Source of the DNA: Microbacteriaceae bacterium
GTDB taxonomy: Bacteria > Actinomycetota > Actinomycetes > Actinomycetales > Microbacteriaceae
DNA length: 64,000 bases
Assembly (NCBI GenBank): GCA_004297935.1
Contig: SCRE01000005.1
Coordinates: forward strand, 1 to 64,000
Reading direction: 5' to 3'
The notes beneath the pieces are model-generated. The model was given only the letters and a program-made list of their open reading frames with translations. It was not told the origin of the DNA and did no database searches. The position numbers and the translations under genes were made by a program. Below are positions 1 through 64,000 of the stretch, one piece after another; within the stretch, counting starts at the first letter, position 1; the number at the start of each line of letters is the position of its first letter.

Positions 1-180
1 CGGGTGCGTAACGATTGGCAGTTCTACCGGGACCGCCGGCCGGACTCGTACACGTCGATTCCGAAGCCGTAACAGACGGTGATCGAGTAGCGAGGAACGA
101 GCGTATCGAGATCAGAAGATCACGAGCACGCACATCGGGGTCTCGATACGCGTGCTCGTACCTCGCACGCTACCCGACCA

Positions 181-243
181 CCGGGCAGGGACCGGGCAGG
201 GACCGGGCAGGGACCGGGCAGGGACAATGACCACCGGGCAAGG
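181..243. repeat. Tandem 11-bp repeat (ccgggcaggga), four perfect copies plus one degenerate copy after a short gap, upstream of the hydantoinase gene
   Basis: Copies at 181-191, 192-202, 203-213 and 214-224; degenerate ccgggcaagga at 233-243. Confidence 0.9.
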
Positions 244-260
244 ACACACTAGGGGATGAC

Positions 261-1721
261 ATGAAGACACTGATCAAGAACGGGACGGTCGTGAACGCGA
301 CCGGAACGGCATCCGCGGATGTGTTGATCGACGGCGACACGATCGCCGCAGTGCTGGCGCCGGGGTCGACACTGCTCGGCTTCGACATCGAGCACAACGT
401 GGACACGGTGATCGATGCGGCCGGCAAATACGTGATCCCGGGCGGGATCGATGCGCACACGCACATGGAGATGCCGTTCGGCGGCACGCAGGCCTCAGAC
501 ACGTTCGAGACCGGCACGCGTGCCGCGGCCTGGGGTGGAACGACCAGCATCGTCGACTTCATCGTGCAGTATCCCGACCAGAACGTGGTCGATCAGTATC
601 ACCTGTGGCACGAGAAGGCCGCAGGCAACTGCGCGATCGACTACGGCTTTCACCAGATCCTCTCCGACGTGCAGGACTCCTCGCTCACCGCGATGGACGA
701 GCTCGTCGCAGAAGGCGTCACCAGCTTCAAGCTGTTCATGGCATACAAGGGCGTGTTCCTGTCCGACGACGGGCAGATCCTGCGCGCATTCCAGAAGGGC
801 GCCGACAACGGCGCGATGATGATGATGCACGCCGAGAACGGCGCAATCATCGACGTGCTCGTCAAGCAGGCGCTCGAAGCGGGCAATACCTCGCCGTATT
901 TCCACGGGACCACGCGGCCGTGGCAGGCCGAAGAAGAGGCCACGCACCGCGCGATCATGATCGCCGACATCACCGGCGCGCCGCTATACGTCGTGCACGT
1001 GTCCGCGAAGCAGGCTGTCGAGCAGATCGCCGCCGCCCGGGACCGCGGCATGAACGTGTTCGGCGAGACCTGCCCGCAATACCTGTACCTGTCGCTCGAG
1101 GAGCAGCTGGGCGCATCGAGTCAGGAATGGGGGAGCTTCGAGGGCGCCAAATGGGTGTGCTCGACCCCGTTGCGCTCCCGTGAGGAGGGCCACCAGCATC
1201 ACATGTGGCATGCTCTGCGCAGCAACGACCTGCAGATGGTGTCCACCGATCACTGCCCGTTCTGCATGAAGGGGCAGAAGGACATGGGCCTCGGCGACTT
1301 CTCGAAGATTCCGAACGGCATCGGCTCGGTCGAACACCGCATGGATCTGCTCTATCAGGGCGTCGTCGAGGGCAACATCTCGCTGCCGCGCTGGGTCGAG
1401 GTCACCTCGACGACGCCGGCACGCATGTTCGGCATGTACGGCAAGAAGGGTGTGATCCAGCCCGGGGCAGACGGCGACGTCGTGATTTACAACCCTAATG
1501 GCCATACGTCGATCGGACTCGCCGTCGACGGCAACGGCGAGCCGACAGGCCGTACCCATCACATGAACATGGACTACAGCGCGTGGGAGGGCTTCGAGAT
1601 CGACGGTCACGTCGACACGGTGCTCTCGCGCGGCCGCGTCATCGTCGACGACAACCAGTATCTCGGCCACGCGGGCGACGGCGCCTTCATCAAGCGCGGC
1701 CTGACCCAATACCTGACCTAG
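261..1721 (+). CDS. hydA: Dihydropyrimidinase / D-hydantoinase
   Basis: ORF starting MKTLIKNGTVVNATGTASADVLIDGDTIAAV, with GGIDAHTHMEMPFGG metal-binding motif and amidohydrolase C-terminus. Confidence 0.93.
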   Translation: MKTLIKNGTVVNATGTASADVLIDGDTIAAVLAPGSTLLGFDIEHNVDTVIDAAGKYVIPGGIDAHTHMEMPFGGTQASDTFETGTRAAAWGGTTSIVDFIVQYPDQNVVDQYHLWHEKAAGNCAIDYGFHQILSDVQDSSLTAMDELVAEGVTSFKLFMAYKGVFLSDDGQILRAFQKGADNGAMMMMHAENGAIIDVLVKQALEAGNTSPYFHGTTRPWQAEEEATHRAIMIADITGAPLYVVHVSAKQAVEQIAAARDRGMNVFGETCPQYLYLSLEEQLGASSQEWGSFEGAKWVCSTPLRSREEGHQHHMWHALRSNDLQMVSTDHCPFCMKGQKDMGLGDFSKIPNGIGSVEHRMDLLYQGVVEGNISLPRWVEVTSTTPARMFGMYGKKGVIQPGADGDVVIYNPNGHTSIGLAVDGNGEPTGRTHHMNMDYSAWEGFEIDGHVDTVLSRGRVIVDDNQYLGHAGDGAFIKRGLTQYLT

Positions 1722-1727
1722 ACCCCG

Positions 1728-1955
1728 CTGATCGAGTAGCAGCGGTCGCCAGCCCGTTGCAGAGGAGGGATCGAGCGCAGCGAGATTCAAGCAGAACAAC
1801 GAAGGAGCACGCGTATCGGGATACCCGCCCTTCGACAAGCTCAGGGACCGAGGCCCGCCAGGTCTCGATACGCTCGCTGGCGCTCGCTACTCGACCAACG
1901 AGAGGATACGCTCGCCGGCGCTCGTTACTCGCGTTACTCGACCAACAAGAGGAAG
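1728..1955. repeat. Intergenic dispersed repeat cluster (GGTCTCGATACGCTCGC...CTCGCTACTCGACCAACGAGAGG / CGCCCTTCGACAAGCTCAGGGACCG type)
   Basis: Several related copies of tctcgatacgctcg / cgctactcgaccaac here, similar to segments at 83-170 and 16276-16425. Confidence 0.7.
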
Positions 1956-1961
1956 TGAAAG

Positions 1962-2990
1962 ATGGATTTCGGAGTCGTACTTCAGACCAACCCGCCGGCC
2001 GCGCGCACGGTGTATCTCGCGAAGCTCGCCGAGCAATACGGGTTCACGAACGCGTGGACGTTCGACTCCCATCTGCTCTGGCAGGAGCCGTACGTGATCT
2101 ACAGCCGGATTCTCGCAGAGACCGACCGGATCATCGTCGGACCCATGGTCACCAACCCGGCGACGCGCGACTGGACGGTCACGGCATCCACCTATGCGAC
2201 GCTGAACGAGATGTACGGCAATCGCACGGTCTGCGGAATCGGCCGTGGCGACTCGGCCGTGCGTGTCACCAACGGCGCACCGACGACGCTGAAGACACTG
2301 CGTGAGTCGATCCACGTGATCCGCGAACTGGCGAACTCCCGTTCGGTCGAATACAACGGCGCGACCCTGCAGTTTCCGTGGAGTCGCGGCTCGTCGCTGG
2401 AAATGTGGGTTGCGGCCTACGGGCCGCTGGCGCTCAAGCTGGCCGGTGAGGTCGGCGACGGCTTCATCCTGCAGTTGGCGGATGTCGACATCGCCGCGTG
2501 GATGATCCAGACCGTGCGGGATGCCGCGTCCAATGCCGGTCGCGACCCGCTGTCGGTGAAGTTCTGCGTCGCCGCACCGATGTACATCGGTGACGCCAGG
2601 GAAGAATCCCGGGCGCACATGCGCGACGAGTGCCGCTGGTTCGGCGGCATGGTCGGCAACCACGTCGCCGACATCGTGGCGAAGTACGGAACGGGCGGCG
2701 CGGTTCCGCAAGCGCTGACCGACTACATCGCCGGCCGTGAGGGCTACGACTACAACGAGCACGGTCGTGCGGGCAACACGCACACCCAGTTCGTGCCGGA
2801 TGAGATCGTCGATCGCTTCTGCGTGCTCGGCACCGCGGATGACCACATCGAGAAACTGACGCGGTTGAAAGAACTCGGCGTGCATCAGTTCGCCGGTTAC
2901 CTTCAGCACGACAACAAGGAAGAGACGCTACGGGTCTACGGCGAGACCGTCATCCCGGCGCTCTCCGAGCATCTCGTGGCAAAGTCATGA
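1962..2990 (+). CDS. LLM class flavin (FMN/F420)-dependent oxidoreductase
   Basis: Luciferase-like monooxygenase fold sequence (MDFGVVLQTNPPAARTVYLAKLAEQYGFTNAWTFDSH; GIGRGDSAVR). Confidence 0.88.
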   Translation: MDFGVVLQTNPPAARTVYLAKLAEQYGFTNAWTFDSHLLWQEPYVIYSRILAETDRIIVGPMVTNPATRDWTVTASTYATLNEMYGNRTVCGIGRGDSAVRVTNGAPTTLKTLRESIHVIRELANSRSVEYNGATLQFPWSRGSSLEMWVAAYGPLALKLAGEVGDGFILQLADVDIAAWMIQTVRDAASNAGRDPLSVKFCVAAPMYIGDAREESRAHMRDECRWFGGMVGNHVADIVAKYGTGGAVPQALTDYIAGREGYDYNEHGRAGNTHTQFVPDEIVDRFCVLGTADDHIEKLTRLKELGVHQFAGYLQHDNKEETLRVYGETVIPALSEHLVAKS

Positions 2991-3039
2991 TCGACGGCGA
3001 CATCCGCGGCACCACCCACGACGACGCAAGGGAGCAGTC

Positions 3040-4356
3040 ATGAACGACCTCGATCCGGCAGACGGCATACGTGCCCACGATCTGGACATCGCCCACGTCT
3101 TCCACTCCTGGTCGGCTCAGGCGGACCGTAACCCGCTGGTGATCGCGGGCGGCCGCGGATGCCGGGCGTGGGACTTCGATGGAAGGCAGTACCTCGACTT
3201 CTCGAGTCAGCTGGTGAACCTGAATATCGGGCACCAGCATCCGGCGGTCATCGAAGGCATCAAGCGCCAGGCCGAGCAACTGGCCACGATCGCCCCGGCC
3301 ACCGCGAACCTGTCGCGCGGCGAGGCAGCGGCGCGCATCGTCGAGCACGCGCCGGACGGGTTCAACAAGGTCTTCTTCACCAACGGCGGTGCGGATGCCA
3401 ACGAGAACGCGATCAGGATGGCGCGCCTGCACACCGGGCGCGACACCATCTTGTCCAGCTACCGGTCGTATCACGGCAACACCGGTGCGGCGATCGTCGC
3501 GACGGGAGATTGGCGCCGCGTGCAGAACCAGTATGCGCGCGGGCACGCGCACTTCTTCGGGCCGTACCTGTACCGCAGCGAGTTCTGGGCGACCACGCCC
3601 GAGCAGGAGTGCGAGCGGGCGCTGCACCACCTGGAGCGCGTGATCCAGTCCGAGGGACCGTCGTCGATCGCCGGCATCCTGCTCGAGTCGATCCCGGGCA
3701 CGGCGGGCATCCTCGTGCCGCCGGTCGGTTACCTGGCCGGCGTGCGCGCGTTGGCCGACCGGTACGACCTCGTGTTGATCCTCGACGAGGTGATGGCCGG
3801 CTTCGGCCGATCCGGCCGCTGGTTCAGCTTCCAGGGCTACGACGTCACCCCCGACCTGATCACCTTCGCCAAGGGGGTGAACTCGGGCTATGTCCCGGTC
3901 GGCGGCGTCATCGTCTCGGATGCGATCGCTCACGACTTCGACGCGGCCGTCTTCCCGGGCGGGCTCACCTACAGTGGGCATCCACTGGCGATGGGATCGA
4001 TCATGGCGACCTTGGACGCCATGAAGGCGGAGGGCATCGTCGAGAACGCGGCCCGCGTCGGCACCGAGGCGATCGGGCCCGGACTCGCCGAACTGGCCGC
4101 GAAGCATCCGTCGATCGGCGAGGTGCGCGGCGAGGGTGTGTTCTGGGCGGTCGAACTGGTGGCCGATCGTGACACGCGTGAGCCGCTGCCCGCCACGACA
4201 ATGGGCGCACTGAAGGCAGGGCTGCTCGAGCGCGGACTGCTGCCGTTCGTGCAGGACAACCGCGTGCATGTCGTGCCGCCGTGCATCGTCACCGACGACG
4301 AGGTCGCGGAGGCGATGGCGATCTACGACGACGCCCTGACGTCGATCGAATCCTGA
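3040..4356 (+). CDS. Class III aminotransferase (beta-alanine / omega-amino acid type)
   Basis: FFTNGGADANENAIRMAR, LILDEVMAGFGRSG, TFAKGVNSGYVPVGGV (PLP lysine) motifs. Confidence 0.9.
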   Translation: MNDLDPADGIRAHDLDIAHVFHSWSAQADRNPLVIAGGRGCRAWDFDGRQYLDFSSQLVNLNIGHQHPAVIEGIKRQAEQLATIAPATANLSRGEAAARIVEHAPDGFNKVFFTNGGADANENAIRMARLHTGRDTILSSYRSYHGNTGAAIVATGDWRRVQNQYARGHAHFFGPYLYRSEFWATTPEQECERALHHLERVIQSEGPSSIAGILLESIPGTAGILVPPVGYLAGVRALADRYDLVLILDEVMAGFGRSGRWFSFQGYDVTPDLITFAKGVNSGYVPVGGVIVSDAIAHDFDAAVFPGGLTYSGHPLAMGSIMATLDAMKAEGIVENAARVGTEAIGPGLAELAAKHPSIGEVRGEGVFWAVELVADRDTREPLPATTMGALKAGLLERGLLPFVQDNRVHVVPPCIVTDDEVAEAMAIYDDALTSIES

Positions 4357-4422
4357 ACAGGCGAATCGCGGCCACGCGAATCGCACGTCGCGCGAATCGA
4401 ACATCTAACGAAGGAGCCTCTC

Positions 4423-5916
4423 ATGACCGACTTCATCAACCACTGGATCGACGGTACGGCCGTTGAGGGCGAATCGACCCGCACCGCACCCGTCTACGAC
4501 CCGGCGAAGGGCGTCGCCGCCAAGCAGGTGCGCCTGGGCAGTGCGGCGGATGTCGACACCGCGGTCGCCGCCGCGCGCGCGGCTTTTCCGGCGTGGAGCG
4601 ACACCTCCTGGGCGAAACGCCTGCAGGTGATGTTCAATTTTCGCGAACTGCTGAACGCGCGACGTCAGGAGCTCGCGGAGATCCTCACCTCCGAGCACGG
4701 CAAGGTGCTCTCCGACGCGTTCGGCGAGATCACCCGTGGGCTCGAGGTCGTCGAGTTCGCGCTCGGCCTTCCGCATCTGGCCAAGGGCGACTACACCGAG
4801 AACGCGTCGACCGGTGTCGACGTCTACTCGACACGGCAGCCGCTCGGCGTGGTCGGGATCATCACTCCGTTCAACTTTCCGGCGATGGTGCCGATGTGGT
4901 TCTTCCCCGTAGCGATCGCCGCGGGCAACACCGTCGTGTTGAAGCCGAGCGAGAAGGATCCGTCGTCATCGGTGTGGCTGGCCCGTCTCATGCAAGAGGC
5001 GGGGCTGCCGGACGGTGTCTTGAACGTGGTGCACGGAGACAAGGAGTCCGTCGACGCTTTGCTTTCGCATCCGGATGTGGCTTCCATCTCGTTCGTCGGC
5101 TCGACCCCGATCGCGAAATACATCTACGAGACGGCATCGAAGAACGGCAAGCGCGTGCAGGCGCTCGGAGGTGCGAAGAACCACATGCTGGTGCTGCCGG
5201 ATGCCGACCTCGACGTCACGGCCGACGCTGCCGTCAACGCGGGCTTCGGCTCCGCGGGCGAGCGCTGCATGGCCATCAGCGTGCTGCTGGTCGTCGACTC
5301 GGTCGCCGATGAGCTGATCGCGAAGATCACCGGACGGATGGCGGGGCTGAAGACCGGCGACGGTCGCCGCGGCTGCGACATGGGACCGTTGATCACCGGA
5401 GCGCATCGCGACAAGGTCGCCTCGTACATCGACCTCGCGACCGAGGACGGCGCATCCGTGGTGGTGGACGGCCGCGACGTCGAAGCGGACGGCGACGCGG
5501 ACGGTTTCTGGCTGGGTCCGACGCTGATCGACCGGGTGCCGGTCAGCTCGAGGGTGTACACGGACGAGATCTTCGGCCCGGTGCTCTCGATCGTGCGGGT
5601 CTCCGGGTACGAAGAGGGCCTGAACATCATCAACAACGTGCGCTACGGCAACGGGACGGCGATCTTCACGAACGATGGAGGGGCCGCGCGGCGGTTCCAA
5701 CGCGAGGTGCAGGTGGGCATGATCGGCATCAACGTGCCTATTCCTGTGCCGGTGGCCTATTACTCGTTCGGCGGCTGGAACGACTCGATGTTCGGCGACA
5801 TCACCGCGTACGGTGCGGATGGTGTTCGCTTCTTCACCCGCGCGAAGGCCGTCACCAGTCGCTGGCTCGACCCGAGCCACGGTGGCATCAACCTCGGCTT
5901 CCCGCAGAACACCTGA
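4423..5916 (+). CDS. mmsA: CoA-acylating methylmalonate-semialdehyde dehydrogenase
   Basis: Aldehyde dehydrogenase with GVVGIITPFNFPAMVPMWFFPVAIAAGNTVVLKPSEKDPSS, GSAGERCMAISV; typical MmsA length. Confidence 0.93.
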   Translation: MTDFINHWIDGTAVEGESTRTAPVYDPAKGVAAKQVRLGSAADVDTAVAAARAAFPAWSDTSWAKRLQVMFNFRELLNARRQELAEILTSEHGKVLSDAFGEITRGLEVVEFALGLPHLAKGDYTENASTGVDVYSTRQPLGVVGIITPFNFPAMVPMWFFPVAIAAGNTVVLKPSEKDPSSSVWLARLMQEAGLPDGVLNVVHGDKESVDALLSHPDVASISFVGSTPIAKYIYETASKNGKRVQALGGAKNHMLVLPDADLDVTADAAVNAGFGSAGERCMAISVLLVVDSVADELIAKITGRMAGLKTGDGRRGCDMGPLITGAHRDKVASYIDLATEDGASVVVDGRDVEADGDADGFWLGPTLIDRVPVSSRVYTDEIFGPVLSIVRVSGYEEGLNIINNVRYGNGTAIFTNDGGAARRFQREVQVGMIGINVPIPVPVAYYSFGGWNDSMFGDITAYGADGVRFFTRAKAVTSRWLDPSHGGINLGFPQNT

Positions 5917-5978
5917 TCCGCGCGACGGCCGAGCGTGAGCGGGCCGAAGCAGGAGTCTGCCGGCCGGCGGACAGTAAG

Positions 5979-6536
5979 GTGGTTTCCGTGACGGACTCGC
6001 GACAGCAGCTCATCGACTACATCTCGGCGGAGGCGGTGTTCCACGGAGACTTCACCCTCACCAGCGGTGCCAAGGCGAGCTACTACGTCGACCTGCGCAA
6101 GGTCAGCCTCGACCACCGAGTGGCTCCGCTGATCGGGCAGGTCATGATCGACCTGATTTCCGATGTTCCGGATGTCTTCGCGGTCGGTGGCATGACGATG
6201 GGGGCCGATCCGATCGCTTCCGCCGTGCTGCACCAAGGTGCAGCCCGTGGACTCGCATACAACGCGTTCGTCGTGCGCAAGGAGCCGAAGGACCACGGCC
6301 GCGGTCGGCAGGTCGAAGGCCCCGACCTCGAGGGCAAGCGTGTGATCGTGCTGGAAGACACGTCGACGACGGGAGGCTCGCCGCTGCAAGCCATCGAAGC
6401 ACTCAAGAAGGTCGACGCCGTCATCGCCGGTGTGGCTGTCGTCGTCGATCGTGCGACCGGTGCGAAAGAGGTGATCGAGGCCGCCGGCTACCCCTACTAC
6501 GCCGCGATCGGGCTCGCCGATCTGGGGCTCGCCTAG
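5979..6536 (+). CDS. pyrE: Orotate phosphoribosyltransferase
   Basis: TLTSGAKASYYVDLRKVSLDH and VIVLEDTSTTGGSPLQAIEAL (PRPP motif). Confidence 0.95.
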   Translation: MVSVTDSRQQLIDYISAEAVFHGDFTLTSGAKASYYVDLRKVSLDHRVAPLIGQVMIDLISDVPDVFAVGGMTMGADPIASAVLHQGAARGLAYNAFVVRKEPKDHGRGRQVEGPDLEGKRVIVLEDTSTTGGSPLQAIEALKKVDAVIAGVAVVVDRATGAKEVIEAAGYPYYAAIGLADLGLA

Positions 6537-6539
6537 ACC

Positions 6540-8060
6540 GTGGCCAACCACGACGGCGGGGACCCGGCAGATCAGACGGGCTCCAAAGATCACGCGGATG
6601 ACGGCGTTGCGGATGCAATCGATGACGGCTCCGCGGATGTGCTCGGCGGCACAGATTGGCTCCTCGGTCAACTGAGGGGTGGCCGTATGACGGAGCCGCG
6701 CACCACGGAGTCTGCGGTCGTGCCTGAGTCGCCTGCCGCGCCTGAGTCGCCTGCCGCGCCTGGACCGCCTGCCGCGCTTGAGCCGCCCGCTCTGCTTGGA
6801 CCGCCCGCGACCGCGCCTACGCGACCCGCGGATGCGCCGCCGAAGCTGCGGTGGTCCTGGGCGACGGAGTCGGTCGAGCCCATCCCACCTGTCGAGCCTG
6901 TCCCACCTGTCGAGCCTGTTGCATCACCCGAACCAGTCGTATCGCCCGAACCAGTCGTATCGCCCGAACTAGAGGCCGTTGCCGAGCCTGCGGCTCCCGT
7001 CGAACCACCGGGCTTCGCGATCGATCTACCGCCTCAGGCCGAGGCCGTCTCGCCGGCCATGCCTGTTGCGAGTACTCCGGGTGACGAGCCCGCGGGTTTC
7101 GTGTGGGATCTGACTCCGAACGACGAGGTCGATCCATTGGTCCATCCTCAGGCGCAGACGTCTTCGCAATCCAAAGCCGCGGCACAGCCGGAAACCGCTG
7201 CACTGTCGGAAACAGCGCCATTGCCCACCGACCCTCCGGCCACCCGCGCGGCACGACGCCGTGCGGACGCCGCCATGCCGGCCGAACAGCCCTTCGTGCC
7301 CTCTCCTGCTGTCGCCGCGCCGGTCAGTGCCATCCTGCCTGTCGCGCCGCCGGTCAGTGCCATCCCGCCTGTCGCCGCGCCGGTCAGTGCCATGCCGGCG
7401 GCCGCAGAGCAATCCGCGGCGACGAGTAGGTCCGCGCCTGCGGATCGTCCGCGGAGTCCGCGCGGGCGGCGCGACGCATCCGCTCATCGGTCGACGCGTG
7501 TGCTGGTCTGGGTGGCCGGCGCACTGGTGCTCGTGCTGGTGCTGATCGGACTGTTCGTGCTCGGCACCCGGCTGCCCATGATGCTGCAGAGCGCACCGAT
7601 GCCGACTCAGAGTCCGACGAAGACGGCGACTGCGACCCCCACGCCGACTCCGACGGTGGTGGCGACCGGCCCGCAGAGCCCAGGAACACATCCCTGGGAC
7701 ATCCTGCGCGGCGGCGAGTGCCTGCAGCCGTTCAGCACACCGTGGTCGCTGACATTCACCGTCGTCGACTGTGCGACTCCGCATGCCGCACAACTCGTGT
7801 ACGCGGGCGTCTTCTCCACGGATCCCGCCGCCGCGTACCCGGGCGCCGATCAGCTTGCCTCGCAACTCAACGTGTTGTGCAGCCGGCCCGGCATCCTGAA
7901 TCTGGCGGCCGCGGCGGCGTTCACCGATGCGCAACTCCAGGCGGCGTATCCAGCCACGCAGGCGCAGTGGCGGAATGGTCAACGCTCCTACTTCTGCTTC
8001 GTCAATCGCTCCGGCGGCGAGCCGTTGACCGGGAGCATCGCCGGGCCGGGTCCGTCCTGA
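6540..8060 (+). CDS. Proline/alanine-rich membrane-anchored protein of unknown function
   Basis: Low-complexity ESPAAPESPAAPGPPAA / VEPVPPVEPV / VSAIPPVAAPVSA repeats, one TM segment (VLVWVAGALVLVLVLIGLFVLG), extracellular domain. GTG start uncertain. Confidence 0.7.
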   Translation: MANHDGGDPADQTGSKDHADDGVADAIDDGSADVLGGTDWLLGQLRGGRMTEPRTTESAVVPESPAAPESPAAPGPPAALEPPALLGPPATAPTRPADAPPKLRWSWATESVEPIPPVEPVPPVEPVASPEPVVSPEPVVSPELEAVAEPAAPVEPPGFAIDLPPQAEAVSPAMPVASTPGDEPAGFVWDLTPNDEVDPLVHPQAQTSSQSKAAAQPETAALSETAPLPTDPPATRAARRRADAAMPAEQPFVPSPAVAAPVSAILPVAPPVSAIPPVAAPVSAMPAAAEQSAATSRSAPADRPRSPRGRRDASAHRSTRVLVWVAGALVLVLVLIGLFVLGTRLPMMLQSAPMPTQSPTKTATATPTPTPTVVATGPQSPGTHPWDILRGGECLQPFSTPWSLTFTVVDCATPHAAQLVYAGVFSTDPAAAYPGADQLASQLNVLCSRPGILNLAAAAAFTDAQLQAAYPATQAQWRNGQRSYFCFVNRSGGEPLTGSIAGPGPS

Positions 8061-8155
8061 GTGGAACGGCCGCCGCTCCCGTCGTGCACGAAGTGGGGCG
8101 CGGCGATTACCGGTAGCGGCAATGGCTGCCTGCTGCCAAGAAAACTCGAGTCGAT

Positions 8156-8181
8156 TAGTCCATTAGTCGACTAATGGACTA
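8156..8181. promoter_or_regulatory. 26-bp perfect palindrome, likely operator of the adjacent GntR (YtrA-type) regulator
   Basis: TAGTCCATTAGTC|GACTAATGGACTA, 10 bp upstream of the GTG start at 8192. Confidence 0.85.
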
Positions 8182-8191
8182 GAGTTGTGCT

Positions 8192-8557
8192 GTGTTCACC
8201 GAAGACAGCCCGCTCTTTCAGCAACTCGCCGATCGGATTGCTGACGACATCGCTGCCGGAACGTATCCGGAAGAGACCGCGGTCCCGTCCGCTACCGACT
8301 TCGCCGTGTTCTTCCACATGAACCCGGCGACCGTGAGCAAGGGCGTCAACCTGCTCGTCGATCTCGGCGTGCTGTACAAGAAACGAGGAATCGGCATGTT
8401 CGTCGCACCGGGCGCCCGGGACACCCTGCGCAGGCGCCGCTTGGACGAGTTTCAGGACAAATACCTCGAACCGCTGCTGACCGAAGCCCGGGTGATCGGC
8501 ATCGACTCCGACACTCTGCGGCAGATGATCTCCGAGAAAGTGAAGGACCACGCATGA
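8192..8557 (+). CDS. GntR family transcriptional regulator (YtrA subfamily-like)
   Basis: Short GntR protein (FQQLADRIADDIAAGTYPEETAVPSATDFAVFFHMNPATVSKGVNLLVDLGVLYKKRGIGMFV). Confidence 0.9.
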   Translation: MFTEDSPLFQQLADRIADDIAAGTYPEETAVPSATDFAVFFHMNPATVSKGVNLLVDLGVLYKKRGIGMFVAPGARDTLRRRRLDEFQDKYLEPLLTEARVIGIDSDTLRQMISEKVKDHA

Positions 8558-9261
8558 CGAACGTCATCTCTGTGCAGTCCGCGACGCGCACGTTCGGACG
8601 CACGAAGGCCATCGACCGGCTGAGTTTCACGGTCGCCGAAGGTTCGATCCTCGGACTGCTGGGCCGCAACGGCGCCGGCAAGACGACGATCATGTCGATC
8701 ATCGCCGGCCAGGACCGGCCGAGCTCCGGTCGAGTCGAGGTGCTCGGCGAAACACCGTTCGAGAACGCGTCCGTGCTCTCGCAGATCTCCTACGTGCGCG
8801 ACAACCAGCGCTACCCGGACGACTACAAACTGCACCACGTGTTGCGCATCGCGCCGGACTTCGCGCCGAACTGGAACGCGGATGTCGCCGCTGAGCTGGC
8901 GACCCTCGCGTTCACCGTCAGCGGCACGGCGGATGCCGTCGGCCGGCTCGCTGCCGGAAGACCCGTGCTGCGCTCGCACGCGATCGGTGGATTGCGGTCG
9001 GTGACCGTGCGCGGTGCCCTGGACGACGTCGTGCGGGCGGATGCCCGGGCAACCGGCGTGCAGGTGTCTGCAGCCACACTGCCGGAGCTGGTCGCGGCCT
9101 TCGGGGAATACGACCCGGAGTCGGGCGAGGAGCCCGGTCTGCCGGGACCGACGGGGGTGGGCGCACCCGCACCCGGGAACGCGCCTGCCGGTGCGGACGC
9201 ATCCGCTGGATTGGTGGCGGCGGACGAATCGACCGCGACGAAGAAGGGAGTGCGCTCATGA
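8554..9261 (+). CDS. ABC transporter ATP-binding protein lacking signature/Walker B/H-loop region (internally deleted)
   Basis: Walker A GLLGRNGAGKTT present; no LSGGQ-like signature, no Walker B and no switch His. The sequence passes from the Q-loop region (RDNQRYPDDYKLHHVLRIAPDF) straight to a C-terminal accessory segment. Confidence 0.8.
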   Translation: MTNVISVQSATRTFGRTKAIDRLSFTVAEGSILGLLGRNGAGKTTIMSIIAGQDRPSSGRVEVLGETPFENASVLSQISYVRDNQRYPDDYKLHHVLRIAPDFAPNWNADVAAELATLAFTVSGTADAVGRLAAGRPVLRSHAIGGLRSVTVRGALDDVVRADARATGVQVSAATLPELVAAFGEYDPESGEEPGLPGPTGVGAPAPGNAPAGADASAGLVAADESTATKKGVRS

Positions 9262-9968
9262 ACACCGTCGTGTCATCGGTCAAGCTGCATCTGAACAAGC
9301 GCGAGAGCACACTGCTCGTGCCGCTGTACATCACGGCGCTGGTTGCCCTGGTCTCTGTGCTCATCTCGCTGATGTTCTTGCGTTCGGGCAGTGTTCCGGG
9401 CAGCGCGGTGTGGGTCGAGTCGTCTCGGTACAATCCCGGCCTGGTTTACGCTCTCGTCGGTTTTCTCGGTTACCTCGGCGTACAGTCGGTCGGAACCACC
9501 TTCCCGTTCGCGCTCACCCTGGGGGCGACGCGACGAGCACTTGCCAGCGGCACCCTGCTGTGGGCCGCCATCATGTCGGGATATCTCACGATCGTGTTCG
9601 GGGTGCTGACCATGATCGAGAAGGCGACGGGACACTGGTTCTCGAACTTCTACATCTTTGACGTGAACGTTCTGGGCGCCGGGGACCTGACCCGGCTGAT
9701 CCCGATCGTCTTCCTCGGTACGCTGACGATACTCACGCTCGGTGGGGTCTTCGCCGCGGCGTGGGTGCGGTTCGGATCGCGCGGCCCCGTCACGCTTGCC
9801 GTGGCAGTGGTGCTCGTCATTCTCGTCGGGCTGATCATCGTTATTCCGTCGATGGCGGAGATCGTTGCGGCATTCCAGCTGTGGTGGCTGGCGATCGCGG
9901 CCGTCGTGATCGTTGCGCTGTCGGCAATGGGTTCCTGGCTGCTGCTGCGCTCTGCGATCGTGCCCTGA
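9258..9968 (+). CDS. ABC transporter permease-like integral membrane protein
   Basis: Start overlaps the ATPase gene stop; six hydrophobic segments. Confidence 0.75.
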   Translation: MNTVVSSVKLHLNKRESTLLVPLYITALVALVSVLISLMFLRSGSVPGSAVWVESSRYNPGLVYALVGFLGYLGVQSVGTTFPFALTLGATRRALASGTLLWAAIMSGYLTIVFGVLTMIEKATGHWFSNFYIFDVNVLGAGDLTRLIPIVFLGTLTILTLGGVFAAAWVRFGSRGPVTLAVAVVLVILVGLIIVIPSMAEIVAAFQLWWLAIAAVVIVALSAMGSWLLLRSAIVP

Positions 9969-9999
9969 GCCTGCGCGCGGTCGTCGGTGAACCGGCGGG

Positions 10000-10596
10000 T
10001 CACGCCGCGTGACGCGCCACGCGCGCCGTCAGGCTGCTGCGCGCCGCCGGCCATTCGGCCGCGATGATCGAGAACACGACCGTGTCGCGCAGGGAGCCGT
10101 CCTTCCAGATCTGGTTGTTGCGCAGCACGCCGTCCTGCTTCGCGCCGAGCCGTGCGATCGCGGCCCGCGACTGCTGGTTGTGCCAGTGCGTGCGGAACTC
10201 GACCACATTGCATCCGAGGGTCTCGAATGCGCGCGTGAGCAATTGCAGCTTGGCGTCGGCATTGATTCCGGTGCCCTGAGCACTCGGCGCCAGCCACGTC
10301 GAGCCGATTTCCAGCCGGCGGTGTTCCACGGCGATGTTGAGATACGTCGTCAGGCCGCACACCGCGCCGGTGTCATTGCGACGGATCGACCAGGCGGCGA
10401 TCTGCCCGGATGTCTGCGCCGCCAGCCTCCGCTCGACCTCGGCGGCGACCTGGGACGGTTCGGGGACGTGCGTGTACCAGGCCTTCCACAGTTCGCCGTC
10501 GCTGACAACGGCGATCAGGTCGTCGATGTGGTCGGCGCTGAGCTGCTCGAGAGTCGCGAGTCTGCCGTTGAGAGTGGGCGCCGTCGTGAAATCCAT
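10000..10596 (-). CDS. GNAT family N-acetyltransferase
   Basis: RimJ/RimL-type features (EIGSTWLAPSAQGTGINADAKLQLLTRAFETLGCNVVEFRTHWHNQQSRAAIARLGAKQDG). Confidence 0.88.
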   Translation of the reverse strand: MDFTTAPTLNGRLATLEQLSADHIDDLIAVVSDGELWKAWYTHVPEPSQVAAEVERRLAAQTSGQIAAWSIRRNDTGAVCGLTTYLNIAVEHRRLEIGSTWLAPSAQGTGINADAKLQLLTRAFETLGCNVVEFRTHWHNQQSRAAIARLGAKQDGVLRNNQIWKDGSLRDTVVFSIIAAEWPAARSSLTARVARHAA

Positions 10597-10677
10597 GGAT
10601 CAAACGTAGGGCATCCGGGCCTGCGGCCTGCACAGGCGACTCGCCGGGTGCCAGCCGCACGGCTCGAGCGACGCCGC

Positions 10678-11478
10678 TCAGATCGCGTCGCTCTGCACCG
10701 GTTCGGGCGAGACCAGTTCATGCACGCCGGAGATGACCTCGTCCGGCCGAAACGGGTAGCGCTTGATTTCCGCCGCATCGCTGATGCCGGTGAGCACGAG
10801 GATCGTATGCAGTCCGGCCTCGATGCCCGCGACGATGTCGGTGTCCATCCGGTCGCCGATCATGCCGGTGTTCTCCGAGTGGGCGCCGATCTTGTTCATC
10901 GCGGAGCGGAACATCATCGGGTTGGGTTTGCCGACGACGTACGGCTCTCGGCCGGTGGCCTTCGTGATGAGTGCGGCGATCGCGCCGGTTGCCGGTAGAG
11001 GTCCGTCGGCGCTGGGCCCCGTCGCATCCGGGTTGGTGACGATGAAGCGGGCGCCGCTCACGATCAACCGGATGGCCTTGGTGATCGCCTCGAACGAGTA
11101 GTTGCGCGTTTCGCCCACCACGACATAGTCGGGGTCGGTCTCGGTCATGATGAAGCCGGCTTCGTGCAACGCTGTGGTGATGCCGGCCTCACCGATGACG
11201 AATGCGCTGCCGCCCGGCAGCTGCGACCTGCAGAACGCCGCGGTGGCCAGGGCGGAGGTCCAGATCGATTCCTCTGGAACCTCGAGACCGGATGCGCGCA
11301 GTCGCGCCGCGAGGTCGCGCGGTGTGAAGATCGAGTTGTTGGTCAGCACGAGGAATGGGGTCTCGGCGTCGCGCCATTGCTGAATCAGCTCGGCCGCCCC
11401 GGGCAGCGCGTCGTTCTCGTGGACGAGCACGCCGTCCATGTCGGTCAGCCAGCATTCGATCTCGTCGCGATTGCGCAC
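10678..11478 (-). CDS. HAD-IIA family hydrolase
   Basis: LTDMDGVLVHENDALPGA, LTNNS, GKPNPMMF, MIGDRMDTDI motifs. Confidence 0.9.
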   Translation of the reverse strand: MRNRDEIECWLTDMDGVLVHENDALPGAAELIQQWRDAETPFLVLTNNSIFTPRDLAARLRASGLEVPEESIWTSALATAAFCRSQLPGGSAFVIGEAGITTALHEAGFIMTETDPDYVVVGETRNYSFEAITKAIRLIVSGARFIVTNPDATGPSADGPLPATGAIAALITKATGREPYVVGKPNPMMFRSAMNKIGAHSENTGMIGDRMDTDIVAGIEAGLHTILVLTGISDAAEIKRYPFRPDEVISGVHELVSPEPVQSDAI

Positions 11479-11682
11479 GCGTACCTCCCCTTGGTGCTGC
11501 GTTCAGCGTAGCCGCAGCTCGCCGCATGGGGTGTTTTCCGGGTCACCAGGGGCCGTTCGATGGTCTCGACTACTCCTTCACAGGCAGGGTATTCGCAGAG
11601 TTCTGCAGCCAGGCCTCTACCGCGCGGGCGTTGCGTTGCGCGCGTCCTAGGCTTTCACGCGAGGCGATGAGACACTGAGGAC

Positions 11683-12018
11683 GTGGTGGAGTTGAACGAC
11701 GCGCAGACCTGGACGGTGATCGGCGTGCTCGCGGCCGGTTTCGTCGGGTTCATGTCGGTGATCGTCACCCTGCTCAATCGCACGCTGAGCGCTGAGTTGC
11801 GAGGCATCAGAACGGAACTGAGCGGTTTCCGTGCCGAAGTGGGTGTGCGGTTCGAAGGAATCGAACGCCGGATGGACGGGCTCGATAAGCGGATGGACCG
11901 GTTCGAGACCCGGATGGACCGGTTTGAGGCACGGATGGATCGGTTCGAGGCACGCATGGACGGGCTTGACAAGGATGTGCAGGCCATCACGGCGAAGGTG
12001 TTCGGCCACGACCGATAA
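11683..12018 (+). CDS. Small membrane-anchored coiled-coil protein with 7-aa repeats
   Basis: N-terminal TM (WTVIGVLAAGFVGFMSVIVTLL) then repeated RMDxxx(D/E) heptads. Confidence 0.65.
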   Translation: MVELNDAQTWTVIGVLAAGFVGFMSVIVTLLNRTLSAELRGIRTELSGFRAEVGVRFEGIERRMDGLDKRMDRFETRMDRFEARMDRFEARMDGLDKDVQAITAKVFGHDR

Positions 12019-12027
12019 TCTAGAAGG

Positions 12028-12681
12028 GTGACCGACCCGACGCCGCCAGAGCACCCGACGGCGGAGTGGACGACGCACGGTGTCGGTCCCTGGCCGGGTG
12101 GCCGGGACGCGTGGCCGGCCGATCCGCACTACGACCTCGAGCTGCTGCAGCACGGTGACACCCGTAACGTCATCGATCGCTACCGGTATTGGAGCATGGA
12201 GGCGATCGTCGCCGATCTCGACACGACGCGGCATCCGTTCCACGTCGCCATCGAGAACTGGCAGCACGACATGAACATCGGCTCGATCGTGCGCAGCGCG
12301 AATGCGTTCGGCGCGGACACCGTTCACATCGTCGGCCGTCGACGCTGGAACAAGCGCGGTGCCATGGTGACCGACCGCTATCAGCATGTCATGCACCACG
12401 CGGATGTCGCCGATCTCGTCGCCTGGGCACGTCACGAAAACCTGCCGATCATTGCCATCGACAACGTTCCGGGCAGTGTGATCATCGAGACGTTCGAATT
12501 CCCGAAGGCGTGCGTGCTGGTCTTCGGGCAGGAGGGCCCCGGACTCTCGGCCGGGCTGTTGCAGGCCGCGGATGCCGTGGTCGAGATCAGCCAGTTCGGC
12601 TCGACGCGCTCGATCAACGCGTCCGCCGCGGCAGCCGTCGCGATGCACGTCTGGATCATGCAGCATTCCGGGCTGCGCTGA
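12028..12681 (+). CDS. TrmH/SpoU family RNA methyltransferase
   Basis: MNIGSIVRSANAFGADTVHIVG, VFGQEGPGLS, SINASAAAAVAMHVW motifs. Confidence 0.9.
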   Translation: MTDPTPPEHPTAEWTTHGVGPWPGGRDAWPADPHYDLELLQHGDTRNVIDRYRYWSMEAIVADLDTTRHPFHVAIENWQHDMNIGSIVRSANAFGADTVHIVGRRRWNKRGAMVTDRYQHVMHHADVADLVAWARHENLPIIAIDNVPGSVIIETFEFPKACVLVFGQEGPGLSAGLLQAADAVVEISQFGSTRSINASAAAAVAMHVWIMQHSGLR

Positions 12682-12719
12682 AAGATTGCGAAGCGGTGCA
12701 GCGCGTCACCGCCTCCACG

Positions 12720-13571
12720 TTATTCCGTCAGGTTGTCGCTGATCACGTCGAGAGCGAGCGCCTTGGCTCGCACGGCATCGGCGCCACGCCGATCGGTCAG
12801 TGCGGCGACCAGCCCCTCGACGAGTATCGCCTGCGGCAGGCGCGAGGCGAGCGTGATCTCGTCGCGGAAGGTCAGATCCGGCATGGTGACGACCAGACTG
12901 ATCGCAGCGGCTTGGGTCAGCGGGCTGCGTGCGAACGCCGTCACCGCGATCACGGTGGCACCGGCCTGCGCCGCAGCCTCAGCGACCCGTAGTGTCGAGG
13001 TGCTCGCGCCGCTGCCGCTGATCACGAGTGCTGCGTCGGCGGGCGTGAGCAGCCGGGCGGCGATCTGCTGGCCGAACACGTCCATCGGCGCCTCGGCGGC
13101 CCGCCCCATGCTGGTGAATCGGGCGGCCGCATCCAGGGCGAGCGGAGCCGAGAGTCCGTTGCCGACGACGATGACGCGGCCGGCGGATGCCAGTGTCTCG
13201 ACCGCCCGTTCGACTTCGGTCTCGTCCAGCAGCGCAAGCATCGATGTCACGCCTGCCGCGACATGCCGGAATGCATCGCCGACGATGCCGGCCGCCCCGG
13301 ATGCCGCCGGCGCGGGCGACGCTTGATACCCGGCATCTCTGGCCAGCAGCACGCGCAGCTGTTGGTAGCCGGAGAAACCGAGACTCTGACAGGTGCGCAC
13401 CACGGTCGCGCGTGACGCGCCGGCCAGTTCGGCCACTTGCCCAGAGCTGAGTTCAACGATTTCACCCGAGTGCTCCAGCAGCACGACGGCCACGGCCTGC
13501 TCCGTCGGCAGCAATGACGGCAGCAGCGATCGGATGGTCGCTATCACCTCTCCAGGCTTGGTCGGCGTCAT
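12720..13571 (-). CDS. MurR/RpiR family transcriptional regulator (HTH + SIS)
   Basis: MTPTKPGEVIATIRSLLPSLLPTEQAVAVVLL...ELAGASRATVVRTCQSLGFSGYQQLR; SIS domain. Internal ATG at 13571 chosen; it overlaps the upstream gene stop (ATGA). Confidence 0.88.
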   Translation of the reverse strand: MTPTKPGEVIATIRSLLPSLLPTEQAVAVVLLEHSGEIVELSSGQVAELAGASRATVVRTCQSLGFSGYQQLRVLLARDAGYQASPAPAASGAAGIVGDAFRHVAAGVTSMLALLDETEVERAVETLASAGRVIVVGNGLSAPLALDAAARFTSMGRAAEAPMDVFGQQIAARLLTPADAALVISGSGASTSTLRVAEAAAQAGATVIAVTAFARSPLTQAAAISLVVTMPDLTFRDEITLASRLPQAILVEGLVAALTDRRGADAVRAKALALDVISDNLTE

Positions 13572-14473
13572 CGCTGAGGTCCGGCTTCTCGGGCGATCCG
13601 TTGGATCGCCGCGGCATCCAGGTTGAACAGCTCCCTGCCGTCGTCGGGTCCGGGCGCCGATACGAAGGTCGCGCGCGGAGCGCCCGCGATGGGCACCTCG
13701 ATCAGCGCGAACCCGGCGCCGACCGTCGCTCGCTCCGTCCCGGCGGGAGCGAGCGCATCCGTCGTGTTCGTGATGCCCGGAGCGACCACGACGGGGATGC
13801 CCGCAGCCGCAGTGGCGACGCTGTGGTGGTAGTGGCCAGAAAGGATCAACCGCACGTCGCTGCCGTTGTTGTTGACGACATGGTTGCCGTTGACGACACG
13901 GTCGCCGACGCTGCCGGCCGCGCCGGTACACACAGCGAGCAGCACGTTCGGATGCTGAAGCTCGAGCGCGACCAGCAGCGGGGTGCTGGCCGGTACGGGC
14001 GGGTGATGCACCACCAGAATCGTGCCGTTCTCGGCCGGTTCGGCAAGTAGTTTGCGCAGGCGGTCGAGTTGCACGGCGGTCACGTCACCATAGCCGTAGC
14101 CCGGAACCGAGCTGTCCAGGTGCACGATGCGGAAGCCGCGAACGGTCCTGACGCCCTCACGGTCGCCGAGCACCGCTTCGAAAGCGGCGGGCAGGTCGTG
14201 GTTGCCCATCGCATAGACCACCGCGGCGCCGCGTCTCGCCGCCCATGGCTCAATCGCCGCGCGCAGTGCCTGGTACGAGGCCGTGCTGCCGTCGTCGGAC
14301 AGGTCGCCGGATGCGACGACGACGTCGATCGCGCCGAGTCCGGCCGCACGGTCGAGCACGCGTTGCAGTGCTGCTCGGGTGTCGACGACGCCGTAGTGCA
14401 ATGAGCCGTCGCCGGACAGGTGGGTGTCCGAGAGATGCAGAATGCGCAGCGGGGGCGTGTCGGATGTCGTCAC
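13568..14473 (-). CDS. Metallophosphoesterase
   Basis: HLSDTHLSGDG, ASGDLSDDG, AMGNHD, LSGHYHH motifs. Confidence 0.92.
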   Translation of the reverse strand: MTTSDTPPLRILHLSDTHLSGDGSLHYGVVDTRAALQRVLDRAAGLGAIDVVVASGDLSDDGSTASYQALRAAIEPWAARRGAAVVYAMGNHDLPAAFEAVLGDREGVRTVRGFRIVHLDSSVPGYGYGDVTAVQLDRLRKLLAEPAENGTILVVHHPPVPASTPLLVALELQHPNVLLAVCTGAAGSVGDRVVNGNHVVNNNGSDVRLILSGHYHHSVATAAAGIPVVVAPGITNTTDALAPAGTERATVGAGFALIEVPIAGAPRATFVSAPGPDDGRELFNLDAAAIQRIAREAGPQR

Positions 14474-14523
14474 GCGCTCACCTTACCGGTCCGCGCGGTG
14501 CGGTTGATCGGGGTGCATGGTGC

Positions 14524-15495
14524 TCACAGCTCGCCCTCGTGTTCGCGGACGGTTGGCGACGATTCGGCGCGCGCTCGACGGGCGGAACGACGCTTCAGCG
14601 CTGACACGATCGGCAGTTCCCAACGGCCGGAGATGATGCGATTGCGCACCGTGCCGGAGAGCTGGTCGATCAGCATGGTGACGACGACGACAACGATCAT
14701 CAGGATGCCGACGACGTCCCAGATTCTGAACTGGATGTTGTCCATCAGCATCTTGCCGATGCCGCCCGCACCGATCAATCCGAGAATCGCGGATGCGCGC
14801 ACGCTGATCTCGAACCGGTACAGCCAGAACGCCAACACGTTCGGCTGCGCGCTCGGCCACACGCCCCAGCGCATGATCTGCGCCCGGGAGGCACCGCATG
14901 CCGTCGCGGCCTCGATCGCACCGCGGTCGACGGACTCGAAACTCTCGTACCCCCATTTGCCGAGCGTGCCGATCGAGCCGAGCGCGATCGCGAGCGCGCC
15001 GGTGAACGCGGTCAACCCGGTGACCGAGAGCATGAGTACGGCGATCACGACCTCGGGCACGGCACGGAAGATCGCGAAGACAACGCGTATCGGCAATCGC
15101 ACGATGGCGGGCATGAGTCCGCGGGCCGCACACAGGCTCAGCGGGAATGAGATCAGTATGCCCAGCATGGTGCCGAACCAGGCCATGGCGACCGAGAGCA
15201 TGGTTGCACCGAGTGCGTCAGGGAACTTCGCCCAGGCGGGCGGCAGGAACATCAGCCCGACATAGTGCACGAGTTTCTCGGGGAAGGTTAGCAGCGCATC
15301 CCACGAGATGTCCACACTCCAGAACGCCGCCAGCACGATCAGGGTGGCGAGCAGCCAGATCGCCTTGCGCAGGATCATGTGCGGTTTGGTCGGGTGGTCG
15401 AATTGAGGGGCGGCTCCGGGCCCCCCGCTCGCAGGCTCGCTGGCGGCAAGGGTCGCGGGATCGCTGCGCGATCCCCCAAGCTCCACCGCGCTCAT
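14524..15495 (-). CDS. phnE: Phosphonate-type ABC transporter permease
   Basis: PhnE-like membrane protein; YESFESVDRGAIEAATACGASRAQIMRWGVWP EAA loop. Confidence 0.9.
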   Translation of the reverse strand: MSAVELGGSRSDPATLAASEPASGGPGAAPQFDHPTKPHMILRKAIWLLATLIVLAAFWSVDISWDALLTFPEKLVHYVGLMFLPPAWAKFPDALGATMLSVAMAWFGTMLGILISFPLSLCAARGLMPAIVRLPIRVVFAIFRAVPEVVIAVLMLSVTGLTAFTGALAIALGSIGTLGKWGYESFESVDRGAIEAATACGASRAQIMRWGVWPSAQPNVLAFWLYRFEISVRASAILGLIGAGGIGKMLMDNIQFRIWDVVGILMIVVVVVTMLIDQLSGTVRNRIISGRWELPIVSALKRRSARRARAESSPTVREHEGEL

Positions 15496-16433
15496 CGCGT
15501 CAGCCTCTTTCGCGCATACGAACTGAGCAGTTCGAGCAGGATGATCAGCACCAGGATCTCGAGGATGATCGTGCTCAGGTAGTGGTACTGGTAGAAGGTC
15601 CGCACCTTGTCGATGAGCATGCCGAGCCCGCCGGCGCCGACGAGGCCGATCACGGTCGACGCGCGGATGTTCAACTCCAGCACATAGATGGCCTGCGAGA
15701 TATAGCTCGGAGCGACCTCCGGCAGCATTGCCGTACGGTTCGCCTTCGTCCAGGTCGCGCCCGACGCCAGGGCCGCCTCCTGGCCGCCACGGTCAAGCCC
15801 ATCCAGCGCCTCGGAGATCAGTTTGACCATGATGCCGAGATTGAACAACACGAGCGCCATGACGCCGGAGAGCGCACCCGTTCCGATGACGGTGACGAAG
15901 ATGGCGGCGTAGAGCAGGTCCGGCACACTGCGCACGACGTTCATGATGAAGCGCACCACACCGAGTAATGCGCTGTTCGGGTTGGTCGCCCGTGACGCCC
16001 AGAACGAGATCGGCAGGGCGATGACGATGCTGACCGCCGTTCCGATGACCGCCATCTGCACCGTCTCGAGCAGCGCGGGCACGGTCTGGGGGAAGAACGA
16101 ATAGTCCGGTTGCACCAGCTGGATCAGCGTGTTGCCGGCGTTCTGTGCGTTGCGCACGAGTGCGCCGAAGTCGACTCCGATGGCGGTCGAGGCCCACACG
16201 GTGATGCCGGCGAGAACCGTGATCGCCACGAGGAGCTTCGGCCACGTGCGCGGCTTCGTCGGGCGGTCCCCTCCGGTGGTCGAGTAGGCCGCCCGCGGCC
16301 GTATCGAGACCCCGCCATTCGGCGTGCCGGTCTCGATATGTGTGCTCGTTGATCTCGATACGCGCGCAAGCTTGCCGCTCGATTCACCGCCTCGCACACC
16401 GCTCGACCACCGGTTGCTCGACGCGGTCGTCAC
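15492..16433 (-). CDS. phnE: Phosphonate-type ABC transporter permease (second PhnE)
   Basis: PhnE-like; EALDGLDRGGQEAALASGATWTKANRTAMLPEVAP. N-terminal about 60 aa derive from repeat-like DNA. Confidence 0.9.
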   Translation of the reverse strand: MTTASSNRWSSGVRGGESSGKLARVSRSTSTHIETGTPNGGVSIRPRAAYSTTGGDRPTKPRTWPKLLVAITVLAGITVWASTAIGVDFGALVRNAQNAGNTLIQLVQPDYSFFPQTVPALLETVQMAVIGTAVSIVIALPISFWASRATNPNSALLGVVRFIMNVVRSVPDLLYAAIFVTVIGTGALSGVMALVLFNLGIMVKLISEALDGLDRGGQEAALASGATWTKANRTAMLPEVAPSYISQAIYVLELNIRASTVIGLVGAGGLGMLIDKVRTFYQYHYLSTIILEILVLIILLELLSSYARKRLTR

Positions 16434-17308
16434 GGCGTCACCGCTGGTGAGTCCAGCACGTCCTCGGCGGTCAGCGAACGACCGTAGATCGCCTCGAAAA
16501 CGTGCTCATCGGCATCCGCACCGGGGCCGTCGTAGACAACCTCACTGGCCCGCAGCCCGATCAGGCGCTGACCGTAGCGGCGTGCCAGGTCGAGGAAGTG
16601 CAGGTTGACGACTACGGTGATGCCGAGGTCGGCGTTGATGCGCTGCAGGTCGCGCATCACCACATGCGAGGTCGGCGGGTCCAGTGAGGCCGTCGGCTCG
16701 TCGGCCAAGATCACCTTCGGCTTCTGCGCGAGCGTGCGGGCGATGGCGACGCGCTGCTGCTGCCCGCCGGACAATTCGGATGCGCCCGTGTATGCCTTTG
16801 ACACGATCTCGACGCGCTCGAGCGCCTGCATGGCCAGCTCGATGTCATCTTTCTTCCATGCGCCGATCAGCGTGCGCCAGGTCGGCGTGTCGTAGAGCCG
16901 GCCCATCAGCACGTTGTTGATGACCGTCGTGCGCTTGGCCAGGTTGAAGCTCTGAAAGATCATGCCGACCTCGCTGCGCAGCCGCCGCAGCTCCCGGCCC
17001 CGGATGCGCGAGAGCCGGTGATCGCCGACCGTGATCTCGCCGGAGGTGATGGGCACGAGCCCGTTGATCGTGCGCACGAGGGTGGACTTGCCGGCGCCGG
17101 AGAGGCCGACGACGGCCACCATCTCGCCCGGTTCGATGTTCAGGCTGATGTCGCTCAGCCCGGTGAATCCGTTCGGATACGTCACGCCGACATTCTCGAA
17201 GCGGATGCCCGCCCCGCTGTTCTTCCCGCTCATCTGTTCCTCGATTGGTCTCGCTCGGCTTGTGCAAAACGACGGACGTTTCCGCCGCCACGCCGGTGGG
17301 GGTGTCAC
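16430..17308 (-). CDS. phnC: Phosphonate-type ABC transporter ATP-binding protein
   Basis: Walker A GLSGAGKST, LSGGQQQRVAIARTLAQKPKVILADEPTASLDP. Start may be internal. Confidence 0.92.
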   Translation of the reverse strand: MTPPPAWRRKRPSFCTSRARPIEEQMSGKNSGAGIRFENVGVTYPNGFTGLSDISLNIEPGEMVAVVGLSGAGKSTLVRTINGLVPITSGEITVGDHRLSRIRGRELRRLRSEVGMIFQSFNLAKRTTVINNVLMGRLYDTPTWRTLIGAWKKDDIELAMQALERVEIVSKAYTGASELSGGQQQRVAIARTLAQKPKVILADEPTASLDPPTSHVVMRDLQRINADLGITVVVNLHFLDLARRYGQRLIGLRASEVVYDGPGADADEHVFEAIYGRSLTAEDVLDSPAVTP

Positions 17309-17419
17309 CGCAATCGGCGTGGCGGCGAATTTCTCCGTCTTTTTCGTCGGGAGCGTCGGTGCGACTGGCTCGGGTGCGACTGGCTCGGGTGCGATCGGCC
17401 CGGGTGTGATCGGATCGGG

Positions 17420-18451
17420 TCAGCCCAGGCCGATCGATGCGGCCGCCGCCTGAGTCTTCTGCAGGCTTGCCGGATTCGCATTGACCAGACCGGTGATCTG
17501 GTAGATCGCCGTGAGTGTCTTGACGCCCTCATCGGTCGAAGCGTAGTCCTTCATCGCATCGGCGATCTTGGTCTGCCACTTCTTGCTCAGGTTCGCGCTG
17601 AGCGAGACGCCGTCGTTCGGGATCTCGTTGGTCAGTGCGAACACGACGACCTTGCTGCCGACATCCGGCGTGTCCGCCGCGACGACCTCGCGAGCGTCCC
17701 AATAGCTGGTGCCGACGGAGGCGTCGCCGTTGTAGACGGCGAGGACGCTCGCGTCATTGGCGGTGACTTGCACCACCTTGATGTCCTTGTCCACGTTGAT
17801 GCCGACCTTCTTCATCGCGGCGACCGGGAAGATGTAGCCGGCGGGAGAGGCCGCCTGTAACAGCGAAACCGTCGCCCCCTTGATCTTGGAGATGCTGTCC
17901 AAGCCGGCAGGGCCTTGACCCGACTGCGTGCCATTGCAGTACAGCATGCCGTTCGCGCCCTTCACGGGCGTGTCGGAGCAGTACTTCGCCGGGTCGTTGG
18001 TGAAGAACTGAGCCGCATAGCTGGACTTGCCGTTGCGTTGCGTCTGCAGGGCAGGCACCGCGCCGTACTTGTCGCAGGCCTGACTCATCTGCAGACTCGG
18101 CAGCATGCCGATCTGTGCCTGGTCGCTGCCGATCGCCTCGACGGCGGCCTGGTAGTCCTGCGTGATGACGCCCTTCACCGGGATGCCGAGACGCTTGGTC
18201 AGCGCGTCCTCCAACGGCTTGACCGATTCGACGAGTTTGCTCGCGTCGCCGGACGGCACCAGCGCAAGCGTGAGCTGGGTCGGCGCGGGCGCTTTGTCGT
18301 TCGACTTGCCGGTGCACGGGCCCGCCGCCGCCCCATTCGACGAGGCGGGTCCGCTGGTGTCCTGCTGTTTCACACCGCATCCGCTGAGCGTGAGTGTGGT
18401 GACCAGTGCGAGGCCAAGCGCCGTCGCAATGGCGAACTTTTTCCGTTTCAT
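17420..18451 (-). CDS. phnD: Phosphate/phosphite/phosphonate ABC transporter substrate-binding lipoprotein
   Basis: MKRKKFAIATALGLALVTTLTLSGCG lipobox; PhnD-like body. ATG at 18451. Confidence 0.9.
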   Translation of the reverse strand: MKRKKFAIATALGLALVTTLTLSGCGVKQQDTSGPASSNGAAAGPCTGKSNDKAPAPTQLTLALVPSGDASKLVESVKPLEDALTKRLGIPVKGVITQDYQAAVEAIGSDQAQIGMLPSLQMSQACDKYGAVPALQTQRNGKSSYAAQFFTNDPAKYCSDTPVKGANGMLYCNGTQSGQGPAGLDSISKIKGATVSLLQAASPAGYIFPVAAMKKVGINVDKDIKVVQVTANDASVLAVYNGDASVGTSYWDAREVVAADTPDVGSKVVVFALTNEIPNDGVSLSANLSKKWQTKIADAMKDYASTDEGVKTLTAIYQITGLVNANPASLQKTQAAAASIGLG

Positions 18452-18485
18452 AGCGTTCCTTTTCTGTGATGGTGGTGCGGTGTGG

Positions 18486-19319
18486 TCATGATGTGGATGA
18501 TGTGGATGGTGCGGCTGGGGACAGTGTGCCGATGCCGATCGCGGTGCCGAGGCCGGCCGTCGCGTCGAGATCGATCGGACGCGCATCGACGAAGCCTTTC
18601 GGATCGGCGGCCCAGGCGCGGACATCCGGATACAGTGCCTCGAACGTGCGCGCGATCGCGTGTGCCGGGCCTGCCCGATGCGCGAAGCGGTCGATGAGTG
18701 CGGTCGCGCAACCGGCGCGAAGCGGTGCGGCCAGGTCGTTGCCCCAGATGTCACCGATGGTCAACACGGTCGACGGCGAACGGTCGCCGATCAGTTCGGG
18801 CAGCAGCGTGCTCCAGCCGCCGGGTTTGCCGGCATCCGTCACGACCCGATCGATGACCTCGTCGAGGCTGAGGGTGGTCAGCGTCTCGCGAACGCCGTCG
18901 TCCGGTGCGTTGGTGAGCAGCACGCGTTCGACGCGGCCACCGAGTTCGCTCAGCAGCCCGTGCAGTCCTGCCGGTGTCGAGACCGGGATGCTGCCGTCCG
19001 CGAGGGCGCGACGGCTGGTCAGATAGGCGCGCTGGAGCTGATCGGCGGTCAACCGGTCGGCGGCCAGGGCTGCAACCGCGGCATACCCGTCGATGTATGT
19101 GGGCGAGCCGGGTTCCCCGTCGAGGAACGCGCCGAGTCGGGCGCGGATGTCCGCGTCGAGTGCACCGGATGCGTCGCCGCCGCGATCGGCGATACTTGCG
19201 TCGTCGAGCAGGCCGGCGATGACCGCCTCCGCATAGGCCCAGACCGGCGCATCCCCGATGCAGACGGTTCCATCGAAATCGAGAACAAGCACGGGTCGGG
19301 CGGCATCGGCGACGGTCAC
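18486..19319 (-). CDS. HAD family hydrolase
   Basis: VLDFDGTVCIGD, VLLTNAP, TIGDIWGNDLAAPLRAGC motifs. Confidence 0.85.
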   Translation of the reverse strand: MTVADAARPVLVLDFDGTVCIGDAPVWAYAEAVIAGLLDDASIADRGGDASGALDADIRARLGAFLDGEPGSPTYIDGYAAVAALAADRLTADQLQRAYLTSRRALADGSIPVSTPAGLHGLLSELGGRVERVLLTNAPDDGVRETLTTLSLDEVIDRVVTDAGKPGGWSTLLPELIGDRSPSTVLTIGDIWGNDLAAPLRAGCATALIDRFAHRAGPAHAIARTFEALYPDVRAWAADPKGFVDARPIDLDATAGLGTAIGIGTLSPAAPSTSSTS

Positions 19320-19441
19320 ACATGTAGCCTAACCGCAAATGGTCGAAATGTTCAGAAAAATCTTTTACATGAAACGATTGTTCATGCGTCGTCAGCATTC
19401 GTCCGTGCCCTCGTACGCAACGGACACTCCCGTTGTACGAG

Positions 19442-20362
19442 TCACGACTCAGTCATCCGGCGAGGAACGAGGGAGCGGCGCGCGATCATGACGAGGTCTC
19501 CGGCGGCGCCGTAGCCAGGGCCGGAGTCGTTCCAGACCGCGCGCATGGTGCGGCTCAGGGAGATGCCTGCTGTGGCGACGGCGATCAATTCGCCGCTTTT
19601 CAGCAACGGGGCGACGGCGAGCTCGCTGATCACGGCAGGTCCGGCGCCGGCCGCGACGGCGGCGCGCACCGCTGCGTTGCTGCCCAGTTCCAGCGCCGGC
19701 GCGACGAGCTCGTGGTTGCCCAATGCTTCGTCGAGGGTGGTGCGGGTTCCGGAACCTCGCTCGCGTACGACCAACTGCGTCTGGGCGAGTTCCTCCGCCG
19801 TGACCGGCCGGCGGCGCCGGGCCCACGGATGCGATGGGTCCACGATCACGACCAACTGGTCACGGGCAACGGGCGTGCTGCGCGGGTCGTCGGCCCGCCG
19901 GGGCGACTCGACGAAGCCGACATCGCACGCGGCATCCTTCACGAGTTCGAACACCTCGCGTGAGTTGTGCACGCGCAACTTGATGTCCAACCCCGGATGC
20001 GTGCGGCGCAACTCGGCCAACCACGCCGGCATGAGGCATTCCGCAACGGTCATGCTGGCCGCCACGGTGAGGTGCGAGTGGTGCTCTGCGCGCAGGGCAT
20101 CCGTGGCGATGCGCAACTCGTTCGCGCTGTCGAGAACGGTGCGTGCCCAGTCGGCGACCACTGCGGCATCCGCCGTCAGCGTCGAGCCGCGCGGATGCCG
20201 ATCCAGCAGGCGGATGCCCAGCGAGACCTCGAGCCGCGCGATCGCGCGCGTCGCGTTCGGCTGCGCCATGCCGACGCTGCGGGCGGCGGCACCGAGGCTG
20301 CCGTGCTCGGAAACCGCGATGAGCAGTTCGAGCACGGCGAGGTCCGGCCAGCGATCAGGCAT
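19442..20362 (-). CDS. LysR family transcriptional regulator
   Basis: LAVLELLIAVSEHGSLGAAARSVGMAQPNATRAIARLEVSLGIRLLDR HTH; divergent from YeiH. Confidence 0.9.
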   Translation of the reverse strand: MPDRWPDLAVLELLIAVSEHGSLGAAARSVGMAQPNATRAIARLEVSLGIRLLDRHPRGSTLTADAAVVADWARTVLDSANELRIATDALRAEHHSHLTVAASMTVAECLMPAWLAELRRTHPGLDIKLRVHNSREVFELVKDAACDVGFVESPRRADDPRSTPVARDQLVVIVDPSHPWARRRRPVTAEELAQTQLVVRERGSGTRTTLDEALGNHELVAPALELGSNAAVRAAVAAGAGPAVISELAVAPLLKSGELIAVATAGISLSRTMRAVWNDSGPGYGAAGDLVMIARRSLVPRRMTES

Positions 20363-20378
20363 ATCACAATGATATGCG
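20360..20378. promoter_or_regulatory. Palindrome GCATATCA-CAA-TGATATGC, putative LysR operator
   Basis: Perfect 8-bp arms overlapping the LysR start codon, in the divergent intergenic region. Confidence 0.65.
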
Positions 20379-20433
20379 GCATTGCGAAATCGCCGGCTAC
20401 CGTACGCGATGCGGCGATGAAAGTGTTGGGGTC

Positions 20434-21630
20434 ATGTCACCACAAGCACGGCCTGCACCAGACGCACTTCCCACCGGATCGATTGGAGCCGGAACTGCGG
20501 ACGCCACCTCGAGGCTCGCGGCAGCAGCGCGTGCAGCGGACGTATCGGATACGGACGCATCAGATACGAACGCATCCGATACGTCCGCACGTGTGACATC
20601 CGCACCCGCACCCGCAGTGGTCACCGCTGGTGCCGCCCGGCGTGCCGCATCGATCGGCCTGCTGCCCGGCCTGGGGCTCAGCGCGGTCGCCGTCGCGATC
20701 GCCATGGTGATCGCCGGATTCGTGCCGGAGGCGAGCGCCTTGCTGAGCGCCATCGTGCTCGGTGTGCTCGTGCGCAATACTGTCCGCCTGCCCGCGCGGT
20801 TCGAGAGCGGACTCACGTTCGCCGCGAAGAGGTTGCTGCGCGTCGGCATCGTGTTGCTCGGCCTGCAATTGGTGCTCGGCGACATCCTGGGGCTCGGTCT
20901 CGGAATGATCGTGGTCGTCGTGGCAATCGTGGTCATCGGCATCCTCGCGACCCTCCTGATCGGCAAGTGGATGGGGGTCAGCCCCACTCAGCGACTGCTG
21001 ATCGCCTGCGGATTCTCGATCTGCGGTGCGTCGGCAGTGGCCGCGGTCGACGGAGTGATCGAGGTGGAGAAAGACGAGGAGGTCGTGACCGCCGTTGCGC
21101 TTGCGACGATCTTCGGCACGCTCATGATTCCGTTGCTGCCGCTCAGCGCGCATCTGCTCGGGCTGAGCACCCGCGATGCCGGAATGTGGGCGGGCGGGGC
21201 CGTGCACGAGGTCGCCGGCGTCGTTGCAACAGGCGGTGTGATCGGCGGGGCGGCACTCGGGTTGGCCGTGATGGTCAAACTCGCCCGGGTGCTGATGCTG
21301 GCACCGGTGTTGACGACCATCAGCGTCGCTCGTCGGCGCGCTCTGAGGGGGCAGCCCGCGACGGTCAGACGGCCCCCGGTCATCCCGCTGTTCGTCGCCG
21401 GATTCATCGTGATGGTGCTGATCCGATCCAGCGGCTTCGTTCCCATGCCGGCGCTGGACGTGGCCAAGTTCCTGCAGACGGCGCTGTTGGCGGCGGCCAT
21501 GTTCGCGCTCGGCACCGGCGTGCGCTTCTCGACGTTCAAGTCGGTCGGCTTCAGGCCGTTCGCGCTCGCGGCCGCATCGACCGTGGTCGTGGCCTGCACC
21601 GCGCTCGGCGGCGTGCTGCTGCTCGACTGA
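20434..21630 (+). CDS. YeiH family putative sulfate exporter
   Basis: Multi-TM protein (GFSICGASAVAAVDGVIEVEKDEEVVTAVALATIFGTLMIPL). ATG at 20434 in frame with the listed ORF. Confidence 0.88.
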   Translation: MSPQARPAPDALPTGSIGAGTADATSRLAAAARAADVSDTDASDTNASDTSARVTSAPAPAVVTAGAARRAASIGLLPGLGLSAVAVAIAMVIAGFVPEASALLSAIVLGVLVRNTVRLPARFESGLTFAAKRLLRVGIVLLGLQLVLGDILGLGLGMIVVVVAIVVIGILATLLIGKWMGVSPTQRLLIACGFSICGASAVAAVDGVIEVEKDEEVVTAVALATIFGTLMIPLLPLSAHLLGLSTRDAGMWAGGAVHEVAGVVATGGVIGGAALGLAVMVKLARVLMLAPVLTTISVARRRALRGQPATVRRPPVIPLFVAGFIVMVLIRSSGFVPMPALDVAKFLQTALLAAAMFALGTGVRFSTFKSVGFRPFALAAASTVVVACTALGGVLLLD

Positions 21631-21732
21631 GCGCGTTTTCGTCCGCCCGCCACCCGCCCGTCCGCCATCTGCACGCCGGCGGAAGGGAAGGGTGAGCAGC
21701 CGGCTCGCAAATGCCGGCGTTAGCATGTGGAG

Positions 21733-22230
21733 ATGACCGGAGAGAACCTGCTGCCCGTGCCCGAAACGCGACTGTCCGCCGAGCCCGAGGTGGTTGCTGC
21801 GCTCGCCGGAGCATCCGATGACGTGGGGATGCTGCGCGCGGCGGTCGCGGCGCATCCGTCATCGTCGTTGGGGTGGGCCACGCTCGCCGACGCGACGTTC
21901 GATCCGGATGCTCCGCTCGAGTCGTATGCGTACGCGCGCGTCGGATACCACCGCGGCCTCGATGCACTCCGCAAGGCCGGTTGGCGTGGCCAGGGGCCGG
22001 TCCCGTGGGCGCACGAACCGAATCGCGGTGTGTTGCGGTCGTTGTATGCGCTACGACGCGCAGCTGCGGCGATCGGTGAGCTGGCCGAGGTCGTTCGGCT
22101 CGACGAGTTCCTCGCCGGTGCCGACCCGGATGCCGTCGGTGCGATCGAGGCGACGCAGACCGTCCGGATTCCGGTTCAGCACAGTCCAGCTCCGCCGACG
22201 GAAGCGATCGTCATCCGCGGGGAGGATTAG
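21733..22230 (+). CDS. DUF3151 family protein
   Basis: GWATLADATFDPDAPLESYAYARVGYHRGLDALRKAGWRGQGPVPW pattern common in Actinobacteria. Confidence 0.75.
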   Translation: MTGENLLPVPETRLSAEPEVVAALAGASDDVGMLRAAVAAHPSSSLGWATLADATFDPDAPLESYAYARVGYHRGLDALRKAGWRGQGPVPWAHEPNRGVLRSLYALRRAAAAIGELAEVVRLDEFLAGADPDAVGAIEATQTVRIPVQHSPAPPTEAIVIRGED

Positions 22231-22312
22231 AGCGCTACGCCGCCGGAGATTGCGCGACATTTCGTACGATTTCCGACTCCCGCTTGTCACGGGACTGTGC
22301 GAGACTCGCTGC

Positions 22313-23431
22313 ATGTCGGACGGTGTGGGAACGACAACGGGCGCGGGGATCATGAGCGACCACCCCGCCGACCGCTGGGTCGCCCAGCCTGCCGCCGAAC
22401 CCGCCGACCAGCCGGCCGAGTTCGACGTGTTCCTCGCCGGTCCCGTGTTCATGGACATCGTGCTCGCAGGCATGGAGCATGCGCCCGTTCTCGGCACGGA
22501 GAGCTGGGCCGAATCGATGGGCACCTGCCCGGGAGGCATTGCCAACATGGCCGTGGCGTTGAGCCGGCTCGGCCTCTCGATCGCGCTGGCAACAGCATTC
22601 GGCGACGATGCCTATGGGGACTTCTGCCGCGAGAGCCTCGAGTTGTCCGAGGGCATCGACATCAGCCGATCGGTGCGCATGGTCGGCAAGCACACGCCGG
22701 TCACGGTGTCGTTGGCGTATGACGGCGACCGCACGCTGGTGTCGCACGGGCACCCGAACGAGCATCCGAGCGCGGGCACTGATGTGCCGCGCGCACGAGC
22801 GGCGTTCGCCACGGTCGAGGCGGGGCGCAGCGTGCCGTGGTTGAAGAAGGCACGCGACAACGGGGCGCGGATCGTGCTCAACAGTGGCTGGGACGCATCC
22901 GGGAACTGGGATCTTGCCGGCCTGGCCGGCCTGCCACTCGCGGACGTCTTCGTTGCGAATCAGGCCGAAGCCATGGCCTGGACCCACACGACGGATGCCG
23001 TCACCGCGGTTCGCGCGCTGGCCGAGCACGTTCCCCTCGCAGTTGTCACACGCGGACGAGAGGGTGTCCTGGCGTTCGATCGTGTGTCGGACGAACTCGT
23101 CGGACTGCCGGGGATGCCTGTGACGGCCGTCGACCCCACAGGAGCCGGCGACATCTTCGTCGCCGGGTTGATCTGCGGCCTTCTGATGGACCGTCCGCTA
23201 CGGCAGGCACTGGCGCTGGGCTGTGTCGGCGCCGGCCTGTCGGTCGAACGGATCGGCGGCTCGTTCTCAGCGCCGTCGCCGGAGGAGTTGCAGGACTGGT
23301 ATCGGGAGAACACCCGGCGCGGCGAGCACGAGTTCGACGAGACCTTCGGCTTTCTCGACGAGGTGTTTCCGCACAACGAGCGTCCGCGGCGCCCGCGGCG
23401 CACGATTCCGACTGTCGGATTTCGGCCATGA
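22313..23431 (+). CDS. PfkB family carbohydrate kinase
   Basis: GGIANMAVALSRLGLSIALATAFGDDAYGDF; VDPTGAGDIFVAGLICG. Confidence 0.9.
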   Translation: MSDGVGTTTGAGIMSDHPADRWVAQPAAEPADQPAEFDVFLAGPVFMDIVLAGMEHAPVLGTESWAESMGTCPGGIANMAVALSRLGLSIALATAFGDDAYGDFCRESLELSEGIDISRSVRMVGKHTPVTVSLAYDGDRTLVSHGHPNEHPSAGTDVPRARAAFATVEAGRSVPWLKKARDNGARIVLNSGWDASGNWDLAGLAGLPLADVFVANQAEAMAWTHTTDAVTAVRALAEHVPLAVVTRGREGVLAFDRVSDELVGLPGMPVTAVDPTGAGDIFVAGLICGLLMDRPLRQALALGCVGAGLSVERIGGSFSAPSPEELQDWYRENTRRGEHEFDETFGFLDEVFPHNERPRRPRRTIPTVGFRP

Positions 23432-23661
23432 AGAGCGTCGACGAAAAAACAGCTGTGGGGGTCGGGGCCCCAGGTCTCGTGAGGCGAACGGTGCGTGGAC
23501 GCACGCACATGCTGTCGCTGCATGCCGCCCCGCTGGCAGACGCGGCCGCCTGGATGGACCACTACCGCACGTTCTGGACCGACGGCCTGGCATTGCTCGA
23601 GCAATTCGTCGCCGGGTCTCATGCCAATCGTGTGAAGGAAACACCGAGGAGAAAACCATGA
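23428..23661 (+). pseudogene. C-terminal remnant of an ArsR family regulator (DNA-binding domain missing)
   Basis: GLVRRTVRGRTHMLSLHAAPLADAAAWMDHYRTFWTDGLALLEQFVA resembles the wing/C-terminal helix of ArsR regulators; no HTH upstream. Confidence 0.65.
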
Positions 23662-24425
23662 CCGATCACACCACCGGCACCCGCGAAGAATGGCTCGCTG
23701 CCCGGCTCGAACTGCTCGAGGCGGAGAAGGCCTTGACCCACAAGGGCGACGAAGTCGCACGACAGCGCCGGGCGTTGCCCTGGGTGCGCGTTGACAAGGA
23801 GTATCGCTTCGCGACCGCCGACGGCGAGGCATCCCTCGCCGATCTGTTCGGCGGACGTTCCCAACTGCTCGTCTACCACTTCATGTTCGGACCCGACTAC
23901 ACCGCCGGATGCCCCTCGTGCTCCGCAATCGCGGATGGCTTCGACGGCTCCGTCGTGCACCTCACGAACCACGACGTGTCGTTCTTCGCCGTGTCGCGAG
24001 CCCCACTGCCGCAGCTGCAGGAATACGAGAAGCGCATGGGCTGGCGCTTTCCGTGGGCGTCATCGTTCGGCAGCGACTTCAACTACGACTACGGGGTCAC
24101 GCACGCCAAGGCGGACTGGGAGTCTGGAGCCGTCGACTACAACTACCGCTCGATGGACGTGCGACCCCCGGAGTCCGGTGAGGAGAGTTCGAAGCTCACG
24201 GCGCTGGCCGCGAGCGTGGGAACCGACTGGCCCACGTTTCGGCAGGAAGGCCCCGGTATGAGCGCGTTCGCCCTGGAGGATGGCGTTGTCTACCACACCT
24301 ACTCGACCTACGAACGCGGGCTGGATGCCCTCTGGGGTATGTATCCCTGGCTCGACCGTGCGCCACTCGGCCGCAACGAGGACGGAATGTGGTGGCGACG
24401 ACACGACGAGTATGCGACGCAGTGA
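23658..24425 (+). CDS. DUF899 family (thioredoxin-fold) protein
   Basis: MTDHTTGTREEWLAARLELLEAEKALTHKGDEVARQRRALPWVRVDKEYRF; FMFGPDYTAGCPSCSAIADGF. Confidence 0.9.
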   Translation: MTDHTTGTREEWLAARLELLEAEKALTHKGDEVARQRRALPWVRVDKEYRFATADGEASLADLFGGRSQLLVYHFMFGPDYTAGCPSCSAIADGFDGSVVHLTNHDVSFFAVSRAPLPQLQEYEKRMGWRFPWASSFGSDFNYDYGVTHAKADWESGAVDYNYRSMDVRPPESGEESSKLTALAASVGTDWPTFRQEGPGMSAFALEDGVVYHTYSTYERGLDALWGMYPWLDRAPLGRNEDGMWWRRHDEYATQ

Positions 24426-24472
24426 TCGCCGTGCAGTGATCGCCGTGCACTGAACGCGGCGCAACTGGTCCG

Positions 24473-25255
24473 TCAGCGTCGCCGGCGCAGCATCCAGATG
24501 AAGAATCCCACGCCGACCAGTGCGAGAAGACCCGGCACGGCATAGCGGCGGATCATCACCGGCAGCACGGTCGAAAGCAGATTGAGTTCCGCCGGTTCTG
24601 ACGACGGCGGCGCCCAGTCACGCGCGGGCGCGGGCTGTGTGGGTGCGGACGGTGCGGGCACCGGTTCAGTGGATGTCGACTGGGCAACAGGAGGCGTCGC
24701 TGCTGCGGGTTTCGCGGGCGCTGCCTTCGCAGGCGCTGCCTTTGCAGGAGCTTCCGTCGCGGGGGCCGGGTTGCCGGGCGCTGCTTTCTCGGCTGCGACC
24801 GCTGAGGCCGCATCCGGTCCCAGTTTTGCCGAGATGCAGTCGACGAACTGGCCGAGGAGCTTGTCACTGACATCCTGGATGACGCCGCGCCCGAACTGCG
24901 CAGGTTTTCCCGTCACCGACAGGTCGGTCGAAACCTCGACGACCGTGCCGGCGCCGCCTGCCGTGAGTTGTGCCACCACGGTGGCGCCCGCCGTGCCGTT
25001 ACCGCGTTTGTCCTTGCCCTTGGCTTCGACGACCATGCGGCCGGCGGCCTGATCGCGTTCGAGAAAGGTACCGGTGCCCCCGTAGAGCATCGAGATCGGA
25101 CCCAGCTTGACCTTCACCGTTCCCTCGAAGGTGTCGCCCTCCGCGGAGATCAGTGTGCCGCCGGGTACGCACGGCACAAGCCTTTCGAGGTCGTTGAACG
25201 CAGCCCAGACCACATCGATCGGGGCGGGCACGACGAACCGGTGCTCGAGTTTCAT
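24473..25255 (-). CDS. SRPBCC family protein, CoxG-like
   Basis: MKLEHRFVVPAPIDVVWAAFNDLERLVPCVPGGTL with C-terminal TM anchor (RRYAVPGLLALVGVGFFIWMLRRRR); ATG at 25255. Confidence 0.88.
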   Translation of the reverse strand: MKLEHRFVVPAPIDVVWAAFNDLERLVPCVPGGTLISAEGDTFEGTVKVKLGPISMLYGGTGTFLERDQAAGRMVVEAKGKDKRGNGTAGATVVAQLTAGGAGTVVEVSTDLSVTGKPAQFGRGVIQDVSDKLLGQFVDCISAKLGPDAASAVAAEKAAPGNPAPATEAPAKAAPAKAAPAKPAAATPPVAQSTSTEPVPAPSAPTQPAPARDWAPPSSEPAELNLLSTVLPVMIRRYAVPGLLALVGVGFFIWMLRRRR

Positions 25256-26133
25256 GATGCTCCCGCCGACAGTGCGGCGGCGACGACCGCCTTGCGCGTC
25301 AACACAGCAGCCAGATGCCGGCGGTAGTCCGCATCGCCGTTGAGGTCGCTGGGCGGGTTCGTGCCCTCCGCGACGCCCGCCGTGGCATCCGCGATCGCGC
25401 GATCGTCGAGCGCGCTGCCGGCAACCGAGCAGCCGACGAGGGCTTGTTCGACGGCTGGTACTCGCAACGGCACCGAACCCATGTTGGTGAGGGCGACCCG
25501 CGCTTCCGCAATGGTGTCGCCATCGAGCCTCAACGTGACGGCGACGCCGACGATGGACCACTGCTGCGCCACCCGGGTGAACTTCTCGTAGTGGCTGAGC
25601 CAGCCGTCCCTCTTCGGAATGCGCACCTGGGTGAGGATCTCGTCCTCGCCGACCGCTGTGGTGAACAGGTCTTCGAAGAAGTCCGCCGCGGCAACCGTGC
25701 GTGTTCCGCCTGGGCCGGCGATGACGAACTCCGCATCCATCGCCAAAGCCGGCGCGGGCAGATCTCCGGCCGGATCGGCGTGCACGAGCGCGCCGCCGAA
25801 TGTGCCGCGGTGGCGGATCTGCGGATCGGCCACGGTCTGCGTCGCTTTCGCGATGAGCCCGGCGTACCGTGCAACGAGCGGGTCATGTGCGACTTCGTGG
25901 TGTGCGGTCATGGCTCCGATCACCAGCGCGTCGCCGTCTTCGCTGACTCCACGTAACGCGTCGATCTTGCCGAGATCGATGACCATGCTCGGTGCTGCCA
26001 TTCGCAGTTTGAGCACGGGAATCAGGCTCTGCCCGCCGGCCAGGATCTTGCCGTCGTCGCCGGCATCGGCGAGCACGGTCAGTGCTTCCTCGACCGTGGC
26101 CGGTGCCGAATAGTCGAACGCCACCGGGATCAT
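25252..26133 (-). CDS. coxM: Molybdenum hydroxylase FAD-binding medium subunit
   Basis: [66 protein letters not shown]. Confidence 0.92.
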   Translation of the reverse strand: MIPVAFDYSAPATVEEALTVLADAGDDGKILAGGQSLIPVLKLRMAAPSMVIDLGKIDALRGVSEDGDALVIGAMTAHHEVAHDPLVARYAGLIAKATQTVADPQIRHRGTFGGALVHADPAGDLPAPALAMDAEFVIAGPGGTRTVAAADFFEDLFTTAVGEDEILTQVRIPKRDGWLSHYEKFTRVAQQWSIVGVAVTLRLDGDTIAEARVALTNMGSVPLRVPAVEQALVGCSVAGSALDDRAIADATAGVAEGTNPPSDLNGDADYRRHLAAVLTRKAVVAAALSAGAS

Positions 26134-28553
26134 GAGCTGCCTCCTGCCGCTGTGCTGGTATGAGCTGTGTTGGTATGAGCTGCGTTGGTCTCCGTTTGCC
26201 GGGCGCGAGCGTCTTGTATGGCGTGCCACACCCGGCTGGGCGTGCACGGCATGTGGATGTCCTCTACGCCGAACTGCCGCACGGCGTCGAGAATGCCGTT
26301 GACGATCGCCGGCGTCGAGGCGATCGTGCCCGCCTCGCCGACGCCCTTGACTCCGAGAGCGTTCGTCAACGCGGGCGTGACGGTGCGATCGGTTGTGAAC
26401 GACGGCAGGTCCGCGGCACTCGGCAGAAGGTAGTCGACGAACGAGCCGGAGACCAGTGTGCCCGAGTCGTCGTACACGGCCTCCTCGAACAACGCCTGCG
26501 AGATGCCCTGCGCGAGACCGCCGTGCACCTGGCCATCGACCAGCAGCGGATTGATGACGTTGCCGATGTCGTCGACGCAGACATAGCTGCGCAGTTTCAC
26601 CTCCCCCGTTTCGGTGTCGACTTCCATGGCGGCCAGATGGGTGCCGTGCGGGAAGTTGAAGTTCACCGGATCGAAGGTCGCATCCGAGTCGAGGCTGGCT
26701 TCGAATCCGTCCGGCAGGTTGTGGGCCGAGAAGACGGCGAACGCGATCTCGCCCAGTGTCATCCCCGCCTCCGTGCCTTTGACGCCGAACCGGCCCGCGT
26801 TGAACTCGATATCGTCGCGGTTCGCCTCCAGCAGGTGCGCCGCGACAGTCTTCGCCTTCTCGATCACCTTGTCTGCGGCGGCGACCACCGCCATGCCGCC
26901 GACGACCAGTGAGCGCGAGCCGTACGTGTCCATGCCTTTTTGCGCCACCTGGGTGTCGCCGTGCAGGATCTCGACGCTGTCGAAAGGAACACCGAGGCGA
27001 TCCGCGACGATCTGGCTGTACGAGGTCTCGTGGCCTTGCCCGTGCGGGCTGATCCCGGTGACCACCTCGACCGCGCCGGTCGCCAGCACGCGGATCTGCG
27101 CGTGTTCCCACCCGCCGGCCGCATAGTCGAGAGAGCCGAGCACTCGCGAGGGGGCGAGCCCGCACATCTCGGTGTAGGTGGAGACGCCGATGCCGAGCTG
27201 CACCCGGTCACCGGTTTCACGGCGGGCTCGCTGTTCCGCGCGCAACGCGTCATAGCCGAACAGCTCGAGGGCCTTGTCCGTCGCGGCCTCGTAGTTGCCG
27301 GAGTCGTACTCGAGCCCCGCGACGGTCGTGAACGGGAACTCTTCGTGCGTGATCCAGTTCTTCCGGCGCAGTTCGAGCGGATCCATCTTCAATTCGACGG
27401 CGAGGTCGTCCATGATCCGCTCGATCGCGAACGTCGCCTCCGGCCGCCCCGCGCCGCGGTAGGCGCCGGTGACCACCTTGTTGGTGAAGAGGTTGTTGCA
27501 CTCGAAGCGGTAGGCAGGGAACTTGTAGATCGAGTTGTACATGAAGGCACCCAGGATCGGAATGCCCGCGCCGATCAGGCTGATGTACGCGCCCATGTCG
27601 GCGAGCAGGTTCACGCTCAGCCCGGTGACGACGCCCTCCTTCGTCGCCGCGATCTTGACCCGTTGCACCTGGGCGCGGCCGTGGTGGGCGCCCATCAGCG
27701 ACTCTGTTCTGGTTTCCGTGTACTTGCACGGCTTTCCGGTGTGCCGCGCGGCCAGCAGGGTGATGAATTCTTCCGTCGTGACCGCGAGCTTACCGCCGAA
27801 GCCGCCGCCGACATCCGGTGCGACGACACGCACCTTCGACTCGGGGATGCCCAGCGCAAGCGAGATCATCAGCTTCAGGATGTGCGGCACCTGCGTCGCC
27901 GACCACATCGTGAGCTGCTCGCCGGTCGGATCGACCACGGTCGAGCGTGGCTCCATGAATGCGGGAATCAATCGCTGCTGATAATAGCTGCGCTCGAGAA
28001 CGACATCACTGTCGGCCAAGGCCGCCGCAACGTCGCCCCCGGTGCCGGCGGCAGCCGAATCGAAGACCCACTTGGCGGAGAGGTTGGTGCCGAGCTCGGG
28101 TTGGGCGAGCACCTGGTCGGTGAACGCCTCTTCGAGATCGAGCACGACGGGGAGTTCGTCGTAGTCCACGTCGATCGCATCGAGGGCATCGCGGGCTTGC
28201 GCGGCGGTCCGCGCGATCACACACGCCACGATCTCGCCGGCGAACGCAACGCGCTCGATCGCGATCGGCAGGTAGGGAACGGCCTTCTGATCTGGTGTCA
28301 CCGGCCAGGCCGACGGGATGCTGCCCTGTTCGTCGGCGACATCCTTGCCGGTGAGCACCGCGACAACACCGGGCGCCTTCCTGGCCGCCTCGACGTCGAG
28401 AGACGTGATGTTCGCGTGAGCGAACGGGCTGCGCAGCAGCGCCAGGTGCAGCATGCCGGGCAGCACCATGTTGTCGGTGTAGCGTGAGCGCCCGGTGATC
28501 AGGCGCTGGTCTTCTTTGCGGGTGCGAGGTGCGCCGATCTCGGTGATGGTCAT
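26130..28553 (-). CDS. coxL: Molybdopterin-binding large subunit, form II CoxL-like
   Basis: Xanthine dehydrogenase family large subunit with AYRGAGR active-site motif (complement of 27444-27464), not the form I AYxCSFR motif. Confidence 0.92.
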
Positions 28554-29050
28554 GCGGGCTCACCCACCGGAACGGTGGCATCCTGTTCGGCCTGTGCAGC
28601 CGCCTGCACGGCTTTGACGATGTTGTGGTAGCCGGTGCACCGGCACAGGTTGCCTTCCAGGCCTTCCCGGATCGTATGCTCGTCCGGGTTTGGATGCTCG
28701 TTCAGCAGATCGATCGACTCCATGATCATGCCGGGGGTGCAGAAGCCGCACTGCAGGGCGTGGTTCTCATGGAACGCCGCCTGCACGGGGTGGAGTTCGC
28801 CGTCATGCGCGATGCCCTCGATCGTCGTGATCTCGTGACCGTCGGCCTGAACCGCGAGCATCGTGCACGACTTGACGCTGAAGCCGTCGAGATGCACGGT
28901 GCATGCTCCGCAGTTGCTGGTATCACACCCGATCAGCGTTCCGGTCTTGCCGACGACTTCGCGAAGATATTGCACCAGCAACATTCGCGGCTCGACATCG
29001 TCGGTGTATGACATCCCATCGACATTCACGGTGATGGTCCTGCGCGTCAT
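28550..29050 (-). CDS. coxS: 2Fe-2S small subunit of the molybdenum hydroxylase
   Basis: [41 protein letters not shown]. Confidence 0.95.
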
Positions 29051-29151
29051 GGTATTTCTCCGTCCGCTTACACTTCCTCGTGTCTTCCCTGTATAACACC
29101 GACGTCTGGTAACGACAACCGACCCCGGCGCGTCCTGCGGCGGGCGCCGCG

Positions 29152-30288
29152 CTAGCCGTCCGTGCCCTGATGCACCCTGCGGTCGGTCTGACTCAACGGA
29201 ACGTTCGTTCCGCCCCAGCGCAGACCGATGATCTGCGCGGCAACCGAGACGGCGGTCTCCTCCGGGGTGCGGCCGCCGAGGTCGAGGCCGATCGGACTGG
29301 TCAGCCGGGCGAGTTCCTCCGGCCCGAGCCCAGCTTCCCTGAGGCGTACCAGGCGATCCTCATGGGTCTTTCGAGAGCCCATGGCCCCGATGTAGGCCGG
29401 GGCCTGCGTGCCTTCGAGCCGCAGTGCGAGGTCCAGCACCGGCACGTCGAACTTCGGGTCGTGCGTCAGCACGCAGATCACCGTGCGGGAGTCGATGGCG
29501 CCGGCGTCGATCTGCGTCTTCAGATACTGGTGCGGCCAGGAGACGACGACCTCGTCCGCATTCGGAAACCGGGCCTTCGTGGCGAAAACCGGTCGCGCGT
29601 CGCACACTGTGACGTGGAAGCCGAGGAATGCGCCCTGCCGGGCGACCGCGGCGGCGAAGTCGATCGCGCCGAACACGATCATCCGCGGTTTCGGTTGGAA
29701 GGATGCGACGAAGACGCGCATGCCGGTGTCCATGCGCTCGCCCTGAGCACCATAGGTCAGCACGGTCGTCGAGCCGGCGGCGAGCAGTCCGCGCGCATCG
29801 TCGATGACGGCCTCGTCGATCCGGGCGAGCCCGAGTGAGCCGCTGGCCGTCTCGGGTCGCACGATGATGCGCTTGCCGAGCAGCGTCACATCCGGATGCT
29901 CGATGATCGTGGCGATCGCCACCGGCCTTCCGGCGGTGATGTCGGCCGCGACCTCGTCCAGGTCCGGAAAGGTCTGCCGCGAGAACGGTTCGACGAAGAC
30001 GTCGATGATCCCGCCGCAGGTGAGTCCGACGGCGAACGCGTCGTCATCGCTGAAACCGTAGCGCTGCAGCACGGGTCGACCGGATGCCGCGACCTGGCTG
30101 CAGAGCTCGTAGAGCGCGCCCTCGACGCATCCGCCCGACACCGAGCCGGAGACGGTGCCATCCGCGGTGACGAGCATCGAAGCGCCCGGCGGGCGAGGCG
30201 CCGACCGGATCGTGTGCACAACCGTGCCGATACCGATGGTCTCCCCCGCATCCCACGACGCGAGCAGTTCTCCCAATACCTCACGCAT
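29152..30288 (-). CDS. XdhC/CoxI family molybdenum cofactor insertion factor
   Basis: XdhC N-domain ([14 protein letters not shown]) and Rossmann domain ([23 protein letters not shown]). Confidence 0.9.
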
Positions 30289-31462
30289 TGGCTATCAACT
30301 CCAACAGTTCGGTGAACGCGGCCACGGAGTGTCCGGCCACGAGCCCGTCGAGCCAGGGAAGCGCCGCGACGATCCCGCCCTGAACCGGAGCATATCCCGC
30401 TTTGCCGCTGTGCGGGTTGGACCACAGCACGAGCCGGGCCAGCCGGTGCAGCCGTTGCATCTGCTCGGCCAGCAGCGCCGGATCGCCCAGCTCCCAGCCG
30501 TCGCTGGCGATCACCACGACAGCCGCGCGGGCGAGGCCGCGTTGTCCCCACTGATTCAGGAATTCGCGCAGCCCCAGGCCGAGCCGGGTGCCACCCGACC
30601 AGTCCGGGATGGTCTCGCCGGCCAGCAGCAGCGCCTTCTCGACATCGTGCAGTCGCAGCGGCACGGTGACCCTGGTCAGCTTGGTGCCCAGCGTGAACAC
30701 CTCGGTCGTACGCGGTGCCGCGCTGACCACGCGATGGGCGAGCCGGAGCAGGCTGTCGGCGTACGGCTCCATGGAGCCGGAGATGTCGAGCAGGAAGACG
30801 ACACGGCGAGGCCGCGTCGTGGGACGGCGGTAGTGGAGCCGGCCGGGCTCGCCGGCGTGGCGCAGCTGATCGCGCACGGTCTTCGCCGCGTCGATGTCAC
30901 CCCAGCGGGCCGGCCGCCGTCTCACACCGCGGCGCCGCGGCAGTCGCACCGGAAGCGAGGCGAACAACCGGGCGAGCCGCTGACGTTCGGATGCCGTCAG
31001 GCTCGCGATGTCGCGATGCCGTAGGGACTCTTCCGCGCTGGCGAGCACCGCGACCAGATGGTCCTCCCCTGTCTCGTCGTCCTCGCCGCTCGTGTCGCCG
31101 TTGCCGAGGTCGGCCTGGGTCACGGTTCGAGGTGCCGGCCGGGTCGTTCCGGTGTGGTTCGAATGCTCGGAGAACCAGTGGTCGAACGTCTTGTCGTAGA
31201 CGACGGTGTCATCGGGCCCGGCGCACAGGGTCGCCCGGCCCGCCCAGTAGACGTGGCTGCGGGACCCCGCATCCAGCCGGGTGGACGCGTCGAGAAAAGC
31301 CTGGGTGCGGTCGGGTCCGATGGCCAGGCCCGCAGCGCGCAGAGCATGCGTGAATCCGATGAACATCGCCGAGATGTCGTGCCTGGCGGCGGCCCGAGCT
31401 GCGGCGGCGTGCGGGTCCGGCGTCGCAACATCCGTCGCGTTCGTTGGCAGATCGTCCATCAC
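30281..31462 (-). CDS. coxE: VWA domain-containing CoxE-like protein
   Basis: VFLLDISGSMEPYADSLLRLAHRV; WSGGTRLGLGLREF. Confidence 0.9.
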   Translation of the reverse strand: MMDDLPTNATDVATPDPHAAAARAAARHDISAMFIGFTHALRAAGLAIGPDRTQAFLDASTRLDAGSRSHVYWAGRATLCAGPDDTVVYDKTFDHWFSEHSNHTGTTRPAPRTVTQADLGNGDTSGEDDETGEDHLVAVLASAEESLRHRDIASLTASERQRLARLFASLPVRLPRRRGVRRRPARWGDIDAAKTVRDQLRHAGEPGRLHYRRPTTRPRRVVFLLDISGSMEPYADSLLRLAHRVVSAAPRTTEVFTLGTKLTRVTVPLRLHDVEKALLLAGETIPDWSGGTRLGLGLREFLNQWGQRGLARAAVVVIASDGWELGDPALLAEQMQRLHRLARLVLWSNPHSGKAGYAPVQGGIVAALPWLDGLVAGHSVAAFTELLELIANA

Positions 31463-31474
31463 ATGCCTCGTGTC

Positions 31475-32383
31475 TCAGACAGTCAACATGCTGTCGAGCG
31501 CGGACCGCACACGCTCGGTGTCTTCGCGGTACTTGCAGACGGCACCGATCGTGGCTGCCGCCGACTCCAGGTCGAGTTCAGTTGCGCCCAATTGGTGCAG
31601 GGCGCGCGCCCAGTCGAGCGTTTCGGCGACGCCAGGCGGCTTCAACATCTCACCGCGCAGCCGCAGCTCCTGCACGATGGCGGCGACCTGTTCCGCCAGC
31701 TTCTGATCGACCTCGGGGAGCCGCGAGCGGAGGATCTCGACCTCGCGGGCGAGACCCGGATGCTCGATCCAGTGATACAGGCAGCGCCGTTTGAGCGCGT
31801 CGTGCAATTCGCGTGTGCGGTTGGAGGTCAGCACCACGATGGGCGGCACGCTGGCCGTGATCGTGCCGAGCTCGGGGATCGTCACCTGGTTCGTCGAGAG
31901 CACCTCGAGCAGGAAGGCTTCGAACTCGTCGTCGGCGCGGTCGATCTCGTCGACGAGGAGCACGACGGGACTCTCCCGCAGTGCCCGCAGGATCGGGCGG
32001 GCCAAGAGAAAGCGTTCGTCGAACAGCGACTGTTCGAGCGCTTCGGGGTCGAGCGTTGTGGTGCCGGGCGCCTGGGCGTCGTGTGCGGCACTGGCCGCCT
32101 CAACGGTGCGCAGATGCAGGATCTGGCGGGTGAAGTCCCAGTCGTAGAGGGCCTGCGTCGAGTCGATGCCCTCGTAGCACTGCAGCCGGATCAGCGGGAT
32201 GTGCAACGACTGCGACAGTGCCTCGGCCAGCGCGGTCTTGCCGGTGCCCGGCTCACCCTCCAGCAGCAGCGGACGCTGCATGGCTAGCGCTAGGTAGGTG
32301 ACCGTGGCCAGTCCTTCGTCGGCGAGGTAACCGACGGATCGCAGGCGCGTGCTGACGTCGTGCGCTGAGGTCACCGTGCTCAT
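31475..32383 (-). CDS. coxD: MoxR-type AAA+ ATPase (CoxD-like)
   Basis: LLEGEPGTGKTALAEAL; VLLVDEIDRADDEFEAFLLEVLS; TSNRTRELHDALKRRCLYHWIEHP. Confidence 0.92.
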   Translation of the reverse strand: MSTVTSAHDVSTRLRSVGYLADEGLATVTYLALAMQRPLLLEGEPGTGKTALAEALSQSLHIPLIRLQCYEGIDSTQALYDWDFTRQILHLRTVEAASAAHDAQAPGTTTLDPEALEQSLFDERFLLARPILRALRESPVVLLVDEIDRADDEFEAFLLEVLSTNQVTIPELGTITASVPPIVVLTSNRTRELHDALKRRCLYHWIEHPGLAREVEILRSRLPEVDQKLAEQVAAIVQELRLRGEMLKPPGVAETLDWARALHQLGATELDLESAAATIGAVCKYREDTERVRSALDSMLTV

Positions 32384-33081
32384 TGCCCCAGCTTAGGAAG
32401 GATCGCACATGGCGTGACGGCGTGCGTGCCAGTGTCGGCGTGCGTGTTGGGGACTGCGCCGACGTCGATGCGGGTGTCGGTGTCCGTGACAGAGCTGATG
32501 CCGGTGCGGGTGTCGATGTCGGCGCCGGTTGCGAGGTCCGAGCAGTCGAGCTCGAGCATGTCGTGGCGTGCCAGGTAGGCGCGTGCCCCCTTGTCGCCGG
32601 ATCCCTCGGCGGCGATCGCGGCCCAGTGGTCCTTGCCCAGCAGCACCGGATGCCCCGGTGTCCGACCGGCGATGTCGGATCGGCTGCTGTAGCAGGCGCG
32701 GGCCAGGATGCTCGGCGCCGCGTGGGCGAGGACGCGGCGCACGACCTCCGGCCCGACATCCGGCAGATCGACCAGGTGAACGAGAGCGGCGGCGGCATCA
32801 CGTGCGGCGATCGCCCGCAGTCCGGCGCGCAACGATGCGCCCATCCCCTCGTTCCAATCGGTTGCTTCGACGACCGTGACCGGCTCGTCGGCCAGCGATG
32901 CGCGCACGATTGGCGCCGCTGCGCCGATCACGACGACCACCTCGGCGCATCCGCCGGTTGCAAGCGTTCGGGCAGCGCTGACCGCCCATGGCAGGCCGTC
33001 CGCGCCCTGGACCAGCGCTTTGGGCAGGCCCATCCGCCGACCGGCGCCCGCAGCCAGCAGCAGCCCGATCGCATCCGTCAT
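32380..33081 (-). CDS. MobA/MocA-like molybdenum cofactor nucleotidyltransferase
   Basis: MTDAIGLLLAAGAGRRMGLPKALV; HLVDLPDVGPEVVRRVL. ATG at 33081 preferred over the longer ORF start. Confidence 0.85.
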   Translation of the reverse strand: MTDAIGLLLAAGAGRRMGLPKALVQGADGLPWAVSAARTLATGGCAEVVVVIGAAAPIVRASLADEPVTVVEATDWNEGMGASLRAGLRAIAARDAAAALVHLVDLPDVGPEVVRRVLAHAAPSILARACYSSRSDIAGRTPGHPVLLGKDHWAAIAAEGSGDKGARAYLARHDMLELDCSDLATGADIDTRTGISSVTDTDTRIDVGAVPNTHADTGTHAVTPCAILPKLGQ

Positions 33082-33128
33082 GGCATTGTGTCCGTCGTAT
33101 CGTCGTGTCCGGTCATGCGTCGAGCCGG

Positions 33129-33578
33129 TCATGTGCTGAGCCGGCTCAATGCTTCTTCGAGTGCGACCCAGCCGAGCATCGCGCACTTGACCCGGGCGAG
33201 GTAGCGTGAGACGCCGCTGAGCGCGACGGCGTCACCGAGCAGCTCAGGATCGCCCTCGTCGGTTCCCTGCGAGCGGATCATCACGCGGAACGCCGCGATG
33301 CGTGTGGCCGCCTCGTCGGTGGTCATGCCGGGCACGAGGTCGTGGAGCATGGAGACGGATGCCTGCGAGATCGAGCAGCCCATACCATCCCAGCTGAGCG
33401 ATTCGATGCTGCCGTCTTTCGCATTCAGGTGCACCTGCACGGTGACCTCGTCGCCACAGGTCGGGTTGATCTGGTGAGCCGTTGCCGCGGCTTCGTCTTG
33501 CAGTCCGGCGCCGTGGCGCTCGCGGGCGTGGTCCAGGATGACCTGCTGGTACAGGGCCGTCAGGCCGGTGTCAGTCAT
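33129..33578 (-). CDS. sufU: SUF system NifU-like Fe-S assembly protein
   Basis: LYQQVILDHARERHGAG, INPTCGDEVTV, GMGCSISQASVSMLHD, KCAMLGWVALEEAL. Confidence 0.92.
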   Translation of the reverse strand: MTDTGLTALYQQVILDHARERHGAGLQDEAAATAHQINPTCGDEVTVQVHLNAKDGSIESLSWDGMGCSISQASVSMLHDLVPGMTTDEAATRIAAFRVMIRSQGTDEGDPELLGDAVALSGVSRYLARVKCAMLGWVALEEALSRLST

Positions 33579-34192
33579 AGTGGCAGACCTGCTCGCGGCG
33601 CTCCGGCTGTGCCGGCCTTGCGCGGACAGATACTGACCTCGCTTGGGCGGGTGCCGGAATTTCGGGCGGACAGTTCGACGACGAACATGATTTCAGCCTA
33701 CGCCGAGACTAATCGAACCGGTCTGGGTACGTCATCAACATCGTCGCGGCCCAATCAATGCGCCACATCACACAGGCGAGGTCGTTTTGCATCAACTACG
33801 GGTTACCGCTCAGCGGGCCGTCTCCCACGGCAGGAGAGCAGGGCGTTGAAGCACCGGCCCGATCACGCGATTCCGACTGACGCAATACCGCACCTTTCGC
33901 CGGGTTAGTGGGGTCAAACAGAATCATATTCTGATAATTTAGTCTCCATATGTGATAAGACTCCATAAGGATCATTGCAGCACTATTCGCCAACGCTGCC
34001 GCTTTGACTTCGGTCAAGCGGCCGTGTTTCAGAAACGCGCGATCGGTGGAAGATTCGCAGTAGTCCGCTGATTTTACTTCGAACTGTCGCGTCGTCCGTG
34101 TCCTGACTATTGCGTTATGTAAGAATCCGTTTGTAACATGTGACAACAATGTGAACTTCAACAATGAGTTCAAAGTAGGAGGGCACCACGGG

Positions 34193-35341
34193 ATGACTAC
34201 TTCCACTGAACGGCATGCCGAGATTTCGGGAGCAGGATTCGCAGGCCTCACCGCCGCCGTCGCGCTCGCCCAGCGCGGCTGGTCGGTGCGGGTGCACGAG
34301 CGCGGCAAGAAGCTGCGCGAGGAGGGTGCCGGCATCGTCCTCTGGCAGAACAGCCTGACCGTGCTTGACGCGCTCGGTATCACGGAGGAGCTTATGACGA
34401 ACTCCATGCGGCCGCCCTACTATGAAACCCGGATGCAGAACGTGATCGTGTCCGACGAGAGCCTCGACGGCATTCGCTGGCGTACCATGACCCGGCCCCA
34501 TCTGCACAGCTGCCTGCTGAACGCGGCGCGCAAGGCCGGGGCGGAGATCATCGCCGGTTCTGAAGTCCGCTCGGCCACAGAGGAGGGTGTCGTCACGCTG
34601 GCGGATGGCTCGAAGATCGAGGCGAGTCTGGTGGTCGGTGCAGACGGTGTCGGCTCGAACGTGCGCGACTCGCTCGGCATCGAGTATGAGCGTCAGCGCT
34701 CCGGCGACGGTATCAGCCGGTTCCTCGTGGGCCGGCACAAAGCCGAGCTTCAGGCCATTGAGCCAGAGACCGAGTGGGACAACGTCATTGATTTCTGGAA
34801 TTTCGATCCGCGGGTGCTTCGTGTGCTTTATACGCCTGCGAACGACAGAGAGCTCTACTTGGCGCTGATGGCGCCCGCCGCGGACGAGGACGGTACCCGG
34901 GTGCCGATCGACCTGGACCTGTGGACGTCCATCCACCCGCAGCTTGCACCGGCGCTCAAGGAGGTCGCGCAGAAGAAAGGCAAGCATTACGGCTACCAGA
35001 CCACCCGCCTGGCGGAGTGGACCCGCGGCCGCGTCGCGCTCGTCGGCGACTCCGCGCATGCCATGTGCCCGGCGCTCGCACAGGGGGCGGGGTGTGCGAT
35101 GGTGAACGCGTATACGCTCGCACAGGCCGTTTCCGACGGCCCGCTCGGCGAACTGCCCGATGTGCTCACCGAGTGGGAACGTGTGGAGCGCCCCTACACC
35201 GATCGTGCGCAGACACGGTCACAGGAGTACGCCGACACGCGGAACATGTCCAAAGGGGGTCAGTTCGTGGGCAACGTCAACGAGACGACCCTGTATGACC
35301 CGACCGACCCGAACCGCCACGACGCAGTGCACGCGCACTAG
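34193..35341 (+). CDS. FAD-dependent monooxygenase, 2-methyl-3-hydroxypyridine-5-carboxylate oxygenase (MHPCO)-like
   Basis: GAGFAGLTAAVALAQRGW; YETRMQN; LMAPAADEDGTRVPIDLDLW; RVALVGDSAHAMCPALAQGAGCAMVNAYTLAQ. Resembles Mesorhizobium MHPCO, with B6-catabolic neighbours. Confidence 0.85.
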   Translation: MTTSTERHAEISGAGFAGLTAAVALAQRGWSVRVHERGKKLREEGAGIVLWQNSLTVLDALGITEELMTNSMRPPYYETRMQNVIVSDESLDGIRWRTMTRPHLHSCLLNAARKAGAEIIAGSEVRSATEEGVVTLADGSKIEASLVVGADGVGSNVRDSLGIEYERQRSGDGISRFLVGRHKAELQAIEPETEWDNVIDFWNFDPRVLRVLYTPANDRELYLALMAPAADEDGTRVPIDLDLWTSIHPQLAPALKEVAQKKGKHYGYQTTRLAEWTRGRVALVGDSAHAMCPALAQGAGCAMVNAYTLAQAVSDGPLGELPDVLTEWERVERPYTDRAQTRSQEYADTRNMSKGGQFVGNVNETTLYDPTDPNRHDAVHAH

Positions 35342-35369
35342 AGTGCTCCGAGAATCGAGGAAGACGAAG

Positions 35370-35963
35370 ATGTCACACAACGAGATCGACCCCTACTATG
35401 AGGTCCGCGAGTGGTTCGGCTTTGTGCAGGAGGTCCGCCACGAGGGCGGTACCCCCGCTGACGAGCCGCTCGTAAAGGCGGCGGCCGGCGTGGTCATCGC
35501 GAATCCCTTTGCGGGCCGCTATGTGGAGGACCTCTCACCGCTGACTGCACCGAGCGCGAGTATCGGGACGGCCCTCGGCCGCCGGGCCGCAGCACTCCTC
35601 GGCAGCAGGCCGGTGGAGGGCTACGGCAAGGGCGGGATCGCGGGCCTGTCCGGGGAGCAAGAGCACGTGGTTGCCTGCGTGACCACTGTCTTCGGCGATG
35701 CCTTCCGTGACGCCGTGGGCGGTGGGGCGGCTTGGATATCCTCCGCCACCAAGACCGCCTCGGCGGGGACCCCGCTTGACATTCCGCTCGCCTTCAAGGA
35801 CGAGATCTACGTACGCTCGCATTACGACGCGGTGACGGTCGCGGTACCGGATGGGCCCCGGCCGGACGAACTGATGATCGTCGTCGCCGTCGCGTCCGGC
35901 GGACGCATCCACAACCGAGTAGGCGGCCTGAGTCGTGAAGAGGCGCTCGCACGCCGAGTGTAG
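35370..35963 (+). CDS. Amino acid synthesis family (DUF1185-like) protein
   Basis: Body pattern ...ANPFAGRYVEDLSPLT...LGRRAAALLG...GYGKGGIAGLSGEQEH...; ATG at 35370. Confidence 0.75.
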   Translation: MSHNEIDPYYEVREWFGFVQEVRHEGGTPADEPLVKAAAGVVIANPFAGRYVEDLSPLTAPSASIGTALGRRAAALLGSRPVEGYGKGGIAGLSGEQEHVVACVTTVFGDAFRDAVGGGAAWISSATKTASAGTPLDIPLAFKDEIYVRSHYDAVTVAVPDGPRPDELMIVVAVASGGRIHNRVGGLSREEALARRV

Positions 35964-35998
35964 GCGCGAGTTGAGAAGTCCCCAATGGAGAGGAAGTC

Positions 35999-36760
35999 AT
36001 GAGTTATACCCACGGTCAATACCATCAGGACCAGTCGATCGCGAACTTGCTTGAGGACGTCGCCCGCGCCCACCGGATCCTGGAGCTGGAGGGTCACGGC
36101 GACATGTCGATGGGCCACCTCTCCCTGCGCGACCCATTCGGCCGCGGCCTGTGGCTGAAGCGCGGCAACCTGGCGCTCTCCGAAGTGGTGGGTGACGACT
36201 TCATCCTGATCGACTTCGACGGCAACGTACTGGAGGGTCAGGGCCTGCGCCACCTGGAGTGGCCACTCCACGCCGAGATCATGCGCGCCCGGCCGGACGT
36301 GAACGTGGTCGGCCACTCGCACGCCCACTACTCGACCGTCTTCGGCGCCACAGACCTGGAGCTCGGCCCCTACAACAACCACGGCGTCTGGTTTGCGAAG
36401 GAGGGCGTGCCGCGCTTCACCGACACGAGCCACATCGTCACCACCGTCGAGCTGGGTGTGGAGGTGGCGAAGCAGTTGGGTGCCGCGGAGGCGATCCTGC
36501 TGGAACACCACGGCATCGCCTTCGTCGGTGGCGACGTGACGCAGGCGACCCTCGCCGGCATCTTCCTGGAGTGGGCGGCCAAGTTCCAGCTGGACCTGGT
36601 CGCGAGCGGTGCGAAGTTCAGTCTGCCGGATCCGGCGGAGAGTGTAGAGAAGCTGCGTCGCATCTACCCGCCGAAAGCCCAGCGCAACTACTGGATGTAC
36701 TTCAACCGCAAGCTGGACCGGGTGGAGGCGGTGCAGGGCGTCGGCATCGCCTCGATGTGA
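35999..36760 (+). CDS. Class II aldolase/adducin family; candidate 3-hydroxy-2-methylpyridine-4,5-dicarboxylate decarboxylase
   Basis: GHGDMSMGHLSLRDPFGRGLWLKRG; HSHAHYSTVFGATD; metal-binding His cluster. The HMPDC decarboxylase belongs to this family. Confidence 0.8.
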   Translation: MSYTHGQYHQDQSIANLLEDVARAHRILELEGHGDMSMGHLSLRDPFGRGLWLKRGNLALSEVVGDDFILIDFDGNVLEGQGLRHLEWPLHAEIMRARPDVNVVGHSHAHYSTVFGATDLELGPYNNHGVWFAKEGVPRFTDTSHIVTTVELGVEVAKQLGAAEAILLEHHGIAFVGGDVTQATLAGIFLEWAAKFQLDLVASGAKFSLPDPAESVEKLRRIYPPKAQRNYWMYFNRKLDRVEAVQGVGIASM

Positions 36761-36821
36761 CCCGCCGCGCTGTGACCCGCCACTCCCAGCCAACTCACCA
36801 CATTACAAAGGAGTAGAAATC

Positions 36822-37754
36822 ATGAGTCTTCCCACAGTTGCCACTGTCGTCGGATCCGGCACGATGGGCCCCGGCATCGCCGCCACCCTGAAGCGGGCCG
36901 GCGTGCAGGTGCGCGTGTATGACATCAGCATCGAAGCGCTCGCGCGCGCCGAGAAGACGTTCGCGATGGCCGAGAAGGTGCTCGAAGGCCTGGGTGGCGT
37001 GGCCGCGGAGGGCGGCTCCGTCGCCTTCCTCGACCAGCTCGACCCGGCACTCGACGGCACCGATTTCGTCATCGAAGCCGTGCCGGAGAAGTTGGAGCTC
37101 AAGGAGAGCGTCCACAGGCAGATCGAGGAGCGCGTCGGCACGGAGGTGATCATCGCCACTAACACCTCCGGTATCCCGATCACCACCATGGCCACGTCAC
37201 TGAAGAATCCGGGCCGCTTCGTCGGCATGCACTGGTCTAACCCGCCGCACCTGATCCCCATGATCGAAGTGATCCCCGGCGAGCAGACCGATGAGAAGGT
37301 CGTCGAGCGCGTCCGCGAGGTGGTGCGCGCATTCGGGTACCACCCCGTGCTGGAGAAAGAGATCGCCGGCTTCATCGAGAACCGTGTGCTCTACGCGATC
37401 ATGCGCGAATGCGTCGCGCTCGTGCAGGCGGGCATCGCCACGCAGGAGGACGTCGACACCTGCGTCAAGTGGGGTATCGGCTACAAGCTCTCCGTCGTGG
37501 GGCCGATGCGACTGCTCGACATGGCCGGTCTGGACATCTACCAGAGCGTCTCCAGCTACCTCAACAAGGAGCTGGACGCGAGCACGGATACCCCACAGAT
37601 CGTCAAGGACCTCATCGCCGACGGCAAGCTCGGCTTCAAGACCGAGGGCGGGATGTACTCCTACGGTCCCGGCGACGTGGACGCCACCCGCGTCGCGATC
37701 GTGCAGGGCCTGATCACGGCGCGCAAGGCGCTCGAGACGATCCCGTCCGTCTGA
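36822..37754 (+). CDS. 3-hydroxyacyl-CoA dehydrogenase family; candidate FHMPC 5-dehydrogenase
   Basis: VGSGTMGPGIAATLKRAGVQVRVYDIS; MHWSNPPHLIPMIEVIPGEQT; the B6 pathway FHMPC dehydrogenase belongs to this family. Confidence 0.8.
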   Translation: MSLPTVATVVGSGTMGPGIAATLKRAGVQVRVYDISIEALARAEKTFAMAEKVLEGLGGVAAEGGSVAFLDQLDPALDGTDFVIEAVPEKLELKESVHRQIEERVGTEVIIATNTSGIPITTMATSLKNPGRFVGMHWSNPPHLIPMIEVIPGEQTDEKVVERVREVVRAFGYHPVLEKEIAGFIENRVLYAIMRECVALVQAGIATQEDVDTCVKWGIGYKLSVVGPMRLLDMAGLDIYQSVSSYLNKELDASTDTPQIVKDLIADGKLGFKTEGGMYSYGPGDVDATRVAIVQGLITARKALETIPSV

Positions 37755-37795
37755 TGGTCACGCTCTGATGGTCACGCTCTGATGAATGCGCTCTG

Positions 37796-38632
37796 ATGAA
37801 TACAGTGGAGCGGGACGGCGAGAATCTCCGTCGCACTCGGCGTGCCGGCGTGGAGCTGGCGTTCCGGGTCTGCGGGGAGGGCATCCCGGTCGTCCTGCTG
37901 CACGGCACCTCCGCGAACTTCGCGGTGTGGGAGCCGGTCGCGACTGCGCTCGCCCCCCGGGCGACGGTGGTCACGCTCGACCAACGCGGCCACGGCCGCA
38001 GCGACAAGCCCGATGCGGGCTACGATGGCGCCGCCTTCGCGGACGACGTGGTCACGGTGCTGGATGCGCTGAACCTGCAGCGCGCGGTCATCGCCGGCCA
38101 CTCGCTCGGAGCGCGTAACGCCTGGGTGACAGCGGCACGGCATCCGCAGCGGGTGGCCGCAGTCGTCGCCGTCGACTACGTGCCGTACGTTGAGGCGAGG
38201 GTGCTGGACACCCTGCAGACGCGGGTCGCCTCGGGGAACCGCGTGTTCGCCGACGTCCCCGAGATCGAGGACTACCTGCAGAGGCGCTACCCGCGGATGC
38301 CCGCGAATGCGGTCGCGCGCCGTGCGCGCTGGGGTTACCGGCTGCGTGATGAGGGCGGCTGGGTGCCGCTGGCGACGCCGGCCGCACTGGAGCAGGTGGT
38401 CGAGGGGCTGCGCACCCCCTGGGACGAGGAGTTCCGCACGGTGCGCACGCCGATGACGTGCATGCGCGGCGTCGACAGTGCGATCGTCAGCCCGGCGGCT
38501 TGGGCACGGGCTCAGCAGGACCGACCCGATGCACGCTGGGTCGTGATCGACGACGCCGACCATTACGTGCCGGAGGAGCATCCGGACGCCGTCGTGGGGG
38601 AGATCCTCCGGATACTCGACGGCATCGACTAG
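37796..38632 (+). CDS. Alpha/beta hydrolase; candidate (E)-2-(acetamidomethylene)succinate hydrolase
   Basis: VVLLHGTSANFAVWEPV; GHSLGARNAWVTA nucleophile elbow; position in the B6 cluster. Confidence 0.75.
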   Translation: MNTVERDGENLRRTRRAGVELAFRVCGEGIPVVLLHGTSANFAVWEPVATALAPRATVVTLDQRGHGRSDKPDAGYDGAAFADDVVTVLDALNLQRAVIAGHSLGARNAWVTAARHPQRVAAVVAVDYVPYVEARVLDTLQTRVASGNRVFADVPEIEDYLQRRYPRMPANAVARRARWGYRLRDEGGWVPLATPAALEQVVEGLRTPWDEEFRTVRTPMTCMRGVDSAIVSPAAWARAQQDRPDARWVVIDDADHYVPEEHPDAVVGEILRILDGID

Positions 38633-38652
38633 CTAAGGATAAGGAACACACC

Positions 38653-39108
38653 ATGCCCCTCTTCAACGGTTCGCTCGCGGTTGCGAGCCCGACCATCGCC
38701 GCCCTGGCGCCGATCCCGGAGAACCACTCGGCCGACGGCGGCAACGTCGCCCCGGCGATCACCTTCTCGGGCGCGCCGCAGGGTACTGTGGAGTTCGCGC
38801 TGATCTGCCACGACCCGGACGCGCCGCTTCCGAGCGGCTTCACGCACTGGACCGTATACGGCATCCCAGCTGGCGCCTCCGGCGTCGAGCTGTCAGCCGA
38901 GGGCGTGCGCGAGGGCCCGAGCGGCATCGGCGGTCACGGTTGGACGGGGCCACAGCCGCCAGTCGGACACGGGCCGCACCACTATTATTTCTGGCTGTAT
39001 GCGCTGAACCGCCACGTAGACGGCGAGCCGACGCGTGAGGAGTTCCTGCGCGACTACGCGGATGCGGTGATCGAGCAGGCGCGCCTCGTCGGCACTTTCG
39101 AGCGCTGA
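38653..39108 (+). CDS. YbhB/YbcL (PEBP/RKIP-like) family protein
   Basis: GGNVAPAITFSGAPQGTVEFALICHDPDAPLPSGFTHWTVYGIPA; GPQPPVGHGPHHYYFWLYAL. Confidence 0.88.
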   Translation: MPLFNGSLAVASPTIAALAPIPENHSADGGNVAPAITFSGAPQGTVEFALICHDPDAPLPSGFTHWTVYGIPAGASGVELSAEGVREGPSGIGGHGWTGPQPPVGHGPHHYYFWLYALNRHVDGEPTREEFLRDYADAVIEQARLVGTFER

Positions 39109-39115
39109 GCCGGCC

Positions 39116-39547
39116 GTGGCTGAGAACGACGAGGTCGACCCGGAGGCGCAGGCCTACGTCGACGACATGGCGCGGGCGCGCGGCTACGTGCTCGATTACC
39201 ACAAAGTGATGGCGCGGCATGACTTCGAGGTGCTGAAGGCAGCCAACGGCCTCGTGTCGGCGGCATATTTGAATGAGCGGTCACTGGACCGCCGTACGAA
39301 GGAGTTGCTGTTCGTCCTGAGCCTGACTGTGCTGCGCGCGCCGCGCGGCCAGCTGGAGAGTCACATCCGCGTCGCCTTGGACATGGGCGTGAGCGCTCAG
39401 GAGATCCTGGAGGCGATCGAGATTGCGCTTCCGGAGGCCGGCGTCGTCGCCTTCCAGCACGGCTTCGAGGTCTGGAAGGACGTGGTGGGTGCCACCGGAG
39501 TCGAGCCGACCGTCCGTGCCCACGACGCCGGTAGCGCGCTCGGCTGA
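39116..39547 (+). CDS. Carboxymuconolactone decarboxylase/AhpD-like family protein
   Basis: LDRRTKELLFVLSLTVLRAPRGQLESHIRVALDMGVSAQEILEAIEIALPEAG. Confidence 0.85.
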   Translation: MAENDEVDPEAQAYVDDMARARGYVLDYHKVMARHDFEVLKAANGLVSAAYLNERSLDRRTKELLFVLSLTVLRAPRGQLESHIRVALDMGVSAQEILEAIEIALPEAGVVAFQHGFEVWKDVVGATGVEPTVRAHDAGSALG

Positions 39548-39672
39548 CAAACCCCGGCGGGGTGCGAGAACGGGATGGCGAGGCGCAGCACGCGGAACTT
39601 TCCTCAAATCGCCGAACCTGAGTTCTCCCAAGACCCGAGTTCGCCCAAGACCCGTGTTCTCCCAAGAACTGT

Positions 39673-41232
39673 CTAGTGCTGCGCGGCGAAGGATTCCGCC
39701 ACGGCCAGGACTGCGGCGTGTACCGGCCCCGTCGTGATCGACGGGAAGACGGAGGCGTCGACCACGGAGAGGTTGTCGAGGCCGCGGAAGCGTAGCGACG
39801 GGTCGACCACGGAGTCATCATCGGCGCCCATCCGGCAGGTGCCGACCGGATGGTGGTGGGTGATCGCGGCGCGGGCGATGAAGGCGTCGAGGGCCGCCGG
39901 ATCGGAAGCTGCTGTGCCGGAGATCGACGGGCCGGGGAGCAGCTCCTCTGCGCGCCACTCGGCCATCGCCTCGGAGTGGCCGACGAGGCGGGCGAACTCG
40001 AGAGCGCGTCGGAAAAGGGTGCGGTCGTGCTCGGTCAACAGATATGCGGGGTCGATGATGGGGGCATCGTCGACATCCGGGCCGGTGATGCGCAGGGCGC
40101 CGCGGCTCGTCGGGTGAGTGACGCCGAACAGCAGGGTGTAACCGCCGTCCTCACCCAGGTCTGCAGCCGCTGAGGCGTACCGTTCCGAGACGCTCGGTGC
40201 GACCACGCAGCCGACCACCACCTCCGGTATCCCCGACGCCCCGGGCCCGTCTTCCGCGAGATACGTCATCGACTCGGAGAGCTGCAGTCGCGTCGGCGGC
40301 ACCCGCCGCCGCGAGCGGTAGAGGTTGCCTGCACCGAGCAGGTGGTCATGCAGATTGCGGCCCACCTCCCGGCACTCCAGCACGACCGGGACGCCGGCGG
40401 CGGCCAGAACTTCCGGGTCGCCGATTCCGGAGCGCATGAGGAGCAGCGGATCGCTGATCGCGCCCGCCGCGAGGATGACCTCATCCGCCTCGAGGGTCTC
40501 CAGGTGCCCGGCCCGGCTCAGCTCGACGCCGCGCACCGCGCCATCCCTCACAACCAGGCGGTGCACGAGCGTGTGGTCCCGCACGTCGAGATTGGGTCGC
40601 GCGAGCACGGGAGCAGAGAGGTAGGCGTCGGCGGCGGTCACGCGCCTGCCATTCTCGATGGTCAGCGAGTTGGGTGTCGCGCCGATCATGCTGCCGTGAT
40701 TGTGGTCGTGGATGCGGGGGACGCCCAGCGACTCCCACGCCGCCAGATAGCTTCCGACCAGCGGGCTCGAGAGCCCCTCATCGGGCAGCAGTACCGGTAG
40801 CGGACCGTCGCCGCCGTGGAACTCGTCCGCGGCGCCGGAGAAGCGCTCGAGTGCACGGAAGTGCGGCAGCAGAGCATGCCACGACCAGCGTTCGTCGCCC
40901 GTGACCTCCACCCAGGCGGCGAAGTCGGAGGCGTCACCGCGCATGTGCGCCATGGCGTGCAGGTTGCTGGACCCGCCGAGCCCGCGACCGCGCGGCCATG
41001 GCATCCGGCGTCCGTCCAGGCCCGGCTGTGGCGTGGTCGTGTACGCCCAGTCGTAGTCACGGCCCTGAATGAATGGCCAGCGCTCCGGTCGGGCGACCTC
41101 CGGATCCGTGATCCGAGTCCCCGCCTCCGCTAGTGTGACGCGCCTGCCGGGATCAGCGCTGAGGCGGTTCGCCAGGACCGCGCCCGACGAACCGCCCCCG
41201 ACGATGAGGACGTCCGCACCCGACAGTGTCAC
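39673..41232 (-). CDS. GMC family FAD oxidoreductase; candidate pyridoxine 4-oxidase
   Basis: VLIVGGGSSGAVLANRLSADPGRRV; GLGGSSNLHAMAHMRGDASDFAAW; HHHPVGTCRMG; VVDASVFPSITTGPVHAAVLAVAE. GTG start at 41232. Confidence 0.82.
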   Translation of the reverse strand: MTLSGADVLIVGGGSSGAVLANRLSADPGRRVTLAEAGTRITDPEVARPERWPFIQGRDYDWAYTTTPQPGLDGRRMPWPRGRGLGGSSNLHAMAHMRGDASDFAAWVEVTGDERWSWHALLPHFRALERFSGAADEFHGGDGPLPVLLPDEGLSSPLVGSYLAAWESLGVPRIHDHNHGSMIGATPNSLTIENGRRVTAADAYLSAPVLARPNLDVRDHTLVHRLVVRDGAVRGVELSRAGHLETLEADEVILAAGAISDPLLLMRSGIGDPEVLAAAGVPVVLECREVGRNLHDHLLGAGNLYRSRRRVPPTRLQLSESMTYLAEDGPGASGIPEVVVGCVVAPSVSERYASAAADLGEDGGYTLLFGVTHPTSRGALRITGPDVDDAPIIDPAYLLTEHDRTLFRRALEFARLVGHSEAMAEWRAEELLPGPSISGTAASDPAALDAFIARAAITHHHPVGTCRMGADDDSVVDPSLRFRGLDNLSVVDASVFPSITTGPVHAAVLAVAESFAAQH

Positions 41233-41245
41233 AAACCCTCCGCGC

Positions 41246-41980
41246 TCAGTTGCGCGTATGGCCGCCATCGACCACCAGGGTCTGACCGGTGATCCAGCCT
41301 GCCTCCTCCGAGGCGAGGAAGGCGACGGCAGGGGCGATGTCCTGCGGCAGTCCTCGGCGGTCGAACGCCTGCGCAGGCACCACGTAGTCGAAGCCGCCCG
41401 CGTGTGGCCCGGACATCACGCCTTCGCTCGCGGTGAGGCCCGGCGCGACTGCGTTCACGGTGATCCCGTTCTTGCCCACCTCGCCGGCGAGCGCGCGTAC
41501 GAGTCCGATGGAGGCGCCCTTCGTCGCCACGTAGTGGGCACAGTTCGGGGTGCCTGCCACGAAGGTATTGGAGGCGATGTTGACGATACGGCCGTAGCCG
41601 GCCTTCGCCATCTCGTCGCCGACCGCGCGGATCATGAGGAAGAGGCCGTCGAGGTTCACCGCCATCACGCGACGCCACTCCTCGAAGCTGATGTCCTCCC
41701 ACGCCACGAACGGGACGATGGCTGCGTTGTTGACCAGGATGTCGATCCGCCCGAACCTCTGCATGGCTTCCGCGGTGAGCGCCGTGACCTGTTCCGGGTC
41801 GCTCACATCCACGCGGATCGCATGCCCGTCGATTTCCGTGGCGACTTTCTGCGCACCTTCCAGGTTGAGGTCTGCGACGACGACCCGGTGGCCGTGTTTC
41901 GCGAGTTCCCGGGCGATGGCCGCGCCGATGCCCTGCGCGGCTCCGGTGACGATCGCCACCCGCTGTGCTGAATCCGTCAT
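41246..41980 (-). CDS. SDR family oxidoreductase; candidate pyridoxal 4-dehydrogenase
   Basis: VTGAAQGIGAAIARELAKHG; NNAAIVPFVAWEDI; IASNTFVAGTPNCAHYVATKGA; WITGQTLVVDGGH. Confidence 0.82.
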   Translation of the reverse strand: MTDSAQRVAIVTGAAQGIGAAIARELAKHGHRVVVADLNLEGAQKVATEIDGHAIRVDVSDPEQVTALTAEAMQRFGRIDILVNNAAIVPFVAWEDISFEEWRRVMAVNLDGLFLMIRAVGDEMAKAGYGRIVNIASNTFVAGTPNCAHYVATKGASIGLVRALAGEVGKNGITVNAVAPGLTASEGVMSGPHAGGFDYVVPAQAFDRRGLPQDIAPAVAFLASEEAGWITGQTLVVDGGHTRN

Positions 41981-42025
41981 GTGGTCTGCTCCGTTCTTTC
42001 GTCGTTGACCGGGTCGGCGCCGTGC

Positions 42026-42802
42026 TTAGCTGCCGCCGTAGTACGCGGGGGCCAGTTTCCAGCTGAGAAACGGCTCCATCTCGTGCGAGGGGTATACGTC
42101 GGCGCCGCGGGTGCGCGCAAGGTACTTGAGGCGCCGGATCGACTCCAGCGAGTCGGTGGGGTCGTTGTGGAAGCCGCCCACGATCTCGTCGCTGAGGGTC
42201 CGCTCTGTGTAGGCGGCATCGCCGGCGAAGAGCATCGAGGGCTCCTTCTCGAACTCCACGAGCATCGAGTAGTGCCCCACCGTGTGGCCGGGGGTCTCGA
42301 AGAGGTGCACGCCGGGGGCTATCTCGTAGTCTCCGGAGATCGGCTGGTATTTAACGCCCTCGTGATCGAAGGAGAGGTCCGAGTAGCCGAGGCGCTCGAA
42401 GGACTCCGGCACTTTGGCGTGTCGCAGCTCCTCCTTGTGCACGAGGGTGACCGCGTTCGTCAGATACTTGTTGCCACCCACGTGGTCGAAGTGGAAGTGC
42501 GAGTTGACGACGATGTCCACGTCCTCCGGCTCGTAGCCGCAGAGCGCGAGCTGGCCGGGGATGGTCTGTTCGGGCGTCTGCTCCGGCAGCTCGAACGGCA
42601 GCACCCGGTTGGTGTGCTCCAGGTCGAAGCCGGTGTCGAAGAGGATCAGCGCGTTCGGATGCTCCACCAGCACGCTGTAGACGGGGAACCGCACCGGGGT
42701 CCCCGGGTCGATGTGCCAGAACACATCTGACTTGTCGATGACGAGGGTCCCGCCGTCGAGTAGATAAACCTTGGGGTCAGCCACGTTGCCTCCCGGCGTC
42801 AT
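42026..42802 (-). CDS. MBL-fold lactonase; candidate 4-pyridoxolactonase (AHL lactonase superfamily)
   Basis: KVYLLDGGTLV, PVRFPVYSVLVEHPNALILFDTG, NSHFHFDHVGGNKYL, FERLGYSDLSF, TPGHTVGHYSMLVEF. Confidence 0.85.
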   Translation of the reverse strand: MTPGGNVADPKVYLLDGGTLVIDKSDVFWHIDPGTPVRFPVYSVLVEHPNALILFDTGFDLEHTNRVLPFELPEQTPEQTIPGQLALCGYEPEDVDIVVNSHFHFDHVGGNKYLTNAVTLVHKEELRHAKVPESFERLGYSDLSFDHEGVKYQPISGDYEIAPGVHLFETPGHTVGHYSMLVEFEKEPSMLFAGDAAYTERTLSDEIVGGFHNDPTDSLESIRRLKYLARTRGADVYPSHEMEPFLSWKLAPAYYGGS

Positions 42803-42908
42803 TGTTTTATATGTCGTTAATTGATTGTCACATTATGAGAGCAAATGAGCAGTGTCAAGAGTCCGATGCGAGTGACGCGACCGGAATCTCGGAACCGAAC
42901 GACGGTAC

Positions 42909-43433
42909 TCAAGGAGCCGGAGTCGGAAACGGCGTGGGCGGTGGTGAGGCGAGTCTCGGCCCGTCTTCGAACCGCGGCTCTGCGGAGTAGTACGCCCAGC
43001 GGTAACACCCGGTGAGCATCGGGCTCTTGTAGAAGTCGCCGATGCAGGTCATGTCCTTGTAGCGCGCCGTCCTTCCCTCCTTGTAGTGCACACGGCAGAG
43101 GACACTGAAGACTCCGACCGGCGCCGAGCCACCAAGAAGGTGCTGCGACGGCGTCCAGCAGTCGACGCCGGTCACAGTGCCGTCGATCTCCGCGCTGCCC
43201 GCGGCGGCACGACTCAACTGTTTGCCGGCCTCGGTATCGCGCAGAGACATCGGTGCCGCAGCAGTCGGTGTCGCCGAGGAAATACTCGCGGGATGCCCGG
43301 GCTCACCCGTTCCGCCGGAGGCGCAGCCAGAGAGGATCACGGCAATTGCTGCCAACAGCACCAACGGACTCTTTGTGGATCTGCTGATGGTCGTTCCTCC
43401 TCCGTGAGTACCGACGAGCATCGCTCGGATCAC
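42909..43433 (-). CDS. Putative lipoprotein of unknown function
   Basis: Lipobox ILSGCASGG preceded by a hydrophobic segment; Cys-rich C-terminal region. Confidence 0.6.
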   Translation of the reverse strand: MIRAMLVGTHGGGTTISRSTKSPLVLLAAIAVILSGCASGGTGEPGHPASISSATPTAAAPMSLRDTEAGKQLSRAAAGSAEIDGTVTGVDCWTPSQHLLGGSAPVGVFSVLCRVHYKEGRTARYKDMTCIGDFYKSPMLTGCYRWAYYSAEPRFEDGPRLASPPPTPFPTPAP

Positions 43434-43602
43434 GGGATCGTATCATTCCAAAGCTGAGACGCAGAAGCGTTGACACCGTAGTAACAATCTCATAATATCA
43501 AACAAGTCTCGCATACTGTGAGAACAACTTGGAGTGCTCCGCCGTTCGATACGGCGGGACAGCGTAGTCCCGAGAGGTCAATCCAGAAGGGGAGTATCCG
43601 TT

Positions 43603-44688
43603 ATGAGCGACACCACGTCCTTGCATCAAGGGAGTCGCCTACTTAAGCGCATTGCCGCATTCGCCTGCATGGCGGTGCTCGTGACCGGGATGGCGGCTTG
43701 CTCGTCGCGTACCGGTGATTCCGGCTCCACAGGCTCCACCGCCGGAAAAAAAGTGGCTCACATCGCCGTCGTCACCCCGGCAACGGAGGCCGATCATGGC
43801 TGGAACCAGCAGGGCCTAGCCGCTGCTGAAGGCACGGCCAAGAATCTCGGCCTGAAGTTGATGACCGACACGAACGTCGGCTACGACAACACGCAGACGA
43901 TCCTGACCCAAGTGGCCAAGAAGGGCAACCAGTTGGTGATCGCCTGGGCAAGCGGCTTCACTACGGCCGCGGCGAGGGCCGCGACCGCAACCGGTGTCCC
44001 GATCCTCGTGGTCGACAACCCGAGCGCGGCGATCCCCGGCAAGGTCGGCGTCGTGACCTTCGAGGCACAGCAGGGCGCCTACCTGGCCGGTATTGCGGCC
44101 GCCATGACCACGAAGTCGAAGATCGTGGGTGTCGTGGTCTCGGCAGACGATATCAACTGGTTCAACATGTCGGGTGGCTTCATCCAGGGTGTCCGCAGCA
44201 TCGACCCGAGCATCAAGATCGTGATGGCCTACATCGGAGCCGCCTCCTACGACGACTCGGCGGGCGGCAAGAAGGTGGCCAACCAGGTCATTGCGGCCGG
44301 TGCCGACGTCGTATTCGGGATGGGCGACGGCTCGACCGTCGGGTACATTGCTGCGGTCGAGAGTGCACCGAATCCGGTGAAGTACATCGCGGACATCGGC
44401 GACGTCACCGACCTCTTGAAAGACCCGAACACCATGCTCACCTCGGTGCGCTGGAACATGGAGGGATCCTTCACCGCGGCGGTCAAGGCGGTTGAGGATG
44501 GCTCGTTCGGCAAGAAGCCGTTCACCCTCACCCTCGCCAACGGCGGCCTCTCGCTCCAGGACACGCCGAACCTCACGCCTGAAATCAAGACGGCAGTGGA
44601 CAAGGCTAAGAAAGGCATAATCGACGGATCGATCACGGTGAAGCCGTCGACGACCAAGGCGGCCGTCACCGCGCTGCTCAACCAATAG
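43603..44688 (+). CDS. BMP family ABC transporter substrate-binding lipoprotein (candidate B6 vitamer-binding protein)
   Basis: VTGMAACSS lipobox; HIAVVTPATEADHGWNQQGLAAAEGTAKNLGLKL; GDGSTVGYIAAVE; ATG at 43603. Confidence 0.88.
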   Translation: MSDTTSLHQGSRLLKRIAAFACMAVLVTGMAACSSRTGDSGSTGSTAGKKVAHIAVVTPATEADHGWNQQGLAAAEGTAKNLGLKLMTDTNVGYDNTQTILTQVAKKGNQLVIAWASGFTTAAARAATATGVPILVVDNPSAAIPGKVGVVTFEAQQGAYLAGIAAAMTTKSKIVGVVVSADDINWFNMSGGFIQGVRSIDPSIKIVMAYIGAASYDDSAGGKKVANQVIAAGADVVFGMGDGSTVGYIAAVESAPNPVKYIADIGDVTDLLKDPNTMLTSVRWNMEGSFTAAVKAVEDGSFGKKPFTLTLANGGLSLQDTPNLTPEIKTAVDKAKKGIIDGSITVKPSTTKAAVTALLNQ

Positions 44689-44814
44689 AAGGCACGGGAT
44701 CCCCGGTCGAAGGGCCGGAGGGTGCCCGGTGGACCGGGCCGCCGAGGAATGGGTGGCCCGGTCCACCGAACGCGGCACTGTTGACCCTGCGATCGATCAG
44801 AACGGAGAAGTTCG

Positions 44815-46419
44815 GTGACTAGCGCCGTCGATGCGGGCGTGATCTCGCTCAAGCACATCACGAAGACATTTCCCGGGGTCGTCGCGAACGATGATGTGTC
44901 GCTCGACATCATCAGCGGGCAGGTGCACTGCCTCCTTGGTGAGAACGGCGCTGGCAAGTCGACGCTCATCAGCATCCTCGCCGGCATGCAACAGCCAGAC
45001 TCCGGCACGATCGAGATCGACGGAAACCCTCTGCATCTTGGCTCCCCGAAGGCTGCGAAAAGCCAGGGTATCGGCGTGGTCTACCAGCATTCGACTCTCG
45101 TTCCGACTTTGTCAATCATCGAGAACCTGATGTTGGGGGAATCCGGGTTCCTGCTCAACGAGAAACGCGCGATCGCCCGCCTCGAGGAGCTCTCGGACTT
45201 GCTCGGAGCCTCGATCGAGCCTTATTCCCGCACCAGTGAGCTCGGTCTCGGCCAGCAACAGCAGGTGGAGATCGCGAAGGCGATGTGGACTGGTTCTCGG
45301 CTCCTCATCCTCGATGAACCGACCTCGATGCTGACACCGCGGGCCATCGAGGCTCTGGCTGAGAACGTCGCGCGGTTGAAGGACCGCGGGCTGGCTGTGG
45401 TGTTCATCACCCATAAGCTCCGCGAGGCCTACGCGATGGGTGACTGCATCACCGTCCTGCGCTCCGGGAAGAACGTGCTTCACCTCTCTCCGGAGGACAT
45501 GGCCGGACAATCGGAGAGTCAAGTCCAAGACACGGTGTTGAGGGCGATGTTCGGGGGGGACCTCGCCGCAGCGGGAGGCAAAGGAGCCGCATCCGACCTG
45601 GCTGGTGCGAACGAGCGCACCCGCGAAAGCGTGGCCGTCGACAACCGGAGCATGCCTATCAGGCTGCAGTTGGACGGGATCTCGACCGTGGGCAAGACGA
45701 TGGATGTCGTCGTGACAGACGTGACGCTCTCGATCCACGAGGGAGAGATTCTCGGCATAGCCGGCATCGATGGTCACGGGCAGACCGGGCTCGCCGAGGT
45801 CGTCGCGGGTCAGCGGCCGGCCAGTGCGGGCAGCGTGTTGCTCGACGGTGCTGACGTGACCAAAAAGGGCGTCCGGGACAGGCAGGCTCTCGGCTTGCGG
45901 TATGCCTCCGACGATCGCCTTCACGAGGGCACGGTGGCAGGACTCAGTGTGGCCGTGAACCTCATGCTCAAACGCATCGGTGAGGCGCCATTCTGGCGCT
46001 GGGGGTACACGAACAGGGTTGCCATCGACGCTGAGGCTCGGCAGCTTGTCGACGAATACGAGGTGCGAACACCAAGCCTGACCACGCGCGTCGGTGCGCT
46101 GTCAGGTGGCAACATCCAGAAGGTCGTTCTCGCCCGCGAGCTCAAGGGGGATGCACGTGTCCTCGTGGTCAACAAACCCACCTACGGCTTGGACCTCAAG
46201 ACCGTCCAGTTGGTGCACGAGCTTGTGACCGATTTCGCTGAGCGGGGAGGCTCCGTGCTGCTTCTATCGAACGAGCTCGACGAGCTGATCGTGCTGGCGC
46301 ATCGCATCGGCGTCATCTCCCACGGTCGCATCCTGGGGACCGTGGAGAACAGGGACGCAGATACGGCGGCGAAAGTCGGGCAATTGATGATCGGTGGTGG
46401 TGACCGTGGCGGCGAATGA
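44815..46419 (+). CDS. Nucleoside/sugar-type ABC transporter ATP-binding protein (two ATPase domains)
   Basis: GENGAGKSTLISILAGMQQPDSGTI; LGLGQQQQVEIAKAMWTGSRLLILDEPTSMLTP; second domain LSGGNIQKVVLARELKGDARVLVVNKPTYGLD. Confidence 0.92.
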   Translation: MTSAVDAGVISLKHITKTFPGVVANDDVSLDIISGQVHCLLGENGAGKSTLISILAGMQQPDSGTIEIDGNPLHLGSPKAAKSQGIGVVYQHSTLVPTLSIIENLMLGESGFLLNEKRAIARLEELSDLLGASIEPYSRTSELGLGQQQQVEIAKAMWTGSRLLILDEPTSMLTPRAIEALAENVARLKDRGLAVVFITHKLREAYAMGDCITVLRSGKNVLHLSPEDMAGQSESQVQDTVLRAMFGGDLAAAGGKGAASDLAGANERTRESVAVDNRSMPIRLQLDGISTVGKTMDVVVTDVTLSIHEGEILGIAGIDGHGQTGLAEVVAGQRPASAGSVLLDGADVTKKGVRDRQALGLRYASDDRLHEGTVAGLSVAVNLMLKRIGEAPFWRWGYTNRVAIDAEARQLVDEYEVRTPSLTTRVGALSGGNIQKVVLARELKGDARVLVVNKPTYGLDLKTVQLVHELVTDFAERGGSVLLLSNELDELIVLAHRIGVISHGRILGTVENRDADTAAKVGQLMIGGGDRGGE

Positions 46420-47524
46420 CCGATCGCGGCTGCAACGCGGCACCGGCATCGTCGTTCGTTCGGTGCTGCCAGTCGTTTTCGCGCTCATCGTCGGGGCGAT
46501 CATCCTCTGGGCGCTGGGCAAGAATCCGTTGACTTTCTACGGCGACATCGTGGAGAACGGGCTCGCCGACGGCAACTGGCAGAGCAGCATGGTGCTCATG
46601 TCGCCGCTCTTGATCATCGGCATCGCGCTCATCGTCGTGTTCCGGGGCCAGCTCTGGAACCTGGGATACGACGGCCAATATCTTCTCGGCGCGGTTTTCG
46701 CTGCTGGATTCGGGCCGGCCCTGACCCAGCAGCTGCCGCTCTTCCTCGCCTACATCGTGCTCAGCGTGGGTGCGATCGCCGTCGGTGCGATCTGGACGCT
46801 CATTCCCGCCTGGCTGAAGGCGCGTTACGGAACGAACGAGATCATCACGACCCTGGTGATGTCGACGATCGGCATCGGCATCGCGAACATGCTCATCAAG
46901 GGGATGTTCCAGGACCCCAAGGTGGTGACGCCACAGACGGCGGCGGTCCCGGTCGACTCCATGCTGCCGTTCATCCCGGGAACGCAGGTGAACATCGGGT
47001 TCATCGTCGCCATCGTCGTCGCGCTGGCGTTCCATGTGATCCTGACCCGCACTTCGTTCGGCCTGCGTCTGGATGTCTTCGGTTCGAACCCCAAGGCGGC
47101 GCGGCACGTCGGAATCAATTCACGATGGATGGTCGTCGTGCTCTTCCTCATCAGCGGCGGACTGATCGGCCTGGCGGCCTCGATGGACATGCTCGGGCAG
47201 TGGGGCTATCTTCGCGCCAACTGGAACCCTTCCTACGGCAACGAGATCCTGCCGTTCGTCTTCTTGGCTCGGCTCAGCCCGCTAGCCTCGATTCCGTTCA
47301 TCGCTTTCTACTCCGTGTTCGCCACCGGCGCGACGATTGCATCACAGCAAGCCGGCCTGTCGGTGGACTTCCTGATGGTCATCGTCGCGCTTGTCCTGGT
47401 CTTCATGACGATCACCGAGTACGTAGGAACCAAGCGTGACCTCGGCCAGAGCTATCTGCCGGACGAGTTGAAGGACGCCATTCGGAAACCGTTCGCCTCA
47501 TTCGCAGAAAGGGGCGCGTCGTGA
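46394..47524 (+). CDS. ABC transporter permease (nucleoside-type)
   Basis: BPD_transp_2-type multi-TM protein; FRGQLWNLGYDGQYLLGAVFAAGF; SNPKAARHVGIN. Confidence 0.9.
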   Translation: MVVTVAANDRSRLQRGTGIVVRSVLPVVFALIVGAIILWALGKNPLTFYGDIVENGLADGNWQSSMVLMSPLLIIGIALIVVFRGQLWNLGYDGQYLLGAVFAAGFGPALTQQLPLFLAYIVLSVGAIAVGAIWTLIPAWLKARYGTNEIITTLVMSTIGIGIANMLIKGMFQDPKVVTPQTAAVPVDSMLPFIPGTQVNIGFIVAIVVALAFHVILTRTSFGLRLDVFGSNPKAARHVGINSRWMVVVLFLISGGLIGLAASMDMLGQWGYLRANWNPSYGNEILPFVFLARLSPLASIPFIAFYSVFATGATIASQQAGLSVDFLMVIVALVLVFMTITEYVGTKRDLGQSYLPDELKDAIRKPFASFAERGAS

Positions 47525-48456
47525 GTGATCTGCTGACCCCGGCGTTCCTCGCCACGTTCGTCATCGGCTGCATCATGGGGGCGATGCCGCTGATGATCGC
47601 GGCCGTCGGTGAGACCATCGGGGAGGCGGCCGGGGTGCTGAACCTCGGTATCGAGGGCATGATGCTGGTCGGCGCCTACGTCGGATATGTCGTCGCGCTC
47701 GGTACGCATTCGCTCTGGGCGGGCATGTTGGGTGGTGCCATCGCCGGCGCCGTCTTCTCCCTCGTGATGCTGGTACTCAACGTCTGGTTGGGGCTCAACC
47801 AGATCGTTCTCGGCATTGCTATCACGCTCGCCGGCACCGGGATCACGAGCGTTCTCTACTACGAGCTGTACGGCACCAAGACGCCGCGAGTAGCAGATGC
47901 CTTCGATTGGCAGATTCCAGGTCTGTCGAAGATTCCCGTCGTCGGACCCTCGATCTTCAGCCAGTCACCTATCTTCTGGGTCTGCATCGTGCTTGTCGTC
48001 ATCGTCGCATGGGCGTTGAAGAAGACCAATTGGAGTCTCAGCATCCGGGCCGCCGGACAGATGCCGTCATCGCTTGACGCGGCGGGTGGCAGCGTGATGC
48101 GTACTCGGTCACAGGCCGTATTGATCGGTGGAACCTTTGCGGGATTGGGTGGCGCCTACCTTTCGCTGATCGCGACAGGAGCGTTCACCCCGGTGATCAC
48201 GAACGGCATCGGGTTCGTCGCGATCATCGTGACGATGGTGACGAACGGGAGGATCATCTGGGTAGCGGCGATGTCGCTCCTCTTCGGCCTCTCTGTATCT
48301 GTGGGGACGGTTCTGCAGTTGACCAGTCTCAACATCCCCACGGACATCATCGGGATGCTGCCCTATGTCGTGGTGATGGTCGTCCTGATGATCTTCGCCC
48401 GGAGCGTTTACATCTCGCCGGCGCTGGCCGCGCCCTACACGAGAGGCGCGCGCTAG
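47521..48456 (+). CDS. ABC transporter permease (nucleoside-type, second)
   Basis: VGETIGEAAGVLNLGIEGMMLVGAYVGYVVA typical of NupC/RbsC-like permeases. Confidence 0.9.
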   Translation: MSDLLTPAFLATFVIGCIMGAMPLMIAAVGETIGEAAGVLNLGIEGMMLVGAYVGYVVALGTHSLWAGMLGGAIAGAVFSLVMLVLNVWLGLNQIVLGIAITLAGTGITSVLYYELYGTKTPRVADAFDWQIPGLSKIPVVGPSIFSQSPIFWVCIVLVVIVAWALKKTNWSLSIRAAGQMPSSLDAAGGSVMRTRSQAVLIGGTFAGLGGAYLSLIATGAFTPVITNGIGFVAIIVTMVTNGRIIWVAAMSLLFGLSVSVGTVLQLTSLNIPTDIIGMLPYVVVMVVLMIFARSVYISPALAAPYTRGAR

Positions 48457-48493
48457 GCAGCGCGCACCGCAACCCGACAGAAGGGAACATCCA

Positions 48494-49651
48494 ATGACTC
48501 AGCCCGACTTCACGCTCTCCGCGGGGCCGACGATGGCGACGTCACGAACGCTGGCTGCGCTCGGCAGTCCCATCACCTACCACTACGATCCCGACTTCCT
48601 GGCGGCATTCCGTCGTACGCAGGAGAAGGTAGCGCAGATCTTCCGCACTGCGAATGACATCGTGCTCATGCAGGGCGAGGCCATCGTTGCGCTGGAGGGC
48701 GCCGCGCGTTCGCTCACGCGCCCGGGTATGCCAGTGCTCAACCTCGTACAGGGTGTATTCGGCAAGGGCATGGGCTATTGGCTGAAGGAGTACGGCGCTA
48801 TCCTGCACGAGATCGAGGTGGGCTACGACGACGCGGTCTCGCCTGAGTCGGTAGATGCCTACTTGACGGAGCATCCGGAGATCGAATTGCTCACCGTCGT
48901 TGCTTCCGAGACTCCCTCGGGGACGATTTCGGATATGTCCGCGATCGGGCCGATCGCGAAGCGTCACGGCGTGCTCACCCTGGTGGACACCGTGTCCGGG
49001 GTGGGCGGTATGGAATTTGAGACGGACTCCTGGGATCTCGACGTGTGTGTGGCTGGAGCCCAGAAGTGCTTGGGAGGGCCTCCCGGAGTCGCCCTAGTGA
49101 GTGTGAGCACGGCCGCTTGGGAGTCTATCCTCAGCAACCCGGCCGCTCCGCGCGCCTCGTACCTCTCGCTCATCGACTGGAAGGAGAAGTGGCTGGAGGG
49201 CGGTGCCTTCCCGTACACGCCCTCCGTTTCGGACATGCACGGCCTCGAGTCGGTGTGCGACCAGCTCCTGGAAGAGGGGCTTGAGAACTCCATAGCGCGG
49301 CACGACGCCTCGGCACGGGTGACGCGGGCCGGAGTCCTTGCAATGGGGCTCCAGCTGTGGCCGGTCTCCGAATCGATCGCAGCGAATTGTGTCACCTCGG
49401 TGCGGTTGCCGGAGGAAGTGGATCATCTGGAATTGCGCACGCATATCCGCTCCCGGTATGGCGTAATGCTCTCGAGCGGCCAAGGAGCCGGTAACTTGAT
49501 GAGAATCGCGCACATGGGTCCCACCGCTCAGGGGATGTACCCTATCGTCGGACTATCCGCACTCGGTCGTGGACTCGCAGACTTCAAACAGCCTGTCGAT
49601 ATCGGTGCCGGTGTCGCGGCGGCCCTTGAGGTTCTGAGTTCGCAGAAATGA
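48494..49651 (+). CDS. Class V aminotransferase; candidate pyridoxamine-pyruvate aminotransferase
   Basis: LTVVASETPSGTISDMSAIG; GAQKCLGGPPGVALVSVS; FPYTPSVSDMHGLE; RIAHMGPTAQGMYPIVGLSALG. Confidence 0.85.
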   Translation: MTQPDFTLSAGPTMATSRTLAALGSPITYHYDPDFLAAFRRTQEKVAQIFRTANDIVLMQGEAIVALEGAARSLTRPGMPVLNLVQGVFGKGMGYWLKEYGAILHEIEVGYDDAVSPESVDAYLTEHPEIELLTVVASETPSGTISDMSAIGPIAKRHGVLTLVDTVSGVGGMEFETDSWDLDVCVAGAQKCLGGPPGVALVSVSTAAWESILSNPAAPRASYLSLIDWKEKWLEGGAFPYTPSVSDMHGLESVCDQLLEEGLENSIARHDASARVTRAGVLAMGLQLWPVSESIAANCVTSVRLPEEVDHLELRTHIRSRYGVMLSSGQGAGNLMRIAHMGPTAQGMYPIVGLSALGRGLADFKQPVDIGAGVAAALEVLSSQK

Positions 49652-49704
49652 GGTGTGCCGTGACCGCAACAGGCTGGCGAGCACCCACGAGGAAGGGATG
49701 AGCA

Positions 49705-64000: not shown

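Follow-up and report, generated by a model that had tools for sequence, protein, structure and literature searches.

A putative vitamin B6 importer of the BMP family within a vitamin B6 degradation cluster of a Microbacteriaceae bacterium

Four closely spaced genes on the plus strand of a 64,000-nucleotide stretch of DNA from a soil-type actinobacterium of the Microbacteriaceae (hereafter the window, meaning the whole stretch analyzed) very probably encode a BMP (PnrA/Nup-type) ABC importer of unphosphorylated vitamin B6 vitamers, re-tooled from nucleosides. We infer this from family models, context conserved in two phyla, lactonase co-occurrence, a shared operator and the loss of ribose-binding residues, all of which support the proposal of the initial annotation that the system imports B6 vitamers and not nucleosides. 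The novelty implied there was overstated, as NCBIfam already names a ‘putative B6 ABC transporter’ (NF047927-NF047930), a family name that is itself a prediction. Our analysis adds independent supporting evidence, predicts a regulon and proposes a lipoprotein as a new candidate partner. We found no paper proposing or testing a BMP-type B6 importer, in a literature search that mostly lay outside subscription journals.

In the proposed mechanism, a lipid-anchored substrate-binding protein (SBP) would catch the vitamer (pyridoxal and/or pyridoxine and pyridoxamine) between aromatic residues and pass it to the permease pair, with ATP use by the double ATPase driving uptake into the cell. Once inside, the vitamer would be channeled into degradation pathway I by pyridoxine oxidase, an enzyme resembling pyridoxamine-pyruvate aminotransferase (PPAT) and pyridoxal dehydrogenase. 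The adjacent IclR protein would probably exert joint control over the divergent transporter and lactonase promoters, via a shared inverted repeat. Table 1 lists the features of the locus.

Table 1. Transporter genes, surrounding pathway genes and predicted regulatory elements in the window
Feature	Position	Strand	Basis or remark
MHPCO	34151-35341	+	best PDB match 3gmb MHPCO
Probable HMPDC decarboxylase	35999-36760	+	Pfam Aldolase_II; name inferred from pathway position
FHMPC dehydrogenase	36822-37754	+	best PDB match 4om8 FHMPC dehydrogenase
Probable AAMS hydrolase	37796-38632	+	Pfam Abhydrolase_1; name inferred from pathway position
Pyridoxine 4-oxidase (GMC)	39673-41268	-	nearest in PDB: pyridoxine 4-oxidase, 3t37/4ha6 (579 bits; next family 261)
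Pyridoxal 4-dehydrogenase (SDR)	41246-41980	-	NF047923 394 vs 325 bits; best PDB match 3ndr
4-Pyridoxolactonase	42026-42784	-	NF047925 414 vs 325 bits; best PDB match 3aj3 4-pyridoxolactonase
Half-site TCTCATAATGT, same as in transporter promoter	42830-42840	-	in lactonase promoter
Lactonase promoter	TTGACA 42858-42853, TAATGT 42835-42830	-	predicted from sequence
Small Cys-rich lipoprotein, unnamed family, probable transporter partner	42909-43433	-	lipobox LSGC
Transporter promoter	TTGACA 43470-43475, spacer 17, TAATAT 43493-43498	+	predicted from sequence
Inverted-repeat operator, TCTCATAATAT + partner half-site	43488-43523	+	overlaps transporter promoter; 25 bp start-to-start
BMP/PnrA-type substrate-binding lipoprotein (SBP)	43603-44688	+	361 aa; NF047927 (putative B6 ABC transporter SBP)
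Double ATPase	44815-46419	+	534 aa; NF047930 (putative B6 ABC transporter ATP-binding protein)
Permease	46394-47524	+	376 aa; NF047929 (putative B6 permease subunit 2)
Permease	47521-48456	+	311 aa; nearest NF047928 (putative B6 permease subunit 1), below cut-off
PPAT-like enzyme	48494-49651	+	best PDB match 2z9u, 350 bits; next 134
IclR-family regulator, probable regulator of cluster	49705-50460	+	Pfam IclR_C, HTH_IclR

The initial annotation placed four importer genes between the lactonase and PPAT genes, and their open reading frames, coordinates and Pfam families stand; it left unmentioned the small lipoprotein gene that also lies between the lactonase and SBP genes. The SBP start codon (ATG) is preceded by GAAGGGGAG, and the lipobox in the SBP sequence (..MAAC) points to an exported lipoprotein. 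The SBP matches Pfam Bmp (PF02608; 85.5 versus 24.1 bits), and its AF2 model (pLDDT 88) adopts the PnrA fold, with PnrA (E 5e-22), Lbp and AtzT as the nearest folds found by Foldseek. The ATPase has two ABC_tran domains, the first with intact motifs (GENGAGKST, LLILDEP) and the second degenerate (GIDGHGQT, VLVVNKP), and both permeases carry BPD_transp_2. The NCBIfam models describe the same four subunits and, in carriers, the same B6-degradation context. Three of the four window proteins pass their cut-offs: the SBP with 440.4 bits (cut-off 400), the ATPase with 753.5 (670) and the permease assigned to NF047929 with 487.9 (400). The other permease (permease 1) reaches only 343.2 bits against the 465 of NF047928. 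Its actinobacterial orthologues likewise score below the cut-off, at 332-426 bits, whereas one alphaproteobacterial orthologue scores 550, and the shortfall therefore seems to reflect a bias of the seed, not a different gene. Relatives of the locus occur in Leifsonia, Schumannella and Aurantimicrobium, which assigns it to the Microbacteriaceae.

Judged by sequence matches, the transporter is embedded in a nearly complete cluster for vitamin B6 degradation by predicted pathway I enzymes. The lower-pathway block of the cluster spans 34151-38632 on the plus strand; a separate gene for 4-pyridoxic acid dehydrogenase was not assigned. The PPAT call of the initial annotation is likely. Its best PDB match is a PPAT structure (2z9u), but at 422 bits the protein falls below the NF046070 cut-off of 600, as do its actinobacterial relatives, while alphaproteobacterial ones pass. 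We compared it with the M. loti enzyme, whose active site we take to comprise Glu68, Tyr95, Asp171, Lys197, Arg336 and Arg345 (our computed numbering is lower by one than that of M. loti). Glu68, Asp171, Lys197 and Arg345 are kept; in the actinobacterial clade Arg336 is replaced, by Gln in most members and together with a two-residue deletion, and Tyr95 is also replaced (Phe in the window). Because the protein scores below the NCBIfam cut-off and differs at Tyr95 and Arg336, its identity as a PPAT is probable, not certain. The actinobacterial PPAT-like enzymes may in truth have a different donor and acceptor. Genes for CoxL/CoxS-like subunits of molybdenum hydroxylase, together with an XdhC-type accessory gene (26130-30288, minus strand), adjoin the B6 cluster, and the window also holds a phosphonate-type ABC transporter with a PhnE-like permease and a PhnD-like binding protein (14524-18754, minus strand).

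We compared the loci around B6-type SBP members with those around other BMP proteins. A lactonase gene lies near the SBP gene in 17 of 19 Microbacteriaceae loci, and an IclR gene also in 17 of 19. One of the two lactonase-less loci belongs to genome G400; the other is a 4.2-kb contig, and in that genome the lactonase lies on a different contig. Near other BMP genes, neither lactonase nor PPAT was found in any of 20 loci, including those of the three other BMP proteins encoded in the window's own 3.95-Mb genome. Among 300 Microbacteriaceae genomes, 20 have the SBP and 18 the lactonase, each of these 18 also being an SBP carrier (Fisher’s test, 5e-27, uncorrected for kinship, 15 genera); the SBP carriers without a full lactonase are G571, in which the gene is cut by a contig end, and G400. 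The same gene set surrounds the SBP in alphaproteobacterial loci (L119, L120, L122, L124) in another order. As gene order varies between subgroups (e.g. L085, L093, L097) and again in Alphaproteobacteria (L119, L120, L124), the link between transporter and catabolism does not stem from one inherited arrangement.

Gene content across the carriers also bears on the predicted ligand. PPAT is missing from six carriers, where at best 28-32% paralogues occur and pyridoxine oxidase is nearby, and two carriers have PPAT without pyridoxine oxidase. The transporter is kept in both types, so it cannot serve only pyridoxamine or only pyridoxine; pyridoxal, or a broad range of vitamers, would fit best. The PLP synthase PdxS is missing in 6 of 20 SBP carriers versus 13 of 280 other genomes (P = 6e-4, with kinship ignored and two of the six being incomplete genomes). 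It is present in the window’s own genome, so import here would serve catabolism.

The enzyme most tightly linked to the SBP is the lactonase, and pyridoxine oxidase or PPAT can be absent. This pattern would also suit a transporter of a later or neighboring pathway compound (4-pyridoxic acid, 4-pyridoxolactone or a B6 glycoside), and genomic context does not discriminate between vitamers and 4-pyridoxolactone or 4-pyridoxic acid. We nevertheless consider such a substrate unlikely. In G400, lactonase, PPAT, pyridoxine oxidase and PdxS are all absent from the genome; retention of the transporter by an apparent PLP auxotroph devoid of the catabolic genes is expected of a B6 importer, whereas a PLP-needing organism gains nothing from 4-pyridoxic acid. 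Furthermore, two alphaproteobacteria have the transporter beside PPAT and no lactonase. Two alphaproteobacterial carriers, G854 and G1022 (loci L125 and L126), have no lactonase in the genome and no recognized B6-degradation genes nearby, and for this reason the B6-type SBP family may cover more than one ligand. In these two loci the transporter could be used either for salvage or for another ligand.

Import of vitamers is further suggested by the binding pocket. The window transporter shares with PnrA-, BmpA-, BmpD- and NupABC-type importers the fold, the lipoprotein anchor, the double ATPase with two permeases and the aromatic cradle. BmpA clasps its nucleoside between Phe27 and Phe176, and its conserved polar residues Asp98, Asp225 and Lys242 are placed to engage the sugar (PMC13325309). 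We mapped these positions by aligning the sequences of 34 B6-type proteins and 22 other BMPs, with BmpA numbering as reference. Asp225 corresponds to Ile265 and Lys242 to Trp284 in all 34 B6-type proteins, while 18 of the 22 other BMPs have Asp and 18 have Lys at the respective positions. Phe27 corresponds to Trp67 (Tyr in some), Phe176 to Tyr216 (34/34) and Asp98 to Asp138 (33/34). Asp19 is replaced by Pro, and an additional Trp186 is invariant in B6-type proteins only. By this alignment, the ribose anchors appear lost and the aromatic cradle kept. Residue 115 falls in a loop that, in BMP relatives, borders the ligand site. It is Trp in the window protein and a same-genus relative (L088) and His in 31 of 34 B6-type proteins, a possible change of vitamer preference.

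These residues bear directly on whether the system could be an ordinary nucleoside or nucleobase importer sitting in the cluster by chance, as might be supposed from the nearest solved relatives by sequence and fold, PnrA, Lbp and AtzT, which bind nucleoside or guanine. We rejected that reading, which we hold to be very improbable, on pocket residues and context: besides the replaced anchors, B6-type members score 398-495 bits (one truncated match, 332) versus at most 118 for other BMPs, the B6 context is conserved and the operator shared, and the genome has its three other BMP proteins. Import of the phosphorylated vitamer PLP, for which P5PA of Actinobacillus is a binding-protein-dependent precedent (PMC8427247, PMC9997740), is hardly to be expected either, given that the linked enzymes act on unphosphorylated vitamers and that no Arg or Lys appears among the positions invariant in the aligned SBP family.

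Joint control of transporter and lactonase by the neighboring IclR protein would be the simplest reading of the sequences upstream of both. The half-site consensus is TCTCAYANTRT. Exact half-sites number four in the window versus 0.12 expected, a count that is partly circular as the pattern was derived from these promoters; two lie in the transporter promoter, one in the lactonase promoter and one inside a CRISPR spacer. Independent support for the predicted operator comes instead from its constant position and spacing in other genomes: in nine genomes, the window’s included, both half-sites match exactly at an unchanged 25-bp spacing, and in several the half-site recurs before the lactonase. 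The pattern is absent from 351 kb of control loci. PPAT-less loci have a variant (TTCTCATATCGT ... GCACAATGTAAGA) in place of the exact pattern, and a scan of Alphaproteobacteria did not reveal the exact pattern either. No Rfam match to a riboswitch was found in 42000-50600. A Type I-E CRISPR-Cas system (Cas3, Cse1, Cas7e, Cas5e, Cas1e; 50548-64000) begins directly downstream of the IclR gene, with an array of at least 46 repeats (period 61) running from ~60.9 kb to near the window end.

The small lipoprotein encoded divergently from the SBP gene is a probable partner of the transporter. Its homologues share five invariant cysteines in the mature part (C1, C56, C77, C94 and C107), one of which is in the lipobox, and a conserved core, CWxPSxH...CR.HY...RY.D..C.GDF..PML.HCY.W. 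It occurs in 19 of 19 sampled SBP carriers and elsewhere yields one weak match (E 1e-4; 260 Microbacteriaceae genomes), and in G400 its gene is directly upstream of the SBP gene on the same strand; its association with the transporter is thus tighter than that of any enzyme. No Pfam or NCBIfam model matches it, no homologue was found in the alphaproteobacterial loci examined, and a search of its model (pLDDT 86.5) against the PDB returned nothing significant (best E 0.7). We do not claim an NTF2/KSI-like fold, to which the resemblance is vague at that score. A more speculative idea, which we put forward tentatively and consider somewhat doubtful, is that the actinobacterial B6 importer is a five-part system needing this lipoprotein, as a dedicated, disulfide-rich member of a new family, to collect, release or protect vitamers at the surface and hand them to the SBP.

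There is precedent for a change of ligand on this fold. AtzT, a BMP-fold protein, binds guanine and 2-hydroxyatrazine, with a small aromatic ligand lacking ribose sandwiched by Tyr and Trp (PMC6834077), and RfuABCD of spirochaetes takes up riboflavin by a COG1744/BMP-type system (PMC4418817). Both are distant from the window SBP: AtzT (6pi5) has ~20% identity, with polar contacts (Glu165, Asn218, Asn220) of its own, and RfuA (4iil, found by fold) has 17% identity, another ligand and another phylum. They show that the BMP fold can change its ligand. The characterized B6 transporters, PdxU, PdxU2/HmpT and P5PA, are COG4720 membrane proteins and a COG1840 binding protein (PMC9997740); these families are unrelated to the window transporter and have in common with it the proposed uptake of B6 vitamers. 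A 2023 survey counted only three characterized prokaryotic B6 transporters, two with verified substrate (PMC9997740). B6 import is among the least defined parts of vitamin metabolism, and the B6-type BMP family, spread over two phyla, offers a concrete importer open to testing: it comes with a model of the pocket, a predicted regulon, a carrier that is apparently auxotrophic (G400) and a lipoprotein as candidate accessory.
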